64,000 bases of DNA from Arthrobacter sp. Alg241-R88 (GTDB taxonomy: Bacteria > Actinomycetota > Actinomycetes > Actinomycetales > Micrococcaceae), in the NCBI RefSeq assembly GCF_900537115.1, contig NZ_UNRG01000010.1:62001-126000 (forward strand), given 5' to 3'. The notes below the pieces were generated by a model that saw only the letters and a program-made list of their open reading frames with translations, was not told where the DNA came from and did no database searches. Both the position numbers and the translations under genes were made by a program. Position 1 is the stretch's first letter. Each line of letters starts with the position of its first letter. Of the stretch, positions 1 to 64,000 are shown piece by piece.

Positions 1-189
1 AGTGCTGCGGTGCAAGCCTTCGCGAAGGCTCCCACCTCGCCGGCACTTCCCAGTAAACAACCAAGCGAAGCGGGAAACACGAGTAGGCGATACCCGTTAC
101 TTCAGGCCCACCGTACCCACCTAAGCCCAGCTATGTAGTTCCACCTAAGCCCCTACAGGCTCTGTCCAGGCTCAACCCTCCAAAACCGC
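1..189. other. Left-edge non-coding stretch
   Basis: No convincing coding frame is seen on either strand. It holds a 16-bp perfect palindrome (AGCCTTCGCGAAGGCT, 15-30) and a 12-bp direct repeat CCACCTAAGCCC at 117-128 and 141-152. Their function is unknown. The stretch could be the tail of a gene outside the window. Confidence 0.4.
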
Positions 190-229
190 GAAGAGCCCCA
201 CCCTCGATTGATCGAGGATGGGGCTCTTC
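190..229. terminator. Rho-independent-type hairpin after the secreted nuclease gene
   Basis: A 19-bp stem with one mismatch (arms 190-208 and 211-229) and a 2-base loop lies 10 bases beyond the stop codon of the leftward nuclease gene. Position and stem length fit a terminator. The arms begin GAAGAGCCCC and end GGGGCTCTTC. There is no strong T-run, which is common for terminators in high-GC actinobacteria. Confidence 0.75.
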
Positions 230-238
230 ACTGCTTGC

Positions 239-2356
239 TTAACCTTCGCAGGCGATACCGTCGGAGTCCGCATCCAGCGCGGAGCGGTAGCCGGGCTGCC
301 AACTGTAAAGTGGCGCTTTCCCTGCATTACGCACCGCAGTGCAGTTCGCATAGTAGACCGGAGCGGGGGCTGGAGCCGGCACCGGTGCGGGTGCGGGGGC
401 TGGAGCGGGTGCAGGTGCGGGGGCAGGAGCCGGTGCAGGCTTGTAGGCGTCAGACGCGTACTCGATGCTCACGCTGCCGGAGCGCCACGTGATGCGGCCG
501 CCCTGGTAGTCCTGTGAGTAGCCGCCACCACTGGCACCATACTCATTGGTTGTCGGGTAACCCAGACGGCCACCTTCGGAGCCCTGGCCCACCCAGGCAC
601 CCCTGATGCCACCAGTCATGACGCGCGCGCCCGAAGCCGGAGACCAGACAACTTCTCCACCTTGGAAGTACTGCTTCGCGCCGCCTCCTACGAGGCCACC
701 GACCTCATCCGATGTTGGGTAGCCAAGCCCGCTGTTGGGTCCGCCGGCGTTGATCCACGTCTGGCCGATGCCGCCCTTGATGAAGCGGGAGCCGGTGGCA
801 GGTGACCAGACAATCTGACCGTACTGGAACGCCTGGGTCACGCCTCCGTTAGCAGTGGCGTACTCGTTCGTGGTGGGGTAACCAAGGCCGCTGAGTGGGC
901 CTCCTACCTTGTCCCACGTAGCGCCGATGCCACCCTTGGTGATGCGGGAGCCCGTTGCGGCGTTCCAGGAAATTTTGCCGTACTGAAAGCCTTGCATAAC
1001 ACCGCCGAGCATTGGAGCGTACTCATCTGTTGTTGGATAACCGAGACCACTGAGCGGGCCGCCTGCATTGTCCCAGGTGACACCGATGCCGCCCTTTGTG
1101 ATCCTCGAACCCGTTGCAGGATTCCAGGAGATCTTGCCGAACTGGAAGTTCTGCATCACGCCGCCAGCCATCGGGGCATACTCGTCAGAGGTCGGGTAGC
1201 CAAGGTCGCTGTTTTGGGCACCGATCGAATTCCATACGGTGTTGATACCGCCGATGACCATGTACGCGCCGTACTGCTGGAGGTAGGCGATAGTGCCACG
1301 TTCAAAGAACTGGTAGGACCCGCCGAAACGCTGGTTTGCGAACTCCTGGGAGGTGGAAGAACCCAACACCCCCGCTGCTGCTGCATGTTTGTCGGCAATA
1401 GCGCCTTGCACTAAGTACGTTCTGTCGGCAGTCGGCTCGGAGGTGCCGGCCTTCTCCGGGTAGTACAACGTGTCGTAGCCGCAACTTCCAAGGGACAGGA
1501 TCCGCTCGATCCCGTAGTACTCGTCTTGATCGACAGCCAGATTCCAGCGGTACTTAACCTTCAGCCAGGCGGTCGCGTACCTGCACCAAACTGTTGGGTC
1601 TGCCGGCAGCCAACTGGTGGGGTCATGATCGCTCTTGCTCTGGTTGATAGCCGAAGGTACCGCTTCCAGGGATTCGTCGATCACCATGTCATTCGCGAAG
1701 GCACGGCGCTGCTCCGGCGTCCAATAGGCAGCGCCCGAGTCCCACGCCTCCGACAGGGCAACAAAGTGGTCGATCTCGATTTGGGAGGCATCGTATGCCG
1801 TTCCGCCGCCGTACCAACCAGTCCACTGGCCGGCAGTTACTGTGCAGCCCGCGCCCACCGTGGCTGGGACCTGCGATTCTGCTATCAGGACTTCTTTACG
1901 TGTGTGGCAGCCATTCCCATCAGCATCAATCCAATGCTCAAACAGGTCCCGGTCGTACTGCACCGTTGACTCAGGCAGAACCTTCAGCGAGCCCAAGAGC
2001 CCGGAGACCTGGCCGAACGTGGTGCCGGATTCGCTGGCCGCGTTCAGGCTTTCAGCCGAGGCCACCACCTGAGGTGCCTCCGATGTTACGTGCGGCGCCG
2101 GTTCCGCGATGGCAGCAGCGGGGGCGCTGGGCTCTTCCGTCGGTGCCGGCTTGCTTGCCTCTGCGACGGGAGGCGCCACCGGGGTTTCAGCCGAAGCCGT
2201 TCCCGTTTCGGCGGGTGGATTGGTTGGTTCCGTAGCCTGCTCGTTGGTTACGGTGGTGGTTGGTGCTGCTATCGCCGGTGCAATGGATCCGATGCTGGAT
2301 GCTGCAATGGCAAGTGAAGCAGCGGCAGCGAGAAGCCGCCTCTGAGAGACCCCCAT
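239..2356 (-). CDS. Secreted HNH-type (DUF1524-like) nuclease with LGFP repeats and Excalibur domain
   Basis: This 705-residue exported protein starts with a signal peptide (about residues 1-31, ending APAIAA). A Pro/Ala/Glu-rich linker follows to about 120. Residues 130-295 form a DUF1524/GmrSD-C-like HNH nuclease domain, recognised by IEIDHFVALSEAWDSGA (D196, H197) and INQSKSDHDPTSWLP. About five LGFP repeats (315-655, GLGYPTxDE motifs) follow; in actinobacteria these bind the cell envelope. A Pro-Ala repeat linker leads to a C-terminal Excalibur Ca2+-binding motif, DADSDGIACE. LGFP and Excalibur modules suggest retention at the cell wall with the nuclease outside. Substrate (extracellular DNA for nutrition, or a rival's DNA) cannot be read from sequence. 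The gene is monocistronic with a terminator behind it, and its base composition is less GC-rich than the paa genes. Confidence 0.88.
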   Translation of the reverse strand: MGVSQRRLLAAAASLAIAASSIGSIAPAIAAPTTTVTNEQATEPTNPPAETGTASAETPVAPPVAEASKPAPTEEPSAPAAAIAEPAPHVTSEAPQVVASAESLNAASESGTTFGQVSGLLGSLKVLPESTVQYDRDLFEHWIDADGNGCHTRKEVLIAESQVPATVGAGCTVTAGQWTGWYGGGTAYDASQIEIDHFVALSEAWDSGAAYWTPEQRRAFANDMVIDESLEAVPSAINQSKSDHDPTSWLPADPTVWCRYATAWLKVKYRWNLAVDQDEYYGIERILSLGSCGYDTLYYPEKAGTSEPTADRTYLVQGAIADKHAAAAGVLGSSTSQEFANQRFGGSYQFFERGTIAYLQQYGAYMVIGGINTVWNSIGAQNSDLGYPTSDEYAPMAGGVMQNFQFGKISWNPATGSRITKGGIGVTWDNAGGPLSGLGYPTTDEYAPMLGGVMQGFQYGKISWNAATGSRITKGGIGATWDKVGGPLSGLGYPTTNEYATANGGVTQAFQYGQIVWSPATGSRFIKGGIGQTWINAGGPNSGLGYPTSDEVGGLVGGGAKQYFQGGEVVWSPASGARVMTGGIRGAWVGQGSEGGRLGYPTTNEYGASGGGYSQDYQGGRITWRSGSVSIEYASDAYKPAPAPAPAPAPAPAPAPAPVPAPAPAPVYYANCTAVRNAGKAPLYSWQPGYRSALDADSDGIACEG

Positions 2357-2671
2357 GTAGATTCTTTCTCATAGTGCTGCCACGGCGCATCGAGAGTGAT
2401 TGAGGATCCTTGGCTGCGGAAGTAACGGACTCGTTAGTTCCCCAGCGGATGCTGATTTGGTGACGAAGCTCGTCCCACGTCAACCCGTCGATTTGCCGCT
2501 TACCCGGCCTGATAGTGCTTACCTGTTCCGTGCAGCGTGCTTTGAACTGGTTAATCCAGCCTCGCCAACTCTTTCGAAGTTGGATCAAGATCGACGCAGC
2601 CCAAACGCAAGGTTGGCTCAAGATCTCTGCCCAGGATGGCAGAGGTCAACCACCGGGTGGTCTGGACAGGC
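2357..2671. other. Intergenic region between nuclease and paa operon
   Basis: No supported gene lies in these 315 bases. The left part must hold the promoter of the leftward nuclease gene. A small hairpin (ACCAC/GTGGT, 2648-2660) lies 11 bases beyond the stop codon of the paaG-like gene and is a weak terminator candidate. Open frames here lack actinobacterial codon bias. Confidence 0.5.
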
Positions 2672-3451
2672 TCAACCCCGGAACTGCGGCTCGCGCTTTT
2701 CCTGGAATGCCCGGAAACCCTCGGCATAGTCGTCCGTTTTGCACAGACGTGCCTGCTCGGCGTTCTCCTCGGCCATGGCTTCCCACAGGCCCAACCGCTG
2801 GTCCCTGATGTGCGCCACCAGCTCCTTGCTGGCGATAAAGGCACCAGTGGCGCCGCGGGCCACCTTCGCCACAATCCCCCGCGTCGTCTCCAGCAGCTCG
2901 TCCGCCGGCATGGCCCGGCTGAACAACCCCTGCGCCACGGCCTCGGTGCCGCTGATCAGCTCCGCCGTGTAGATCAGGTCCAGGGTCCGGTGCATCCCCA
3001 GCCGCTCCGTGAAGTACCAGTGCCCGCCCGAATCCAGCGTGGCCCCGAGCTTGGCGAAGGGCGAGCCGAACTTCGCATTCTCCGCCACGTACACCACGTC
3101 CGTGGCCAGCAGCAGCCCCAGCCCCACGCCCAAGCAGGCCCCGTGGGCCGCCGCGAACGAGGGAGCCGGGAACGCACTCATCTTCTTCAGCAGCGGCTCC
3201 ACCAGCCCGCCCAGATACGCGGCGGCGTCGTCATTCTCCGGCGTCACGTTCTGGATGTCCCGGCCGGCGCAGAAGGCGCGGCCCTCTCCCCTCAGCAGCA
3301 ACGCCCGCACCTCACCGCGGGCGGCGGCGGCAGCAGCGTCGTCGTACGCCTGGGACAAATCCGCCAGCGCCTGCTCATCCAGCGAGTTCAGCTTGTGCGG
3401 TGCGTCCAGGACCACTTCGGCCACGCCGTTGTTGATGGAGAGGGAAATCAT
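2672..3451 (-). CDS. paaG: Enoyl-CoA hydratase/isomerase family protein, PaaG-like
   Basis: A 259-residue crotonase-fold protein, last gene of the leftward phenylacetate operon. Typical crotonase features are the oxyanion segment AFCAGRD (59-65) and the AAHGACLG loop (101-108). The two catalytic glutamates of true hydratases are absent: GVGLGLLLATD replaces the GGGCELA type, and FGSPFAKLG replaces FGQPE. An aspartate, D140 in TLDSGGHW, sits where PaaG isomerases use Asp. The protein is therefore likely the isomerase turning ring-1,2-epoxyphenylacetyl-CoA into oxepin-CoA rather than a hydratase. It starts 24 bases after the paaE stop with an AAGGAG Shine-Dalgarno. The alternative, another paa-associated crotonase (PaaF or PaaB-type hydratase), is less consistent with the residues. 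Confidence 0.8.
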   Translation of the reverse strand: MISLSINNGVAEVVLDAPHKLNSLDEQALADLSQAYDDAAAAAARGEVRALLLRGEGRAFCAGRDIQNVTPENDDAAAYLGGLVEPLLKKMSAFPAPSFAAAHGACLGVGLGLLLATDVVYVAENAKFGSPFAKLGATLDSGGHWYFTERLGMHRTLDLIYTAELISGTEAVAQGLFSRAMPADELLETTRGIVAKVARGATGAFIASKELVAHIRDQRLGLWEAMAEENAEQARLCKTDDYAEGFRAFQEKREPQFRG

Positions 3452-3475
3452 GGAACTCCTTGCGGTTGAAAAGAC

Positions 3476-4717
3476 TTAGACGTCGAAGTCGACGGTGACT
3501 TCCTTGCTGGTGGGGTGGCTCTGGCAGGTCAGCACATAGCCCTTGTCCAGCTCATCCTGCTCCAGCGCATAGTTTTCGTCCATGGTCACGCTGCCGGTGA
3601 CCACCTTGGCGCGGCATGTGCCGCACACTCCCCCGGCGCACGCGAACGGCACATCCGGGCGGACCCGCAGGGCGGCGTTGAGGATGGACTCGCGGGCGTG
3701 GGTGGGGCTGGCCACCTCGCCCTGCAGGCCGTCCAGCTTGAACGTGATCTTGTACGTCTCCTTGGACTCGTCCACCACCACGGGACGGCCCGCGTGCCCC
3801 TCCGGCTTGTCCGGCTTGCCGCTCGTGAACAGCTCGAACCGGATGTTCTCCGGTTTCACGCCGCGCTCGGCCAGGGTGTCCCGGCACAGCTGCACCAGCT
3901 CGAACGGCCCGCACAGGAACCACTCGTCCACATCGTCGGCGTGGATGGCCGTGCCCAGCAGCTGCTGGAGCTTCTCGGCGTCGATCCTCCCGCTCAGCAG
4001 CGGCGCGATCCGCTGCTCGCGGGACAGCACGTGGTGGATGGCCAGCCGCTGCGGATACTTGTCCTTCAGGTCCGCAAGCTCCTCCAGGAACATCACGTCC
4101 ATGGCGGCCTTGTTGGCATAGATCAGGTCGAACCGCGACTCCGGGTTGGCGGCCAGAAGTGTCCGGGCGATCGCTATCACCGGGGTGATGCCGCTGCCGG
4201 CCGCGATGGCCACAAAGCTCGCTTCCCCGTGGGAGGCGACATCCCCTGCCAGCTCCTCCGGGTTGTTCATGGAGTTCATGCGGTTCTGCTCCACCGCCTG
4301 GCCGTCCCGGCCGTGCCGCGACACGAACGCGCCCATGGGGCTCATCACGTCCAGCGTGTCCCCGGCCTTCAGCTCGGCGTTGGCCCAGGTGGAGAACAGC
4401 CCGCCCAGGTCCTTCTTCACCGCCACCCGGATCTCGCTGCTGCCGTCCGCGAAGCTGCGCGGCTCGGCGCAGATGGAGTAGCTGCGGCGCACCTCGTGCA
4501 GCTCGCCGGTCTCATCCGGCAGCTTGGTGCGCAGGGCCACGTACTGGCCGGGCAGGTAGTCGAACTGGCCAGCGAGCTCTTGGGGGACGTGGAAGGCCAC
4601 CTCGATGGCGTCCTCGGTGAGCCGGCGCACCTCCTTCACCGCGAGGGTGTGGAAGGACGGACGACGGCGGCCGGTGGCCTGCGCCGTCTCTGCGGCGGTC
4701 TGGCGGACAACAGGCAT
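3476..4717 (-). CDS. paaE: 1,2-phenylacetyl-CoA epoxidase reductase subunit PaaE
   Basis: This 413-residue reductase passes electrons from NADPH to the diiron oxygenase PaaA. An FAD-binding ferredoxin-reductase domain comes first (about 20-150; LPGQYVALR and RRSYSICAEP bind flavin). An NAD(P)-binding domain follows (about 165-300; AIAAGSGITPVIAIA and FLCGPFELV). The C-terminal plant-type 2Fe-2S domain (about 320-413) has Cys ligands in CAGGVCGTC plus a distal Cys in LTCQSHP. A stretch at about 140-160 (VEQNRMNSMNNPEELAG) looks like a genus-level insertion between the FAD and NAD domains. It lies 9 bases after paaD and is cotranscribed with the epoxidase genes. Confidence 0.95.
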   Translation of the reverse strand: MPVVRQTAAETAQATGRRRPSFHTLAVKEVRRLTEDAIEVAFHVPQELAGQFDYLPGQYVALRTKLPDETGELHEVRRSYSICAEPRSFADGSSEIRVAVKKDLGGLFSTWANAELKAGDTLDVMSPMGAFVSRHGRDGQAVEQNRMNSMNNPEELAGDVASHGEASFVAIAAGSGITPVIAIARTLLAANPESRFDLIYANKAAMDVMFLEELADLKDKYPQRLAIHHVLSREQRIAPLLSGRIDAEKLQQLLGTAIHADDVDEWFLCGPFELVQLCRDTLAERGVKPENIRFELFTSGKPDKPEGHAGRPVVVDESKETYKITFKLDGLQGEVASPTHARESILNAALRVRPDVPFACAGGVCGTCRAKVVTGSVTMDENYALEQDELDKGYVLTCQSHPTSKEVTVDFDV

Positions 4718-4726
4718 GGGGCTTCC

Positions 4727-5257
4727 TTACAGCACTTTGAAGTAGTCGAACGGTTCCTTGCAGTCCTGGCACACATACAGCGCCTTGCAGGAGGTGGAGC
4801 CGAAGCGGGTGAGTTCCTTGGTGTTCAGGCTGGCGCACTGCGGGCATTTCACAGCCATGCTCAGGCGGATGGGGCCGGCGTGGCGGGCTGCTCCTGCCTT
4901 GCCCGACGGCGGTGCGATGCCGTACTCCTGCAGCTTCGCCTTTCCGGCGTCCGTCATCCAGTCCGTGGTCCAGGCCGGGGCGAGTACCAGGTCCACCTCG
5001 ACGTCTGTGTAGCCCTCCTTGGCGAAGGCTGCCTTGAGGTCGTCGCGGATGGCGTCCATGGCGGGGCAGCCCGAGTAGGTGGGGGTGATGGTGACCCTGA
5101 CCTGTTCTCCTGCCACCTGCACGTCCCGCAGGATCCCCAGGTCCTCGATGGTGAGCACGGGGATCTCCGGATCGCAGACGGTGGCGGCGATGTCCCACGC
5201 CGTTTGCCGGGGAGTGCGGGTCCGGGTTTCAAAGTCGGAGATGTACATGGCCTTCAC
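4727..5257 (-). CDS. paaD: Phenylacetyl-CoA epoxidase assembly factor PaaD
   Basis: A 176-residue MIP18/DUF59-family protein, probably helping Fe-S cluster or metal insertion into the epoxidase complex. The DUF59 domain (about 18-95) includes CDPEIPVLTIEDLG and the SGCPAM segment. A C-terminal zinc ribbon with CPQC and CQDC pairs (about 138-170) is typical of PaaD (also called PaaJ). The start is a GTG at 5257 overlapping the paaC stop (GTGA), indicating translational coupling. An ATG three codons in (5248) is an alternative. Confidence 0.93.
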   Translation of the reverse strand: MKAMYISDFETRTRTPRQTAWDIAATVCDPEIPVLTIEDLGILRDVQVAGEQVRVTITPTYSGCPAMDAIRDDLKAAFAKEGYTDVEVDLVLAPAWTTDWMTDAGKAKLQEYGIAPPSGKAGAARHAGPIRLSMAVKCPQCASLNTKELTRFGSTSCKALYVCQDCKEPFDYFKVL

Positions 5258-6174
5258 CAGCTGGCTCCGGGATGCTCGCGCGCCAGCACCTGCATCTCGG
5301 CCAGGATGTAGCCTAGGTGCTCCGAGTGCTTGCCGTGCCGGCCGCCACCGGGGGCCGCCGGGACGTCCGGCACCTCCAGTTCGGCCTCTTTGAGGACTTC
5401 GCCACTGAGCCGGTCAAAGTCCTCCCGCAGGCTGGAAGGCGCGACGGCGGCGCCTGCCTCGGCGAGCCTTTGCGTTAGCTCGTCGTCCTGGAACAGTTCG
5501 TTGACGTACGGCCACATCAGCCGGAGGCCGTGGATCATTCTGCGGCGGGACTCTTCGGTGCCGCCGGCCAGGCGGAGGATCCACTGGGCGCTGTGGTCCC
5601 GGTGGTAGTCCACTTCCTTCACGGCCTTGGCCGCGATGGCTGCGAGCGTGGCGTCAGTTGATTCAGTGAGCCGGCGGTACAGCTCGAACTGGTAGTAGCT
5701 CACGATGAACTGCCGGGCGATGGTCACCGCGAAGTCGCCGTTGGGCTGTTCGAACAGCTGGACACTGCGGAACTCGTGCTCACGGCGGAAGTAGGCGAGG
5801 TCGTCCTCACTTTTCCCCCAGGCGCCGCCGGCGTAGCTGAGGAAGCTTCGGGCGTGGCCCAGCTGGTCCAGGGCGATGTTGCCTAGGGCCACGTCCTCTT
5901 CCAGCTCGGGGGCGCGGGAGATCCAGTGGCCCAGGCGCTGGGCGAGGATCAGGGCGTCGTCGCCGAGCCTCAGTGCGTATTCTGCGACTTCCTCTGACGG
6001 CTTGGCCAGGCCGGTCCGGACCTCGAGGGCGATGTCCTCCGGGCGGAGCGCGTTGCCGGGCGTGATGCGGGTGGCGCTCGCGTTGGAGTCGCCACTGCCC
6101 GATGGGCCGGCCACGCCGGTGGAGATATCTCCATGGCCTGAGTTCTCGGTGGTCCGGGTGGTTTCGGGGATCAC
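5254..6174 (-). CDS. paaC: 1,2-phenylacetyl-CoA epoxidase structural subunit PaaC
   Basis: This 306-residue ferritin-like subunit scaffolds PaaA in the ring-epoxidising multicomponent monooxygenase. The helical-bundle core runs from about residue 45 to 290, with family motifs such as ALRLGDDALILAQRLGHW, NIALDQLGHAR and EVDYHRDHSAQW. The first 40 residues are Gly/Ser/Thr-rich and look disordered; they are longer than in proteobacterial PaaC (about 250 aa in E. coli). The GTG start at 6174 overlaps the paaB stop (GTGA). A second in-frame start further in would give a more typical length. Confidence 0.93.
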   Translation of the reverse strand: MIPETTRTTENSGHGDISTGVAGPSGSGDSNASATRITPGNALRPEDIALEVRTGLAKPSEEVAEYALRLGDDALILAQRLGHWISRAPELEEDVALGNIALDQLGHARSFLSYAGGAWGKSEDDLAYFRREHEFRSVQLFEQPNGDFAVTIARQFIVSYYQFELYRRLTESTDATLAAIAAKAVKEVDYHRDHSAQWILRLAGGTEESRRRMIHGLRLMWPYVNELFQDDELTQRLAEAGAAVAPSSLREDFDRLSGEVLKEAELEVPDVPAAPGGGRHGKHSEHLGYILAEMQVLAREHPGASW

Positions 6175-6653
6175 AGGTGCTTCACCCCTTCGCTCTTGGT
6201 GTAGTACGTGGCGTGCCGGTAGTCCTTGCCCTGCGGTGACTCGAAGAACGATCCCTTGGCGTCCGGGTCACTTGCGGCGATGGCTTCAGCCGGGACAACC
6301 CAAATGGAGACGCCCTCGTTGCGGCGGGTGTAGAGATCGCGGGCGTTGCGCAGGGCCATGGCGGCATCCGGTGCGTGCAGGCTTCCGGCGTGGACGTGGC
6401 TCAGGCCGCGGCTGGACCGGACGAATACCTCCCAAAGGCCCCAGGCGCCGCGGTCATGAGTTTCGGCAGGCATCGGTCCGGCGGCGGGCTGGATCGAGGG
6501 AACCTGGTTCTCGGAGGCCCGGGTTGTTGCGGCGGCCTTCGCCTCGGCGGCGGCTGCCTCGGGGGTGGGGGCGCCGGCCGGAACCTGCTCCGCGCCGCGG
6601 ATCACTTCACTGGCCGAACTTGCGGGGACTTCCGGGTTGCCGTGGGGGCTCAT
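6171..6653 (-). CDS. paaB: 1,2-phenylacetyl-CoA epoxidase subunit PaaB with long N-terminal extension
   Basis: PaaB is the small bridging subunit of the epoxidase. The conserved domain is confined to about residues 68-160 ([26 protein letters not shown] and the downstream YTRRNEG and WVVPAEAI segments). The start used is the ATG at 6653, which overlaps the paaA stop as ATGA. This gives 160 residues, against about 95 in E. coli. The extra 65 residues are Ala/Glu/Pro-rich and low-complexity ([15 protein letters not shown]). The frame stays open further upstream to 6842, but that part lies inside paaA and is taken as an artefact. Confidence 0.88.
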
Positions 6654-7666
6654 GCTGCGTATTCCTTCGTCTTCATTGACTGTTTTGCCCGCTGTTTGTC
6701 CGCATAGGCGGACGCTGCCTCGCGGACCCAGGCGCCGTCGTCGTGCGCTTGCCTGCGGCGTTCCAGACGCTGGGAGTTGCAGGGGCCGCGGCCGGCCAGG
6801 ACTTCCTGGAACTCGTGCCAGTCCAGCGGACCGTGCTCCCACTTTTTGGTGTCCTCGTTGTAGCGGATCTGGTCATCGGGGAGGGTGAGGCCCAGGACCC
6901 GAACCTGCTCCACCATCATGCCCACGAAGCGGCTGCGGAGTTCATCGTTGCTGAAGCGCTTGATGTTCCAGGCCATGGACTGCTTGGAGTTGGGCGAATC
7001 ATCGTCCGGCGGGCCGAACATCATCAGGGACGGGGCGTACCAGCGGTTCACGGCGTCCTGGGCCATCTGCTTCTGCTCAGGGGTGCCGTTGGAGAGTTCG
7101 AGGAGGATCTCGAAGCCCTGGCGCTGGTGGAAGGACTCTTCCTTGCAGATGCGGACCATGGCGCGGCCGTAGGGGCCGTAGGAGGCGCGGCAGAGCGGGA
7201 CCTGGTTGCAGATGGCGGCACCGTCCACCAGCCAGCCGATGGCACCCATGTCCGCCCAGGTGAGCGCCGGGTAGTTGAAGATGCTCGAGTACCGTGCCTT
7301 GCCGGCGATGAGGTCTTCCATCATCTTGTCCCTTGTTTGGCCAAGGGTTTCGGCGGCGCTGTAGAGGTAGAGCCCGTGGCCGGCCTCGTCCTGGACCTTG
7401 GCCATGAGGATGGCCTTGCGCTTCAGGCTGGGAGCGCGGGAAATCCAGTTGGCCTCCGGCTGCATGCCGATGATCTCCGAGTGCGCGTGCTGGGAGATCT
7501 GGCGCAGCAGCGTCTTGCGGTACGGCGCCGGCATCCAGTCTTTGGGCTCGATCCGGGAATCCTCGGCCATGACCCGGTCAAAGTTGGCCTTGCCTGCCGC
7601 TTCTTCCGCCGAGAGCTCCTCCGGGGATAGCTCAGCTGGCACTGACTGCAAGTTCTGCGCTGCCAT
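6650..7666 (-). CDS. paaA: 1,2-phenylacetyl-CoA epoxidase catalytic subunit PaaA
   Basis: This 338-residue diiron oxygenase epoxidises the aromatic ring of phenylacetyl-CoA, the committing step of aerobic phenylacetate breakdown. Carboxylate/His ligand motifs of the ferritin-like core are visible: [19 protein letters not shown] and [15 protein letters not shown]. The ending [24 protein letters not shown] is typical of PaaA. It is first gene of the operon, with GGAG spaced before ATG 7666. No paaK ligase, paaZ, paaH or paaJ is seen here; the rest of the pathway must be encoded elsewhere. Confidence 0.96.
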
Positions 7667-7710
7667 GGTTGCTCCTATGCAAAGACCTTCTGGGACGTGC
7701 CGAATTATTT

Positions 7711-7755
7711 ACCGACCGTTCGTTCAGGATATGCGGAAGCGTTCCAGACCGTCAA
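7711..7755 (-). promoter_or_regulatory. paa operon promoter overlapped by a PaaR-like operator
   Basis: On the minus strand, TTGACG (7755-7750) and TATCCT (7731-7726) are 18 bases apart and make a good -35/-10 pair about 60 bases before paaA. An imperfect palindrome covers the -10 box: ACCGACCGTTCGTT at 7711-7724 continues to 7732. It resembles, from memory, the ACNGACCGNNCG-type site of the TetR-family repressor PaaR of actinobacteria. Repression in the absence of phenylacetyl-CoA is the expected logic. The regulator gene is not in the window. Confidence 0.65.
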
Positions 7756-7778
7756 GCGCGTTCGCCCCCTCCCCTGCG

Positions 7779-7842
7779 ACGCTCTCTCACTTAACGCGGC
7801 CTTTTCCCAAACGCTCTCTCACTTAATGCGGCCTTTCCCCCG
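7779..7842. repeat. Two-unit 32-bp-period repeat (core ACGCTCTCTCACTT)
   Basis: Two units start at 7779 and 7811, exactly 32 bases apart. Each reads ACGCTCTCTCACTTAA, then YGCGGCC and a pyrimidine/C run. The second unit shares a 19-bp exact match (7806-7824, beginning CCCAAACGCTC) with the reverse complement of 39849-39867. The array lies between the paaA promoter and the LysM gene. It has no hairpin strong enough to be a terminator. Its role is unknown. Confidence 0.8.
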
Positions 7843-7967
7843 ACGCGCCATCACCTCCCGCACGAGGTGCGCGCCGCCGTCGTACGCCTTGTCCTGCCTA
7901 TAAAGCTCATCAACTATGCTCGGGTGTGGCCTGACGGACCTTGCGCATGGCTTTTTGGGGGGAATGT

Positions 7968-9011
7968 ATGGAAAACGAAGGTACTGCAGTGGCTCGGAAG
8001 CATGTAGGGCTGGCACGGTGGGCAGCTGCCTCCATTGCACTATTGGCGATGGGGCTGGCAGGATGCACGCAAACTGAGCCTTCAGCCCCAGCGCCCTCGG
8101 CCACCGCCGCACCGGAAGTGACAACGGCCAGCAACGGAAAGCCTCCGCTACGCGGGGAAGCGGTGGCCGACTCGTTCGGCAACGTGGATTACTACACCAC
8201 GGTCTCCGGCGACACCCTCGCCAGTGTGGCTGCCGCTTACAACCTTTCAGAGGCAAAGGTCGCTGAATTCAACGGACTCCAGCCGGGTTCACCCGTGAGC
8301 CCGGGTACAAAACTCCGGTTGCTTCCCGCTGAACCGATAATTGGGGCAAAGGGCGCAGCCACAGTTGACGCGAACGGCATCCCAACCAGTTACAAGGTGG
8401 AAACCGGAGACACCTTAAGTGGCATTACGTACCGGTTCAACCTCACCCAGGAACAGTTAGCCGAAGCCAACAAGGTCCCGTTCACCTACGAAAAAGGTGG
8501 CACCTACTTCATCCAGGCCGGACACGTTATCCAGCTCCAGAAAAACCCCGTGCACAGCCGGTCAGGCAAGGGAACAACAGTCACCAACTCGTTCGGCCAG
8601 GCCATCTACTACACCACCGTGGACGGTGCCTCTTTCGACAGCCTCGGATACAAATTCCGCTCCACTACCGAACAGATCCTGCTGTACAACCCGTCACTCA
8701 AGGCCAACGAGCCGATCCCGGCGGGACGCAAAGTGCGGTTGATACCCGGCGAACTCAAGATCGAGGGCGCGCAGGGCACGTTCACTGCCGATGCCGAAGG
8801 AATTCCACTCACCTACACCACAGCCCCCGGCGACACGGAGCGCCAAATTGCGTTCCGATTCAGCATCACCGACCTGCGAGCAGCGAACCGCCCGACCACC
8901 GGCACAGGCGGAACCTGGTACGAAGCTGTTGACCTGCCAACAGGGGAATTAGTACCCGGACAGACCATAAGCCTCGCGCTGGACAAGCCCATCAACAAAC
9001 CAGGCCTTTAG
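7968..9011 (+). CDS. LysM-like lipoprotein
   Basis: An exported 347-residue lipoprotein with signal segment and lipobox (ALLAMGLAGC, Cys about residue 33). Three to four LysM-type segments follow: DYYTTVSGDTLASVAAAYNLSEAKVAEFNG, TSYKVETGDTLSGITYRFNLTQEQLAEANK (each given here only as landmarks within about 78-107 and 143-172), and weaker copies at about 205-250 and 275-320. LysM modules bind peptidoglycan, so this is probably a wall-associated protein on the outer membrane face. The start chosen is ATG 7968 behind GGGGGGA. An upstream in-frame start at 7941 lacks a ribosome site. No catalytic domain is seen. Confidence 0.8.
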   Translation: MENEGTAVARKHVGLARWAAASIALLAMGLAGCTQTEPSAPAPSATAAPEVTTASNGKPPLRGEAVADSFGNVDYYTTVSGDTLASVAAAYNLSEAKVAEFNGLQPGSPVSPGTKLRLLPAEPIIGAKGAATVDANGIPTSYKVETGDTLSGITYRFNLTQEQLAEANKVPFTYEKGGTYFIQAGHVIQLQKNPVHSRSGKGTTVTNSFGQAIYYTTVDGASFDSLGYKFRSTTEQILLYNPSLKANEPIPAGRKVRLIPGELKIEGAQGTFTADAEGIPLTYTTAPGDTERQIAFRFSITDLRAANRPTTGTGGTWYEAVDLPTGELVPGQTISLALDKPINKPGL

Positions 9012-9041
9012 ACCTCAGGGATCCAGCAGCTCCGAGCTGGA

Positions 9042-9215
9042 CTACTCACCAGGACCCGTTTCTCCTTTGGGCGGCGCGGTGCGTCGCAGCTCAGCTATGC
9101 GCAGCCGAAGGAAGGTGATCACCAGGATCAGGACGTAGACGGCCAAACCGATCAGCACAGCCATCACGGCAATGTAGAGCACGGCCAGGATACCGAAGCC
9201 TGGAGCGGGGTTCAC
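9042..9215 (-). CDS. Small single-pass membrane protein
   Basis: A 57-residue frame starts at GTG 9215 behind a perfect GGAGGT (9220-9225 on the plus strand). It reads MNPAPGFGILAVLYIAVMAV at the N-terminus and contains one long hydrophobic helix (about 8-36), then a basic/polar tail (RLRIAELRRTAPPKGE). The stop is 9042-9044. It follows the lipoprotein gene by 14 bases and is probably cotranscribed with it. Hydrophobic pattern, ribosome site and spacing support a real gene. Function unknown. Confidence 0.7.
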   Translation of the reverse strand: MNPAPGFGILAVLYIAVMAVLIGLAVYVLILVITFLRLRIAELRRTAPPKGETGPGE

Positions 9216-9229
9216 GGTTACCTCCGGCC

Positions 9230-9685
9230 TTAAGGATTGGCCCCGTGGGGCCTCTCCCGGTTTGAGCTGCCGGTGGCATCGTAAATGGGTTCCCCATTCT
9301 GGTTCACCGGGAAGCTCTCTATGACGTCACCTGTCGCTGTCTCAATGATGACCACAGAGTCTGCAGGCCAGGCGGGGTCGGGGACAACGGTGAAATCAAC
9401 ATCAGCGACGTTGGTGACTTTGCCCGCGTCGTTCATCGAGCGGTTGAAAGCATCAACAACTTGCCCGGTCCTGGTGTTTACCGCCACGGTTTCCTGGGGG
9501 AGCCCTGAGACGTCACCGGACAAGGGGGTCGCGTTCCACCAACCCTCGTACCCGCCCACGGTTGTGGGGCGTTCAACCTCGGCCGCCGCTGCCGGCGTGG
9601 CGTTGGGCGGGGCGGTTGCCCCGCTAGCGCAGCCAGCCAATGCAATGACAGCAGCAATTCCAATGAGTCCCAGTCTTACCCGCAT
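9230..9685 (-). CDS. Secreted lipoprotein of unknown function
   Basis: A 151-residue protein with short basic N-terminus, hydrophobic segment and lipobox ALAGC (Cys about residue 19). It has a Pro/Ala/Thr linker and one small compact domain (about 45-140; NTRTGQVVDAFNRSM, VVPDPAWPADSVVIIETATG). Start ATG 9685 follows GGGGGAAGTT; an upstream in-frame start at 9712 has no ribosome site. No family was recognised. It is convergent with the LysM lipoprotein and upstream of the small membrane protein. Confidence 0.7.
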   Translation of the reverse strand: MRVRLGLIGIAAVIALAGCASGATAPPNATPAAAAEVERPTTVGGYEGWWNATPLSGDVSGLPQETVAVNTRTGQVVDAFNRSMNDAGKVTNVADVDFTVVPDPAWPADSVVIIETATGDVIESFPVNQNGEPIYDATGSSNRERPHGANP

Positions 9686-9977
9686 AACTTCCCCCAAAGC
9701 TGATTCCGACAAACTGCACCAGGCAAAGACCCCTGCTCAGGTGCTGCTCGTCCTAAGCCTAGGGGACAGCGTCTCTGAGGCCGACGGCCAGCCCGGACCG
9801 CGACCGGCCGGAACGGTGATTAGCACCCTCCTGCAAGGTGACACCAGGCGATGCTGACACTTGCTGCAAGTGCAGACGACTTATCGATATGAGACCCGGA
9901 GCGCTCCGCTCCGTGGTTTGGGGGCGAGCAGTGCGGTGTCCTTAAGAAGCGAGCGGTCGGGGAAACTCACCCGGCTG

Positions 9978-11258
9978 TTAGTTGCGGGGTTCGCAGGATT
10001 GCTCGGGACCGTAGTGCAGCCAGTCCGGCAAAGCGGTAGTGAACGCCTCCCGGACTGCGGGTGTGTTGGTGACGGTCCAGTCCACCCTGCCTTTGACCTC
10101 AACCTCTTCTTTGTGCCATTCGAACCAGTTGATCATTTTCAGTTGCGGGAACCGGGCGGCCGTGGCGGGGTCGAAGAGCTGGCTCCACCACGCTTGCTTG
10201 ATGGCCAGTTCAGCTTCCCCGATGGTTCCAGGGGCGAAGAGCGCGGCCGTTTCCGGGATCGCGACAGGTTTGCCGTGCGCCTCCCCGTAGACCTGGTAGA
10301 AATCCGGGAGCAGGGTATCGTCGCCGTTGGCGCCGGCGTAGTTGCCCGTGAGCTGGTCAACGAACTTCAGAGGTTCCGGAATCTCGTTTTCACCCCAGGG
10401 GTAGTCTGCGCCCCAGTGGTAAAGGGACATGCCGACCCAGTCCACCGCGTCATCACCCGGGTAGTAGGGCGCGTAGGAGTCATCGCCCATGCTCAGCACC
10501 CCGTCCGCGTCGGTGTCCAGGGCAGCGAAATCGGGCGTACCCGGTTTGGCTTCGTACTGCCCGCCGGCGAACGGGTATCCCCCGCCGTAGTTCGGTGCCC
10601 ACATCATCGCCGAGCCCGGCGCACGGGTGTGGACTGCCTCCGCCATGGTCCGGTACGCCTGGATGTACTGGGCCGGCTGTTGCGACCAGGGGTACCAGGA
10701 GCCGTTCATTTCATGCGCGAACCGGACGATCACCGGGACGCCGTCGTCATTGAATTCCGCCAGATCAGCTGCCAGCGCCGCCGCCGATTCCGGGGTGACC
10801 GAGGCGAGCCCATTCATGGGTTCCAGGGTCAACAGCATCATCTGCCCGTGGGCGCGGATCTGCTCAACGGCCCGTTGCAGGTCAACCTTCTCCTGCTGTG
10901 TGTAGGGGAACCCGGTGAAGGACACGCTGACTGCCGGCTTGTGCCCGAGGTCCGCGGCGTAGCCGGCAAGTGGTTTGGCGTGCCAGTCAAGGTTCACACC
11001 GAACAGCGCGCCGCTGGCGGGTACCAGTTCCGCCCGGTCCGCAGCCCGGCAAAGGGGTCCGCTTGGCGTGGTTGCGGGGGCCTGGTTCTGTTGCTGGTTC
11101 TGCTCCTTCGCCCTGGCGGACACGCTGGTGTAGATGCCGGCACCACCGATGCCCCCAGCGACCAGGGCGACAACCCCGGCGAGGACGAAAGCCTGCCGGG
11201 TCTCCGATCCGCCTTTCTCCTTTTGTTTGCGGTTCCCCTTCGGAGTTCCCTCTGACAT
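9978..11258 (-). CDS. Membrane-anchored GH26-like glycoside hydrolase
   Basis: A 426-residue protein with a basic cytosolic start, one membrane or signal segment (about 23-48, FVLAGVVALVAGGIGGAGIYT) and a glycosidase domain (about 75-420). RFAHEMNGSWYPW is the acid/base motif of GH26-type beta-mannanases and relatives, and KPVAIPETA carries the probable nucleophile Glu. Aromatic-rich motifs (WAPNYGGGYPF, MSLYHWG) fit a sugar-binding cleft. It probably acts outside the cell on beta-mannan or a similar polysaccharide. Start ATG 11258 is preferred over 11312, which would add 18 residues before the basic N-terminus. Confidence 0.8.
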   Translation of the reverse strand: MSEGTPKGNRKQKEKGGSETRQAFVLAGVVALVAGGIGGAGIYTSVSARAKEQNQQQNQAPATTPSGPLCRAADRAELVPASGALFGVNLDWHAKPLAGYAADLGHKPAVSVSFTGFPYTQQEKVDLQRAVEQIRAHGQMMLLTLEPMNGLASVTPESAAALAADLAEFNDDGVPVIVRFAHEMNGSWYPWSQQPAQYIQAYRTMAEAVHTRAPGSAMMWAPNYGGGYPFAGGQYEAKPGTPDFAALDTDADGVLSMGDDSYAPYYPGDDAVDWVGMSLYHWGADYPWGENEIPEPLKFVDQLTGNYAGANGDDTLLPDFYQVYGEAHGKPVAIPETAALFAPGTIGEAELAIKQAWWSQLFDPATAARFPQLKMINWFEWHKEEVEVKGRVDWTVTNTPAVREAFTTALPDWLHYGPEQSCEPRN

Positions 11259-11439
11259 TCGTGCGCTACCCCTCTGACCTGCGGTTTTACCCAATCCTAT
11301 TAGGACCGTCACAGGACGAATTTTGGGGCACAGTCAGTAGAGGGTGTTTCCGCTTTGCTTTCAACTGGATGACCTTTGGCTTCTGTACACTCACTCCATA
11401 TCTAACTGTGAATACTCCTGAATCCGAGGAGGCCCCCTG

Positions 11440-12003
11440 TTGAACGACGAAACGGGCCAAAGCGACCAGACCAACCCTGAGCCGCCTACCGTTGGTGACG
11501 AGACGGCCACTTTGCTGGGATTTTTGGAGCGGCAGAGGTCGACCTTCGCATGGAAAACCGGCGCGCTTGACGAGGCTGGCTTACGGGCCACTTTGGCTCC
11601 CTCGGCGATGACTCTGGGCGGCCTGCTCAAGCACTTGGCCCGTTTCGAGGACGACATGTCCACTGAGTGGCTTCATGGCCGCAGGCAACTGCCCCCGTGG
11701 AACGCCGTGGACTGGGATGCCGACCCTGACTGGGACTGGAACTCAGCCAGCCAGGATTCTCCCGAAGAGCTCTATGCAAGGTGGCGCGATGCAGTGGTCC
11801 GCTCCCGTGCCCTATTCGCGGAGGCGCTTGCGGAAGGCGGTCCGGGCCGCCAGGGCACAATTGCTTCTAACCCCGAGATCGAGCTTCCCACTCTGCGCTA
11901 CATCCTGCTCAACATGATTGAGGAATACGCACGTCACAACGGCCATGCCGACCTTCTTCGGGAGTCGGTGGACGGTCTCGTGGGACAAGACCCACCGGCT
12001 TAA
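11440..12003 (+). CDS. DinB/DUF664-family protein
   Basis: A 187-residue four-helix DinB-like protein; this superfamily includes mycothiol-dependent transferases and many of unknown substrate. His residues in GLLKHLARFEDD and EEYARHNGHADLLRE form the usual metal-binding triad. ETATLLGFLERQRSTFAWK is the characteristic first helix. Start is TTG 11440 with GGAGG six bases ahead. A role in thiol-dependent detoxification is plausible but unproven. Confidence 0.8.
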   Translation: MNDETGQSDQTNPEPPTVGDETATLLGFLERQRSTFAWKTGALDEAGLRATLAPSAMTLGGLLKHLARFEDDMSTEWLHGRRQLPPWNAVDWDADPDWDWNSASQDSPEELYARWRDAVVRSRALFAEALAEGGPGRQGTIASNPEIELPTLRYILLNMIEEYARHNGHADLLRESVDGLVGQDPPA

Positions 12004-12021
12004 CGAAGCGAAAGGCACGTC

Positions 12022-12208
12022 ATGCTGCACAAAGTCGCTGAGGGCGTTCTGGTCGGATCGCGCGTATGTGCAGGCCCTGCACGACGGCGGCGTTCCCGAC
12101 GACCCGCGGGTGGGCCCATCGGCCCCGTTGGATTGGCTGCCGGACGTGCATCACTGGCAGCTCCAGCGGCTCGCCCAAAAGGGCGAGACAGCCGGAACGA
12201 CCGGATAG
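12022..12208 (+). pseudogene. Remnant of an MBL-fold hydrolase gene (internal deletion)
   Basis: ATG 12022 opens as MLHKVAEGVLV, which looks like the start of an MBL-fold hydrolase. About 15 codons on, coding character switches to the next frame, giving SDRAYVQALHDGGVPDDPRVGPSAPLDWLPDVHHWQLQRLA and a TAG at 12206; this resembles the C-terminal tail of the same kind of protein (segment described at about 12056-12208). The middle, with the HxHxDH motif, is missing. The simplest reading is a large out-of-frame internal deletion. The family assignment of both ends is from memory of related sequences. Confidence 0.45.
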
Positions 12209-12347
12209 CGAGGACATATCGGGGCGGCTAAGGCGGCGGTGCTCTGGGCAGGGCGGCAGGAAGGTTAACTGTGCGCGAACGGTGTCAGTAACTATGCCCG
12301 CTGGCCTGGGTTGGCGCTTTCCCTCAGATACCAGCACAGTGGAACGC

Positions 12348-12731
12348 ATGAATTCGTTTACCGCGTCGCACGAAGATGGGATTTTGCGGCTGCATTGGCG
12401 GCCAGGAGTGTTCGTCACTTACGAAATTGCAGTCCAGGCTGCCCGCACCCTGGAGGAACTCAGCGGCGGGCAGGCCCTGCCCATTCTCGTGGATATCACC
12501 GGAGTGACCGGGCTGAGCCCGGAGGCACGGGCAGGCATGATCGCCTACCGGGGTTTCTCCGTAGTGGCTCTCGTGGGTGACCATCCCATGGGCACCGTGC
12601 TCGCGGCATTCGCCCGGCAATCCCCCACTCCCTCCGCGTACTTCACCAGCCAGCCGGAAGCCCTGCAATGGCTCTCCGAGCAGAACGGGCACCTGATGGC
12701 ATCCGGCGGTTCGCCGAAAACGGGCCTTTAG
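12348..12731 (+). CDS. SpoIIAA/STAS-like small protein, copy 1
   Basis: A 127-residue soluble protein with alternating strand/helix pattern resembling SpoIIAA-like folds: ILRLHWRPGVFVTYEIA, LPILVDITGVTGLSPEAR and the C-terminal YFTSQPEALQWLSEQ. The start is taken as ATG 12348; the frame is open further upstream but that part lacks coding character. It ends 8 bases before the start of its paralogue. Function unknown; a partner-switch or membrane-recruitment role is only a fold-based guess. Confidence 0.65.
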   Translation: MNSFTASHEDGILRLHWRPGVFVTYEIAVQAARTLEELSGGQALPILVDITGVTGLSPEARAGMIAYRGFSVVALVGDHPMGTVLAAFARQSPTPSAYFTSQPEALQWLSEQNGHLMASGGSPKTGL

Positions 12732-12739
12732 GAGACGCC

Positions 12740-13120
12740 GTGGAAGAGGACGCACATGATGACGTCATCGGGACCATAGAGCTCTGCGGGCAGATCCTGT
12801 GCCTGAAGTGGGTTCCCGGTGCCGTAGTCAGGGAAAGCGACGCGAAAGCACTGATGCAGCGTGCGTCCGACCTCAGTGCAGGGCGGACGCTTCCGCTGCT
12901 GGTTGAAATGACCGGCATGACATGGATTGACCGGCGTGCACAGGAAGCCTTCGCCTCCTCCTGGCCGCTCACCCGGGCAGCAATCGTCGGAACCTCGGCC
13001 GTAGACGAAGCCATAGCCCGCTTCTACATGGCACGGCACCATCCGGCCCACCCCACCCGGTTCTTTACTTCCCAGGGTGAAGCGCTTGCTTGGCTGACTG
13101 AAGATTCTGCGCAGCCGTAA
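12740..13120 (+). CDS. SpoIIAA/STAS-like small protein, copy 2
   Basis: A 126-residue paralogue of the preceding gene. LPLLVEMTGMTWIDRRAQ and RFFTSQGEALAWLTE match LPILVDITGVT and YFTSQPEALQWL in copy 1 at equal positions. The start is GTG 12740 with AGGAG that overlaps the previous stop codon, so the two are a tandem duplication expressed together. An upstream ATG at 12668 lies inside copy 1 and is rejected. Retention of two diverged copies suggests they act together or as a heterodimer. Confidence 0.7.
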   Translation: MEEDAHDDVIGTIELCGQILCLKWVPGAVVRESDAKALMQRASDLSAGRTLPLLVEMTGMTWIDRRAQEAFASSWPLTRAAIVGTSAVDEAIARFYMARHHPAHPTRFFTSQGEALAWLTEDSAQP

Positions 13121-13227
13121 TCACCCTTTTCCTATCAAAACGTGCAGCCTACGATGAAGTCCTCGCGGCCCTTTCCCATCAAAAGGGGCCGAGGGCATAA
13201 GAAACGATCAGAAAGGAAACTGGCACC

Positions 13228-13428
13228 ATGGCCGAAACTCCGAACCCGATCCAGATACAAAAGTTCCTCGGCGGCGTGGACTATCCCGCAAGCCGTGACG
13301 CCTTGCTGTCCAGCGCCAAGGACTCCGGCGCTGACAACAACGTGATCCAGGCCCTGGAAGCCATTCCCGACAAGGAGTACGACAGCCCCACGGCCGTCAG
13401 TTCAGCGGTTTCGGACAGCAACTCCTGA
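13228..13428 (+). CDS. DUF2795-like small protein
   Basis: A 66-residue acidic protein: IQIQKFLGGVDYPASRDALLSSA and NNVIQALEAIPDKEYDSPT match the DUF2795 pattern, a short helical domain common in actinobacteria. Start ATG 13228 follows GAAAGGAA. Function unknown. Confidence 0.75.
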   Translation: MAETPNPIQIQKFLGGVDYPASRDALLSSAKDSGADNNVIQALEAIPDKEYDSPTAVSSAVSDSNS

Positions 13429-13466
13429 ACCGGACTGGCCCGTTCCTTTCCGGCTAGTATTCGGGA

Positions 13467-13615
13467 ATGGGACTAATCATCACACTGCTTGTCATTTGGC
13501 TCGTTCTATCGATCCTTGGCTTCATCATCGAAGGCCTGCTGTGGCTTGCGCTTATCGGCCTGGTGCTGTTCGCTGCCACCGCAGCGTGGGGCTGGGTGAA
13601 ACGAAAAGCCCGGAC

Positions 13616-13619
<4 letters not shown>
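13467..13619 (+). CDS. 50-residue hydrophobic membrane protein
   Basis: ATG 13467 to TGA 13617-13619 encodes MGLIITLLVIWLVLSILGFI at the N-terminus and a basic end, WGWVKRKART. It is almost wholly hydrophobic, with two short membrane segments, and resembles a family of ~50-residue hydrophobic proteins found across actinobacteria. Its stop overlaps the ATG of the kinase gene (ATGA), so the two are translationally coupled. Function unknown; coupling suggests a link to kinase signalling. Confidence 0.7.
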
Positions 13620-14925
<1,306 letters not shown>

Positions 14926-14929
<4 letters not shown>

Positions 14930-15411
14930 ACCGCACTCCCCTGCGAAGACTGCTGACCGGAGTTGTGGCCGCCGCCCTGGGCGTGTCGCTCCTGACGTCC
15001 TGCGCTGGTCAACCCGATTTGGACGACGCCGTGGCGGCGCAACTGCAAACCCGGGTGGCCGCGGCGAAAGAGCGGGCCGCGCAGCAGGACTTTCCCGCAG
15101 TGCTGGCCGAGCTGGGGCAGCTGAGCCAGGAGGTGGCAACAGCCGCCGGGCAGGGCCGGATAACGCAGCAGCGCCGAAGCAGGATCGAGGCTGCCATCGG
15201 TACCATCAGGCGCGACCTGGAAGCATCCCTCGCGCCGGCACCCTCAGCCACAGCCCCCGCGACTGCACCCCAGCTGACCGAGGACCAGCAGGAGCAGGCG
15301 GAAGAGGCACAAAAGGAAGCCGAGGAGGAGCGCGAGAAAGCCCAGAAGGAAGCCGAAAAACAGCGCGAAGACGCGCAGAAAGAGGCCGAAAAGCAGCGGG
15401 ACAACCGCTGA
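14926..15411 (+). CDS. Coiled-coil lipoprotein coupled to the Ser/Thr kinase
   Basis: A 161-residue lipoprotein: signal with lipobox LLTSCAG (Cys about 26), a helical domain (30-105) and a highly charged C-terminus of repeated Q-K-E-A-E-K/E units (about 123-161) typical of a long coiled coil. ATG 14926 overlaps the kinase stop as ATGA. As the kinase has a short outer tail and no sensor domain, this exported partner could supply sensing or bind the envelope; that is inference from coupling. Confidence 0.75.
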
Positions 15412-15610
15412 CTGGACTGCTCCCCCACTGCTCCGCGTCCCAGCCCTGAACCCGGTGAGCAGCTTGGGATTTCCTTGGGGGCCTCGGGTCCACAGCGTCT
15501 AGGTTTTCCGCAAGGCGGTGGCTTCAAGCTGTGGTTATCTGGCTGGGGAGTTGGGCCCCCATAACTCATTCCGGTCAGTGCGCCGGGCCAGGCATCCTAG
15601 CCCCCATGTG

Positions 15611-16444
15611 ATGCCCAGCCCGGCGGCCAGGTCTCCCGCTCCACGACGTGAACAGCCCATCCGTGCCGTCCGTCGCTGGGGCGCGTCACGGATTGGACTG
15701 CGGAACGTGCCCATCATCAGCAATGTCGCCTGGGACGGACGGCTCAAGGCTTTCAAGGGCAGGGACACTGCCCACTACATCGAGACGGTCAAAGCTGCGG
15801 CCAGCCGCTGCGGGGCGTGCCTGCTGCCTTTCGGCCCCGGGGCTGTCCTGTCCCTGTCGGTGATCATCACCGAAGGCCGCAGCCTGGAGGGCACACCGTC
15901 CCTCACCTTCGATCCTGTTGTCTGCCATCTGCAGTGCCAGGAACCCGGGCTGACTGTGCGTGAAGAGTTGGGTGCGGTGGAGAAGGTGACCTCCATTGGT
16001 GCCCGGCTGGTCCTGAGCGGCGCGGGGCCCGGGGCGGACATTCCCGTGCTGGCCTACACCCTGGTTCCGAATGTTGTTATCGGCGAACCGGGCGGGGAGA
16101 AGACGTCGGCGCTGGTCTCGGTCCTGCTCAACCACGGATTCCAGATGTCTTTCAGCGCCAGCTACAGCGACATTCTTCAGCGGGCTGCCCCTGCCGGGAA
16201 CACCTGCACGTGCACCGTGGCCGATGGTGGAACAGTCCAATTGCATGTTGACGGACTCCTGATGTGTTCCCAGCAACTGGACAGAAGGAACCGCCTCGAT
16301 GCCGTATGGCTGCAAGCAGCCGGCGCAGGACGGGTCCTGGTGATCAGCGGCGACAACCTGAGATTCACGGAAACTGACCTGGAGCTGACAGCAGCTGCCC
16401 GCCTCGGCACACTCGTCACCGGTATTGTCCCTGCGTCCTGGTAA
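15611..16444 (+). CDS. Hypothetical protein
   Basis: A frame of about 277 residues from ATG 15611 (GTG 15608 and a later GTG near 15707 are alternatives; none has a convincing ribosome site). The part after residue 30 looks coding and beta-rich (NVPIISNVAWDGRLKAFKG, LVVLSGAGPGAD-like stretches, DGGTVQLHVDGLLMCSQQ, AAGAGRVLVISGDNLRF). It has five or six cysteines and no signal peptide. The first 30 residues are Pro/Arg-rich and may be untranslated. No family recognised. Ends 75 bases before kdpD. Confidence 0.5.
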   Translation: MPSPAARSPAPRREQPIRAVRRWGASRIGLRNVPIISNVAWDGRLKAFKGRDTAHYIETVKAAASRCGACLLPFGPGAVLSLSVIITEGRSLEGTPSLTFDPVVCHLQCQEPGLTVREELGAVEKVTSIGARLVLSGAGPGADIPVLAYTLVPNVVIGEPGGEKTSALVSVLLNHGFQMSFSASYSDILQRAAPAGNTCTCTVADGGTVQLHVDGLLMCSQQLDRRNRLDAVWLQAAGAGRVLVISGDNLRFTETDLELTAAARLGTLVTGIVPASW

Positions 16445-16519
16445 CCAGTTATGGGCCCTGCCGGCCGATGAACTACGGGCCTGGAGCCGGGGTGGCCCCG
16501 CGGAGGGAACAATGGAGCC

Positions 16520-19075
16520 ATGGCACGAGGTAATCTGCGCATCCTTCTGGGGGCTGCGCCCGGGGCGGGCAAGACGTTTGCGATGCTGGAAGAAGGCCGA
16601 CGGCTTGCCGGAGAGGGCTTTGATGTGGTGGTGGGTGCCGTCTCCCCGCGAGGACGTGCCGATACTGCCGGGCTGATGGAGGGCCTGGAACTCTTCCCGC
16701 AGCGTCCGGACAGCGCGCCGGCTGATGCGGATGTCCAGGCGCTGATTGCCCGCCGGCCCGACGTCGTGCTGGTTGACGACTACGCTGCAATGGCCGACGA
16801 CGTAAGCCGGTGGGAGCAGGTCGATCAGCTGCTCGAAGCGGGGATTGATGTTATTTCCACACTCGACATCCGGAACGTGGAGTCACTGTCGGACGCCGTC
16901 CGGGAGATCACGGGCGTCCAGGAATCGACCACTGTCCCCGACGCCGTGGTGCGGCTCGCCAACCAGGTTGAACTGGTGGATGCCTCCCCGGAGCTGCTGC
17001 GCCAGCGGCTGGCGGACGGAAAGATCTACAGCACGCGGGAGGAGGCCGATGCCGCCCTGGCCGGCATCTTCCGTGTTGGCACGCTTGCCGCCCTGCGGGA
17101 GCTTGCGTTGTTGTGGCTGGCTGAACGGGTCGACGCCGGACTGGCGGACTACCGTGACTCGCCGCGCGTCAGGGAGGGCTGGCCCGGGCGTGAAAAGATC
17201 GTCGTGGGGGTGGGCGGCAGGGTGCAGGACCAGGTACTGGTCCGCCGCGCCGCGAGGATGCTCGCAGCCGCCGCCGGCGGAGAACTGCATGTGGTTCATG
17301 TCCGCACCAGCAGGGATGGCCGCGGCCCGGAATCCGGCAAGGACTTGGAACAGCTGCGCAAGCTCACGGCTGAGCTGGGAGGATTCTTCCATTCCGTCGG
17401 CGGGCAGGACGCGGGTGTGGCACTGGCGGATTTCGCGAGGAGCATGAACGCCTCCCAGATTGTCATGGGGTCCCCCTCACGGCGACCGCTGCTGGGCACC
17501 CGGCGCGGGGAGGCAGCCGCCGTGATGCGGGACGCAGGCAACATCGATGTCCACCTCATCAACCACCTCCCCAACTCCGCCGACCGGCAGCCACGGCGGC
17601 CTCCCCGGCTGGGGCGGCGCCGGGAGATCCCGGCGTTCGCCCTCGCGGTGGCGCTTCCCCCGCTCCTGCAGTTTGGCCTGGACCTGCTCCCCCACAACCA
17701 GCTGTCCACCGACATGCTGATCCACTTGACCGGGATCGTTGGTGTGGCGCTGCTCGGGGGGCTGTGGCCGGCAGTGGCAGCCGCCGTCGTCGCAGGTCTT
17801 ATCGTGAACTACTACAGTGTCCGGCCGGTGGGTTCGCTGACCGTGATCGATCCGGAAAACGTGCTGGCGCTGCTGATCTTCGTCCTGGTGGCAGTGGCCG
17901 TGTCCCTGGTGGTGGACCGGTCCGCCAAGCTCAGCAAGGAAGCACACATTGCCGGCGCGGAAGCGGCTGTCCTCGGGGAATTGAGCCGCCGGGCCGTGGC
18001 GGAAGGGAACAGCATCCCGGCGTTCCTGGACCAGGTGCGGGAGCATTTCCAGGCGAAGGGGGCAGGACTGTGGACCAGGCAGGAGTCCGGGCCCGGCAGG
18101 ACAGTCGGCTGGGAGCTGCAGGAGTTTTCCGGCGAAGCCCGCCCCGCCGACGTCGCTGAGGCAGACACGGTGGAGCAACTGGACGGGGACCGGATGCTCA
18201 CCCTGAACGGGAAGGAACTCTCCCAGGACGAACGGCGGTTGCTGGCCGCCTTCGGGGCGCACCTGCTGGCCATGGTCCAGCGCGAGGAGCTGTCCGCGAG
18301 CCAGCGTGAAAACCTGCGCCTGGCTGAGGGCAACACCATGCGGACCTCCATCCTGCGGGCCGTGTCCCATGACCTGCGTACTCCCCTGGCCGGGATCAAA
18401 CTGGCTTCCAGCAGCCTCCGGGACAGGTCCATCACCTTCGGGCCGGAGGAGCAGGAAGAACTGCTGGCCACCATAGAACACGGCGCCGACAGGCTGGACC
18501 GCCTGGTCAGCAACCTCCTGGACATGTCCCGGATCACGGCAGACTCGGTGGCGCCCCTGATCCGGCCCGTCTACTGGGCGGACGTGGTGGGTGAGGCCTT
18601 GCGGGGAACGGACTCGGAGCGGCTCCGCGTGCTGCTGCCGGACAACATGCCTCCGGTGGACGGCGATCCGGGGATGCTGGAACGGGTCATCGCCAACCTC
18701 GTGGAAAACGCGCTGAAGTACGCCCCCGAGTCCGACGTCGTGATTGCCGGCGCGGTGGGCGGCGCGGGCAGTGCAAGAATTGGGGATGTTCCCGCCAGCG
18801 AGCTCAGCATCGTGGATCACGGCTCGGGCATCGCTCCGGACAAGGTCCTGGCCATGTTCCGGCCCTTCCAGCGTGCCGATGACACCACGCCCGGGACGGG
18901 GATCGGACTTGGCCTTGCCGTCGCGAAGGGCTTCACCGAGGCGATGGGCGGGGTGCTGCTGGCTGAGCCCACTCCCGGCGGGGGCCTGACCATGGTGGTC
19001 CGGCTGCCGCTCTCCACGGGCGTAGCGCCGGAACCCGGCTTGAGAGGACACCATGGCAGCAGTGCTGATCGTTGA
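16520..19075 (+). CDS. kdpD: Osmosensitive K+ sensor histidine kinase KdpD
   Basis: An 851-residue sensor kinase with the full KdpD layout: N-terminal KdpD domain with Walker A GAAPGAGKT (about 11-19), a universal-stress-protein-like domain (about 225-345), the DUF4118 four-helix membrane region (about 375-475), a GAF-like region, then the HisKA box AVSHDLRTPL with H617 and the ATPase domain (NLVENALKYAPES, GTGIGLGLAVAKG). In other bacteria KdpD senses low K+ or ionic strength, and Usp-domain binding of c-di-AMP is reported in some species. It overlaps kdpE by 23 bases. The kdpFABC pump genes it usually controls are not adjacent. Confidence 0.95.
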   Translation: MARGNLRILLGAAPGAGKTFAMLEEGRRLAGEGFDVVVGAVSPRGRADTAGLMEGLELFPQRPDSAPADADVQALIARRPDVVLVDDYAAMADDVSRWEQVDQLLEAGIDVISTLDIRNVESLSDAVREITGVQESTTVPDAVVRLANQVELVDASPELLRQRLADGKIYSTREEADAALAGIFRVGTLAALRELALLWLAERVDAGLADYRDSPRVREGWPGREKIVVGVGGRVQDQVLVRRAARMLAAAAGGELHVVHVRTSRDGRGPESGKDLEQLRKLTAELGGFFHSVGGQDAGVALADFARSMNASQIVMGSPSRRPLLGTRRGEAAAVMRDAGNIDVHLINHLPNSADRQPRRPPRLGRRREIPAFALAVALPPLLQFGLDLLPHNQLSTDMLIHLTGIVGVALLGGLWPAVAAAVVAGLIVNYYSVRPVGSLTVIDPENVLALLIFVLVAVAVSLVVDRSAKLSKEAHIAGAEAAVLGELSRRAVAEGNSIPAFLDQVREHFQAKGAGLWTRQESGPGRTVGWELQEFSGEARPADVAEADTVEQLDGDRMLTLNGKELSQDERRLLAAFGAHLLAMVQREELSASQRENLRLAEGNTMRTSILRAVSHDLRTPLAGIKLASSSLRDRSITFGPEEQEELLATIEHGADRLDRLVSNLLDMSRITADSVAPLIRPVYWADVVGEALRGTDSERLRVLLPDNMPPVDGDPGMLERVIANLVENALKYAPESDVVIAGAVGGAGSARIGDVPASELSIVDHGSGIAPDKVLAMFRPFQRADDTTPGTGIGLGLAVAKGFTEAMGGVLLAEPTPGGGLTMVVRLPLSTGVAPEPGLRGHHGSSADR

Positions 19076-19724
19076 CGATGAGGTCCAGATCCTCCGCGCC
19101 CTGCAGATCAACCTGAACGCCAGGGGCTACTCCACGGTCACCGCCTTCACCGGACAGAACGCGTTGGAGCAGGCGGCGCAGCATCCGGTGGACGTCATCA
19201 TCCTGGACCTGGGCCTTCCGGACCTGGACGGTGTGGAAGTGATCCGGCGGCTTCGGCGCTGGAACAAAGTCCCCATCGTGGTGCTGTCCGCACGGCACGG
19301 CTCCGATGACAAGATCCAGGCCCTGGACGCCGGCGCCGACGATTACGTGACCAAGCCGTTCGGGATGGACGAACTGATGGCCCGGCTCCGTGCTGCCCTG
19401 CGCCGCGGATCCACCGGGGACGTTCCCGTCATCGAGACCGCCGGCTTCACCGTCAACCTCGCCACCAAGCAGGTGACCCGCCGGGGCGCGGCAGTCCGGC
19501 TTACCCCCACTGAATGGAACATCCTGGAACTCTTGGCCAGGAACACCGGCGCCCTGGTCACCCACGAAGAGATCCTCACCCAGGTGTGGGGGCCCGCCTA
19601 CGCCCACGAGACCGCCTACCTGCGGGTGTACCTCGCACAGCTGCGGCGGAAGCTCGAAGCCGACCCCGCGAATCCACGGCATCTGCTGACCGAGACCGGC
19701 CTGGGTTACCGCTTCCAGGAGTGA
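19053..19724 (+). CDS. kdpE: Response regulator KdpE
   Basis: A 223-residue OmpR/PhoB-type regulator: receiver domain with acidic pocket VDDE and phospho-acceptor D52 in ILDLGLPD, K in VTKPFG, and a C-terminal winged helix (about 125-223; ELLARNTGALVTHEEIL and LRRKLEADP). ATG 19053 lies inside kdpD with a GAGAGGACACC leader. It probably binds the TTAAGA direct repeat downstream and controls the K+ transporter genes that follow. Confidence 0.95.
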   Translation: MAAVLIVDDEVQILRALQINLNARGYSTVTAFTGQNALEQAAQHPVDVIILDLGLPDLDGVEVIRRLRRWNKVPIVVLSARHGSDDKIQALDAGADDYVTKPFGMDELMARLRAALRRGSTGDVPVIETAGFTVNLATKQVTRRGAAVRLTPTEWNILELLARNTGALVTHEEILTQVWGPAYAHETAYLRVYLAQLRRKLEADPANPRHLLTETGLGYRFQE

Positions 19725-19782
19725 CCCGGTGGGCCTGCTGCAGCGGCACGGGTGCGCCCGCAGGAGGGCTGCAAAGGCGGCG

Positions 19783-19799
19783 TTAAGAAAGCATTAAGA
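19783..19799 (+). promoter_or_regulatory. TTAAGA direct repeat, candidate KdpE site
   Basis: TTAAGA at 19783-19788 and 19794-19799, 11 bases apart (one helical turn), each preceded by GCR. Tandem half-sites one turn apart are the usual binding mode of OmpR/PhoB-type regulators. It lies 60 bases after kdpE and upstream of the permease gene, in an otherwise GC-rich gap. Confidence 0.5.
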
Positions 19800-19868
19800 T
19801 CCGCGGAAACGCCGGGTTGGCGGGCTTTCCCCGGTGCTACGCTCCGGTGGTTATCAGCACAGCGTCGC

Positions 19869-19901
19869 GCCTGAAAACGGGACGTTATGCCCGTGTCAGG
19901 C
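19869..19901 (+). other. Stem-loop in the permease leader
   Basis: GCCTGA (19869-19874) pairs with TCAGGC (19896-19901), and inner CGGG (19878-19881) with CCCG (19890-19893). It ends 20 bases before the TTG start of the permease gene. No T-run follows. It could be a regulatory leader structure; it does not match the ydaO/c-di-AMP riboswitch as I know it. Confidence 0.5.
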
Positions 19902-19920
19902 AGTACAGAAAGACACGTCC

Positions 19921-21903
19921 TTGACGGCTTCCGCCCACTTCACCATCCCCGCCACCGTTCCCAATCCTGAACGGGAGGCCCTACCCGGCAGCCCGCTGGT
20001 CAGGTGGCTGCTGGAACACCGGGTGAACCAGCCCGTAGGGCCGGAAGCAAACGAAATTCACGCCACCCAGCAGAGCTGGTGGAAGGTCATGTGCCTGACC
20101 GGCGTGGACTACTTCTCCACCCTGTCCTACCTGCCCGGCATCGCCGCCCTCGCCGCCGGCGCACTCTCACCGCTCGCGACGCTGCTGATCGTGGCCCTGA
20201 CACTGCTCGGGATGCTGCCCATGTACCGGCGGGTGGCCAAGGAAAGCCCCCACGGCCAAGGGTCCGTGGCGATGCTCGAACGGCTCCTGCCGTTCTGGCG
20301 CGGAAAAATCTTTGTGCTGATCCTGCTGGGCTTCGTTGCCACCTCCTGGATCATCACCATCACCCTTTCGGCGGCAGACGCCACGGTGCACCTGCTTGAA
20401 AACCCATACCTGCCGCCCTTCCTGGAGGGACAGGCCGTTGCCATCACAGTGGTGCTGCTCCTGATCCTGGGCGGGGTGTTCCTGCTGGGCTTCTCGGAGG
20501 CCGTCGCCGTCGCCATCCCGCTCGTGGCCGTCTTCCTGCTGATGAACGCCATCATCATCGGGGAAGGAATCATCCACGTCTTTGCCACCCCCGGCGCGCT
20601 CGCCTCCTGGACCGACGCCCTCACCTCCTCCGGCGGCGGCTTCAGCGGCATCATGGGGCCCGCCCTGGTTGCCTTCCCTCTGCTGGTCCTGGGCCTGTCC
20701 GGCTTCGAAACCGGCGTCAGCATGATGCCCCTGGTCGCAGCCAAGGGCACCACGCCAGAGGAAAAACTGGCCAGAAGGATCAAAAACACCCGCAAGCTCC
20801 TGACGACGGCGGCGCTCATCATGAGCGTCTACCTGCTGGGCAGCAGCTTCGTCACCACCGTCCTGATCCCCGCCGAGGAATTTGCCGCCGGCGGCGAAGC
20901 CAGCGGACGTGCCCTGGCCTACCTGGCCCACGAACGCCTCGGCAACGGTTTCGGCTCCGTCTACGACGTGAGCAGCATTCTGATCCTGTGGTTTGCCGGC
21001 GCTTCCGCGATGGCCGGACTGATCAATATCGTCCCCCGGTACCTGCCCTCCTACGGCATGGCCCCGGACTGGTCCCGCGCCGTCCGCCCGGTGGTGCTGG
21101 TTTACACCGCCATCAGCATCCTGATCACCATCGGCTTCAACGCGGACGTCAACGCCCAGGCTGGCGCCTACGCCACCGGAATCCTGGCCATGATGGTGTC
21201 CGGCGCCATCGCTGTCACCATCTCCGCCATCCGCAAAAGGCAGCGCCGCGCGTCCATCGGCTTCACGGCCCTGACCGTGGTGATGCTCTACGCCCTGGCG
21301 GCGAACGTGATCGAGAAGCCGGACGGCATCACCATTTCCGGGTTCTTCATCCTGGGCATCGTGGCCGTTTCCCTCGTCTCCCGCATCAGCCGCACCACCG
21401 AGTTGCGCGTGGACAGGATTGAGTTCGACGACGACGCGCGCCGCTTCATCAGCGACACCCTGGAGTACGACGGCCGGATCAACCTCATCGCCAACCGGCC
21501 CCAGGCGTGCGACGGCGCCGAATACGCGGACAAGGAAGCCGTCCAGCGGGAGAACAATCCCGTGCCCGGAACCGCGGACGTCATCTTCCTCGAAATCGGC
21601 ATCACCGACCCCTCCGAGTTCAGCGACACCCTGACAGTCCACGGCGTGGAAGTGGACGGCCACCGGGTCCTCCGCGCCCAGAGCCCGGCCGCGCCGAACG
21701 CCATCGCCGCAATCCTCCTGGCCCTGCGGGACGCCACCGGCGTCCGCCCGCACGCCTACTTTGAATGGTCCGAAGGCAACCCGCTTGCCCACCTGATGCG
21801 CTACCTGCTCCTGGGCCGCGGCGACACCGCCCCGGTGGTCCGGGAGATCATCCGCGAAAATGAGCCGGATCCGGAACGTCGCCCCGGCATCCACGTGGGA
21901 TGA
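19921..21903 (+). CDS. APC-superfamily permease, KimA-like potassium uptake candidate
   Basis: A 660-residue protein with about 12 membrane helices (about 50-495) and a 165-residue soluble C-terminal domain. [22 protein letters not shown] and [16 protein letters not shown] match the first-helix and loop motifs of APC transporters related to KimA/YdaO, a high-affinity K+/H+ symporter in Bacillus. Annotation of such proteins as amino-acid permeases is common. Genomic position between kdpDE and a TrkH-type channel argues for K+ as substrate. The start is TTG 19921; the frame is open to 19834 but that region holds the leader. Its stop overlaps the next ATG (ATGA). Confidence 0.75.
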
Positions 21904-23378
21904 GCATCCACAAGGAGGTCCCGCCGTCGGAATCCCCCACGCGGGAACCCGACGCGTCCAGCATCGCAGCCGTACAGAAGATGCTGCGCGACGCCCGGGC
22001 CGAGGGCCGCAAGGAAGACCCCAGGAAAGGCCGCAAGGAAAACATCATCCGCAGGGTGATGTCCCACCCGGTCCGGGCAGTCCCCCTGGCCTTCCTGCTG
22101 GTCATTATGATCGGCGCCGCCTTGCTGATGCTTCCCGCTGCCCGGACCGACGGCGGGTCCGAAGGGTTCATGCCGGCCCTGTTCACGTCAGTGTCAGCGG
22201 TCTGCGTCACCGGCCTCATCACCGTGGACACGGCAACGTTCTGGACCCCGCTGGGACAGGGCATCATCCTGGGGCTCATCCAGGTAGGCGGGTTCGGCAT
22301 CATGACCCTGGCAACGCTGCTGGCGCTGCTGGTCCGCAAGAGCATCGGGCTGCGCGGCCAACTCGTGGCCCAGTCCGAAACCCACACCCTGAACCTCGGT
22401 GACGTCCGTGCCGTGCTGGTCCGGGTGGCCAGGATCATGCTCACGTTCGAAGCCTTAACAGCCCTGGCACTGACCGTCCGGTTCATGATCGCCTACGACC
22501 AGAACCTGGCCACCGCCCTCTGGCACGGGATCTTCCACGCGATCTCCGCGTTCAACAATGCCGGCTTCTCCGTCTACAGCACCAACCTCATCGGTTTCGC
22601 TGAAGACCCCTGGATCATCGCCCCCATTTGCCTGGCCATCATCGCCGGCGGGCTGGGGTTCCCGGTGATCATCCAGCTCACGCGCGGTGAGATCAAACCC
22701 AAAAACTGGACCATCCACCTGCGCCTGACCATCTACGGAACGCTTTTCCTCCTGGCCGCCGGTGTTGCGCTGTTCGCCGCGTTCGAGTGGAACAGGAACG
22801 AAACGCTCGGCCAGCTTTCCCTCACCGGCAAGATCCTGAGCTCGCTTGCCGGCGGTGTCTTCCCCCGCACGGCCGGGTTCAACAGCATCGACTACGCGGT
22901 TGCCGCCCCGGAAACTCTTATGGTGACCAACATCCTGATGTTCATCGGCGGCGGCAGCGCCGGCACGGCCGGCGGCATCAAGATCACCACATTCCTGGTG
23001 CTGGGCTTCGCCATCTGGAACGAAGTCCGCGGCCGCGACCAGGTGACCATCGCGCACCGGTCCATCAGCTCCTCCTCCCAGCGCCAGGCCCTGTCCGTGG
23101 CCCTGCTGGGCATCGGCGCCGTGGTCACCGGCACCATGCTGCTGCTGATGTTCACCGACTACAGCCTGGAAAAAGTCCTCTTCGAATCCATCTCCGCCTT
23201 CGCCACGGTGGGCATGAGCACCGGCATCACCTACAACCTTCCACCGGCTGCGGAGTGGGTCCTCATGGCGCTGATGTTCACCGGACGCATCGGCACCGTG
23301 GCAGTGGCGTCCGCCCTGGCGCTTTCGGCCCGGCCGCGCCTTTACCGCCTGCCGGAGGAACGGCCCATTATCGGCTGA
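21900..23378 (+). CDS. TrkH/KtrB-family K+ transporter subunit
   Basis: A 492-residue membrane protein with four M1-P-M2 repeats. Pore loops with the selectivity Gly are seen at [37 protein letters not shown] and [14 protein letters not shown] 50-residue charged cytosolic N-terminus precedes the first helix. The family needs a KtrA/TrkA RCK regulator; none is encoded here. ATG 21900 overlaps the permease stop (ATGA), so both transporters are one operon behind kdpDE. Confidence 0.92.
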
Positions 23379-23446
23379 ACCGGCCGGCCGACGGTCCGCG
23401 TGCCCGGCCTGCCCGGCCTGGGATGGAGGGACGCCGGGACGCAAAA

Positions 23447-23483
23447 GCACGGCCCGCCCTCCGGAACGGAGGACGGGCCGTGC
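23447..23483. terminator. Bidirectional terminator hairpin
   Basis: GCACGGCCCGCCCTCCG pairs with CGGAGGACGGGCCGTGC (one bulge or mismatch, 3-base loop) between the convergent ktrB-like and DUF2382 genes. The position serves both transcripts. Confidence 0.8.
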
Positions 23484-23516
23484 GCGGGGAATCAGTGAGG
23501 ATTCCGGTGGTGAGCC

Positions 23517-24314
23517 TTAGCGGCGGGTGCGGCCGTCGTCGTCGAGCTCGATGTTTTCCTTGCGGACTTCCTCGGTGACGGTGTGCTCGTTGGTCACCGT
23601 CTCCTTGTCCAGGCGCACGCGCTCCACCGGGACTGCTTCCTTTTCGACGACGGGGCGCTCCTCGTGGAGGATAACCTCGTGCTCTTCCTCGCTGATCGCG
23701 GGGCCGTCCATCGCGGCGCCAATGTTGGCGTCCGTGATGGGTTCGCGCTCCAGGCGGACCTCTTCACGCTGCACCGGGACGGTGGTGGTGACGTTTTCGG
23801 TGACGACGTACTTGCGCAGCCGTGCCCGGCCGGCCTCTTCCTTGCGGGTGCCGACGTGCAGCTGCTCCTCGGAGCGGGTCATGGCGTCATCGGTGGTGGG
23901 ACCGGAGGTGTCGTGGCCGACAGTTTCGCGGCCCACGGTGTCTTCCGCGGTGCCGGCAGCGAAACCGTTGCCGCCCGTGAAGCCGTTGCCGGTGTGCCCG
24001 TTGAGGCCGTAGTAGGTGTAAAGACGGTCTTCCTCTTCCGGCTCGAGGTGGCCGTCCGGGGCGACGCGGGGTGCGTCCTTGACCTTGTCCTTGGTGTGGG
24101 CCACCACGATGTCGTTGCCGTCCTGCGAAGCGGCGTCCAGCGGGGCGAACGATTCGTGAGAGCCGAAGAGCCCAGTCTTCACCGTGACCCAGGTGGGCTC
24201 GGAAGTCTGGTCATCAACATAAATCTGGCCGATGGATCCGATCTTGCTTCCGTCGGAACCTACGACGTGTCCGCCGGCAGTGGTCAGTGCAGAAAGGTTC
24301 TCAGTGCTGATCAT
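23517..24314 (-). CDS. PRC-barrel / DUF2382 stress protein
   Basis: A 265-residue soluble protein. The N-terminal PRC-barrel (about 10-75; VVGSDGSKIGSIGQIYVDD, PTWVTVKTGLFG) is followed by a Gly-rich linker and a C-terminal DUF2382 repeat region (about 150-260) of charged strands (KYVVTENVTTTVPVQREEVR, EEEHEVILHEERPVV). Such proteins are induced by stress in other bacteria; biochemical role unknown. Start ATG 24314 follows AAGGAGAAACAC. Confidence 0.88.
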   Translation of the reverse strand: MISTENLSALTTAGGHVVGSDGSKIGSIGQIYVDDQTSEPTWVTVKTGLFGSHESFAPLDAASQDGNDIVVAHTKDKVKDAPRVAPDGHLEPEEEDRLYTYYGLNGHTGNGFTGGNGFAAGTAEDTVGRETVGHDTSGPTTDDAMTRSEEQLHVGTRKEEAGRARLRKYVVTENVTTTVPVQREEVRLEREPITDANIGAAMDGPAISEEEHEVILHEERPVVEKEAVPVERVRLDKETVTNEHTVTEEVRKENIELDDDGRTRR

Positions 24315-24360
24315 GTGTTTCTCCTTCTTGTTACTGGTTTGTGCTGCTTGAGGACAAAAT

Positions 24361-24474
24361 TTAGAAGCGGTTCCGCGGCGGACGGGTCTGTCCGGCACGG
24401 AGTTGCTTGGCCTTCCGGGCCTTCAGTACCCGGCTGATGATGCCGGGGAGCAAGGCAAAGAGCAGTTTCTTCAT
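24361..24474 (-). CDS. Small basic protein (37 aa)
   Basis: ATG 24474 with AAAGGA nine bases ahead opens a 37-residue frame beginning MKKLLFALLPGIISRVLKAR and ending RPPRNRF. It combines a hydrophobic or amphipathic helix with many Lys/Arg, so it may be membrane-associated. It lies between two stress genes on the same strand, 46 bases before the DUF2382 gene. Supported by ribosome site, spacing and codon use only. Confidence 0.5.
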   Translation of the reverse strand: MKKLLFALLPGIISRVLKARKAKQLRAGQTRPPRNRF

Positions 24475-24527
24475 GGCACGGGTCCTTTGGTTGGTGGGGC
24501 TGGTGTCTTGCTGTCAGCTTTGACTGC

Positions 24528-25340
24528 TTACGGCTGGCGTTCCGCGCCGCGGACCTCGCTGTACGGATCGTCCAGGTCCCGCAGCGGGACCCCGCCTGCT
24601 TCCGTGCCCGAATAGGCCGGCCGGGCAGGTTCGCCGTAGATGGTTTCGCCGTAGGTTGCCGGCGCCGCCACCTGATCCTGGTAGACCGCCTCCTCGCCCC
24701 AGGGTGGACCGGTTGGTGCGGCAGCAGTTGTTGCGGCAGCCGGCGCCTGAGCCGGCATCGGCGGGATTGCTGCCTGCGGGGCCGGGGCAGGTTGCAGACC
24801 ACGCGCGAGCCGGCCCACGAGAATGCCGGCGCCCGCAGCCAGGAGCAGGAACGTCCCCGGCTTGCGCCGGGCGAAGGACTGGACGTCGTCCAACAGCGCT
24901 CCGGGATCCTTCCCTTCAACCCAGGAAGCAACCGAGGACGTGCGCTCTGCAGCCTGACGGATCAGGTCGCTGGCGATACCCTTCTGCTCCGGGGCATCTG
25001 CCATGGTTCGCAGCTGGCTGGAGATGGTCCGGATGCCATCTGCGGCCTTCTGCTGCTGCGCGCCGGCCTGGCTGCCCAGTCCCGACTTCGCCTGGTGCAG
25101 GAGGTCCTTGGCGCTGGACTTGGCCTCGGAGGCGACGTTCCCGACTTCGTGCTTCGCGGTCTGCGCCACATTGTGGGCCGCACCGGCCGCCTGCCCGGCG
25201 ATCTTCGACGTCTCTTCCTTGGCTGCGTCTTTCTTGGTGACGTAAGTTTCCGGCTCTGCGGAAGGATCCGTCGGTGCTGCGTTCCCGTACTGGTCGAGAT
25301 GGCTTCGGGCAGAAGCCTCAGGCCACTGGTTCTCCGTCAT
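24528..25340 (-). CDS. Membrane-anchored Ala/Pro-rich stress protein (YtxH/DUF3618-like region)
   Basis: A 270-residue protein. Residues 30-145 are a long Ala/Lys/Glu/Gln amphipathic helix region (AQTAKHEVGNVASEAKSSAKDL), then RRKPGTFLLLAAGAGILVGRLARGL forms one membrane segment with the layout of YtxH/DUF3618 proteins. The C-terminal 85 residues are Pro/Ala/Tyr-rich and probably disordered. The start is ATG 25340; GTG 25346 is in frame. It is first gene of a leftward stress trio. Confidence 0.75.
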   Translation of the reverse strand: MTENQWPEASARSHLDQYGNAAPTDPSAEPETYVTKKDAAKEETSKIAGQAAGAAHNVAQTAKHEVGNVASEAKSSAKDLLHQAKSGLGSQAGAQQQKAADGIRTISSQLRTMADAPEQKGIASDLIRQAAERTSSVASWVEGKDPGALLDDVQSFARRKPGTFLLLAAGAGILVGRLARGLQPAPAPQAAIPPMPAQAPAAATTAAAPTGPPWGEEAVYQDQVAAPATYGETIYGEPARPAYSGTEAGGVPLRDLDDPYSEVRGAERQP

Positions 25341-25393
25341 CGTCACTCGCTTCCACTGGTTGGCAGCTGGACTTTCAAACCCAGCCTGATCAA

Positions 25394-25413
25394 TTAGTAA
25401 GTAAGGTTACTAA
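25394..25413. promoter_or_regulatory. AT-rich inverted repeat upstream of the stress genes
   Basis: TTAGTAA (25394-25400) and TTACTAA (25407-25413) form a 7-bp perfect inverted repeat with a 6-bp spacer in a short AT-rich patch, 54 bases before the leftward stress genes and 184 before the rightward flavoprotein gene. It is a plausible repressor site. The protein binding it is unknown. Confidence 0.45.
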
Positions 25414-25596
25414 CTAGATACTAAGCACACTTGCTATCTATCGCGCAAGACGTGTTCGAGGGCGCCGGACGCAGCCGGGGTGCGGACCGCCGTCGAACTT
25501 TCCTGTCGGGAAGGGCAAGTTCCCGGCAGTCCGCCGAGCCGTCCGCCCCGAACCACTGACCGGCACCAAGGAAAAATTCAACGACAAGGATGAACG

Positions 25597-26205
25597 ATGG
25601 CTGACCTCACCGCACTTGCCCTTATTTGCTCCCTGACGCCTTCTCCCGCGCCGTCCAGCAGCGAGCTCATGGCCCGCCACGTGCTGGATGAACTTGCAGG
25701 CCACGGCGTAGGCACGGCCTCGCTGCGGGTGGTGGATTACAACGTGCTGCCCGGTGTCCAGGTGGACATGGGCGACGGCGATGCGTGGCCGGGGATCCGC
25801 GAGAGAATCCTCGCTGCGGACATCCTGGTCCTCGCCACCCCGATCTGGATGGGGCACCCGAGCAGCATCACGCAACGCGTCATCGAACGCCTCGATGCCG
25901 ACCTCGCCGAAACTGACGACGCCGGGCGGCCCATCATGTACGGAAAAGTAGCGATCGTCGCGGTGGTGGGCAACGAAGACGGCGCCCACAAGACCGTGGC
26001 GGACACGCAGCAGGCGCTGAACGACGTCGGCTTCACCATCCCCGCCCAGGGCGCCACGTACTGGGTGGGCGAGGCCATGCAAACGGTGGACTACAAAGAC
26101 CTGGACAGCGTCCCCGAAAAGGTGGCTTCGACCACCGCCGGAGCAGCCCGCAACGCCGCCCACCTTGCCCGTTCCCTCAACCAGGCGCCTTACCCTGCGG
26201 GGTGA
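25597..26205 (+). CDS. Flavodoxin-fold NAD(P)H-dependent reductase
   Basis: A 202-residue flavodoxin/WrbA-like protein. LALICSLTPSPAPSSSELMAR is the phosphate loop for FMN, ILVLATPIWMGHPSS the second FMN contact, and VAIVAVVGNEDGAHKT the third strand-loop. A likely soluble FMN reductase or quinone reductase acting in stress defence. Start ATG 25597. Confidence 0.8.
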   Translation: MADLTALALICSLTPSPAPSSSELMARHVLDELAGHGVGTASLRVVDYNVLPGVQVDMGDGDAWPGIRERILAADILVLATPIWMGHPSSITQRVIERLDADLAETDDAGRPIMYGKVAIVAVVGNEDGAHKTVADTQQALNDVGFTIPAQGATYWVGEAMQTVDYKDLDSVPEKVASTTAGAARNAAHLARSLNQAPYPAG

Positions 26206-26355
26206 GGCGCCGCCGTCGACTGTTCAGGAGGGGTGTTAGGCGGAGCCGCCGGCCACCCTGGAGGATAGACTGAAGATCTGCCGCCCAGGCGGGTCACGGC
26301 CTTTTGCGGTGCACCTTCAGGGTCATTGTTCAGGGCATTACAGGAACGAGGCTGC

Positions 26356-27099
26356 ATGGTCCAGGATCGCAGCACGCAGCAGGACAACGGCGTGGCCGAC
26401 TACCTCCAGGACCTTGTCCTGGCTTCCGCTGACGTGGAGGAACTCCTGACGGAACTTGCCACGTTTTCCGCCGCGAGCCTCTCCACCCACAACAAGCTGC
26501 TTTGCGGCGTAACGCTGATGCGGCGGAAAAAGCCAACCACCGTTGCTACGAGCGACCCCGCCGTCCTGCCCCTGGACGAGCTGCAGTACGGCCACGGCGA
26601 CGGGCCCTGCCTGGCAGCCCTTCGGGAAAAGGCCACGGTGCACGTTCCGGACCTGCGGGACGAGAGCCGCTGGCCCCGATACTGCAAAGCTGCCTGGGCC
26701 GAAGGAATCGGATCGATCCTTTCCGTACCGCTCCACTTGGAGGGCGAGGCGCATGCCGGGCTGAACCTCTACTCCACCAGCACCCACGCGTTCAGCGGTG
26801 AGGACATCGACAAGGCCGAGGCGTACGCCACGCAGGCCTCCAAAGCCCTGCGTATGGCCGTTCGGGTGGCGCAACTGGTGGATGACCGCAATAACCTTGC
26901 CGCGGCGATGGAGTCACGCACCACCATCGATATCGCCGTCGGGGCGATCATGGCGCAGAACCGCTGCAGCCAGGAGACGGCCATGAAGATCCTTCGCATC
27001 GCGTCCAACAGCCGCAATACCAAGCTCCGTGACGTGGCGGCATCCATTGTGGCTTCCGTGTCCCAGGACCCGAAAGTGCTGACGCATTTCGACCCGTGA
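26356..27099 (+). CDS. GAF-ANTAR transcription antiterminator
   Basis: A 247-residue regulator. The GAF domain (about 15-165; LDELQYGHGDGPCLAALRE, GIGSILSVPLHLEGEAHAGLNLYS) precedes an ANTAR domain (about 180-240; AAAMESRTTIDIAVGAIMAQNRCSQETAMKILRIAS given as landmark) that binds paired RNA hairpins. It likely senses a small ligand and prevents transcription termination at target leaders. The start ATG 26356 has a nearby GAGG. It is one of three ANTAR proteins in this window and closely resembles the one at 56607. Confidence 0.88.
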   Translation: MVQDRSTQQDNGVADYLQDLVLASADVEELLTELATFSAASLSTHNKLLCGVTLMRRKKPTTVATSDPAVLPLDELQYGHGDGPCLAALREKATVHVPDLRDESRWPRYCKAAWAEGIGSILSVPLHLEGEAHAGLNLYSTSTHAFSGEDIDKAEAYATQASKALRMAVRVAQLVDDRNNLAAAMESRTTIDIAVGAIMAQNRCSQETAMKILRIASNSRNTKLRDVAASIVASVSQDPKVLTHFDP

Positions 27100-27125
27100 T
27101 CGGGTACCACTTGGCGTTGGCGGGG

Positions 27126-28748
27126 TTATACGGTCAGGTCCCTTCCGCGGATCAGGTGGCTGGCGGCTCCTGCCGCGATGAGGGCGACGGCGGCCAGCAC
27201 CAGCGCGCCTTCCGGGTGGAAGGCCTCAACGGGCATGGCTGAAGAATGCCGGAACGGGCTCAGGTCCTGAAGCCACCCTGGCAGGCCGAGCAGTTCCCCG
27301 AACTGTCCCAGGACCAGCGCGGCGGCCAGGGCACCCCAGCCAACTGCACTGCTCCAGCGGGGTGCAAGGGCGAACACGAGCACGGTCACAGCCGGGAAGA
27401 CGAGCGCCGCCGGGATGTGCGCCAGCGCGGCCGCAAAGACCATACCGGGGCTGCTTCCCCCAGCCTGCGCCAGGGCGAGCACGACGGCGGCCGAGGCTCC
27501 GGCGGCAGCGGCTACGGCCGTTGTCGAGATTGCGGCGACGGCGAGGGTGCCGCCCAGCCAGCGCATGCGCGACACCGGCGCGGCCAGGAGCAGTTCGGCC
27601 CGCCCCTCCGCCTCTTCCGCCCGAAGCCGGAGCACCGCCTCGATGCCCGCGGCAGCGGCGAGGATCCCGGCGATGCCCAGCATGGCGGCGGTGAAGAGGT
27701 CAATGAGGCCCGCGTCGCCGGGAACGATGCGGCTTAGCAGTTCCGCCACAGACGGGTTTCCTGCCAGTGCGTCCCGGACCACCGGGCCCAAGCCGCCCGC
27801 CACGGCCCCCAGGGCAGCGGTGGTGAGGCACCAACTTGCCAGGCTGCCGCGCTGCAACCGCCATGCCAGGCCCAGCATCGACGCCAGGCCGGAGCCCGCC
27901 CGTTCCGGGCCCGACTCATCGGCAGCGATGTAGCCGGCGCCCAGGTCCCTGCCGTTGCGGAGCGCCACGGCAGCCCCTGCCAGGACTACTGTTCCGGCGC
28001 CGATCACCAGCAACGGCAGCGTGTCCACCTCTGTGAAGGGCCGGATGCGCTGGCCCCAGCCGATGGGTGAGAACAGCGAGGGCCAGGCGGCGGTGACGTG
28101 CAGCAGCGATGAATCGGCGGTGCCCAGGGCGTCGCCGGCGCCCCGGACCAGGTAGGCGCCACCCACCAGCGCTGCGGCTGTACCGTTCGCGCTCCTGGCC
28201 GAGGGCATGACCTGTGCCACCAGTGCGGCGGCGGCCATAAAGAACAGGCCCACGGCGCCAACAGCTGACCCGGCCAGGAATGATCCAGGTACCGGCAGGC
28301 CGGCTCTGATGAATCCGGCGGCAGCAACCAGGGCAAGGACCACGTTTGTGAAGGTGCCAAAGAGCAGGGTTGCGTACAGGGAAGTCACCCGGGTGACCCG
28401 GGTGGAACCGACCAGCTCAAACCTGCCCTGGTCCTCATCCCCTCTGGTATGCCGGACCACCAGGAACACACTCATCAGCCCCGCCAGCACTGCCGTGAAG
28501 GAATAGCCCTGGAAGAAGGTGACCGCTCCGGAACTGATGACGTCCGGGAGCCCCCGGAGGAACAGGAACGCCGGACTGGCCGCGGCCACGGAAATCAGGG
28601 CGGCCCGCTCGTTGTCCCCGGCAAACTGTGTGGTGACGGCGGTGGCTGCCGCGTAGCCAAGACCGGCGATGCAGAGGATCCACGCCGCGAGGATTCCGCG
28701 GTCCCTGCGTGCCTCGAGCAGGGCCAGCCGAAGGACGGCGCTCATCAC
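27126..28748 (-). CDS. ABC exporter permease (polyketide-antibiotic exporter type)
   Basis: A 540-residue permease with about 12 membrane helices in two similar halves (RLALLEARRDRGILAAW and AWRLQRGSLASWCL mark the start of each half). This two-half architecture matches actinobacterial exporters described for tetronasin-like compounds. GTG 28748 overlaps the ATPase stop (GTGA). Substrate unknown; drug or lipid export is inferred from family. Confidence 0.88.
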   Translation of the reverse strand: MMSAVLRLALLEARRDRGILAAWILCIAGLGYAAATAVTTQFAGDNERAALISVAAASPAFLFLRGLPDVISSGAVTFFQGYSFTAVLAGLMSVFLVVRHTRGDEDQGRFELVGSTRVTRVTSLYATLLFGTFTNVVLALVAAAGFIRAGLPVPGSFLAGSAVGAVGLFFMAAAALVAQVMPSARSANGTAAALVGGAYLVRGAGDALGTADSSLLHVTAAWPSLFSPIGWGQRIRPFTEVDTLPLLVIGAGTVVLAGAAVALRNGRDLGAGYIAADESGPERAGSGLASMLGLAWRLQRGSLASWCLTTAALGAVAGGLGPVVRDALAGNPSVAELLSRIVPGDAGLIDLFTAAMLGIAGILAAAAGIEAVLRLRAEEAEGRAELLLAAPVSRMRWLGGTLAVAAISTTAVAAAAGASAAVVLALAQAGGSSPGMVFAAALAHIPAALVFPAVTVLVFALAPRWSSAVGWGALAAALVLGQFGELLGLPGWLQDLSPFRHSSAMPVEAFHPEGALVLAAVALIAAGAASHLIRGRDLTV

Positions 28749-29701
28749 TGCGCCTGGCTCTTGTGGCTTGCCTGCCTGCCGGCCTGCCTGCCGGCCTGCC
28801 TGCCGGCCTGCACGCCGTAGTGGCGCATGAACAGCTCCTCCAGGGAAGGGGGCGCGGCGGTAATGCCGGTGATGCCGGCTGTAGCCAAGGCATCCAGGAC
28901 GTAGCCCAGGTCCGCTGCATCGGCGTCGAACTCTATGGCGGTCCCGTTGACGCGGAGGTCGTGGATGCCCCGCCAGGTTGCCATTTCCTCTGGTTTCACC
29001 GCTGACGTGACCCGGAAGCGGATGCGGGTGAGGTGCCTTAGTTCGGCCAGGGTGCCCGATTCCACGGCCGCTCCCGCCCGAATGATGGTCACCCTGTCAC
29101 AGAGCTGTTCCACCTCGGCCAGGATGTGGCTGGACAACAGCACCGTGGCCCCGTCGGCGGCGACCCGGCGGATGTGCCGGCGGAAAACAGCATCCATGAC
29201 GGGGTCCAGGCCCGAACTCGGCTCGTCCAGCAGGTAGAGCATGGCCGGGCGGGAAAAGGCCGCGATCAAGGCCGCCTTCTGCCGGTTGCCTTTGGAGTAG
29301 GTCCGCGCCTTTTTCCGTGGATCGAAATCGAACTCATCAATCAGCTGCCTGCGCAGGCCTTCATCCGCACCGCCCCGCAGCCCGGCGATCAGGTCGATGA
29401 CCTCGCCGCCGGTCAGGTTGGGCCACAGCGTCACGTCCCCGGGGACGTAGGCAACATCCTTGTGTGCCCGCACCGGCTCAGCCCAGGGGTCGATGCCAAA
29501 CACCCGGGCCGTACCCGACGTAGGCCGGATCAGTCCCAGGAGGATCCGGAGGGTGGTGGACTTCCCTGCCCCGTTGGGCCCCAGGAAACCGTGGACCTCA
29601 CCGGGCAGAACGGACAGGTCCAAACCGGCAAGCGCAGCCGTCCGCCCGAAGTTCTTGGCAAGGCGTGAGGTGTTGATGACGGGAGATGGGTCTGCATGCA
29701 C
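28745..29701 (-). CDS. ABC transporter ATPase with repeat-generated C-terminus
   Basis: A 318-residue ATPase partner of the permease. It has Walker A GPNGAGKST, a degenerate signature YSKGNRQK, Walker B YLLDEPSSGLD and the H-loop SSHILAE, then a DUF4162-like C-terminal domain. The last 20 residues, with three QAGR copies, come from a 12-bp tandem repeat. The start is GTG 29701 with GGAG spaced six bases; upstream codons lack a ribosome site. Confidence 0.9.
   Translation of the reverse strand: MHADPSPVINTSRLAKNFGRTAALAGLDLSVLPGEVHGFLGPNGAGKSTTLRILLGLIRPTSGTARVFGIDPWAEPVRAHKDVAYVPGDVTLWPNLTGGEVIDLIAGLRGGADEGLRRQLIDEFDFDPRKKARTYSKGNRQKAALIAAFSRPAMLYLLDEPSSGLDPVMDAVFRRHIRRVAADGATVLLSSHILAEVEQLCDRVTIIRAGAAVESGTLAELRHLTRIRFRVTSAVKPEEMATWRGIHDLRVNGTAIEFDADAADLGYVLDALATAGITGITAAPPSLEELFMRHYGVQAGRQAGRQAGRQASHKSQAQ
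28771..28812. repeat. 12-bp tandem repeat in the ATPase C-terminus
   Basis: Three and a half copies of CCTGCCTGCCGG, coding on the minus strand for QAGR units. The unit is divisible by three, so copy changes alter length without shifting frame. Confidence 0.9.
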
Positions 29702-29883
29702 GGCATGCTCCGTTCCTTGGTGGCAGCTATCACGCCAAGGCGGTTGCCATGGCATGCCGCAGGCGTTTCCGCATGCGGGCCGACCAGGCTTCCCGGCTCT
29801 CCGGTGGACATCTTACAAGTGCGGCAGAAGATGCGGAAGGGGCTGCGGCTGGCCGGGGCTTTACGCCTCTACGGCTGAATACT

Positions 29884-29905
29884 TGCCAGCGTTCTTATGG
29901 CAGAA
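29884..29905. promoter_or_regulatory. Candidate ArsR-family operator
   Basis: TGCCA (29884-29888) and TGGCA (29898-29902) form an inverted repeat immediately before the arsR-family gene, and TTCT/AGAA is nested in the same stretch. Metal-sensing ArsR proteins usually bind such dyads at their own promoter. Confidence 0.4.
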
Positions 29906-29912
29906 TGTGCGC

Positions 29913-30278
29913 ATGAATGCAGATAATGCAGCTTGCTCGCTGAGCGCGGACAGCCAGTACGTGGAGCTCGCGGTCGAGGTCTTCGCCATGCTTGCCGACG
30001 CCACCCGGGTGCGCATCATCCTGGCCCTGCGCGACGGCGAGATGGCAGTGGGTGCCCTGGCCGACGTCGTGGGAAAATCACCGGCGGCCGTCTCGCAGCA
30101 CCTGGCCAAAATGCGCCTGGCCCGGATGGTTTCAACGCGGCAGGAAGGCACCAAGGTTCTGTACCGCCTGGCAAACGAACATGCCCGCCAGCTGGTAGTG
30201 GACGCTGTTTTCCAGGCTGAGCACGCCCTTGGCGGAGAGCCCGCTCACCACCGCCGCGACCGGAAGGCGGCCTCATGA
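29913..30278 (+). CDS. ArsR/SmtB-family metal-responsive repressor
   Basis: A 121-residue winged-helix repressor: MLADATRVRIILALRDGEMAVGAL and the recognition helix SPAAVSQHLAKMRLARMV. His-rich C-terminal helix ARQLVVDAVFQAEHALGGEPAHHRRD supplies probable alpha-5 Zn/Ni/Co ligands of the SmtB/NmtR/KmtR kind. The stop overlaps the next ATG (ATGA), so it controls the CDF exporter. Start is ATG 29913. Confidence 0.9.
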   Translation: MNADNAACSLSADSQYVELAVEVFAMLADATRVRIILALRDGEMAVGALADVVGKSPAAVSQHLAKMRLARMVSTRQEGTKVLYRLANEHARQLVVDAVFQAEHALGGEPAHHRRDRKAAS

Positions 30279-31369
30279 GCAGCTCCGGGCACGCCCACCA
30301 GCACACGGACCCGGCCCGTGAGCACCATGACCACGGCCACGGTCATGACCATGGGCACGGGCACAGTCATGACCATCAGCACGACCACGGGCACCATCAC
30401 CATGGCGGGTTCAAGGGCTGGCTGGTGGAACTGTTTGTTCCCCATACCCACGATGCCGCCGACTCCATCGACGACGCCATGGAAGCCAGCGTCGAAGGCG
30501 TGCGTGCCCTGAAGATCAGTCTCTTCCTTCTCCTGGCGACCACCGTCCTGCAGTTCCTGGTGGTGCTGATCAGTGGTTCCGTGGCACTGCTGGCCGATAC
30601 CATCCACAATTTTTCGGATGCCCTGACGGCGGTCCCGCTCTGGGTGGCGTTCATTCTGGGCCGCCGCGCAGCCACCCGCCGCTATACGTATGGCTTTGGC
30701 CGGGCAGAGGACCTTGCCGGGCTGTTCATCGTCGCCGTCGTTGCCCTGTCCGCCGTCGTGGCCGCCTGGCAGTCCGTTGACCGGCTCCTGCACCCCCAGC
30801 CGCTAAGCAACCTGTGGTGGGTTTTCGCCGCCGGCCTGATTGGTTTCGCAGGCAACGAGGCAGTGGCCATGTACCGCATCAGGGTGGGCCGCCGGATCGG
30901 CTCCGCCGCGCTGGTTGCCGACGGCGTGCACGCCCGCACGGACGGTTTTACGTCCCTGGCCGTGGTACTCGGCGCAGTGGGCGTCATGCTTGGTTTCCCG
31001 CTTGCGGACCCCATCGTCGGCCTGTTGATCTCCGCGGCCATCCTGGTCCTCCTGTGGGGGACGGTACGAAGCATCGGGCGGCGGCTGATGGACGGGATCG
31101 AACCCGACCTTGTGGATAAGGCGCAAAAGGCCCTGGAGGGCGCTCCAGGCGTCCTGGCCGTGCCGCGCCTCCAGCTGCGGTGGTCAGGTCACCGCTTGCA
31201 GGGCGCAGCGACTTTGCTAATGGACGACGGCGTCACCCTGGCTGATGCCGAAAAGGTCACCCAGGAAGCCAGGCACCGCTTAGGGCATGCGCTGCCAAAG
31301 ATCGACGACATGATGCTCACTCCCCTCAGCAACGCCACCGACAACCAGCTGCACGTCCGCTCGTCCTGA
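30275..31369 (+). CDS. Cation diffusion facilitator with His-rich N-terminus
   Basis: A 364-residue CDF exporter for Zn2+, Co2+ or similar. The first 45 residues hold repeated H-G-H/H-D-H units, a cytosolic metal chaperone-like segment. Six membrane helices follow (about 85-290), with the metal-site aspartates in LLADTIHNFSDAL and VADGVHARTDG, and a C-terminal cytosolic domain. Translation is coupled to the ArsR-type repressor. Confidence 0.93.
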   Translation: MSSSGHAHQHTDPAREHHDHGHGHDHGHGHSHDHQHDHGHHHHGGFKGWLVELFVPHTHDAADSIDDAMEASVEGVRALKISLFLLLATTVLQFLVVLISGSVALLADTIHNFSDALTAVPLWVAFILGRRAATRRYTYGFGRAEDLAGLFIVAVVALSAVVAAWQSVDRLLHPQPLSNLWWVFAAGLIGFAGNEAVAMYRIRVGRRIGSAALVADGVHARTDGFTSLAVVLGAVGVMLGFPLADPIVGLLISAAILVLLWGTVRSIGRRLMDGIEPDLVDKAQKALEGAPGVLAVPRLQLRWSGHRLQGAATLLMDDGVTLADAEKVTQEARHRLGHALPKIDDMMLTPLSNATDNQLHVRSS

Positions 31370-31503
31370 GCCCCGGGCCGGCTCCGGTGGCTAAAACATT
31401 TATTAACACTGACCCATCCTTCGCAGATATGGCTCCGAACCACTGCCGCGCGACCTGTGCCGCGACACATTCGTAAAGCCAGACCGACCCGAAGGAGCCA
31501 CTT

Positions 31504-31785
31504 ATGAGTGTTCCGAACTACACCCGCTTCCTCTCGGATTGCTTCCTTCAGGACCGCGAGAGGCAACCGGCTCTCTGCGAAGACGACATCTACGGGGTGT
31601 ACGTCAGTTGGTGCTTGCTCAATGGCCAGCAGCCCGGCCCCGCAACGTCCTTGTGGGCAGCCATGGACCAACGGGGATATACAAAACAACACCGCGATAC
31701 GGGCCGGCATGAATGGCCAGGACTGTCCTTGAAAGGCCCGGCAGCGGTGGACTACATCCTCACGAGCCAGCCCAGCCTGCTCTGA
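31504..31785 (+). CDS. Small winged-helix-like protein, paralogue A
   Basis: A 93-residue protein behind a strong GAAGGAG. IYGVYVSWCLLNGQQPGPATSLWAAM then GPAAVDYILTSQPSLL match the 85-residue protein at 48364 (YGLYVSWASLHG, GPAAADYILASYPDV). The helix pattern resembles the C-terminal winged helix of P4-type phage/plasmid primases (LYxxYxxWCxxNG...FGxxLxxxG), but no primase domain is present. A DNA-binding role is possible. No known named family was recognised. Confidence 0.7.
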   Translation: MSVPNYTRFLSDCFLQDRERQPALCEDDIYGVYVSWCLLNGQQPGPATSLWAAMDQRGYTKQHRDTGRHEWPGLSLKGPAAVDYILTSQPSLL

Positions 31786-31866
31786 TGTCGTTACCAGGAC
31801 CAGGCCCTGACCCAATTGCTGTGTCGCGACGTTAAGCGCGGGTCAGGCCGGCGCTAGGCTGAGCTG

Positions 31867-32613
31867 ATGGCCTTCCTCGATGCCTTGGCACCCACGTTTG
31901 CGGCCGTGGCCATCCTCATGCTGCTGACTGTCGCGGTGCTCCGGGGTTCGCGTACGCCGTCGTACCTTGCACCGGCTCTGGCTATCCTCCGCGGTGCAGC
32001 CCAGCTGGCGCTCATCAGCCTGGTTCTCGGCGGTATCATCGCAGATTCGCTGTGGGTGGTCGTGGCGCTGCTGGTGATGTTCACCGTGGCGGCAGTGACG
32101 GCAACGCGCCGGCTTACATGGTCCTGGCGGCGCTTCGCAACGGTGTCAGCGACCATGGCCCTTGGCATCGTGGTGACCCTCGCCGTCGTCTTCGGCACCG
32201 GAGCTGTGGCACTTGAGCCCCGTTACGTCCTGGCAGTGGGCGGGATAGTGATCGGCAACTGCATGACCATCGCGGTGCTTGCCGGGCACCGATTCCATGA
32301 GGCCGTCCGTGAGCAGTGGGACCAGGTGGAAGGCTGGCTCGCCCTGGGCGCCACGGCCCCGCGGGCCACACTGGCCCAGGCCCGCTCCTCGGTGCACGCA
32401 GCCCTGATTCCCTCCACGGACCAGACTAAAACCACCGGGCTGGTCACCCTGCCCGGCGCCTTCGTGGGCGCAATCTTCGGCGGCGCCTCCCCGTTGGAAG
32501 CGGGGCGGTTCCAGGTGATTGTCCTGGCGTCCATCATGGCAGCGGGCGCCATCACCGCCGTCGCGCTTCTGCGTTCACTGGGGGCGGTCCGCGTGCGGCC
32601 CGAGCCGCTCTAG
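31867..32613 (+). CDS. FetB/UPF0014-family ABC permease (orphan)
   Basis: A 248-residue membrane protein with about seven helices. RGSRTPSYLAPALAILRGAAQL, GGIVIGNCMTIAVLAGHRF and PGAFVGAIFGGASPLEAGRFQ are FetB (YbbM) family landmarks; FetAB exports iron in E. coli under oxidative stress. The FetA-type ATPase is not adjacent. Start ATG 31867. Confidence 0.85.
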   Translation: MAFLDALAPTFAAVAILMLLTVAVLRGSRTPSYLAPALAILRGAAQLALISLVLGGIIADSLWVVVALLVMFTVAAVTATRRLTWSWRRFATVSATMALGIVVTLAVVFGTGAVALEPRYVLAVGGIVIGNCMTIAVLAGHRFHEAVREQWDQVEGWLALGATAPRATLAQARSSVHAALIPSTDQTKTTGLVTLPGAFVGAIFGGASPLEAGRFQVIVLASIMAAGAITAVALLRSLGAVRVRPEPL

Positions 32614-32635
32614 GCGGCTCCCGCAGCCGGGTTAT

Positions 32636-32668
32636 CCGCAGCCGGACTAACCGCAGCCGGACTAACCG
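32636..32668. repeat. Short direct repeat of CCGCAGCCGGACTAA
   Basis: Two adjacent 15-bp copies and a degenerate third between the FetB-like and hydrolase genes; the last part covers the end of the leftward hydrolase frame. Function unknown. Confidence 0.6.
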
Positions 32669-33675
32669 CTGCCAGCGAGGAAGGTTTGGATTTCCTCCGC
32701 CATCCGCTTGGACTGCGTCCAGTGCAGGTAGTGATTGCCTTCCAGCGTGACCACTTCATGCCGGCGGACGTTCTTCAGCAGGTTCTGCGCAGCGGATGTT
32801 TTGGCGGCTGTCGAATCGGAATCCTCGCCGGCAATGAAGGCCAGAACGGGCAGGTCGTCGGGGTAGGTCACTCCCCTCAGGGCTGCTGCGTTGTTTGCTA
32901 TCCGGGCGGTTTCATCGGCTACTGCCGGATTCCCGTAGTTCCAGCTGGTCATGAGGCGCATCCGGTGCAGCTCGTCATCCGTGTACGCATCGCTGGCCGG
33001 GTCCACGAAACCCGGTGCGACGGCGGCGACTGCGCGCACTATTCCGGTGACGGCCAGGGCCCGTTCCCAGTTGATGCCCGGCTCCGGGTCTGGAACCGGC
33101 TGATCCCCCGGTTTCGGTATGGTCGCATCGATTCCGACGACGGCGGCCACCTCCGTTGGGTACCGGTTCGCGTAGTCGAGCATGTAGAAACCGGCGATGG
33201 AGTGCCCTGCCAGAACGTAGGGCTGTTTGACCTGCAGTTTGGCCAGGACCTCGTGAAGTTCGGTACTGATGTTCTCGTTGGTCCGCGGCGGGGCTTCCAT
33301 GTCGCTGTAACCGTACCCAAACCCCTCAACGGCGATGACGTCGAAGCCGCTGAGTTCGCGGGCCAGAGGAGCGAAGTCGAGGCCGGGCGCCGGGGTTCCC
33401 AGGCCGCTGAGCAGGACAATCGGCTGGCCCTCTTCCTGCCCGTTCCGGTACACGTTCAGAGAACCGCTGCCTACGGCGATACGTTCGCCGTAGGCAGCCA
33501 TGCCCGATTTCTCCATCGGCTCCAGGACCAGGTTGACCACCGTGGAGACGAGGATCAGCCCCAGGATGATCAGCGCGGCGATCCCGGCGCGGCGCCAACC
33601 GCGCCGGGGCTTCTTCGCGGCACCGGAAGCCGGAGCTTCGGCCAGCCCGGAAGCCGTCCGAGGAGATGGACGCAT
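32662..33675 (-). CDS. Membrane-anchored alpha/beta hydrolase
   Basis: A 337-residue protein: basic N-terminus (KKPRRGWRRAG), one membrane segment (about 30-50, IAALIILGLILVSTVVNLVL), then an alpha/beta-hydrolase domain outside. The nucleophile elbow is AGHSIAG, and the catalytic His is probably in EGNHYLHWTQS. Substrate unknown (ester, lactone or epoxide). Twelve bases separate it from the cupin gene upstream. Confidence 0.85.
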   Translation of the reverse strand: MRPSPRTASGLAEAPASGAAKKPRRGWRRAGIAALIILGLILVSTVVNLVLEPMEKSGMAAYGERIAVGSGSLNVYRNGQEEGQPIVLLSGLGTPAPGLDFAPLARELSGFDVIAVEGFGYGYSDMEAPPRTNENISTELHEVLAKLQVKQPYVLAGHSIAGFYMLDYANRYPTEVAAVVGIDATIPKPGDQPVPDPEPGINWERALAVTGIVRAVAAVAPGFVDPASDAYTDDELHRMRLMTSWNYGNPAVADETARIANNAAALRGVTYPDDLPVLAFIAGEDSDSTAAKTSAAQNLLKNVRRHEVVTLEGNHYLHWTQSKRMAEEIQTFLAGSG

Positions 33676-33687
33676 TACCCGCCCGAT

Positions 33688-34062
33688 TCAGGCAGGCTTG
33701 GCAAAGGTGGCCGCGCTCATGATCTCGTAGCCCACGAATGTCTCGTCGCCTTCGACCCAGGCATCGTGGCCGGCAGGAATGGTGTACGCGTTGCCGGGGC
33801 TGATCGTGGTCCGGGTGCCGTCCACCATCTCCACCGTCAGCGTCCCCGCGGCGCAGATCCCCACGTGATTCACCTGGCAGCTGTCGGTGTGCACCACGGT
33901 CTTGACCGTCTCGGACCACTTCCAGCCCGGCTCAAAGGTAAACCTGCCCAGGGTGGTGTCTCCGATGTTGACAACATCCACCTGGGTCTTCGGCGGGCGG
34001 CGTTTTTCATCCGGTTCGTCGAACGACTTCGATTCAAGGGCTCTGACTGAATTGCCGGCCAT
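33688..34062 (-). CDS. Cupin-domain protein
   Basis: A 124-residue single cupin barrel. GRFTFEPGWKWSETVKTVVHTDSC and NHVGICAAGTLTVEM correspond to motif 1, and PGNAYTIPAGHDAWVEGDE to motif 2. Metal ligands are incomplete compared with classical dioxygenases, suggesting a binding or regulatory role. Probably cotranscribed with the anchored hydrolase. Confidence 0.85.
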   Translation of the reverse strand: MAGNSVRALESKSFDEPDEKRRPPKTQVDVVNIGDTTLGRFTFEPGWKWSETVKTVVHTDSCQVNHVGICAAGTLTVEMVDGTRTTISPGNAYTIPAGHDAWVEGDETFVGYEIMSAATFAKPA

Positions 34063-34190
34063 TTTGTTCTCCTGACAGGGAGCGGGTGGAACTTATTCAT
34101 CCGGAGCGCCCAGACAACTCCGGGAGAGTTGGCCGGCCGGCTTGCGACACTGCAGCATGCCGGCCAACACGGGCAGCTAGCGCTATAAGG

Positions 34191-34236
34191 GTGCGCCCAG
34201 GCTAGGGCCCTGTCAATAACGTGCGCCCCGACTAGG
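34191..34236. repeat. 17-bp imperfect direct repeat at the end of the GH16 gene
   Basis: GTGCGCCCAGGCTAGGG (34191-34207) and GTGCGCCCCGACTAGGG (34220-34236) flank CCTGTCAATAAC. The second copy contains the GH16 stop codon. It may be a trace of a small duplication at an insertion boundary. Confidence 0.55.
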
Positions 34237-35455
34237 GCGTTCGTGGCGCATACACCCGGACCCAATCCACCCGCATCTCGCCAGCGCCGTTGGCAGTGCT
34301 GTCCGGGAACCAGTCGAGTTGCAGCGTTTGGTGCATCGGACCGGGGGGCTGGTGCGCGGCGTTGGTGGTCTCAAACCACTTCACGCCGTCTACGTAACCA
34401 ACGATTCCGCCGGAGTGCCAGTCAACCGCGTAATTGTGGAACTGGGTTACGTCCAGCGCCTTTTCAGCGGACACCTGACGGTTCTCGCAGGAGTAGTGGT
34501 GGAAGAACTTGATGACGTTCCAGCCGCCGGTTGTCTCCGCGTAGTCGACTTCACCGTCACACGGCCAATTCCCATTGTCTGGCCACAGGATGGACACCAG
34601 GTGGTATTCGTTATCACCGGACCCGGCCGCACGGACTTCCCACCGCCCGTACTTCTGGTTTGCAAACTTCGCGCTAATGCCCGCGGTTGTGCCCTCCGGA
34701 GTTCCAGTCATAACCATTTTTGACCCGTCCACGGTAACCTGCTGGGGACTGCGGATACCGTTGCCCGCATGCCCGGGGCTGTTGTAGACAATCCACTTGG
34801 TGGCATCCGGCGCACCTGTGTAGTTGAACTCGTCGCCGGCAACAGGCTTGCCCCAACCACGAACCACCGCAGCTTCGGTTGAGGTTGCTGTGTCAGGCGC
34901 CGTGGTCACCACCAGCCGTGGGCGCAGGGCGGAATTGGAAGATTCCCTCGACTTGAACCCGATCCACTTCTGAGCGTTGCTTTCCAGCTTGAAGTTCTGC
35001 TCGCCACCTTTTGCGCCCACGCCCTTCGTAACATCCCATTCAACCCAAGAGCCGGCCGCGAAGCCGCCGGCCTTCCCCAGCCACGTTGCGCGGGCTGGTG
35101 CGTTATTCCAGATAACTCCACTCTCGGTCCAGCCGCCGGAGGTAGTAAAAACATCCACAAATTCAGTGGAGGTTGTGGACGTCTCCGAATAAGCGCGCAA
35201 TTTAGCCGAAACAACATGTTCGCCGGCCGGTACTTGAACATTGAACCGCAGGAGCGAGTTCCGCCAGATTTTCGCACGGCCCTCTGTAGAAATACGGACG
35301 CTGGCGCCAAAGTTGCTAGTCGGCTTGTCCGCCTGGACGTAGGTGTCCATGGTGGGCAGGATCGTTGATACCGCGGCACTTGCCGTTGTCGGAGTGACGA
35401 TTGCGAACCCGACCAGAAGGGATGATGCAATCGCCGCACATTTACGCCAGAACAT
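34232..35455 (-). CDS. Secreted GH16-family glycosidase with DNRLRE/CBM96-like domain
   Basis: A 407-residue exported enzyme: signal peptide (about 1-28, ending ASA), an N-terminal DNRLRE/CBM96-like beta-sandwich (about 30-190; DTYVQADKPTSNFGA, LRFNVQ, VWNNAPA-like segments), and a GH16 domain (about 200-405). The catalytic signature ExDxxE is GEVDYAE, lacking the beta-bulge residue. The enzyme likely cleaves beta-1,3/1,4-glucan or another plant, algal or bacterial glucan outside the cell. By eye the gene and its 250-bp upstream gap are much less GC-rich than the neighbours, suggesting recent acquisition. Confidence 0.85.
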   Translation of the reverse strand: MFWRKCAAIASSLLVGFAIVTPTTASAAVSTILPTMDTYVQADKPTSNFGASVRISTEGRAKIWRNSLLRFNVQVPAGEHVVSAKLRAYSETSTTSTEFVDVFTTSGGWTESGVIWNNAPARATWLGKAGGFAAGSWVEWDVTKGVGAKGGEQNFKLESNAQKWIGFKSRESSNSALRPRLVVTTAPDTATSTEAAVVRGWGKPVAGDEFNYTGAPDATKWIVYNSPGHAGNGIRSPQQVTVDGSKMVMTGTPEGTTAGISAKFANQKYGRWEVRAAGSGDNEYHLVSILWPDNGNWPCDGEVDYAETTGGWNVIKFFHHYSCENRQVSAEKALDVTQFHNYAVDWHSGGIVGYVDGVKWFETTNAAHQPPGPMHQTLQLDWFPDSTANGAGEMRVDWVRVYAPRTP

Positions 35456-35706
35456 CGCCGGCCTCGCTATTTCTACTGGGGTTCTAAAAATATCCGGCTG
35501 GGTTAAGCAAGCGTTGACCCAGAAACAACGACGGCTAAATGCCAGCTACGCCAAAGCGTAAACCCGAAGCGAAAGAACAGGCAATCAATCCCCTATACTC
35601 CATTTTCAAGGAATGTACGAATTTCCTATACCTAACCGGCAAACCGAACGATAACCCCTATATACCTAACTGCCCCGCGCCTTGAATGCCGAGTTCGGGG
35701 GCCGGG
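35456..35706. other. AT-rich gap upstream of the GH16 gene
   Basis: About 250 bases with an A+T content well above the window, including TATACT- and TATATACC-like boxes at about 35597 and 35658. It must hold the GH16 promoter. No gene seen. Confidence 0.5.
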
Positions 35707-36129
35707 CTACTTGGCAGCCGGGATGAGGGACTCGATCAGGCCCTCGATGCGGGTCTTGATCTCATCGCGGATGGGACGGACGGATTCGACGCCCTTGCCC
35801 GCCGGGTCCTCCAGAACCCAGTCCTCGTAACGCTTGCCGGGGAAGTAGGGGCACTCGTCGCCGCAGCCCATGGTGATGACGACGTCGGATTCCTTCACGG
35901 CTTCGGTAGTGAGGACCTTCGGAACTTGGGCGGACATGTCGATGCCTACCTCTGCCATGGCCTCCACGGCGGCGGGGTTGATTTTGTCGGCAGGCTGGGA
36001 CCCGGCGGAACGGACCTCGATCTCGCCCTTGCCGAGCGTGGTGAGGAAGGCGGCGGCCATCTGGGAACGGCCTGCGTTGTGGACGCAGACGAACAGGACG
36101 GAAGGCTTTTTGGCGGTATCGGTGCTCAC
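35707..36129 (-). CDS. arsC: Arsenate reductase, LMW-phosphatase type
   Basis: A 140-residue ArsC. The P-loop CVHNAGRS supplies the nucleophilic Cys and Arg of the CX5R motif; VITMGCGDECPYFPGKRYEDW carries further Cys residues and the DP loop follows (LEDPAGK). It reduces arsenate to arsenite with mycothiol or thioredoxin. It follows the ArsR-phosphatase gene by 47 bases on the same strand. Confidence 0.92.
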   Translation of the reverse strand: MSTDTAKKPSVLFVCVHNAGRSQMAAAFLTTLGKGEIEVRSAGSQPADKINPAAVEAMAEVGIDMSAQVPKVLTTEAVKESDVVITMGCGDECPYFPGKRYEDWVLEDPAGKGVESVRPIRDEIKTRIEGLIESLIPAAK

Positions 36130-36176
36130 GGGTTATCTCCTGAAAGTTGGGATGAATGGTCTGGTTGAGGTTCGAG

Positions 36177-36848
36177 CTAGGCGGCGTGCATCCGGGGCGC
36201 CAGGTCGTTGACCCGGTTGGAGATGTCAGTGAAGGCGCTCTCGAAGGCTTCCTCGGTGTTGATCCGGAGGGGATCGGGCACAGACCAGTGGATGCCCCCG
36301 AGGCCGGTAAGTTCCTCGTGGGCGTTGTCGCAGACAGTGACCACGAAGTCGCCGCCACTCACCCTGTCAAGCTTGCGGGGCGGAACCTCCGCAAGCTTCA
36401 CGCCGTGGCGGCGGGCCACCTCAATGGCTCCCTGGGCGATGCGGTCACCGGGGTGTGTTCCTGCCGAGGTTGAGGGGATTTCGCTGGCCTCGCGCCAGAG
36501 GGCGGCAGCCAGCTGGGACCGGGCGCTGTTCCGCGTGCAGACAAACACAACGCGGCTGGCTGCATGCTCCTCCCCAGGCGCAAGGCCTTCCAAAGCCCTG
36601 GCGGCCAGCCTGATGTAGCTTCGGCGCTTGTCCGCCTCAGAGCGGTGGCGGGTTGCCAGCCCGGCTCCTTCCAAGGCACGCAGGTGGTGGGACAGCAGGT
36701 TCGAGGGCATGTTCAGTTCAGCCTGAAGTTCCGTGGGCGAAAAGTCCCCGAGGGTCAGCAGGTCCACAATGCGCAGGCGTGCAGGATCAGCAAGGGCGGC
36801 GTGTTTTGCGACCCGTGCCTGGAATCCGTCTTCTCGCTCAGTTTTCAT
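36177..36848 (-). CDS. ArsR repressor fused to LMW phosphatase (ArsC-like) domain
   Basis: A 223-residue fusion: winged-helix ArsR domain (about 5-90; ALADPARLRIVDLLTLGDFSPTEL, SNLLSHHLRALEGAGL) followed by an LMW-PTP/arsenate-reductase domain (about 98-220) with the P-loop CTRNSARS and the DP loop SVPDP. The start is ATG 36848. The frame is open to 37010, but that part lies over the divergent aquaporin gene. The fused enzyme may act as a sensor or as a second reductase. Confidence 0.92.
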   Translation of the reverse strand: MKTEREDGFQARVAKHAALADPARLRIVDLLTLGDFSPTELQAELNMPSNLLSHHLRALEGAGLATRHRSEADKRRSYIRLAARALEGLAPGEEHAASRVVFVCTRNSARSQLAAALWREASEIPSTSAGTHPGDRIAQGAIEVARRHGVKLAEVPPRKLDRVSGGDFVVTVCDNAHEELTGLGGIHWSVPDPLRINTEEAFESAFTDISNRVNDLAPRMHAA

Positions 36849-36866
36849 TGACTCAACTTTGACTGA
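36848..36866. promoter_or_regulatory. ars divergent operator candidate
   Basis: TCAACTTTGA (36853-36862) is a TCAA-CT-TTGA dyad nested in two direct TTGACT copies (36848-36853, 36859-36864), in the 46-bp gap between the divergent arsR-fusion and aquaporin genes. It is suited to one ArsR dimer silencing both. Confidence 0.55.
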
Positions 36867-36894
36867 GATACTCTCGTGCGTCAAGCTTGATGCC

Positions 36895-37635
36895 ATGACT
36901 ACAAACCAGCCACCGCTGTGGCGCCGCGCCGTCGCAGAGCTTCTTGGCACCAGCCTGCTCGTGATGGTCGTTGTAGGCTCGGGCATCGCGGCGCAGCAGC
37001 TCTCCCCCAACGACGTCGGGCTGCAGCTGCTTCAGAACAGCACCGCGACAGTGCTGGGGTTGACCGTCCTGATCCTCGTGTTCGGACCTGTCAGCGGCGC
37101 GCACTTCAACCCTGTGGTCTCGCTCGTGGACTGGATCCTGGGGCGGCGCAGCGGTACGGGACTGACCCTGCCCGAGCTCGGCACCTACGTCGTGGTACAG
37201 ACGCTCGGCGCCATCGGCGGAAGCGTGGTGGCTAACGCGATGTACGACGTCGGCACCTCCATCTCCAGCAAGGACCGGGCAACCGGCGGGCACCTCCTCG
37301 GTGAAGTTGTTGCCACCGCCGGGCTGATCCTGCTGATCTTTGCGCTCGCCGCAACCAAGCGGGGCGTGCTTGCCGCGCCGGCGGTGGGCGCCTACATCGG
37401 CGCAGCGTACTGGTTCACATCCTCCACCTCGTTCGCGAACCCTGCAGTGACGGTCGGCCGCATCTTTAGCGACACGTTCGCCGGCATCGCACCGGGCTCC
37501 GTACCCTCGTTCGTCATCGCCCAGCTCATCGGCGCGGCAGCGGGCCTGGGCCTCCTGCTCGTCCTGTTCCCCTCAGCGGCCCGCGCCGCCGACGACGTCG
37601 TACTCCCGCACCAGGTGGACAAGGCCAACTCCTAG
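36895..37635 (+). CDS. Aquaglyceroporin-type MIP channel of the ars locus (AqpS-like)
   Basis: A 246-residue MIP channel with six helices and the paired half-helix motifs GAHFNPVVS (first, NPV rather than NPA) and FANPAVTVG (second). Placement divergent from arsR matches AqpS of Sinorhizobium, where arsenite made by ArsC leaves by downhill flow through the channel; no ArsB/Acr3 pump is in the window. Start ATG 36895. Confidence 0.88.
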   Translation: MTTNQPPLWRRAVAELLGTSLLVMVVVGSGIAAQQLSPNDVGLQLLQNSTATVLGLTVLILVFGPVSGAHFNPVVSLVDWILGRRSGTGLTLPELGTYVVVQTLGAIGGSVVANAMYDVGTSISSKDRATGGHLLGEVVATAGLILLIFALAATKRGVLAAPAVGAYIGAAYWFTSSTSFANPAVTVGRIFSDTFAGIAPGSVPSFVIAQLIGAAAGLGLLLVLFPSAARAADDVVLPHQVDKANS

Positions 37636-37652
37636 GCAGGCACCACCTGTTC

Positions 37653-38819
37653 CTAGTCCGCCTCCACCCACACCGTGCAGTCGGCGGCGTCGGCCACCAC
37701 GGCCTCCAAATCCCCGGTGCGGTGGATCACCTCCAACTGCCGGACGGCGCCCGTGCCGGCGTAGAGCAGATCGTCCATCAATTCCTCCACCCGTTCCAGG
37801 TCCCCAATGTCCTCCAGCGCCTCCCGGATATGGTTCAGCAGGGCATTGACGACGGCGAGCGCCGGCCCCGGGCGGCTGGTCAGCGGGTCCAGCAGTTCCC
37901 CGCGCAGTCCCCACCGGCTGGCCTTCCACCCTGCCAGCCGAAGGAGCGTCGCAGGCACGGCGACCGGGTCGATGCCCTTCCGCCACTCCCGGGCAGCGGT
38001 CTCCACTAATCCGCGGGCGATGCCGGCCAGCAGCACCGTGTTCTGCGGCCGCAGGCACACATCCGCGATCCGGATCTCCACCGTGGGATAGTGCCGGGAA
38101 AGCCGGGCATCGAAGTAGACCATCCCCTCGTCCAGTGCCACGCCGGTGCTCACCATGTCGTACACCAGTTGATGGTAGGCATCCGGTGAACCCAGGATTT
38201 CCAGCGGCCCGGCCGTTGGCCACCGGCTCCACACCTGCGAGCGATAGCTGGCGTAGCCGGTATCCTGCCCGTGCCAGAACGGAGAGTTGGCACTCAGGGC
38301 GATGAGTACCGGCAGCCAGATCCGCATCCGGTCCAGCACCGCTACGCCTTCCTCGTCCGACTCCACGAAGACGTGAATATGGCAGCCACAGGTGAGCTGC
38401 TCCCTGGCCGTTAACCCATATTCCTCCGTCATGGCCACGAAACGGCGGAGCTGCACCGGATGGGGATCGGAGGGCAGCGGGGATGTTCCCAGGGCTGCAA
38501 CCCGGACTCCCACGTCCCTCGCCGCCCTCGCAGCAATGGTCCGCCCCCGAATGATGTCCGCCTCCAGTGCAGCCATGGTGGAATGCGGGGGCGTGACAAC
38601 CTCGATCATCTCCTGTTGGAACTCTGCGGTCAGGACAGGACCGGAAGCGGAGTCCATCGGACGAACGTACAGGTCCCAGAGCGCGCCGGCCATTGGCACA
38701 GCTTCCCCGGTACCCGGATCCACGAGGAGCAACTCCTCCTCGATGCCGAAAGTCCGGACAGCTGGACTGCCGTTTGTGTCCCGTCCGGTGCCGCTGCCGT
38801 TATCGCCTGAGCCGTCCAT
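37653..38819 (-). CDS. GCS2/YbdK-family carboxylate-amine ligase
   Basis: A 388-residue ATP-dependent ligase: FGIEEELLLVDPGTGEAVPM, QLTCGCHIHVFVES and YPTVEIRIADVCL are the glutamate-binding and metal motifs of the GCS2 family. Actinobacteria make mycothiol rather than glutathione, so the true product is uncertain (gamma-glutamyl-amine ligases also belong here). It lies 15 bases after the M20 peptidase gene. Confidence 0.88.
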   Translation of the reverse strand: MDGSGDNGSGTGRDTNGSPAVRTFGIEEELLLVDPGTGEAVPMAGALWDLYVRPMDSASGPVLTAEFQQEMIEVVTPPHSTMAALEADIIRGRTIAARAARDVGVRVAALGTSPLPSDPHPVQLRRFVAMTEEYGLTAREQLTCGCHIHVFVESDEEGVAVLDRMRIWLPVLIALSANSPFWHGQDTGYASYRSQVWSRWPTAGPLEILGSPDAYHQLVYDMVSTGVALDEGMVYFDARLSRHYPTVEIRIADVCLRPQNTVLLAGIARGLVETAAREWRKGIDPVAVPATLLRLAGWKASRWGLRGELLDPLTSRPGPALAVVNALLNHIREALEDIGDLERVEELMDDLLYAGTGAVRQLEVIHRTGDLEAVVADAADCTVWVEAD

Positions 38820-38834
38820 CGTCGTCGTCCTTTG

Positions 38835-40445
38835 TCATTCCATCCGGGCCAGTTCGTCCCAGAAGCATGCAAGCGTGACGGCGCCGTTGACAAGGACTTC
38901 GAGGTTGGCGCTTTCGTCACTGTCGTGCCAGTGGTCCTCCACCAGGCCCGTCCCGAAGAACAGGACCGGCGCGTGCAGCGACCGGCTGAGCAGTTCGGCA
39001 GGCCCTCCGCCGGCGTTGCCCATCCTGCCCACATCGGCTGAGCGGAAGCCTTTGGCCATGGCCCGTTCCAGGGCGGAAACAGCAGGGTGGTCCGGGGTCC
39101 AGTACGGTTCCTGGGCCGTCTCGAGATCCACGCTGAGCGTGCGGCCGTAGTTCTCCCCCACCGTGTCCTGAACCCATTGCCGGAGCTGCCTAGCCACCTT
39201 TTCCACCCGCTGGCCGGCCACCGTCCGGAAGCTCAGGTCCACGGACGCCACCGACGGAACAGCAGCGCTGGAAAGTCCGACAGGATCGCCGGCAACCAGC
39301 GCCGTGACTTCCACCGCCGGGCGGAGCCACAGCCGCTCCGGAACCGTGAACCCCACTTCGCCCGTGATGCTTCCCGACTCCGAGCGCTTCACCCAGTCCT
39401 CTTCAGTGAAGGGCAGGCGTGCGAGTGCTTCCCGAAAGTCCTCCGGCACCGCGGCAACGTCGTCATAGAATCCGGGGATGGCGATCCGGCCCTCCCCGTC
39501 ATGGAGACCGGCGAGCAACCTGCTCAGTTCAAAGGCCGGATTGGGGGCGGCACCGGACACGGCGCCGCTGTGCACGTCCACGTCCGGCCCGGTGAGCTCC
39601 AGGTGGGCGCTGAGCATCCCGCGCAGGCTCATGCACAGGGCCGGATGATCCTCGCGGAAGAGAAGGGTGTCCGAGAACAGCACCAGGTCCGCCTGCAGCC
39701 GGTCCGCCTGCTCCTCCAGCAGCTGGGCAAGATGCGGTGACCCGCCCTCTTCCTCCCCTTCGACGAGGTATTTCAGGTTGACGGCGGGTGCGGTGCGTGC
39801 GGAGCCCGGCGGTGCAGGGTGAGAGAGCGTTTGGGTTTTGGGCCCCGAAAGTGAGAGAGCGTTTGGGTTTTGGGCCCCGGAAGTGGGAGAGCGTTTGGAC
39901 TGCTGGGCCAGGTGCGCGCGAAGTGACCACAGGTGGGCCATCACCTGGCCCTTGGCATCGGAGCTGCCCCGCCCGAATAACCGGCCGTCCCGCACCACCG
40001 GCTCGAAGGGCCCGGTCTGGTCCCACAGCTCCGGCTTGGCCACCCGTACATCGTGGTGGCTGTACACCAGGACGGTGGGGGCGCCGGCCGCTTCGCACCA
40101 TTCCGCGTACACGGCGTGCGACTCCCCAGTGGGCAGCACCTCCACCACCGGGAAGCCCACATCCCGGAAGGCAGCCGCCAGCCAGTTCGCCGAGCGGAGC
40201 AGGCCCTTGGGGTGCTCCGGGTCCCCCAGCACCCCGGGCACGCGAACCCACTCCGCCAGCTGGCCCTCAAGCTCAGCCCGGCGGGACTCGACGAAGGAGC
40301 GAAGGTCAGCGCCGCCGTCGTGGTCCATGCCGCCGTCGTGCTTAGCCCCGCCGTCATTCACGCCCGGGTGCTCCGGGGCGTGCAGGCCCGGGCCCTCGTG
40401 GCCCGGGCCGTCATGGCCCTCCAATTCGTGATATTGCCGGCTCAC
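38835..40445 (-). CDS. M20-family dipeptidase with in-frame repeat insertion and His/Asp-rich N-terminus
   Basis: A 536-residue zinc peptidase. Metal and catalytic motifs are VYSHHDVR, RGSSDAKGQVMAHLW and VEGEEEGGSPHL, with a lid/dimerisation domain in between. Two features are unusual: the first 45 residues are Gly/His/Asp-rich with HDGPGHEGPG- and DGG-type repeats, and about 30 residues between LRAHLAQQ and VNLKYLVEG are encoded by the 32-bp repeat array at 39819-39914. Close relatives usually have only a short loop there. The GTG start overlaps the preceding stop (GTGA). Confidence 0.88.
   Translation of the reverse strand: MSRQYHELEGHDGPGHEGPGLHAPEHPGVNDGGAKHDGGMDHDGGADLRSFVESRRAELEGQLAEWVRVPGVLGDPEHPKGLLRSANWLAAAFRDVGFPVVEVLPTGESHAVYAEWCEAAGAPTVLVYSHHDVRVAKPELWDQTGPFEPVVRDGRLFGRGSSDAKGQVMAHLWSLRAHLAQQSKRSPTSGAQNPNALSLSGPKTQTLSHPAPPGSARTAPAVNLKYLVEGEEEGGSPHLAQLLEEQADRLQADLVLFSDTLLFREDHPALCMSLRGMLSAHLELTGPDVDVHSGAVSGAAPNPAFELSRLLAGLHDGEGRIAIPGFYDDVAAVPEDFREALARLPFTEEDWVKRSESGSITGEVGFTVPERLWLRPAVEVTALVAGDPVGLSSAAVPSVASVDLSFRTVAGQRVEKVARQLRQWVQDTVGENYGRTLSVDLETAQEPYWTPDHPAVSALERAMAKGFRSADVGRMGNAGGGPAELLSRSLHAPVLFFGTGLVEDHWHDSDESANLEVLVNGAVTLACFWDELARME
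39819..39914. repeat. Three-unit 32-bp-period repeat inside the M20 peptidase gene
   Basis: Units start at 39819, 39851 and 39883. The first two read GTGAGAGAGCGTTTGG then GTTTTGGGCCCCG and are identical over at least 29 bases; the third is diverged. On the minus strand the core is ACGCTCTC(T/C)CAC, the same as the repeat upstream of paaA. Three units equal 96 bases, so the reading frame is kept. Confidence 0.85.
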
Positions 40446-40780
40446 CGGGGCTGGGCAGGGTTGGTGGGATCGCCCTGCGACGGCGGATTGATGGGCGGCC
40501 CCGGCACGTTCGCAGTCTGCGGGGTGTCCGGCTGGCCGGTATTCACCTCCGGCGTGCTGGGCGCCTGCGGGCCGCGGGGAACGGTGCCGCCCTGCAGGTC
40601 ATGCAGCCTCTTTTCGAGGATCTGCATGATGGGCAGGCGGTTCCCGTGGGCCTTCTCGTACGTGATCAACTGCGCCATTTGCGCCTCGTCCAAGCCTGAG
40701 ATACGTGACGGGAGGGTTCCCACCGGCAGGTGGTCGTAGTCGGGCAGCGGCAGTTCCTTGTGCAGGGGTACTTCGTTCAT
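40442..40780 (-). CDS. Small Pro-rich protein of unknown function
   Basis: A 112-residue protein: a helical N-terminal half (LPVGTLPSRISGLDEAQMAQLI, EKAHGNRLPIMQILEKRLHDL) that probably forms a small domain, and a disordered Pro/Gln/Thr-rich tail. It is coupled at both ends (ATGA with the Cys-rich gene, GTGA with the peptidase). No function can be assigned. Confidence 0.75.
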   Translation of the reverse strand: MNEVPLHKELPLPDYDHLPVGTLPSRISGLDEAQMAQLITYEKAHGNRLPIMQILEKRLHDLQGGTVPRGPQAPSTPEVNTGQPDTPQTANVPGPPINPPSQGDPTNPAQPR

Positions 40781-41202
40781 TGTTGTTCAGCTCCTTCATC
40801 CAGTGAGGTCAGCAGGTCGGCGCATGCCTGTTCACAGCGCCGGCACGCCTCCGCGCAGACCTGGCAGTGGTCGTGCATGTCGGCGTGCTTATCGCACTCC
40901 TCCGCGCAGGCCCTGCAGGCAGCGCGGCAGGCTTCCAGCAACGCCCGGGTGACATTGCCGTTGTAAGCGGCGTGGCGGGACAGCACATTTCCCGTTGTTG
41001 CGCAGATGTCCGCGCAGTCCAGGTCCGTCCCGATACAGGTGACCAGTTCCGCCACCATGTCCTCGCTGAGGCAGGCGTCGGCGCAGGCAGTGCAGGTCTG
41101 CGCGCATTCGAAACAGGCACCGATGCACTCAGCCAGTTTGGCTTTGTTGAACTCATCCAACCCTTTGGGGTGGGCGTCGATCATCGCCCGTATGTGCGTC
41201 AT
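40777..41202 (-). CDS. Cys-rich four-helix copper-binding-type protein
   Basis: A 141-residue protein with about 18 Cys in CxxC/CxxxC spacing along amphipathic helices (ECIGACFECAQTCTACADAC, LEACRAACRACAEECDKH, HCQVCAEACRRCEQAC). This matches the ferritin-like four-helix family that includes the copper-storage Csp proteins. No export signal is visible, so it would be the cytosolic type. It begins a coupled operon with the Pro-rich protein and M20 peptidase. Confidence 0.88.
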   Translation of the reverse strand: MTHIRAMIDAHPKGLDEFNKAKLAECIGACFECAQTCTACADACLSEDMVAELVTCIGTDLDCADICATTGNVLSRHAAYNGNVTRALLEACRAACRACAEECDKHADMHDHCQVCAEACRRCEQACADLLTSLDEGAEQQ

Positions 41203-41227
41203 TCCACTCTCCTTCCGTGACTGGCAG

Positions 41228-41286
41228 GTTTTTGTCCAGATATGCAGGGTTCCGGGGCTCGGAAGTCTGCATAGCTGGACAAAAAC
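41228..41286. repeat. Dispersed long inverted-repeat element, copy 1
   Basis: Outer arms GTTTTTGTCCA (41228-41238) and TGGACAAAAAC (41276-41286) are perfectly complementary; the inner arms (TATGCAGG.TTC versus GAAGTCTGCATA) pair with few mismatches. It starts 7 bases beyond the stop of the leftward glycosyltransferase and sits 26 bases before the Cys-rich gene. The same element is at 57778-57842. It probably acts as a terminator. Confidence 0.85.
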
Positions 41287-41292
41287 TCTGCG

Positions 41293-42426
41293 TTAGGCAG
41301 TGGCCTCGGCGTCGGACGGTTCCGGCACCTGCAGGCCCGAAGCGAACACGGACTCGGCCATCTGGGCTGCGATCGCATCCCAGTGGTACTTCTTCAGCAG
41401 CTCCCGGGTCTTCGGCTTGGGGCCGCGTGAAGGATCCCGCTGGCCGAGGGTCCGGCACAGCGAAGCAAAACCCGCGCCGTCGTCGCGCAGGTGCACCACG
41501 CCCGGGAAGTCAGCCACAACGTCCGGCACCCGGGTGGACACCACAGGAAGTCCGGCCGCCAGATATTCCAGCGTCTTGGTGGGGCTGATGGAACGGGTTG
41601 CCTCATTCAGAGCAAACGGCATCAGTGCAACGTCCAGGCCGGCCATCACCGCCGGAAGGTCCGCGTAGCAGGTATACCCCTCGTAACTGATGTTGGGCGC
41701 CTGGGGCAGGCTGGCCGGATCGATCTTGGCCACCGGCCCGTACATCCTGATGTCCCACTCCGGCAACGCGCGGGCCAGGTCCGCGATAAGGCCCAGGTCC
41801 AGCCGTTCGTCCAGGACTCCCACGTATCCGGCAACGGGACGCTGCCCCGGAACCCGGGGCTCCGCCGTCGGGGTCCTGTAGTGCTCCGGCTCCACGCCGC
41901 TGGGGAAGAGCAGGGTGTCTGCGCGGCCCTGCCGCACCATGGACCGGTGCAGGGAGCGGCCGCCGGCAAAGACGACGTCGGCCCGGCGGAGTGCCTGCCG
42001 CTGCCTCACCACCAGCTCGGGCGGGGCGTCCTTGAAGGCGGCGAGATCGTCCATCACGTCGTACACCAGCGTGGTGGGCTGCAGGGCGAGGGCAAGTTCC
42101 AGGGCCAGCGGGGTGTACAGCCACACCACCCGTTCCCCCGTGGGCGGACCCACCAGTTCGGGCAGCTGCTCGATGTAGTCGGGGAGGACGTCGTCGAAAA
42201 ATCCCACGTGGTGGCCCTGCTCGGGGATCTCCAGCCAGGCCCGGTTCAGCCCGTCCACCCTCTTATGGTTGATCCGGTTCGGCCCGGTAAATCCGGGCGA
42301 CGGCGTGAGCGGTTCCTCCACGTACCAGGTGGAACAGCGGGAGCCCAGGCGGGAAACGAGGTGCTGGGGGCGCTGCCATACCCAGTCCCAGCGGAGATGC
42401 GACAAAACGATCAGTTCACTCTGCAT
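41293..42426 (-). CDS. Glycosyltransferase, GT4-like
   Basis: A 377-residue two-domain GT-B enzyme. The N-terminal motif LSHLRWDWVWQRPQHLVSRL and the C-terminal nucleotide-sugar motif SPTKTLEYLAAGLPVVSTRVPDV identify it. Last gene of the coupled surface-polymer operon; its start lies 11 bases inside the GH1-like gene. Likely adds a sugar to a lipid- or wall-linked polymer on the cytosolic face. Confidence 0.88.
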   Translation of the reverse strand: MQSELIVLSHLRWDWVWQRPQHLVSRLGSRCSTWYVEEPLTPSPGFTGPNRINHKRVDGLNRAWLEIPEQGHHVGFFDDVLPDYIEQLPELVGPPTGERVVWLYTPLALELALALQPTTLVYDVMDDLAAFKDAPPELVVRQRQALRRADVVFAGGRSLHRSMVRQGRADTLLFPSGVEPEHYRTPTAEPRVPGQRPVAGYVGVLDERLDLGLIADLARALPEWDIRMYGPVAKIDPASLPQAPNISYEGYTCYADLPAVMAGLDVALMPFALNEATRSISPTKTLEYLAAGLPVVSTRVPDVVADFPGVVHLRDDGAGFASLCRTLGQRDPSRGPKPKTRELLKKYHWDAIAAQMAESVFASGLQVPEPSDAEATA

Positions 42427-43747
42427 TGACTATCCTCAATTCCATCCGGGTCTGTGCGTTGGGCAGGCTGTTTCCCTGATCCGCGTCAGGGGCTTCACTC
42501 CAATTCCAGTGGGACATGTGTGATTCGTATCCGCGCAGCCAGGTAGCCACGGGTTCGCGAAGCGTGAAGGCCGGCAGGTCTTTCGACGGCGTGCCGGCCG
42601 CGGCTTTCGCATAGGACTCGGACATGACTGACGGCTGACGGGCCAGCTCGTCGTCCAGCCAATACACCCCCACGGGGTCGATGTGCCCATCGTTGCGGAA
42701 CAGAAGCGACGCCCAGTCCGTGGAGTCAATCACGGGGAACCAGCACAGGCCGTCCAAGGGAACCCCCATGTGCCGGGCCCGTTCGCACTGCTCCAAAACG
42801 TACTTGAACCAGGTGGCCCGGTCGGATGTGAAGCCGCGGATGTTGGTTTCGGTGAGCAGGCACGGGAACCGGTAGCGGTCCCAGTACAGGTAGATCTGCT
42901 GCGCCAGGGGCAGGGGATGCGGCGTGTGGGTGGACCCGCCCTTGTCATCGAAGTGCCACTGGCAGTGGGCGTAGTAGTCCAGGCCCAGCACGTCGATCCG
43001 TCCCGGCTCCATTTCCTGCAGCTTCTCTCCCCCGGCGTCGCGGAGCAGCTCCGCCATGGGGCCGTCCGGGTCGTAGCCCTTGCCGTCGTATTTGCCCAGG
43101 AAGCTGTCCAGCACCAGGAACCGGCGCTCGTTGGCCATGGTGGCGTAGGCACCGCCGGCGGCCCCTTCCCCGGTGTGGTGCTCGCAGGTGTCCACCCAGA
43201 CGTGCTTGGCGCCGGGCAGCAGTTCCGCATAGGCGCGGCTCGCCTCCGCCACTGCCGGCAGCACGTTGAGGATCTGGCGTACGAAGCTGTCCACGCCCTC
43301 GTGGTAGGGCGGCCAAATGGCCTCGTGCCCGGTAAGGAACAGGGTGGAGAAGGGCTCGTTGAAGAGCGTGTACTCCTGCACCCACGGGTACCGCCGGGCG
43401 AACTCTTCCGTGTACCGAAGGTAGGCGGTGCGGAAGCGGGGGTCCGCGAAGCCGCCCTCCATCCACCGGGGATAGCTGGTGTGGTGCACCAGGTCCACGA
43501 TGGGCCGGAAGCCGTTGTCCCGGAGATAGTGCAGCACCTTGTCCGTGTCCTGCCAGTTGAAGACCCCTTCCTCGGCTTCCACCCGGTGCCAGCGGACGGG
43601 GTACCGCAGCCGGCTCACCCCGCATTCGGTGAGCAGTTTCAGGTCCTGCTTCCACTGGACATCGTGGGCCGTGGATTCGAAGATGTCCCTGTCGTGCCGG
43701 GGAAGATACGTGCTCTCAAAGGCGCCAATGATGTCGATTCCGCTCAT
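42416..43747 (-). CDS. GH1-like glycosidase domain protein
   Basis: A 443-residue TIM-barrel protein of clan GH-A. RYPVRWHRVEAEEGVFNWQDTDKV and the acid/base motif LFNEPF (E131) with the probable nucleophile in LLTETN (E300) are GH1 features; the conserved QW loop is altered. There is no signal peptide, so it is cytosolic. In a biosynthetic operon it may trim or transfer a sugar, rather than degrade food. ATG overlaps the upstream stop (ATGA). Confidence 0.85.
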   Translation of the reverse strand: MSGIDIIGAFESTYLPRHDRDIFESTAHDVQWKQDLKLLTECGVSRLRYPVRWHRVEAEEGVFNWQDTDKVLHYLRDNGFRPIVDLVHHTSYPRWMEGGFADPRFRTAYLRYTEEFARRYPWVQEYTLFNEPFSTLFLTGHEAIWPPYHEGVDSFVRQILNVLPAVAEASRAYAELLPGAKHVWVDTCEHHTGEGAAGGAYATMANERRFLVLDSFLGKYDGKGYDPDGPMAELLRDAGGEKLQEMEPGRIDVLGLDYYAHCQWHFDDKGGSTHTPHPLPLAQQIYLYWDRYRFPCLLTETNIRGFTSDRATWFKYVLEQCERARHMGVPLDGLCWFPVIDSTDWASLLFRNDGHIDPVGVYWLDDELARQPSVMSESYAKAAAGTPSKDLPAFTLREPVATWLRGYESHMSHWNWSEAPDADQGNSLPNAQTRMELRIVNAE

Positions 43748-44013
43748 CTGCCCGCCCCTTCCCCCTCCAGGGCAGGAGCCTCCGCGGGCAGGCGGCCCGG
43801 GTTGCCGGCCAGGTGCTCGTAGACGAGGTCCAGCAACTCGGCGGCCCTCCGGTTCAGCCGCCGGGACTCGTCCAGGTCCCGGTCCAGCCGGACAACCTCG
43901 GCGCGCAGTTCGGCGATATCCGTTGCGGCTATGGCCAGGCGCAGGTTGACCTCTTCCAGCGGGTCGCTCAGGGGCTCGTGCTCGTGGATGGCGTCAATCA
44001 GGGGATCATTCAT
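43744..44013 (-). CDS. Small coiled-coil protein of the surface-polymer operon
   Basis: An 89-residue protein: residues 18-68 form a heptad-rich coiled coil (EEVNLRLAIAATDIAELRAE, VRLDRDLDESRRLNRRAAEL). ATG 44013 overlaps the LicD-methyltransferase stop, and its stop overlaps the GH1-like start, so it is made with both. It may be a scaffold or coupling subunit. No family recognised. Confidence 0.75.
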   Translation of the reverse strand: MNDPLIDAIHEHEPLSDPLEEVNLRLAIAATDIAELRAEVVRLDRDLDESRRLNRRAAELLDLVYEHLAGNPGRLPAEAPALEGEGAGR

Positions 44014-45617
44014 GGCAGGGCCCTCACTTTCACTCGTTGCGTGGGTATGGCGCCGTCGGCCGGGCGCCCTGGTTGTGGTGGAACTTCCTCCGCTTCCAGC
44101 CCCAGCTTTGCGAGGCTGGCTTTCAGATCGGCAACGTTCATGGGCGCATAGAAGCGGCACTCCGGGAAAGCCGGTTCGGACTCCCCCACCTGGACTTCCA
44201 GGAAGGCCGCGGCGGCCTGGCCCTGGTTCCGCAAAAGCTGGCGGACCAGCCCCAGCGTGTTCTCCCGGCCTTGCCAGTCAAGCGAATTCAGCAGCAGCCG
44301 CGCGTACACATACAGGGGACCTGGGCCCTCATTCAGGATCCTGGCCAGCGGGGCGGTCTCCCGAAGTGAGTTGAGGTTGACCCGGCGGAACTCCAGGGAC
44401 CCGTGGCCAGCGTGTTGCGCGCGCAGGTGCTCGATTGCCGGGCGGCTGTAGTCAACGGCCACCACTTGGTGCCCCTGCTCCGAGAAGTGCCGCGCGTCGC
44501 CGCCGAGGCCGCAGCCCAGTTCCAGGATGCGTGAGCCCGGCGGCAGCCCGCGGGCCAGCTCCTCCGCCCAGGCCGACGGCGTCTGGCCGGCACCGTGCCC
44601 GCCCTGACCCCGCAGCAGAACCCGGTGGTGGTCCTCCCAGTTCTCCCGGTCCCAGTCCAGGCCGCCCAGCCACGTGTCATAACGGCGGCGGGCAGGCGGC
44701 GGCGTGATGAAACGGAACGCGGGATCAGGGGTGTGCCAGCCGGGCCCGTAAATCGCGGCCAGCATCTGCTCCGGCTCGGCCGGTGCGGGCAGCTCCCGTC
44801 CGTTGATGCTGAGGTTCCGCAGCGGAAAGATGGTCACGTCCTCCGTGCGTTCGCGGGCATGGAACGTGCCGTGGAACCAGCCGCCCACGTTGAAGTAGGT
44901 GAAGATGTCCAGGTAGAACCGGTCCGTGCCGTCCGCGCCGGGGAACAGCAGCTGCAGGTGCCCTGCTGAGTGCCTGACCGTTTCGTAGCCTTCCGCATGA
45001 AGGGCCCGTTCCAGCTCGAAGCCCTCCAGCGCGATGTCCGAGGGATTTTCGTGCCGGCTCAGGTAGGCCAGGTCAACATCGTCGTCGCCGGGCATCACCC
45101 GGCCGTCCCGGACGGGCCCCAGGAGGGTGCCGCCGGTGACGAACAGCTCCTGGCCGCGGCCCCGCATCCACTCCACGAGCCTGCAGGCCTCATCCAGCGC
45201 CTCGTCAATCAGGTAGGCGCGCCGGCCTTCGAAGTTCCGTGCGATCCGCCCCCACTTGTTGATGATTTGCGGCATCCCCGTGCCGGGCTCCTCGAGTGAG
45301 AACTGGTGGGGTGAATCATCAAAGGTGACTCTCGCCGTCGGGCATAACGGCGTTCCGTCCTGCAGCACGCTCAGCCGCGCCCACCCGGACAGCCGGCCGG
45401 CGAGGGCCGGCGGCCAGTCGATGATGCAGCAGCCGGGGCCGCGCCTGGCGCCCTCGCCGGAGTGGACGCTCCAGATGGGCCTGTCCCCCAGCAGGATGGA
45501 CAGGGTGGCGCCGGCCCGAATGGGCGGGCCGGCGAGGGTCAGCGATACCCTGTCCGCCCGAAGGCTGTGGCTGTAGCTATTGCTGGTAACGCTGCGTACC
45601 TCGACGTCCTGGCTCAT
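44010..45617 (-). CDS. LicD-type phosphotransferase fused to SAM methyltransferase
   Basis: A 535-residue protein with three parts. An N-terminal beta-rich region (1-110) of unknown type. A LicD/fukutin-type nucleotidyltransferase domain (about 125-310) with TGGTLLGPVRDGRVMPGDDDVD (the GG, and Asp 178-180 and 182, landmarks given as one motif) and YLDIFTYF. A class I methyltransferase (about 345-480) with SAM loop ILELGCGLGGD and VVAVDYS. LicD enzymes move phospho-alcohols from CDP carriers to wall glycans, so with the CDP-polyol enzyme upstream it may add and methylate a polyol phosphate. Start ATG 45617 overlaps the previous stop. Confidence 0.85.
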   Translation of the reverse strand: MSQDVEVRSVTSNSYSHSLRADRVSLTLAGPPIRAGATLSILLGDRPIWSVHSGEGARRGPGCCIIDWPPALAGRLSGWARLSVLQDGTPLCPTARVTFDDSPHQFSLEEPGTGMPQIINKWGRIARNFEGRRAYLIDEALDEACRLVEWMRGRGQELFVTGGTLLGPVRDGRVMPGDDDVDLAYLSRHENPSDIALEGFELERALHAEGYETVRHSAGHLQLLFPGADGTDRFYLDIFTYFNVGGWFHGTFHARERTEDVTIFPLRNLSINGRELPAPAEPEQMLAAIYGPGWHTPDPAFRFITPPPARRRYDTWLGGLDWDRENWEDHHRVLLRGQGGHGAGQTPSAWAEELARGLPPGSRILELGCGLGGDARHFSEQGHQVVAVDYSRPAIEHLRAQHAGHGSLEFRRVNLNSLRETAPLARILNEGPGPLYVYARLLLNSLDWQGRENTLGLVRQLLRNQGQAAAAFLEVQVGESEPAFPECRFYAPMNVADLKASLAKLGLEAEEVPPQPGRPADGAIPTQRVKVRALP

Positions 45618-47086
45618 GGCAGCGCTACCAGTTCGGAGTCTTTGGACGGGTCGGTGTAAGGGAGCCGGACGTCCACCACCTGCCCGGTCATGGCCGAGGC
45701 CAGGACCTGGATGCTGGCCCCGGCCACAGCCGCCGCGGGCAGCAGGGACCCTTCCTCCTCCGCGCCGAACGCCCTGGTCCGCATAGGGGTGGCGGTGCGG
45801 CTGGGGCTGATGCAGTTCACCCGGATGCCGTCCGAGCTCCACTCGTCCGCGAGCGCCTGGGTAAGGTTCACGATCGCAGCCTTGGTGGCTGAGTAGACCG
45901 TGTAGTTGGCCCGGCCGCGGGTGTAGGAACTGGAGGCGAAAAGCGTCAGCGATCCCTTGCTTTCGGCCAGGTACTTTTGCGATTCCTGGGCCACGATGAA
46001 GGCGGCCGTGAGGTTCACATCCACGTCGTGGTGCAGCTGCTCATCGGTGAGCTGGGCGAGCGGCCCCACGCTGAGGACGCCGGCCGTGAGGATGACGTGG
46101 TCGAGGTGGCCATGGGTGGCGGCGGCGGAGGCCAGCGCCTGGGCCACGCACTGGCGGTCCTCCACGTAGGTTCCGTTGCCGGTGCGGCTCTGCCCCACCA
46201 CCAGGGCGCCTTCCGCCTCGAGCTGCTGGACAAGCTCCAGGCCGATCCCCGAACTTGCACCGAACACCAGCACGGTGGAGCCGCGGAGCCCGGCCCTGTT
46301 CCCGCCGGGCAGCATGGTTTTGTGCTTGAGCTGGAACAGTTTGTCCGCAAGGTGGATGTCGATGGGCTGGGTGATCTTGATGTTGGCCTCGTCCCCGTCC
46401 ACCACGAAGATGGGGACGTCCGGGCAGTACTTGAGGACCACAGAGCAGTCGTCCGTGGCGGAGAAGCCAGGGTCCTGGCCGGCCCGTTCGTACGCCTCGG
46501 CAATCACGGGCATCCGGAACGCCTGCGGGGTCTGGCCCCTTCGCAGTTTGGCCCGCGGCGGCACTGCGCGAATGAAGTTCTCATCATCCACTTCGATGAT
46601 GGTGTCCGCTGAGGGGATGGCGGTGTCGACCGCGGCGTAGACGTCGAGCGCGCGGATGCAGGCAATGATGATGTCGCCGTCGAGCAGGGGGCGGACGGCG
46701 TCGTGGAAGATGACGTTGGCGTCCTTGTCCGCGATGGCGGCCAGGGCCAGGCGGGAGGTTTCGCTGCGGTCCGCCCCGCCCGGCAGGATGCCGGCGAGTT
46801 TGCTGAACTTGTTGGCTGCCTTCGCATCAGCGTTGGCGCCCGGTTTGCTGCCCAGGAGCAGTTCCTCGGCGCGGGGGATGTAACCCGGAGCCATCATAAC
46901 GATCATCTCGTCCACCAGCCCGCAGTGCTGGAACAGCTCCACCGTGTGCTCGAGGCTGGTGCGGCCGGCGATCGGGACAAACTGTTTGGGGATGTCCAGG
47001 CCCATGCGGGCGCCGACTCCTCCCGCCAAAATGACCGCCACGTTGCGGCGGCGGGTACCGGGTGGAGAGGGTGGTTTCTGGTCCAT
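45614..47086 (-). CDS. Bifunctional cytidylyltransferase / SDR (CDP-ribitol-type synthesis)
   Basis: A 490-residue fusion. The N-terminal half (about 15-245) is an IspD/TarI-type cytidylyltransferase with the CTP loop AVILAGGVGARMG and K34, and HDAVRPLL. The C-terminal half (about 265-490) is a short-chain dehydrogenase with VFGASSGIG and the active YxxxK in YSATK. The same fusion in Haemophilus (Bcs1/Acs1) makes CDP-ribitol from ribulose-5-phosphate; the same reaction is inferred here. Start ATG 47086 has AAAGGA ahead; an ATG at 47101 overlaps that site. Confidence 0.9.
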   Translation of the reverse strand: MDQKPPSPPGTRRRNVAVILAGGVGARMGLDIPKQFVPIAGRTSLEHTVELFQHCGLVDEMIVMMAPGYIPRAEELLLGSKPGANADAKAANKFSKLAGILPGGADRSETSRLALAAIADKDANVIFHDAVRPLLDGDIIIACIRALDVYAAVDTAIPSADTIIEVDDENFIRAVPPRAKLRRGQTPQAFRMPVIAEAYERAGQDPGFSATDDCSVVLKYCPDVPIFVVDGDEANIKITQPIDIHLADKLFQLKHKTMLPGGNRAGLRGSTVLVFGASSGIGLELVQQLEAEGALVVGQSRTGNGTYVEDRQCVAQALASAAATHGHLDHVILTAGVLSVGPLAQLTDEQLHHDVDVNLTAAFIVAQESQKYLAESKGSLTLFASSSYTRGRANYTVYSATKAAIVNLTQALADEWSSDGIRVNCISPSRTATPMRTRAFGAEEEGSLLPAAAVAGASIQVLASAMTGQVVDVRLPYTDPSKDSELVALP

Positions 47087-47114
47087 GGCTGGTCCTTTCA
47101 TTCGACGTGGCGGC

Positions 47115-48032
47115 CTAGTGGCGGCCGCAGGGGGTGCCTCCCGCGTTTTCGGTGGCGGATGGGATGTCGATTTTGGCGGCCTGGAGCCGCTGCCGGGTTT
47201 CCTCCGCGGTGATGTAGGAGTTCATCCGTGGGTACTCGCCCACCGGAACCACCGCCGAGACAAAGGTCCGGTTGTGGATGCGGATCAGGTTGAAGGACCG
47301 GGCGCCGTCCAGGCCCTGCATGGCGCCCGCGGGCAGTGCCAGGTCCTGGGTGTAGCTGGTGGAGGCTGCCACCGATACCGGGATGCTGGCGAAGGTTGAA
47401 AAGACGCTGTGATGGGTGTGGCCGGAGAGTATCCCGATGACGTCGCTGCCCTCCAGCACCCGGGCGAGGCTCTCCTGGTTCCGCAGCTCCGAAAGCACCG
47501 CGAGTTCCTGGACCGGCGGCACAGGCGGGTGGTGGATCACCAGGAGGGTGCCGTCGTCGGCCTGTGTCTCCAGTTGCCCCGCCAGCCAGTGCAGCTGCTC
47601 CTCGCTGATCTCGCCGTGGTGGTATCCAGGGGTGGAGGAGTCAAGGACCAGCACCCGGAGGTTGCCCAGGTAGTAGCTGCGGTCCACCGGAAGGGTGCGC
47701 GGCTCCTCGTCGAGAAGCATCTTTTGGAAGTTCATGCGTTCGTCGTGGTTGCCCATGGCCCAGATGAGTTGCGCGCCCATGCGCTCGGCATACGCCTGGC
47801 AGGTGGTCCGCAGCCGCCGGTAGGCTTCCAGGCTGCCCTTGTCCGCCAGGTCACCGGAGAAGATGATGGCTTCCGGCTTCAGGCCGCTGGCTTCGATGGC
47901 GTCAAGGACTTCCACCAGCCCCGTTTGGGGATCCAGCTCGCCGTACAGCAACCCCTCTTCCACATAGTGAGGGTCGCTCACGTGGACCAGCACATGGTTG
48001 GGGTTTGAGTACTCGGACCGGGTCAGGTGCAT
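47115..48032 (-). CDS. Calcineurin-like metallophosphoesterase (CpdA type)
   Basis: A 305-residue dimetal phosphoesterase with the complete motif set: VHVSDPHY, FSGDLADKG, AMGNHDER, VIHHPPVP and GHTHHS. CpdA relatives cleave cyclic nucleotides or phosphodiesters. It lies 28 bases before the cytidylyltransferase/SDR gene and is probably first gene of the surface-polymer operon. An AAAGG ribosome site precedes ATG 48032. Confidence 0.9.
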   Translation of the reverse strand: MHLTRSEYSNPNHVLVHVSDPHYVEEGLLYGELDPQTGLVEVLDAIEASGLKPEAIIFSGDLADKGSLEAYRRLRTTCQAYAERMGAQLIWAMGNHDERMNFQKMLLDEEPRTLPVDRSYYLGNLRVLVLDSSTPGYHHGEISEEQLHWLAGQLETQADDGTLLVIHHPPVPPVQELAVLSELRNQESLARVLEGSDVIGILSGHTHHSVFSTFASIPVSVAASTSYTQDLALPAGAMQGLDGARSFNLIRIHNRTFVSAVVPVGEYPRMNSYITAEETRQRLQAAKIDIPSATENAGGTPCGRH

Positions 48033-48363
48033 GGGAGCCTTTCAGCTGTTTCCCGCCGGGTCAGCCCGTTCGGGAATGTTCGCTGACGGTCGCTGCATGC
48101 CGTCGAAAGAAGAACATAATAAGCACCCTTATGAATTATTGGGAAGACTTGTCTTTTGTTACGGCGGTGTGCTGGCGCTTCCCTGAGCCTGCTGATTCAG
48201 CTCGGGATAGCGGCGGGCGGGCTATACTTCCCCGGCTGCCGCGGGTAGATTCTGAAGTGTGACGGGCGTTACTCCCGTCCTTCCCGGCCCTTACTGCAGG
48301 GGCGGCGGAAGTCGCTGCTGGAGCCACCCGGCGGCACATGTTGCAGAAGCGGATTGGGCCACC
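48033..48363. other. Divergent intergenic region
   Basis: About 330 bases between the leftward phosphoesterase and the rightward small protein. An AT-rich patch at 48100-48160 is likely the promoter zone of the surface-polymer operon. A GTG-initiated extension of the rightward frame (48259) is open but not codon-biased. No other gene seen. Confidence 0.5.
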
Positions 48364-48621
48364 ATGCCGTCCTCACATTTCCAGCAGTTCCTTGACGAAG
48401 CCACCGTCACCGATCCTTCAGCCGAACACCCGTTGGGACCTGATTGCCTGTACGGCCTCTACGTCAGCTGGGCATCGCTGCACGGCTTCCGCGCCAAATC
48501 TGACCAGGCCTTCCGCGCCGGCATGCGGCGTTGCGGTGTTGACGTGAACGACTGCCGGTTGTACATGACCGGTCCCGCCGCCGCCGACTACATCCTCGCC
48601 AGCTACCCGGACGTCGCCTGA
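48364..48621 (+). CDS. Small winged-helix-like protein, paralogue B
   Basis: An 85-residue paralogue of the protein at 31504. LYGLYVSWASLHGFRAKSDQAFRAGMRR and MTGPAAADYILASYPDV align end to end with it. The pattern is that of a primase-type C-terminal winged helix standing alone. Start ATG 48364 lacks a strong ribosome site; GTG 48259 is the alternative. Confidence 0.65.
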   Translation: MPSSHFQQFLDEATVTDPSAEHPLGPDCLYGLYVSWASLHGFRAKSDQAFRAGMRRCGVDVNDCRLYMTGPAAADYILASYPDVA

Positions 48622-48666
48622 CGCGCGGCCGGCAGCGCCGCCCCCAACGACGTCAAGGGGACAGTC

Positions 48667-48891
48667 ATGGGATTCGAGCCGCACGAGCCGGAGGAACGCA
48701 GCCAGCTCAACCGCACGCTGAAGGACGCCGACATCACCGTTGCCGAGCTCTGGCTGCGCTACTTCGGCATGAGCGGCACTGCCGGCGAATACGAGGTCCA
48801 GGCCTATGTGGAGGCAGTGATCTCGCTGCCAGCCCTCCAGCGTGACCTGCTGGCCATGGCGGCCAGGGAAATCATCAGCGACGCGGCATGA
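48667..48891 (+). CDS. Small soluble protein of unknown function
   Basis: A 74-residue acidic, helical protein (DADITVAELWLRYFGMSGTAG, EVQAYVEAVISLPALQRDLLAMA). Good codon bias and a purine-rich AAGGGGACAGTC before ATG 48667 support a gene. It follows paralogue B by 45 bases. Not recognised. Confidence 0.65.
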   Translation: MGFEPHEPEERSQLNRTLKDADITVAELWLRYFGMSGTAGEYEVQAYVEAVISLPALQRDLLAMAAREIISDAA

Positions 48892-48900
48892 TGTGGCGCC

Positions 48901-48928
48901 CGACGGCGGTACTCACCCGCCGCCGTCG
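48901..48928 (+). terminator. Hairpin after the small protein genes
   Basis: A perfect 9-bp stem, CGACGGCGG / CCGCCGTCG, with a 10-base loop starts 10 bases beyond the stop of the 74-aa gene and before ctaC. No T-run follows. Confidence 0.6.
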
Positions 48929-49104
48929 GCCTCCTACGGCTTGCCCTGGTTCCGGCGGCCTCCGGGGAAAAATCCGCACGGTTCGGACCTCTTCCATCCG
49001 CTACTTTCCCGCGCTAGGGTGGGCACAAACCCGCTGGCCATGTGCCATGGGCAATTGGGCTCATGCAGCTGGGCCTCTGGGTCTTTTCCGGAGGGAACCG
49101 CGCT

Positions 49105-49992
49105 GTGAGCAGCACTGGAAGAAACACTTTTAGATGGCGGCGGGCTGCCGCTTTACTGTCGATTCCGGCCCTGCTGGCGTTGACCTCCTGTTCTGCGGAG
49201 GTCCAGCGAGGCTGGCTGCCCGGCGAACGGGACACTACCGACCACACCCCCCTGGTCACGGATCTGTGGGTGAACTCGTGGATCGCTGCGCTGGTTATCG
49301 GCGTGATCACCTGGGGACTCATCCTGTGGTGCGTCATCGCTTACCGCCGCCGGAAAGATACGGTCGGGTTTCCGCGGCAGATGAGCTACAACCTCCCGCT
49401 GGAGGTCTTTTACCTCTCTGTACCGCTCATGATCGTCGGCGTCCTGTTCGTCTTTACCGACCGCGAGCAGCGGGCCATGGACGACCGGTTCGAGGACCCC
49501 GACGTGGTGATCGATGTCCGCGGCAAGCAGTGGGCGTGGGACTTCAACTACGTCAAGGAGGACGTGCATGAAGACCCTGGCGTCCAGGCCCACCTGGACG
49601 GCAACTGGGGTACGCCCGACCGGCTGCCTACCCTGTACCTGCCGGTGGGTAAAAAGGTGGAACTGCAGCTGAACTCCCGCGATGTCCAGCATTCCTTCTG
49701 GGTAGTGGAGTTCATGCAGAAACGGGATATGTACCCCGGCGAAAACCAGTACAACAGGTTCGTCGACATCATTCCCAACCGCACCGGTGAGTTCACCGGC
49801 AAATGCGCGGAACTCTGCGGCGAATACCACTCCGAGATGCTCTTTAAGGTCCGGGTGGTGACCGAGCAGGAGTACAACAGCCACATTGCCGATCTCCGCG
49901 CCAGGGGCAACACCGGCATCCGCGGAGATGCATACGACCGGAATCCGGCACGACCGGCTTTGGAGCAGGCACAGCAAAGGACGGAACCATAA
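49105..49992 (+). CDS. ctaC: Cytochrome c oxidase subunit II
   Basis: A 295-residue subunit: lipoprotein-type signal with LALTSCSAE, two membrane helices (about 50-75 and 95-120), then the outer cupredoxin domain. The CuA ligands are in [28 protein letters not shown] is the electron-entry aromatic patch. The start is GTG 49105 with GGAGG; an upstream ATG at 49042 would place 20 extra residues before a normal signal peptide. Its TAA shares one base with the ctaD ATG. Confidence 0.93.
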
Positions 49993-51746
49993 TGACCACC
50001 ACCGGCCAGAACATGGGCGTAACGTCGGCGACCGCCGCACCTTCGGTGGTCAAGCGCCCCAAGGGCAGCATCGTGGTCAGCTGGATCACGTCCACCGACC
50101 ACAAAACCATCGGGTACTTGTACCTGATTTCCTCGTTCGTTTTCTTCCTGCTTGCCGGCGTGATGGCCTTGCTCATCCGCGCCGAATTGTACGAACCAGG
50201 CATGCAGGTCCTGCAAACCAAAGAGCAGTACAACCAGCTCTTCACGATGCACGGCACCATGATGCTGCTGATGTTCGCCACCCCGCTCTTCGCAGGTTTC
50301 ACGAACTTCATCATGCCGCTGCAGATCGGCGCTCCCGACGTCGCTTTCCCGCGGCTGAACGCGCTGGCCTTCTGGTTCTTCCTCTTTGGCTCGACGATTG
50401 CGATGTCCGGCTTCATCACGCCGCAGGGCGCCGCGTCCTTTGGCTGGTTCGCCTACACGCCGCTGTCCAACACCACCTTTACGCCCGGCCTCGGCGGCGA
50501 TCTCTGGGTGTTCGGCCTGGCGCTGTCCGGCTTCGGAACCATCCTGGGTGCCGTCAACTTCATCACCACCATCATCTGCATGCGTGCCCCGGGCCTCACC
50601 ATGTGGCGGATGCCGATCTTCACCTGGAATGCCCTGGTCACGTCCATCCTGGTGCTGATGGCCTTCCCGCCGCTGGCCGCCGCGCTGTTCGCCCTGGGAG
50701 CGGACCGGAAGTTCGGCGCCCATATCTACGATCCGGCCAATGGCGGCGCCATCCTCTGGCAGCACCTGTTCTGGTTCTTCGGCCACCCCGAGGTGTACAT
50801 CATCGCGCTGCCGTTCTTCGGCATCGTCTCGGAGATCTTCCCGGTCTTCAGCCGGAAACCCCTGTTCGGCTACAAGGGCATCGTGTACGCCACGATCGCC
50901 ATCGCAGCCCTGTCCGTGACCGTGTGGGCCCACCACATGTACGTCACCGGTGCGGTGCTGCTGCCGTTCTTCGCCTTTATGACCATGCTCATCGCGGTTC
51001 CCACCGGTGTGAAGTTCTTCAACTGGATCGGCACCATGTGGGGCGGCTCGCTGACGTTCGAGACGCCCATGCTGTGGAGCCTGGGCTTCCTGATCACGTT
51101 CCTCTTCGGCGGCCTCACCGGCATCATCCTGGCCTCCCCGCCGCTGGACTTCCACGTCTCCGATACCTACTTCGTGGTGGCGCACTTCCACTACGTGGTG
51201 TTCGGCACGGTGGTGTTCGCGATGTTCGCCGGCTTCTACTTCTGGTGGCCCAAGTTCACCGGAACCATGCTCAACGAACGCCTGGGCAAGATCCACTTCT
51301 GGATGCTCTTCCTGGGCTTCCACGGCACCTTCCTCATCCAGCACTGGCTTGGTGTTGAGGGCATGCCCCGCCGCTACGCCGACTACATGCCGGAAGATGA
51401 ATTCACCTGGATGAACCAGTTCTCCACCATCGGCTCCTACCTGCTGGCCGCCTCGATGATCCCGTTCTTCTGGAACGTCTACATCACGTGGCGGACCGGC
51501 AAGAAGGTCACCGTGGATGACCCCTGGGGCTTCGGTGCCTCGCTGGAGTGGGCCACGTCCTGCCCGCCGCCGCGGCACAACTTCACTTCCCTGCCCCGCA
51601 TCCGTTCGGAACGGCCCGCCCTGGACCTGCACCACCCGGAGCTGAGCGTCAGGGAGCACGCGCCTGCCGACAGCCCGGCCGCCGACATCCTGGGCGCTGC
51701 CGATATCGGCCCGCGCGACGTCAAGGATCCGGACCCCAACAAGTAG
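49992..51746 (+). CDS. ctaD: Cytochrome c oxidase subunit I
   Basis: A 584-residue aa3-type subunit with 12 helices. Haem and CuB ligands are seen: [10 protein letters not shown] (low-spin haem His), GHPEVYI (His-Tyr pair), VWAHHMYV, and AHFHYV. It is the proton-pumping core of the terminal oxidase. Subunits III and the bc complex are not adjacent. Two hairpins follow the gene. Confidence 0.96.
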
Positions 51747-51753
51747 GCACGTC

Positions 51754-51801
51754 GAAGCCCCTGCCGCCTGGTCATATCGGGGACCTGCCGGCAGGGGCTT
51801 C
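51754..51801 (+). terminator. First terminator hairpin after ctaD
   Basis: GAAGCCCCTGCCG (51754-51766) pairs perfectly with CGGCAGGGGCTTC (51789-51801), 7 bases after the ctaD stop. Confidence 0.75.
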
Positions 51802-51840
51802 CTGTGCCATTGCGACCCGCAAAGTAGCCTGTGACGCGCA

Positions 51841-51884
51841 AAACGCTGGCGCCCCCGGACTTGTGTGGGTGCGCCAGCGTTTTT
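51841..51884. terminator. Second, bidirectional terminator with T-run
   Basis: AAACGCTGGCGC (51841-51852) and GCGCCAGCGTTT (51871-51882) form a 12-bp perfect stem followed by TTTT. It lies between convergent ctaD and Mn-catalase genes and can serve both. Confidence 0.85.
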
Positions 51885-51916
51885 TGTGTGTCGCGGATGG
51901 CCTTGCGCGGCCGCAG

Positions 51917-52801
51917 CTACTCCTTCTTGAGCTTGTCCTGAATGGTTCCCGCAGCCTTCTCCATCATGTTCGGCAGCTCGGTGGTGCCGTAGAAGCGGGA
52001 ATCCGGGTGCGTGGGCGGCGGCATGGGGACTCCGGCCGGGGGCTCTGCGACGTATGTGAACTCGCCCAGGCCGTCCGGCGTGGGGCCCTTGGCCCACGAA
52101 CCCTCCGCCGCGGCCTGGCCGTCGGAGAAGTTCCGGTACTGGTAGGCGACGTCCCGCATCTCCTTGTTGATGGGGAAGTTGCTGGGTACCGGGAAGTTTT
52201 CCTTGCCCTCTTCCTGCAGCTCCTTGGCCGCCGCAATCCATTGATTCTGGTGCATGGTGTCCCGTGCCAGCAGGAAGGACAACATATCGCGAATGCCATG
52301 GTCGTCTGTCATGTGATACAGCCGGGCCACCTGCAGCCGGCCCTGCATTTCGGCGTTGGCGTTGGCCCAAAAGTCTGCCAGCATGTTGCCGCTGGCAGTG
52401 ATGTAGCTGCCCTGCCACGGGTTGCCGTTGCTGTCCACGGGCCGGACGCCGGCGCCGGCCACGATGGCGGACTGAACGTCGGTTCCACCCACGATCGCCG
52501 CAACGGTGGGATCGGCCTGCACGGCGTCTTCGGTGATGCCCAGGGGTGCTTTCTCCAGCAGCTGGGCGATCATGGTGGCCAGCATCTCAACGTGGCCAAA
52601 TTCCTCGGCGCCGATTCCGAACAGCATGTCCCGATATTTCCCTGGCATGTGGGCGTTCCAAGCCTGGAACGAGTACTGCATGGCAACGGTGATTTCGCCG
52701 TACTGCCCGCCCAGGACTTCCTGCAGCTTTCGGGCGTAGACGGCGTCCGGCTTATCCGGCGTCGCCTTGTATTGAAGTTCCTGCTTGTGAAAGAAAACCA
52801 T
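51917..52801 (-). CDS. Manganese catalase family protein
   Basis: A 294-residue ferritin-like di-Mn catalase. Ligand motifs: GQYGEITVAMQYSFQAW, GAEEFGHVEML, NANAEMQGRLQVARL and LLARDTMHQNQW. The N-terminal MVFFHKQELQY is family-typical. It destroys H2O2 in the cytosol without haem. Start is ATG 52801 with GAGAGGA; upstream ATG at 52825 is less likely. Confidence 0.9.
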   Translation of the reverse strand: MVFFHKQELQYKATPDKPDAVYARKLQEVLGGQYGEITVAMQYSFQAWNAHMPGKYRDMLFGIGAEEFGHVEMLATMIAQLLEKAPLGITEDAVQADPTVAAIVGGTDVQSAIVAGAGVRPVDSNGNPWQGSYITASGNMLADFWANANAEMQGRLQVARLYHMTDDHGIRDMLSFLLARDTMHQNQWIAAAKELQEEGKENFPVPSNFPINKEMRDVAYQYRNFSDGQAAAEGSWAKGPTPDGLGEFTYVAEPPAGVPMPPPTHPDSRFYGTTELPNMMEKAAGTIQDKLKKE

Positions 52802-52879
52802 GAGTATGTCCTCTCGAGCCCACATCTGGATTTGTTTGAACCGATCCGGTTCCGGCAGCCGATTTAATCAGCATGCTTA

Positions 52880-53404
52880 CTATCCTGCGTCAGGTGTGCC
52901 GATTTTTCCAGACGTTGGGCTACCCCGAAATAGAAGCCAGCCACCGAGGGCCAGGGCCACGCTGACTCCCAGGAAGCCAAGGTCCCAGGCCAGTGGGCCG
53001 CCCAGATCGTCCCGGACGTGGTGGATCTGCAGGAGCTGGTGGTTGACCAGGCCCTCGACGACATTGAACATTCCCCATCCGCACAGGACCAGGCCGGTGT
53101 GGAAACTCCAGCGGCCGGACAGCCGCCCCTGCCGGCGGGCTCGGACGGTGAGGGCCGCCGCGGCCACCACCAGCACCCACATGGCGCTGTGGAACAAGCC
53201 GTCCGCCAGGGTGTTCAATTCCAGGCCCGCCACAGTTTTGGTATCGCCGCTTTCGGTGTGGCTGAGCATGTGGTGCCATTGCAGCAACTGGTGCAGGACG
53301 ATGCCGTCCAGAAAGCCGCCGATCCCCATGCCGAACAGGAAGGCAGGCGCCCGCGCCGGTGCGCCGGCCGCCCTCGCCGGCGGCGTTCGGATTACCCGTG
53401 ACAC
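52880..53404 (-). CDS. DUF2243 membrane protein
   Basis: A 174-residue protein with four membrane helices. GFLDGIVLHQLLQWHHMLS and VEGLVNHQLLQIHHVRD are the paired His-rich motifs of DUF2243, which may bind a metal or haem in the membrane. Start GTG 53404 has GGGGGAG ahead; ATG 53431 is the alternative. It lies 78 bases before the Mn-catalase gene. Confidence 0.85.
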   Translation of the reverse strand: MSRVIRTPPARAAGAPARAPAFLFGMGIGGFLDGIVLHQLLQWHHMLSHTESGDTKTVAGLELNTLADGLFHSAMWVLVVAAAALTVRARRQGRLSGRWSFHTGLVLCGWGMFNVVEGLVNHQLLQIHHVRDDLGGPLAWDLGFLGVSVALALGGWLLFRGSPTSGKIGTPDAG

Positions 53405-53623
53405 TGTTCGCTCCCCCTTCGATTGGTGCACCTTTTACCTAGTCCCCTACCCGCCGTCGGACGCCCTAAGCATGCTGCGCGCCCGCTGCCGGTGCCGGCG
53501 CAGCGACCCTTGACCAGCTCCCGCCTGAAGTGGAAACGTAGGGCACGCGGTGCGCCTCAAGCAGCGGGGTGGTTCCTGGATGAGACGGAACCGCACTGCC
53601 AGCCAACAACCAAGGCGGCACAC

Positions 53624-54772
53624 ATGCGAGCAATGGTTTACCGCGGCCCGTACAAGATCCGGGTCGAAGAAAAAGACATTCCTAAGATTGAGCATCCTAA
53701 TGATGCAATCGTGCGGGTGACGAGGGCTGCGATTTGCGGCTCTGACCTGCACCTCTACCACGGCATGATGCCCGATACCCGGGTGGGCATGACGTTCGGG
53801 CACGAATTCATCGGCGTGGTGCACGAGGTTGGCTCCTCGGTGCAGAACCTGACGGTCGGGGATCGGGTGATGGTCCCCTTCAACGTCTACTGCGGGTCCT
53901 GCTACTTCTGTGCCCGCGGGCTGTATTCGAACTGCCACAACGTGAACCCGAACGCGACGGCGGTGGGCGGCATCTACGGCTACTCCCACACCTGCGGAGG
54001 GTACGACGGCGGCCAGTCCGAGTACGTGCGGGTCCCCTTCGCCGACGTCGGGCCAGGCCTGATCCCCGACTGGATGGACGAAGAGGACGCCGTCCTGCTC
54101 ACCGACGCCTGCCCCACCGGCTACTTCGGCGCCCAACTCGGCGACATCGCCCAAGGCGACACCGTGGTGGTGTTCGGCGCCGGGCCGGTGGGCCTGTTCG
54201 CCGCCAAGTCCGCCTGGCTGATGGGCGCAGGCCGGGTCATCGTGGTCGACCATCTGGAGTACCGGCTGGAGAAGGCCCGCACGTTCGCCCACGCCGAAAC
54301 CTACAACTTCGCCGAATACGACGACATTGTGGTGCACCTGAAGAAGGAGACCGACTACCTCGGCGCCGACGTCGTCATCGACGCCGTAGGCGCCGAGGCC
54401 GACGGCAATTTCCTTCAGCACGTCACCAGCAGCAAACTCAAACTCCAGGGCGGCTCCCCCATCGCCCTGAACTGGGCCATCGACTCCGTCCGCAAGGGCG
54501 GCACCGTGTCCGTGGTGGGCGCCTACGGCCCCATTTTCAGCGCCGTGAAATTCGGCGACGCGATGAACAAGGGCCTGACACTGCGGATGAACCAGTGCCC
54601 GGTCAAACGGCAATGGCCCCGGCTCTTCGAACACATCCGCAACGGGTACCTCAAACCCAGCGACATCGTCACCCACCGCATCCCGCTGGAACACATCGCC
54701 GAGGGCTACCACATCTTCTCCGCGAAGCTCGATAACTGCATCAAACCCCTCGTCATTCCCAGCGCGGCCTGA
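53624..54772 (+). CDS. Zinc alcohol dehydrogenase, formaldehyde-dehydrogenase-like
   Basis: A 382-residue MDR enzyme. Catalytic Zn ligands are in AAICGSDLHLYHG and GHEFIG; the structural Zn site is CGSCYFCARGLYSNC. The NAD loop is FGAGPVGLFAA, with acidic VVDHLEYRLEKA favouring NAD. The extended middle region (TCGGYDGGQSEYVRVP, IDSVRKGGTVSVVG) matches glutathione-independent formaldehyde dehydrogenases. Start ATG 53624; the frame is open to 53423 without coding character. Confidence 0.9.
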   Translation: MRAMVYRGPYKIRVEEKDIPKIEHPNDAIVRVTRAAICGSDLHLYHGMMPDTRVGMTFGHEFIGVVHEVGSSVQNLTVGDRVMVPFNVYCGSCYFCARGLYSNCHNVNPNATAVGGIYGYSHTCGGYDGGQSEYVRVPFADVGPGLIPDWMDEEDAVLLTDACPTGYFGAQLGDIAQGDTVVVFGAGPVGLFAAKSAWLMGAGRVIVVDHLEYRLEKARTFAHAETYNFAEYDDIVVHLKKETDYLGADVVIDAVGAEADGNFLQHVTSSKLKLQGGSPIALNWAIDSVRKGGTVSVVGAYGPIFSAVKFGDAMNKGLTLRMNQCPVKRQWPRLFEHIRNGYLKPSDIVTHRIPLEHIAEGYHIFSAKLDNCIKPLVIPSAA

Positions 54773-54786
54773 AAGGAAAAACCATC

Positions 54787-55377
54787 ATGGCTGAGATACC
54801 AACGCCCTACACCGCGGCCAAGCCGGCCCTGAAGGAGTCCGTGGAGGACCTGCGCGCCCGGATCCCGGGCTGGGGTGCGGACCTGGACCCGGCCGACAGG
54901 CCCTCCTACCCCCGCGAACAACCTGGCATCGAAACCGGCGCACATTGGGACTTCCCTGAGCGCCAGCCTGAGAAATGGCCCCGGGAACGGTCCGTCGAAC
55001 ACGCATTCCTGACCCCCGTTTTCGGGACCTCCACCCCACCCAAGGGCGCGTCCGGGGCCATCCGCAAGTACGCCTACAAGTACAGCGAGGGCCGGGCAGC
55101 GCACTGGCTCCTGCTCATCGCCGCAGACCGCGTGGACGCCTGGGAAAGCCATCTGCGATCGTTCGCCACCATGCGTCCGGACAACCCCGTCACCGAAACC
55201 GGGGTGCTCAGCGAGTTCTCCCGCCACGGTGTCCGGTCCCGGTTTGGACAAAAGCGCGCCGACGTGAACCACCAGTGGATTGATCCGCTGTTGGTGGGCG
55301 GGCCCTGGGTGCTTGCCGGTTTAGGTGGGGTTGCCGCGGTGCGGGCGCTAACGCGGGCGGCGGGGGGACGGAAATGA
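54787..55377 (+). CDS. Protein of unknown function, ADH-linked
   Basis: A 196-residue protein with no signal peptide. It is Pro/Arg-rich for 60 residues (EDLRARIPGWGADLDPADRPSYPRE), then contains APVFGTSTPP-like and KYSEGRAAHWLLLIAADRVDAWE segments and ends with a hydrophobic stretch (PWVLAGLGGVAAVRALTRA) that could anchor it. It lies 14 bases after the dehydrogenase gene and overlaps the MBL gene (ATGA), so the three form one operon. Confidence 0.75.
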   Translation: MAEIPTPYTAAKPALKESVEDLRARIPGWGADLDPADRPSYPREQPGIETGAHWDFPERQPEKWPRERSVEHAFLTPVFGTSTPPKGASGAIRKYAYKYSEGRAAHWLLLIAADRVDAWESHLRSFATMRPDNPVTETGVLSEFSRHGVRSRFGQKRADVNHQWIDPLLVGGPWVLAGLGGVAAVRALTRAAGGRK

Positions 55378-56144
55378 CGCAGGCCACCTCGGGCAGGGCG
55401 TCGTTCACCACGGTCGCGGACGGCGTGCACTGCGTCTCCGAGGCCTTCGTCAATTTCTACCTGGTGGAAAGCCCTGACGGGCTGACCCTGGTGGACTCCG
55501 GGCTGCCGGCGATGTGGAAGACGCTGGAGGAATCAATGCGGGGCCTGGGGCATGCCGTGGGCGACATCAAGGCGGTGGTGCTCACCCACGCACACTTCGA
55601 CCACCTGGGCCTGGCGCACCGGCTGCACTCGGAATTCAAGGTGCCGGTGTGGGTGCACGGCGGCGATTCCTTCATCGCCCGCCACCCCTACCGGTACCAG
55701 CACGAGAAGTCCCGTTTCGTCTTTGCGCTGGCGCATCCCGGCGGCCTTCCCGTCCTCGCCAGCATGACCAGGGCGGGCGCCTTGCGGGTGAAGGGCGTTG
55801 ACGACTTAACCCTGTTCCCTGCCGGATCCGGCACGCTGCCGGTGCCGGGATCGCCCGAGGTGGTGTTCTCCCCCGGCCACACGGCCGGGCACTGCGGCCT
55901 GTACCTGCGGGACCGGGATGTGCTGTTCAGCGGCGACGCCCTGGTGACGCTTGATCCCTATTCGGGACGGACGGGTCCGCGCATCGTGGCAGGAGCGGCC
56001 ACCATGGACAGCCGGCAGAACCTGGACACCCTTACCCAGCTGGCGCGGACCGGCGCTTCGCTGGTCCTGCCCGGCCACGGTGAACCCTGGACAGGCGGCA
56101 TCGAAGAGGCAGTGGAAGCAGCCCGGCGCGAGGCGGCCGCCTGA
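55374..56144 (+). CDS. MBL-fold metallo-hydrolase
   Basis: A 256-residue metallo-beta-lactamase-fold enzyme. Metal motifs: THAHFDHLG, PGHTAGHCGLY, FSGDALV and PGHGEPW. The operon with a formaldehyde-dehydrogenase-like enzyme hints at thioester hydrolysis as in glyoxalase II or S-formyl-thiol hydrolases, but substrate is unproven. Confidence 0.88.
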   Translation: MTQATSGRASFTTVADGVHCVSEAFVNFYLVESPDGLTLVDSGLPAMWKTLEESMRGLGHAVGDIKAVVLTHAHFDHLGLAHRLHSEFKVPVWVHGGDSFIARHPYRYQHEKSRFVFALAHPGGLPVLASMTRAGALRVKGVDDLTLFPAGSGTLPVPGSPEVVFSPGHTAGHCGLYLRDRDVLFSGDALVTLDPYSGRTGPRIVAGAATMDSRQNLDTLTQLARTGASLVLPGHGEPWTGGIEEAVEAARREAAA

Positions 56145-56304
56145 TCCCGGTGTGCGTCAGCCCGCCGTCGTGATGCCCCTGGCGACACACGCGGCGTCGC
56201 AGTCCCTGCTGCTGACACAGAAAAAACACCCTGTTGAAACAATTCAGCAACCTCGCCACGGCAAGCTGTTCTTACGGGGATACAACAGCAGGAGGCACCG
56301 CATC

Positions 56305-56529
56305 ATGGAGGCACCAAAAGTAATGACGGCCCAGCTTCGCATCGGCGACCAGATCGAAGCGTGGCACAACGGCAAGCTCTTTCACCGGGGGCGGGTGACC
56401 GACGTCGTACCCGCCCTGGAACTGTTCTGGATCCTGGACGCAAGGACCGGGGCGCGGAAGTTGCTGGATCCTGAGGCGCTGGAAATCCGGCACGTGGAGC
56501 AACAGGCCAAGCCTCTGGCCACCGCTTGA
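56305..56529 (+). CDS. Small beta-barrel-like protein of unknown function
   Basis: A 74-residue protein: AQLRIGDQIEAWHNGKLFHRGRVTDVV and ELFWILDARTGARKLLDPEAL suggest an SH3-like barrel. Start ATG 56305 has a perfect AGGAGG nine bases ahead. Unrecognised family. Confidence 0.75.
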   Translation: MEAPKVMTAQLRIGDQIEAWHNGKLFHRGRVTDVVPALELFWILDARTGARKLLDPEALEIRHVEQQAKPLATA

Positions 56530-56606
56530 GCGTGGTCGCTTTTCCGGCAGCGGCCGGACACAGTAACCTCTGAATCCGGAAGAGTTTTCGGTGAAGGAGG
56601 CCGGCG

Positions 56607-57395
56607 TTGAGCCAGGGGCAGCCCAACAGCATTCCGGAGGACAGCGGAGAGCAGTGGATCTCCGCTGAGGACCGCGGCCTGCAGGAACTGGTCCTCAACA
56701 GTGTGGACGTCAGCTCGTTCCTCCAGGAGCTCGCAGTGCTCGCCGCGTCCACGCTGTCCACGACGGTGAGTCCGCTCCACTGTGGAGTGACGGTGGTAAG
56801 GCACCGGAAGCCTGCGGTTGCGGCAAGCAGCGACTCTCTTGCCCGGTCCCTGGATGAGCTCCAGAACGGGTTCGAGGACGGACCGTGCCTCACTGCCCTG
56901 CGGCGGCAGGAAACCATCCTGGTTCAGGACGTGAGCATGGAGCGGCGGTGGCCCGAGTACACGGGCGCGGCAAGGGACCGGGGCATTGGTTTCATCCTGG
57001 CTGTCCCGCTGCATCTTTCCGGTGAGGCGGAAGCTGTGGTTAACCTCTACGCCGAGAAGCCGGGAAGCCTGTCCCCTGTGGACATAGCCACCGCGCAGAA
57101 CTTCGTGGCCAACGCTTCAAAGTCGCTGAAACTTGCGCTGAAGCTGGCCGGACTGCGTGACGCCAGCGACGACCTGGCCGCGGCCATGAAATCCCGGGCC
57201 ATGATCGACATGGCAGTGGGCGTGATCATGGCGCAGAAGCGCTGTACCCATGATGAAGCCATTTATCAGCTCACCAGGTCCTCCAGCGCCCAGAACACCA
57301 GGCTCAAGGAAACTGCCGCCGTCGTGGTCGGGGCGGTCAGCGGCAGGGGTGCGGCCGGAGCCGGGGACAGCCTCCGGATGGTTTTGGAGGCGTAG
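56607..57395 (+). CDS. GAF-ANTAR transcription antiterminator, second copy
   Basis: A 262-residue paralogue of the protein at 26356, sharing SLDELQNGFEDGPCLTALR, GIGFILAVPLHLSGEAEAVVNLY and the ANTAR segment MIDMAVGVIMAQKRCTHDEA. Starts at TTG 56607 with AAGGAGG. It likely controls its own set of hairpin leaders. Confidence 0.88.
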   Translation: MSQGQPNSIPEDSGEQWISAEDRGLQELVLNSVDVSSFLQELAVLAASTLSTTVSPLHCGVTVVRHRKPAVAASSDSLARSLDELQNGFEDGPCLTALRRQETILVQDVSMERRWPEYTGAARDRGIGFILAVPLHLSGEAEAVVNLYAEKPGSLSPVDIATAQNFVANASKSLKLALKLAGLRDASDDLAAAMKSRAMIDMAVGVIMAQKRCTHDEAIYQLTRSSSAQNTRLKETAAVVVGAVSGRGAAGAGDSLRMVLEA

Positions 57396-57494
57396 CAAAA
57401 GCCGCATGCCGGCCGTGCATAGAATGAAGCCAATGCGGCACCACCGCGGCAGTCCGGGCGTCACCTGCCCGCTACCACCACGAAGGAGCACATC

Positions 57495-57758
57495 ATGATC
57501 GGATTCATCGTTGCAGGGTTGATCATCGGCGCATTGGCCCGCCTCATCAAGCCGGGCAAGCAAAACCTGGGCCTGTTGGCAACCCTCCTGCTGGGCCTGG
57601 TGGGCTCGGTGATCGGCGGAGTGGTCGCTTCCCTGCTGGGCACCGGAGACATCTTCGAGCTGAACTTCCTGGGCTTCATCGTGGCCGTCATTGCCTCCGT
57701 ACTCCTGGTGGGCACAGCCGAAGCCGTTGTGGGCCGCCGCCGGTCGGTGCGCCGCTAA
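57495..57758 (+). CDS. GlsB/YeaQ/YmgE-family membrane protein
   Basis: An 87-residue protein with three hydrophobic helices (IGFIVAGLIIGALARLIKPGKQ, LVGSVIGGVVASLLG, FIVAVIASVLLVGTAEAVVG). This is the transglycosylase-associated family, usually induced by stress. ATG 57495 has GAAGGAG ahead. Confidence 0.9.
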   Translation: MIGFIVAGLIIGALARLIKPGKQNLGLLATLLLGLVGSVIGGVVASLLGTGDIFELNFLGFIVAVIASVLLVGTAEAVVGRRRSVRR

Positions 57759-57777
57759 AGCGCACCCGCCAGAACCC

Positions 57778-57842
57778 GGAGTTTTTGTCCACGTATGCAG
57801 GCTTCGCCACCCCTGAAGTCCGCATACGTGGACAAAAACTCC
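57778..57842. repeat. Dispersed long inverted-repeat element, copy 2
   Basis: Arms 57778-57805 and 57815-57842 pair at 26 of 28 positions (GGAGTTTTTGTCCACGTATG at the outside) around a 9-base loop. It lies between the convergent GlsB-like and nhaA genes. Same element as 41228-41286; both copies share GTTTTTGTCCA, TATGCAGG and GAAGTC. Confidence 0.9.
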
Positions 57843-57856
57843 ACGGCTGGCCGGCT

Positions 57857-59197
57857 CTAAGGCCGCTCCTGGTACACGTCCGGGATGCCGTCGTGGTCCG
57901 CGTCCACTCTTTCGGCAGCTTCAGCTGCACGGTACTGGCGGTTCCTGGTCTTCAATACGGCCGTTGCGAGCAGGGCTGCCAGCAGCGACGCAGCGAGAAT
58001 GCCTACCTTGGCATGGTCATCATGCAGGCTTCCCTGCCCGAAGCTAAGCTCGGCCACCAGCAGGGACACGGTGAACCCGATACCGGCCAGCAGTGCAACC
58101 CCGAACACGTCAATCCACTTGAACGATTTGTCCAACTCCGCCCTGCTGGTCTTCGTCAGGAGCCAAGTGGTGCCCATGATGCCGATGGGCTTCCCCAGCA
58201 CCAGCGCCACGATGATGCCCAGCGCCACCGGATCCGCGAGCGCTGAACCCAGTCCTTCCCAGCCGCCAACAGCTACACCGGCGGAGAAGAAGGCGAAGAT
58301 GGGAACAGCCACCCCTGCCGAGATGGGCCGGAACCGGTGCTCGAAGACCTCGGCAAGGCCCGGTCCCGCTGCGGGTCCGCCCGCCGCCTGCGAGCGGAGC
58401 ACGGGAACGGCGAAGCCCAGCAGCACACCGGCCACCGTGGCGTGAATACCGGAGGCATGGACAAGGGCCCACGTGACCACGCCGAGCGGCAGCAGGATGA
58501 CCCAGGCCGCTGAAGCTTTCCGGCCAAAGAAGTAGCGGTACTTCTGCGCGAGGAACGCGTAGATAGCCAGCGGGATGAGGGCCAGGAGCAATGGCATGAC
58601 GTGCAGGTCGCTGGTGTAGAAGAAGGCGATGATGGTGATGGCAATGAGGTCATCAACGACGGCCAGGGTCAGCAGGAAGATCCGCAGCGCGCTGGGCAGG
58701 TGCGAGCCGATGATGGCCAGGACCGCCACTGCGAAGGCGATGTCGGTGGCTGTGGGAATGGCCCAGCCGCGCAGCGTCTCCGGGCTGGTGAGGTTGATGG
58801 CGGCGTAGATCAGCGCCGGGACCACCACGCCGCCCGCTGCAGCGGCCACCGGGACGATCGATTTACTGATTTGGCGGAGATCCCCCGCCACGAACTCCCG
58901 CTTGAGCTCGAGGCCCACCAGGAAGAAGAAGATCGCCAGCAGCCCGTCGGCCGCCCAGGCTCCGAGGCTCAGTTCAAGGTGCCAGGGTTCGTAGCCCACC
59001 TTGAAGTCCCGGAGTGCGAAGTAGCTGTCCGATGCGGGCGAATTTGCCCAGACCAAGGCGATGAGCGCCGCGGCCACCAGTAGCGCTCCACCCACGGTTT
59101 CCTTGCGCAGGATCTCCCCGATCCGCAGGGATTCGGCATAGCTGCCCCGTCCGAAGATCGTGGAGCGGGTGGGGTTGGGTGGGGGCGTTTTACTCAT
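57857..59197 (-). CDS. nhaA: Na+/H+ antiporter NhaA
   Basis: A 446-residue antiporter with about 11-12 helices. [17 protein letters not shown] and [10 protein letters not shown] (the paired Asp of the ion site) are NhaA hallmarks. The C-terminal tail is longer than in E. coli (388 aa) and ends with the DxDxD-like [14 protein letters not shown], resembling a thrombospondin-type-3/EF-hand Ca2+ motif. Confidence 0.93.
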
Positions 59198-59441
59198 GAA
59201 GCGTCCTCAAATCCGGGTCGACAAAATTATGCCGACCAGACTTCCCGGCGCACCTTCAAACCATCCTACAGGGCCGACCTTTCCGCAGGCATGGCCTCAA
59301 AGCAGCATCAGGGGACGAAGACAACAGAAGATGCTTGTGGTCCAATTCACTCCTTTCCCATCCGAAACAGGAGCAGCTTCGAAGCACTTCTGTCCCTCAT
59401 CTGGGACGACAACGTTACTTGTATGAGGAGACTGCTTTCCG

Positions 59442-60218
59442 ATGAACAAGACACTCCGCTTTATGGCTGTTCCCACCCTCGCTTTGGGCGCCCTTGCCCT
59501 CTCCGGCGCCCCCGCCATGGCGCATGACGGGGCGGACCACTACCAGTCCACCCTGAGCCAGCTCAACGGCAGCGCCGGTTCGGGCACCATCACTGTTGAT
59601 GTGACGGGCAACCAGGCCCATGTTGTCCTGAATGTTTCCGGCATGCCGGCGACCTTCATGGACGCCCCGTACCCGCACGTCCAGCACATCCATGGCGGAG
59701 CGCAGGGCGTCTGCCCGGCCCCTTCCGCCGATAAGGACGGCGACCAGGTCATTTCCACCACCGAAGGCGCCCCGTCCTACGGCGGCATCGTCACTACCCT
59801 CTCCACCAGCGGCGACACCAGCCCCGCAGCAGGCCTTGACCTCAAGGTGGGCGGCCAGGGTGCCGCATACACCGTTGACCGCACCTTCGAGCTGAACGCC
59901 GAGACCAGGGCGGCCCTCGCAGCAGGCACCGCAGTGGTGGTGGTGCACGGCCTTGACCCTGCCACCCTCAGCGCTGCCGGCCAGGCCGCAAAGAGCGACC
60001 TCGCACCGACCCTTCCGCTCGCCGCCACCTCCCCCGCGTTGTGCGGAACCCTGACTGCAGGGCAGATGAAGATGCCTGCGGGAGGCGCTGACACCGGCAT
60101 TGCCCAGGAAACCGGCACCGACACCGGAGCCCTCGCCATCGGCGGCGGCCTGGCCCTGGTCGCCCTCGCCGGCGGCGCCTACGTTGTACGCCGCCGCAGC
60201 ACCGCTGCAGCAGCCTAA
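59442..60218 (+). CDS. Secreted CHRD-domain surface protein
   Basis: A 258-residue exported protein: signal (about 1-27, ending AMAHD), a CHRD-like beta domain (about 33-195; VVLNVSGMPATFMDAPYPHVQHIHGG, TAVVVVHGLDP), a short linker, and a C-terminal membrane helix with basic tail (GALAIGGGLALVALAGGAYVVRRR). No LPxTG is visible; ETGTDTG precedes the helix. It lies 23 bases before a sortase gene, which may process it. Confidence 0.85.
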   Translation: MNKTLRFMAVPTLALGALALSGAPAMAHDGADHYQSTLSQLNGSAGSGTITVDVTGNQAHVVLNVSGMPATFMDAPYPHVQHIHGGAQGVCPAPSADKDGDQVISTTEGAPSYGGIVTTLSTSGDTSPAAGLDLKVGGQGAAYTVDRTFELNAETRAALAAGTAVVVVHGLDPATLSAAGQAAKSDLAPTLPLAATSPALCGTLTAGQMKMPAGGADTGIAQETGTDTGALAIGGGLALVALAGGAYVVRRRSTAAAA

Positions 60219-60250
60219 GCACCGGCTGGCTGATCACCATCGTGATTAAC

Positions 60251-60946
60251 ATGAATTCCGGCTGCCGCGGGGGCCTTTTTGCCTCCTCGGCGGCCGGGTT
60301 TCTGCTCGCCTTGGCCTTGGCCGGCTGCGGTGCCGGCAGTACCGGAACGCCCGACGCCGGTTCCCCGCCTTCCGCTTCCGCCGCACCCTCTGCGGCGGCT
60401 ACCCGTGCCGTGCCCGGTTCAGCCGTGCCGGCGCCTTCCGCTGCCGGCCCCGCTGCCGCCGCGCCTCCTGCCGCAGAAAGTGCGGTCCTGTCCCGGTCCG
60501 AACCAGTGTCGCTGGAAATCCCGGCCATCGGTGTTCGGACCGAACTCCTCAGCCTTGGCCTGCGGGAGAACGGCTCACTGGAGGTGCCCCAGGACGACGG
60601 CAACGGAGCCCCTGCCAGCTGGTACAACGGCTCCCCCACTCCCGGGGAACGCGGACCATCGGTCATGCTGGGCCATGTGAACTCCCCCAATGGACGCGGG
60701 GGCGTCTTCGCAGACCTCCGCAAGCTGGTTCCCGGGATGGAGGTCGCCGTGTCCCGCGCTGACGGCAGCACCGCCGTTTTCACTGTTGACCGCGGCGAGC
60801 TCTACAGCAAGAACGAATTCCCGACCCTCGAGGTCTATGGAAACACCGCAGGATCCGAACTCCGCCTCATCACCTGCGACGGCTACGATCCCGCCACCGG
60901 CCTCTTCGACGACAACTACGTCATCTACGCAAAACTCAAAGCCTGA
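60251..60946 (+). CDS. Class F-like sortase
   Basis: A 231-residue lipoprotein-type sortase: signal with LALAGCGAG, a Pro/Ala linker, then the sortase barrel (about 85-231). SLEIPAIGVRTEL is the family start, LGHVNS carries the catalytic His, and LRLITCDGYD the catalytic Cys. The usual Arg near DNxVVYA is not obvious (DDNYVIYAKL). Start ATG 60251 is preferred to GTG 60242. Likely acts on the adjacent CHRD protein. Confidence 0.85.
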   Translation: MNSGCRGGLFASSAAGFLLALALAGCGAGSTGTPDAGSPPSASAAPSAAATRAVPGSAVPAPSAAGPAAAAPPAAESAVLSRSEPVSLEIPAIGVRTELLSLGLRENGSLEVPQDDGNGAPASWYNGSPTPGERGPSVMLGHVNSPNGRGGVFADLRKLVPGMEVAVSRADGSTAVFTVDRGELYSKNEFPTLEVYGNTAGSELRLITCDGYDPATGLFDDNYVIYAKLKA

Positions 60947-60951
60947 CAGGC

Positions 60952-60979
60952 GGCCGCGACTCCCCGAAGGGGCGCGGCC
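60952..60979 (+). terminator. Hairpin between sortase and lipoprotein genes
   Basis: GGCCGCG / CGCGGCC outer arms and CCCC / GGGG inner arms around a GAA loop, just after the sortase stop. Confidence 0.55.
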
Positions 60980-60993
60980 AGGACGGAAGAGCC

Positions 60994-61626
60994 ATGAAGA
61001 ACCGCACTCCCCTGCTGGCCTCGCTGGCACTCTCGTCCCTGCTGCTCTCCGGCTGCGCAGCAGCGGCGGGGTCCGTGGGAGCGGTGCCCGCACCGCCGTC
61101 GGACGCTGCTTCCGCCGCCTCTTCCCCGTCCGCAGCCCACAGCCGCGGACATCACGACGGCGGCGCCGCCTCCCCCCGAGCCTCCACCGAGGGGCCCAGC
61201 GAAGCGGCAAAGATGGTGTGCGGTGTCCAGCCGATGGACAGGCTCACGTCAATCCTCGATCTGAAGCAGGACCCCCATACCGTGAACAGCTGGGCCGACA
61301 CCACGTTCACCTGCCTCTACCACCTGGACGAAGGCGCGCTGGAAATCTCCGTGAAAGAAGCCGCGGACCAGGCCACAGCACTGAACTACTTCGAGGCCAT
61401 GCAGGCACTCGCCGTGGACGCAACGCCCATCGAGGGCCTGGCGAACCTCGGGTTTCCGGCGTATGAAACCGAGGACGGTTCAGCGGTGTTCCAGAAGGAC
61501 AGCTTCGTGCTGCAGGTGGACGCCTCGGACCTGCCCGCCACCCTGGGACCGGACGCCATCACCCGGGGCGCCCTGGCCTACCAGCTGTCCACCACCATCC
61601 TGGCCTGCTGGGTGGAGCACCCCTAG
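60994..61626 (+). CDS. Secreted lipoprotein (DUF3558-like)
   Basis: A 210-residue lipoprotein: lipobox LLLSGCAA (Cys about 21), a Ser/Ala/His-rich linker to about 70, then a compact domain with four Cys (MVCGVQPMDRL, TFTCLYHLDEGALEISV, TILACWVEHP). The pattern resembles DUF3558 proteins of the actinobacterial envelope. Function unknown. Confidence 0.75.
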   Translation: MKNRTPLLASLALSSLLLSGCAAAAGSVGAVPAPPSDAASAASSPSAAHSRGHHDGGAASPRASTEGPSEAAKMVCGVQPMDRLTSILDLKQDPHTVNSWADTTFTCLYHLDEGALEISVKEAADQATALNYFEAMQALAVDATPIEGLANLGFPAYETEDGSAVFQKDSFVLQVDASDLPATLGPDAITRGALAYQLSTTILACWVEHP

Positions 61627-61646
61627 GACGAATCAGCTGGAACGGA

Positions 61647-62318
61647 TCAGCTGGCGCGGCGGCGGGCTGCCGGTTTCCGGCCGTCCTGCTGGATTGCCCG
61701 TACAGCGTCGGTGAGATAGCCCCGCGTCTCCTCCGAGTTGGCCAGTTGCACCAGTTCGGCGGCCACCACGACCAGCTTTACATTGCGATGGCTGCTGGTG
61801 CTGACCAGCATCTGGAAGGCATCCTCCGAACCCATTCCCAGCTGGCCCATCAGGATCCCCCTGGCCTGGTCAATGACACTGCGCGTGGACGTGGCACCGG
61901 CCACCGCGTCCCGGGCTGTCTGTTCCGTTTCACGCTGGAGCGTGGAGGTCAGGTCCACCATGACGCCCTCGATGGAGGTGACTTCCCCCTCCGCGTTCAT
62001 AATCGCGTCGCCGGACGTGAGCACCCGCCGGGTACGCCCCCGGGCGTCGATGATCCGGTGGTACATACAAAAATAACCGCCGGTCCTGCAGACCTGCGCC
62101 ACGATCTCCTCGCACCGCGGCCTGTCCTCCGGATGCTTGTGCGAATACAGCAGCTCCAACGTGGGGACCACATCGCCGCGCTCATAACCGTGCAGTTCGA
62201 ACATCCCGTCCGACCACACAATCTTCCAGCCGTCCAGCTCCACGTGGAATGTGCCCGCCACGCATTGGTTGTCGCCCAATGCGCTCGAATACGTGTAGGG
62301 GCCGCTGAGTTCAGCCAC
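61647..62318 (-). CDS. PAS-ANTAR regulator
   Basis: A 223-residue protein: a PAS domain (about 20-120; WKIVWSDGMFELHGYERGD, FCMYHRIIDARGRTRRVLTSGD) followed by an ANTAR domain (about 145-205; RSVIDQARGILMGQLGMGSEDAF). It probably regulates by RNA antitermination after a redox, light or ligand signal. Start chosen is GTG 62318 with GGAGG five bases ahead; ATG 62380 and GTG 62324 are in-frame alternatives. Confidence 0.88.
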   Translation of the reverse strand: MAELSGPYTYSSALGDNQCVAGTFHVELDGWKIVWSDGMFELHGYERGDVVPTLELLYSHKHPEDRPRCEEIVAQVCRTGGYFCMYHRIIDARGRTRRVLTSGDAIMNAEGEVTSIEGVMVDLTSTLQRETEQTARDAVAGATSTRSVIDQARGILMGQLGMGSEDAFQMLVSTSSHRNVKLVVVAAELVQLANSEETRGYLTDAVRAIQQDGRKPAARRRAS

Positions 62319-62468
62319 AGCCACCTCCGGTCCTTCTTTCCGTCCGCCCGCCAGGACGTCCCGGCGTCGTTGCCAAGTCATCCAAGTATGTCCGGAAACT
62401 TGCACCGGCGACAGAGCAGGCAGACCCTTCCACGGCTGAACCCCAAGGCAATGGTTAACCTACACCTC

Positions 62469-62497
62469 TTGACCCAGATACCCCCCTGGGGTATATT
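62469..62497 (+). promoter_or_regulatory. CsoR-type operator in the copper ATPase promoter
   Basis: TTGACC (62469-62474) and TATATT (62492-62497) are a -35/-10 pair with 17-bp spacing. Between and over them lies ATACCCC-CCT-GGGGTAT (62478-62494), a perfect 7-bp dyad that matches the CsoR operator (TACCCC/GGGGTA). Copper release of CsoR would switch on the ATPase. Confidence 0.85.
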
Positions 62498-62604
62498 TCA
62501 GGTGTTGTCAGTGAAGTGGTATGTCCCGGCCGGTGCCCCGCACCGCCTTTCACAGCCGTTCAACCCCAGCACCCATCGATCCTTCATCAAGGAATGGAAC
62601 TGAC

Positions 62605-64000
62605 ATGCTTGACCATCAGCACCAGCACCACACGCACCATCACGACGCCGAGGGCCGGGCCGGCGGCACGCTCACGGAAGCGGGAGCTGCTGTGGCCCGG
62701 GCCGGCCACGGTCAACACGGCACCCGTACCGCTGCCCACAACTCCCAAGACGATGACCATGCCGTCCACACCCTTGGACAACACGCCGGGCACAGCACGG
62801 CCATGTTCAAAAACAGGTTCTGGCTCACGCTGGCACTGTCCGTTCCCGTGGTTTACTTCAGCCCGATGGTGGGCCACATCCTCGGTTACATGGCCCCAAT
62901 GTTCCCGGGTTCAACCTGGATCCCCCCTGTCCTCGGCACGGTGATCTTCCTCTACGGCGGCCAGCCCTTCCTGAAAGGCGGCCTGCAGGAGCTGAAGGAC
63001 CGCAGGCCCGGCATGATGCTCCTGATCGCCATGGCCATCAGCGTCGCGTTCGTTGCCTCCTGGGTCACCAGCCTTGGCCTCGGCGGTTTCGACCTGGACT
63101 TCTGGTGGGAACTGGCGCTGCTGGTTGCCATCATGCTGCTGGGGCACTGGATCGAGATGCGGGCGCTGGGTTCGGCGCAGGGTGCGCTGGATGCACTCGC
63201 CGCGCTGCTGCCGGATGAGGCGGAACGCATCACGGACAACGGAACGGAGACCGTGCCCGTCTCCGAACTCCAGCCCGCCGACCTTGTCCTGGTGCGCTCC
63301 GGCGCCCGGATGCCTGCCGATGGAACCGTGGTTGACGGGCAGGCTGAGTTCGATGAATCCATGATCACCGGCGAGTCCAAAACCGTGCTGCGGGGCGTTG
63401 GAGACACCGTGGTGGCAGGAACAGTCGCTACGGACAACAGCGTGCGGGTCCGGGTGGATGCGGTCGGTGATGACACCGCACTTGCCGGGATCCAGCGGCT
63501 GGTGGCTGAAGCCCAGGCATCCTCGTCGCGGGCCCAGGCGTTGGCTGACCGCGCGGCAGCCTTCCTGTTCTACTTCGCGGCGGGCGCCGGCATTATCACC
63601 TTCATCGTGTGGACACTCCTGGGCAGTGTCCCCGAAGCCGTGACCCGCACCGTCACCGTTCTGGTCATCGCCTGCCCGCACGCTTTGGGCCTGGCCATAC
63701 CCCTGGTCATCGCCCTCTCCACGGAGCAAGCTGCCCGCGCCGGCGTCCTGATCAAGAACCGGATGGCACTGGAGCGGATGCGCACTATTGATGTGGTCCT
63801 CTTCGACAAGACCGGCACCCTCACCACCGGCGAGCCCGAACTGAAGGACGTGGCCGCGGTAACCGGCGTGGAAACTGATGAGCTGCTGGCCCTGGCCGCG
63901 GCTGTCGAGTCCGACAGTGAACACCCTGTGGCCCGGGCCATCGTCCGCGCGGCCCGCGAGCGGAACCTTCCGCTGCCCGCCGTTGCCGGCTTCAGCTCGC
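62605..64000 (+). CDS. copB: CopB-type heavy-metal P-ATPase (partial, runs off the window)
   Basis: The first 465 residues of a P1B-type ATPase. His-rich N-terminus (HQHQHHTHHHD; AVHTLGQHAGHS), membrane helices, the actuator motif ITGESK, the membrane metal motif CPH (ACPHALGLA) that marks the CopB/P1B-3 subgroup, and the phosphorylation motif DKTGTLT. It exports Cu+ or Cu2+ from the cytosol. It is preceded by the CsoR-type promoter, 108 bases upstream. The 3' end is outside. Confidence 0.93.
   Translation, partial: MLDHQHQHHTHHHDAEGRAGGTLTEAGAAVARAGHGQHGTRTAAHNSQDDDHAVHTLGQHAGHSTAMFKNRFWLTLALSVPVVYFSPMVGHILGYMAPMFPGSTWIPPVLGTVIFLYGGQPFLKGGLQELKDRRPGMMLLIAMAISVAFVASWVTSLGLGGFDLDFWWELALLVAIMLLGHWIEMRALGSAQGALDALAALLPDEAERITDNGTETVPVSELQPADLVLVRSGARMPADGTVVDGQAEFDESMITGESKTVLRGVGDTVVAGTVATDNSVRVRVDAVGDDTALAGIQRLVAEAQASSSRAQALADRAAAFLFYFAAGAGIITFIVWTLLGSVPEAVTRTVTVLVIACPHALGLAIPLVIALSTEQAARAGVLIKNRMALERMRTIDVVLFDKTGTLTTGEPELKDVAAVTGVETDELLALAAAVESDSEHPVARAIVRAARERNLPLPAVAGFSS

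Follow-up and report, generated by a model that had tools for sequence, protein, structure and literature searches.

What lies at this locus? In the 64,000-nucleotide window of a soil bacterium, Arthrobacter sp. Alg241-R88, that is, the whole stretch of DNA analysed here, five overlapping open reading frames are found on the minus strand at 41293-47086 (Table 1), as first noted in a sequence-only reading, whose description of five coupled genes is borne out by frames in place and overlaps of 4, 4, 4 and 11 bases from P0001 to P0005. A Pfam scan of the five proteins returned IspD and adh_short, LicD and Methyltransf_25/23, DUF6752, Glyco_hydro_1, and Glyco_trans_1_4. Within the five-gene operon, Pfam revealed no flippase, polymerase, exporter, initiating phosphoglycosyltransferase or lipid-carrier transferase, and a single glycosyltransferase. 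None of the five proteins carries an N-terminal hydrophobic stretch, so that a link to the envelope is not directly visible. A metallophosphoesterase gene, absent from the earlier reading, stops 28 bases ahead of the P0001 start, and 17 of the 19 named loci with the full gene order have a homologue beside the operon (6 upstream, 11 downstream). An in-frame ATG at 47101 offers an alternative start for P0001.

Table 1. Features of the operon and its flank, in window coordinates.
Feature	Position	Strand	Evidence
P0001, IspD-SDR fusion, 490 aa	45614..47086	-	PF01128 156.9 bits, PF00106 108.6 bits
P0002, LicD and class I SAM methyltransferase fusion, 535 aa	44010..45617	-	PF04991 31.6 bits, PF13649 34.0 bits
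P0003, small coiled-coil protein, DUF6752, 89 aa	43744..44013	-	PF20537 31.5 bits
P0004, GH1-like glycosidase fold, 443 aa	42416..43747	-	PF00232 52.3 bits
P0005, TuaH-like glycosyltransferase, GT-B type, 377 aa	41293..42426	-	PF13692 36.3 bits
GAGGAT, ribosome-binding-like site for P0005, inside the 3' end of the glycosidase gene	42432..42437	-	sequence
Calcineurin-type metallophosphoesterase, probable accessory gene	47115..48032	-	PF00149 61.5 bits

The junctions are conserved to different degrees. With starts taken as the one nearest the upstream stop, a choice which favours short gaps, the P0001/P0002 and P0002/P0003 overlaps are exactly -4 in all 19 full-operon loci, and the coiled-coil/glycosidase junction measures -4 in 12 of them and -8 in a single locus, the remaining six ranging from +1 to +119. 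The in-frame ATG of the glycosyltransferase at -11 is present in 19/19, preceded at the same place by GAGG or a one-base variant. The variability of the coiled-coil/glycosidase junction divides the set into two modules.

P0001 combines in one chain a PF01128 domain (residues 16-249) and a PF00106 domain reaching to residue 439, with GASSGIG and YSATK motifs. It remains below the cut-offs of both the ispD model (TIGR00453; 162.8 bits, cut-off 181.3) and the D-ribitol-5-phosphate cytidylyltransferase model (NF001183; 146.7 bits, cut-off 166), scoring higher on the former. For comparison, the fusion proteins of the E. coli O118/O151 locus and of Parabacteroides, to which P0001 is 40% and 47% identical over its whole length, reach 180.7 and 161.3 bits on NF001183. 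The nearest PDB sequences are ribitol-5-phosphate cytidylyltransferases (4jis, 8.1e-30; 6xhp, 7.9e-28), ahead of IspDs. A separate housekeeping IspD in the genome passes the ispD cut-off with 191.8 bits and obtains 79.2 bits on the ribitol model; as P0001 fails that cut-off, a role as IspD of the MEP pathway is ruled out, in agreement with the earlier proposal of a non-MEP cytidylyltransferase. The third IspD-like match in the genome is GlmU. Judged by its sequence, P0001 is probably a CDP-ribitol synthase composed of an IspD/TarI-type domain and an SDR reductase; for Bcs1, one account describes reduction of ribulose 5-phosphate, followed by activation to CDP-ribitol (PMC10299916). By eye, an ORF adjoining the housekeeping IspD gene resembles IspF.

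The LicD match of P0002 exceeds its cut-off of 22.6 bits, and PF04991 is matched in 31 of 32 aligned members; the motif TGGTLLGPxRxG...DDDxD is invariant in 19/19, its aspartates being retained, while the beta-rich N-terminal ~100 residues are without any family match. Among PDB sequences, the only LicD-like match of the profile is FKRP, a human CDP-ribitol enzyme linked to muscular dystrophy (E=2.2e-11), so that CDP-ribitol is not separated from CDP-choline or other donors. Since a structure search with a model of the LicD-methyltransferase (mean pLDDT 76) gave methyltransferases only among the matches listed, the link to FKRP comes solely from the sequence profile. LicD proteins transfer phosphate along with the alcohol, according to one source (PMC4873967). 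The domains of P0001 and P0002 support the previously suggested combination of a CDP-polyol synthase with LicD. P0003 looks like a detached tail of the LicD-methyltransferase, judging from a similar tail within the LicD-methyltransferase of locus L071, which scores 22.8 bits, below the 27-bit cut-off; the open-licence literature searched holds no mention of DUF6752.

Against PF00232, P0004 passes the cut-off of 22.6 bits, and it has the GH1 fold (TM 0.70 to 2j77), with Glu131 and Glu300 invariant in 32/32. Its -1 subsite departs from the GH1 consensus, as D257 and D344, likewise invariant in 32/32, stand in the alignment where the usual residues would be, an N ahead of YY and, in the last motif, an E ahead of W. 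P0005 scores 68.5 bits on the NCBIfam TuaH model (cut-off 550) and matches none of the PDB sequences at E 0.001. The GH-GT pair is present in 47 of 55 named loci, a dozen of which encode it as a single fusion protein, and its distribution extends from Actinomycetota to Pseudomonadota. Elsewhere its neighbour or fusion partner is UDP-galactopyranose mutase (Glf) or a flavoenzyme resembling it; these sets, found on plasmids and in actinobacteria, share the GH and GT families of our operon, adjacent or fused, but have such an enzyme where our operon has the polyol module. Thus, the operon is a composite, in which a polyol module is joined to a separate, more widespread GH-GT core. All carriers of the polyol module fall into one GH clade, and none has a Glf-type partner nearby; such partners occur in 0/19 polyol loci versus 18/36 others (Fisher p 6.8e-5, a descriptive value which ignores relatedness and cut contigs). 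We found no name for the GH-GT-Glf sets, and in the open-licence literature searched no description of a Glf and GH1/GT set with a stress or desiccation link, as judged by title among the matches listed.

Is this composite inherited as a unit? Gene order is retained in 16/16 strong relatives fetched from the genus and family, and the full five-gene order in 19 of the 55 named loci. The co-occurrence check suggested earlier therefore points to a conserved unit; scattered, unlinked homologues were not what was seen. Chance clustering is ruled out by the conserved gene order and the overlaps. The operon is patchy, being carried by 9 of 150 genus genomes, with three Namib topsoil strains among the carriers. 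Both modules occur together in 19 of 23 rows of the GH clade plus the window, across two families, and the four large proteins diverge in parallel, their pairwise identities being correlated at r 0.94-0.97, a count and a correlation which related strains inflate. Domain composition, coupling, co-inheritance and modularity are accordingly observed properties of the operon.

No Wzx, Wzy or TagF family member appears among the 30 of 52 other called ORFs in the window that were scanned with Pfam, and a TagF-type polymerase (PF04464) has no match in the whole genome, compared with matches in 3 of 14 control genomes; a classical teichoic-acid or capsule locus is ruled out by a genome without a TagF-type gene. 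The earlier statement that there is neither flippase nor polymerase stands for the operon, but the window contains an ABC-2-type pair at 27126-29755, 12 kb away, and the genome has its own glf-GlfT2-ABC2-ABC galactofuran locus with an ABC exporter, separate from the operon. The absence of polymerase and flippase, together with an exporter locus elsewhere, fits the earlier suggestion of a decoration added to a glycan that already exists.

Comparison with known systems makes the operon a variant on the known pairing of IspD-SDR with LicD, its combination with the GH-GT core being the new point. The sequence-only reading had called the set apparently undescribed; this does not apply to IspD-SDR beside LicD, known from O-antigen and capsule loci, or to the GH-GT pair, a separate and wider module. 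In the O-antigen locus of E. coli O118/O151 the same IspD-SDR fusion lies one gene away from LicD, and in a Parabacteroides polysaccharide locus the two are direct neighbours; unlike the operon, these loci have a flippase and/or polymerase and no GH-GT pair, and their LicD, in contrast to P0002, is not described as methyltransferase-fused. The E. coli O118/O151 antigen contains ribitol phosphate, for which the open-licence literature searched held no supporting publication. Within the same order, locus L071 carries IspD-SDR and LicD-methyltransferase among two Wzy_C genes, an ABC-2 exporter, a GT2 and a UDP-glucose dehydrogenase. Acs1 and Bcs1 of Haemophilus influenzae capsule loci resemble P0001 in having reductase and cytidylyltransferase in one chain (PMC10299916, PMC4873967), a likeness drawn by description, the domain order of P0001 being IspD then SDR; P0001 differs in falling below the curated ribitol cut-off and in not lying in a capsule locus. 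The human ISPD-FKTN-FKRP pathway also pairs an IspD-type CDP-ribitol maker with a LicD-type transferase, as reflected in the FKRP profile match; however, its acceptor is alpha-dystroglycan, and the accounts consulted describe no reductase or methyltransferase fusion. WefL is proposed to place ribitol 5-phosphate on Galf (PMC3989065). Searches of the open-licence literature yielded nothing relevant on LicD-methyltransferases with actinobacterial teichoic acid, nor, by title, anything on such decoration under the wall polymers of Arthrobacter or under O-methylated teichoic acids.

What, then, could the operon do? We lean, if only slightly, towards a two-module cytoplasmic glycan-decorating pathway that attaches ribitol phosphate to an envelope glycan. 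The SDR domain of P0001 would reduce ribulose 5-phosphate to ribitol 5-phosphate, which the IspD/TarI domain would couple with CTP to CDP-ribitol; the LicD domain of P0002 would move ribitol 5-phosphate onto a sugar hydroxyl, and the fused methyltransferase may methylate the product or a neighbouring sugar, with P0003 as a putative detached tail or scaffold. P0005 would add a sugar to an envelope glycan, either lipid-linked or still growing, and the GH1-like P0004 might trim, proofread or transglycosylate that sugar. Because the operon has no polymerase or flippase, a wall glycan whose synthesis and export are encoded at another locus is the most likely acceptor, and the best candidate for that locus in this genome is glf-GlfT2-ABC. 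The identity of the polyol as ribitol, the acceptor, the target of methylation, the part played by the glycosidase and the location in the envelope are inferences.

The missing signal-like N-termini and an operon that encodes neither exporter nor lipid-carrier transferase would also suit an osmolyte-like product, a phosphodiester or glycoside that stays dissolved in the cytoplasm and never reaches the surface, and so would the Namib carriers and the window neighbours, which include KdpD, TrkH, aquaporin, Na+/H+ antiporter, Mn catalase and PRC/DUF2382 genes. We consider this improbable, as pairs of LicD and IspD-SDR sit in surface-polysaccharide loci of three other bacteria, known LicD family members act on glycans or lipid-linked glycans, and neighbouring genes are circumstantial. 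A free-standing new glycolipid or polymer, for which a carrier for export would be encoded elsewhere, is a slim prospect as well: the operon does have its own glycosyltransferase, donor synthesis and transferase, and in Caballeronia GH-GT cores lie near capsule-type and ABC transporter genes, but a lone glycosyltransferase without initiating enzyme, polymerase or flippase argues against it.

That the same pathway employs a polyol other than ribitol, such as arabitol, xylitol or erythritol, seems rather unlikely. The shortfall of P0001 against the ribitol model would allow it, as would the other pentitol and tetritol teichoic acids known from Micrococcales; opposed to this are the TarI sequences as nearest PDB neighbours, the SDR fusion as in Bcs1/Acs1-type enzymes, and the identity to the O118/O151 fusion with its ribitol phosphate-containing antigen. 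Finally, either module occurs without the other, and their junction is loose in 6/19 loci, as if two unrelated pathways shared one transcript and the GH-GT pair were independent of the polyol phosphate; given the joint occurrence in the GH clade across two families and the correlated divergence, both inflated by related strains, we regard this as highly improbable.

The decoration pathway that we prefer is perhaps stress-linked, a circumstantial reading; stress-type genes surround the GH-GT core on Phyllobacterium and Phenylobacterium plasmids, and none do on Pantoea or Comamonas plasmids. A more far-reaching scenario, which we deem unlikely as a whole, would have GH-GT as a widespread core for building or editing galactofuranosyl glycans, whose partner gave way to a ribitol-phosphate module in one actinobacterial clade. 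In that case, Galf residues of the wall galactan supplied by the glf-GlfT2-ABC locus would receive methylated ribitol phosphate from the operon, which would act as a switch of both charge and hydration when cells dry out or meet osmotic stress. The operon would thereby be a bacterial counterpart of ISPD-FKRP with a glycosidase as biosynthetic partner.

If the decoration pathway is correct, Micrococcaceae gain an assayable route by which the envelope is decorated with ribitol phosphate in the absence of a teichoic-acid polymerase, and LicD/FKRP-type transfer coupled to methylation gains a simple bacterial model. It would also provide a handle on the orphan GH-GT(-Glf) core across its range from Actinomycetota to Pseudomonadota; that a polyol module here takes the place which UDP-galactopyranose mutase has elsewhere next to this core offers a testable hint of the core's product. 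In Pantoea, glycosidase, glycosyltransferase and flavoenzyme are united in one chain.

How far does this operon behave as a unit? The sequence-only reading had described five overlapping genes, and these are borne out with the domains it had named: an IspD-SDR fusion, a LicD-methyltransferase, a coiled-coil protein, a GH1-like glycoside hydrolase (GH) and a TuaH-like glycosyltransferase (GT). LicD-methyltransferase relatives (E 1e-10, source genome counted) are found in 9 of 150 genus, 14 of 245 family and 28 of 394 class genomes. The co-occurrence in Micrococcaceae that had been proposed as a check holds: the five genes are linked, in unchanged order, in 16/16 strong-match loci of the genus and family searches (at least 497 bits, source genome excluded, all fetched). 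Of four weaker-match loci fetched alongside, one (L068) contains just LicD-methyltransferase and coiled coil, two (L069 and L070) contain LicD alone, and L071 combines IspD-SDR with LicD-methyltransferase; in 20 regions from the class-level search, IspD-SDR, GH and GT were not found at 45 bits. Window genes are shared on both operon sides in 6 of 8 genus relatives; L058 lacks this two-sided sharing, and the L059 contig is short.

A GH-alignment scan of GTDB genomes gave 55 loci, 19 of them with the full operon: 18 of Micrococcaceae type (Arthrobacter, Pseudarthrobacter or others), and Herbiconiux. One of these 18, an entire Arthrobacter-type operon (L114, WNZI01000007.1), is labelled Vibrio cholerae 35D; since it sits inside an Arthrobacter clade of the GH tree, that assembly probably carries a wrong label or contamination. 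Upstream of the window operon, at a distance of 28 bases, ends a gene for a calcineurin-type phosphoesterase, and a homologue flanks 17 of the 19 full-operon loci (upstream in 6, downstream in 11). In all 19, the IspD-SDR/LicD and LicD/coiled-coil junctions overlap at -4 and a GT start is found at -11. Spacing at the coiled-coil/GH junction varies: 12 loci have -4, one has -8 and six have +1 to +119. The operon is thus made of two tight blocks, IspD-SDR, LicD-methyltransferase and coiled coil (the polyol module) and GH and GT, joined more loosely. Pairwise identities of the four large proteins correlate (r 0.94 to 0.97), as is expected for a co-inherited unit, or merely for related strains. 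On one short contig (L107, 3255 bases), GH and GT occur in odd order with an IspD-like fragment and a fragment of the coiled coil.

Coordinates of features in the 4.37-Mb source assembly and in relatives
Feature	Sequence	Position	Strand	Remark
Window	source contig C10	62001-126000		
Five-gene overlapping operon	window	41293-47086	minus	ORF calls and domain matches
Osmotic/oxidative stress genes	window	16520-24398, 36733-37635, 51917-52825, 57857-59197		
GH26-like protein	window	9978-11312		possibly polysaccharide-degrading
CBM96 + GH16 protein	window	34232-35455		possibly polysaccharide-degrading
glf locus	source contig C1	about 771.7-776.5 kb		
Phosphoesterase and lone coiled-coil gene	genus genome G025, contig C7 (L192)	8012-10288		
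Split SDR part	relative L055	8523-9207		split tblastn pieces suggest frameshift, genuine or assembly artefact
Split GT	relative L056	12414-13545		split tblastn pieces suggest frameshift, genuine or assembly artefact
GH1-like + GT + Glf-like flavoenzyme	Pantoea soli plasmid (L158)	5840-9568		one 1242-residue protein

The sequence-only reading had the operon make a CDP-polyol, transfer and methylate the polyol phosphate, and tailor a sugar. This is partly supported: the CDP-ribitol/LicD half belongs to a known type of chemistry, newly arranged alongside methyltransferase and coiled coil, and the GH-GT half forms an orphan core of its own. At most, the comparisons would reach CDP-polyol formation and phospho-alcohol transfer. 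The IspD-SDR protein is 40% identical over its full length to an E. coli fusion, whose locus contains O118/O151 wzx, a LicD gene and wzy, and 47% to a Parabacteroides fusion, which has LicD as the adjacent gene; its best PDB sequence matches are two ribitol-5-phosphate cytidylyltransferases. It scores 162.8 bits on the ispD model and 146.7 on the ribitol model, under both cut-offs with ispD still higher; the E. coli fusion reaches 180.2 and 180.7 (above the ribitol cut-off of 166) and the Parabacteroides fusion 178.9 and 161.3. The genome's own IspD, on contig C7 next to an ORF that is IspF-like by eye, scores 191.8 on the ispD model, passing the cut-off of 181.3, and 79.2 on the ribitol model. 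Some ISPD homologues of bacteria are reductase fusions (PMC4873967), and Bcs1 converts ribulose 5-phosphate, NADPH and CTP to CDP-ribitol (PMC10299916).

The LicD half exceeds the PF04991 cut-off, matched in 31 of 32 aligned members, and TGGTLLGP.R.G and DDD.D are invariant in 19/19 LicD sequences. Against PDB sequences, the 32-row LicD profile found Fukutin-related protein (E=2.2e-11; following match 0.99) and no further LicD-like chain; as the sole such chain matched, it does not fix the donor. LicD proteins are described as transferring phosphate as well (PMC4873967). In more distant carriers the methyltransferase half retains 35-43% identity, whereas LicD retains 56-61%; SAM motif residues L367, G368, G370-G372 and D374 are invariant. 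The coiled coil, a DUF6752 match, may be read as a detached tail of the LicD-methyltransferase, because that protein terminates, in L071, with a stretch resembling DUF6752 (22.8 bits, cut-off 27 not reached). The LicD half of L071 is just 36% identical and unlisted by the Pfam LicD model at E 0.001; the locus also carries two Wzy_C proteins, an ABC-2 exporter pair, a GT2 and a UDP-glucose dehydrogenase. Divergent LicD-methyltransferases of class members (L072-L091) lie near PS_pyruv_trans, NTP_transferase and DUF6752 proteins, and near P-loop proteins that look sulfotransferase-like by eye and have no Pfam match.

The GH is predicted to adopt a GH1 fold (mean pLDDT 88.6; TM 0.70 to beta-glucosidase 2j77). 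Both catalytic Glu are kept in 32/32 aligned sequences, and the N and E positions of the GH1 -1 subsite align with D257 and D344, likewise invariant, which makes an ordinary beta-glucosidase role doubtful. GT follows GH or is fused to it in 47 of the 55 loci; 13 were called as a single ORF, including L147 with its frameshifted GH. In the Pantoea soli protein, GH aligns at 26-330, GT at 388-745 and the flavoenzyme at 778-1231; its annotation is FAD-dependent oxidoreductase. In Comamonas antarctica, glf (UDP-galactopyranose mutase) comes after a gene for a GH-GT protein; Phyllobacterium zundukense has a GT-Glf protein, and Caballeronia grimmiae GH, GT and glf in close proximity. Within the fetched stretches, Glf occurs in 11 loci and a similar flavoenzyme in 7, and neither was found in the 19 polyol loci (0/19 vs 18/36 others, p 6.8e-5, uncorrected for relatedness and cut contigs); 18 of the 55 have neither these nor the polyol module. 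In L126, L128 and L129, GH is followed directly by an aldo/keto reductase-like protein (by eye), without GT.

Did the core acquire the polyol module once? The nearest relatives of the window GH in the GH tree (53 rows) are Pseudarthrobacter and Arthrobacter proteins, and the 20 polyol rows, the window among them, form one clade (100/100) with three module-less Microbacteriaceae rows. The polyol label requires three changes, which may represent one gain and two losses; 0/500 shuffles were as low, an outcome that near-copies favour. One of the module-less rows, Glaciihabitans (L131), has a Glf gene (PF03275, 264.3 bits) 45 bases upstream of GH instead. At the G025 locus, which has window-like flanks, the phosphoesterase is followed solely by an intact coiled-coil gene (69% identity), and none of the four enzyme genes has left a trace; this would be either loss around the coiled coil or a remnant.

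As to where the pathway may act, a TagF-type polymerase gene (PF04464) was not found in the source genome. Its single GLF gene lies in a locus that is wall-galactan-like and includes an exporter of its own, alongside a GlfT2-type galactofuranosyltransferase, an ABC-2 permease and an ABC ATPase. Streptococcus oralis WefL has been proposed to place ribitol 5-phosphate on Galf (quoted in PMC3989065). This locus and the WefL precedent lead us to a bold reading in which the operon would decorate Galf residues; taken jointly with the wider reading of GH-GT, galactan and stress, we consider it unlikely. The stress setting of the operon is suggestive: the 64-kb window encodes KdpD, TrkH, PRC/DUF2382, aquaporin, Mn catalase and Na+/H+ antiporter genes. 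Plasmid relatives of the GH-GT core have stress-type surroundings in some cases and lack them in others, and the carriers NamB4, NamE5 and NamE2 originate, according to PMC6813385, from Namib topsoil.
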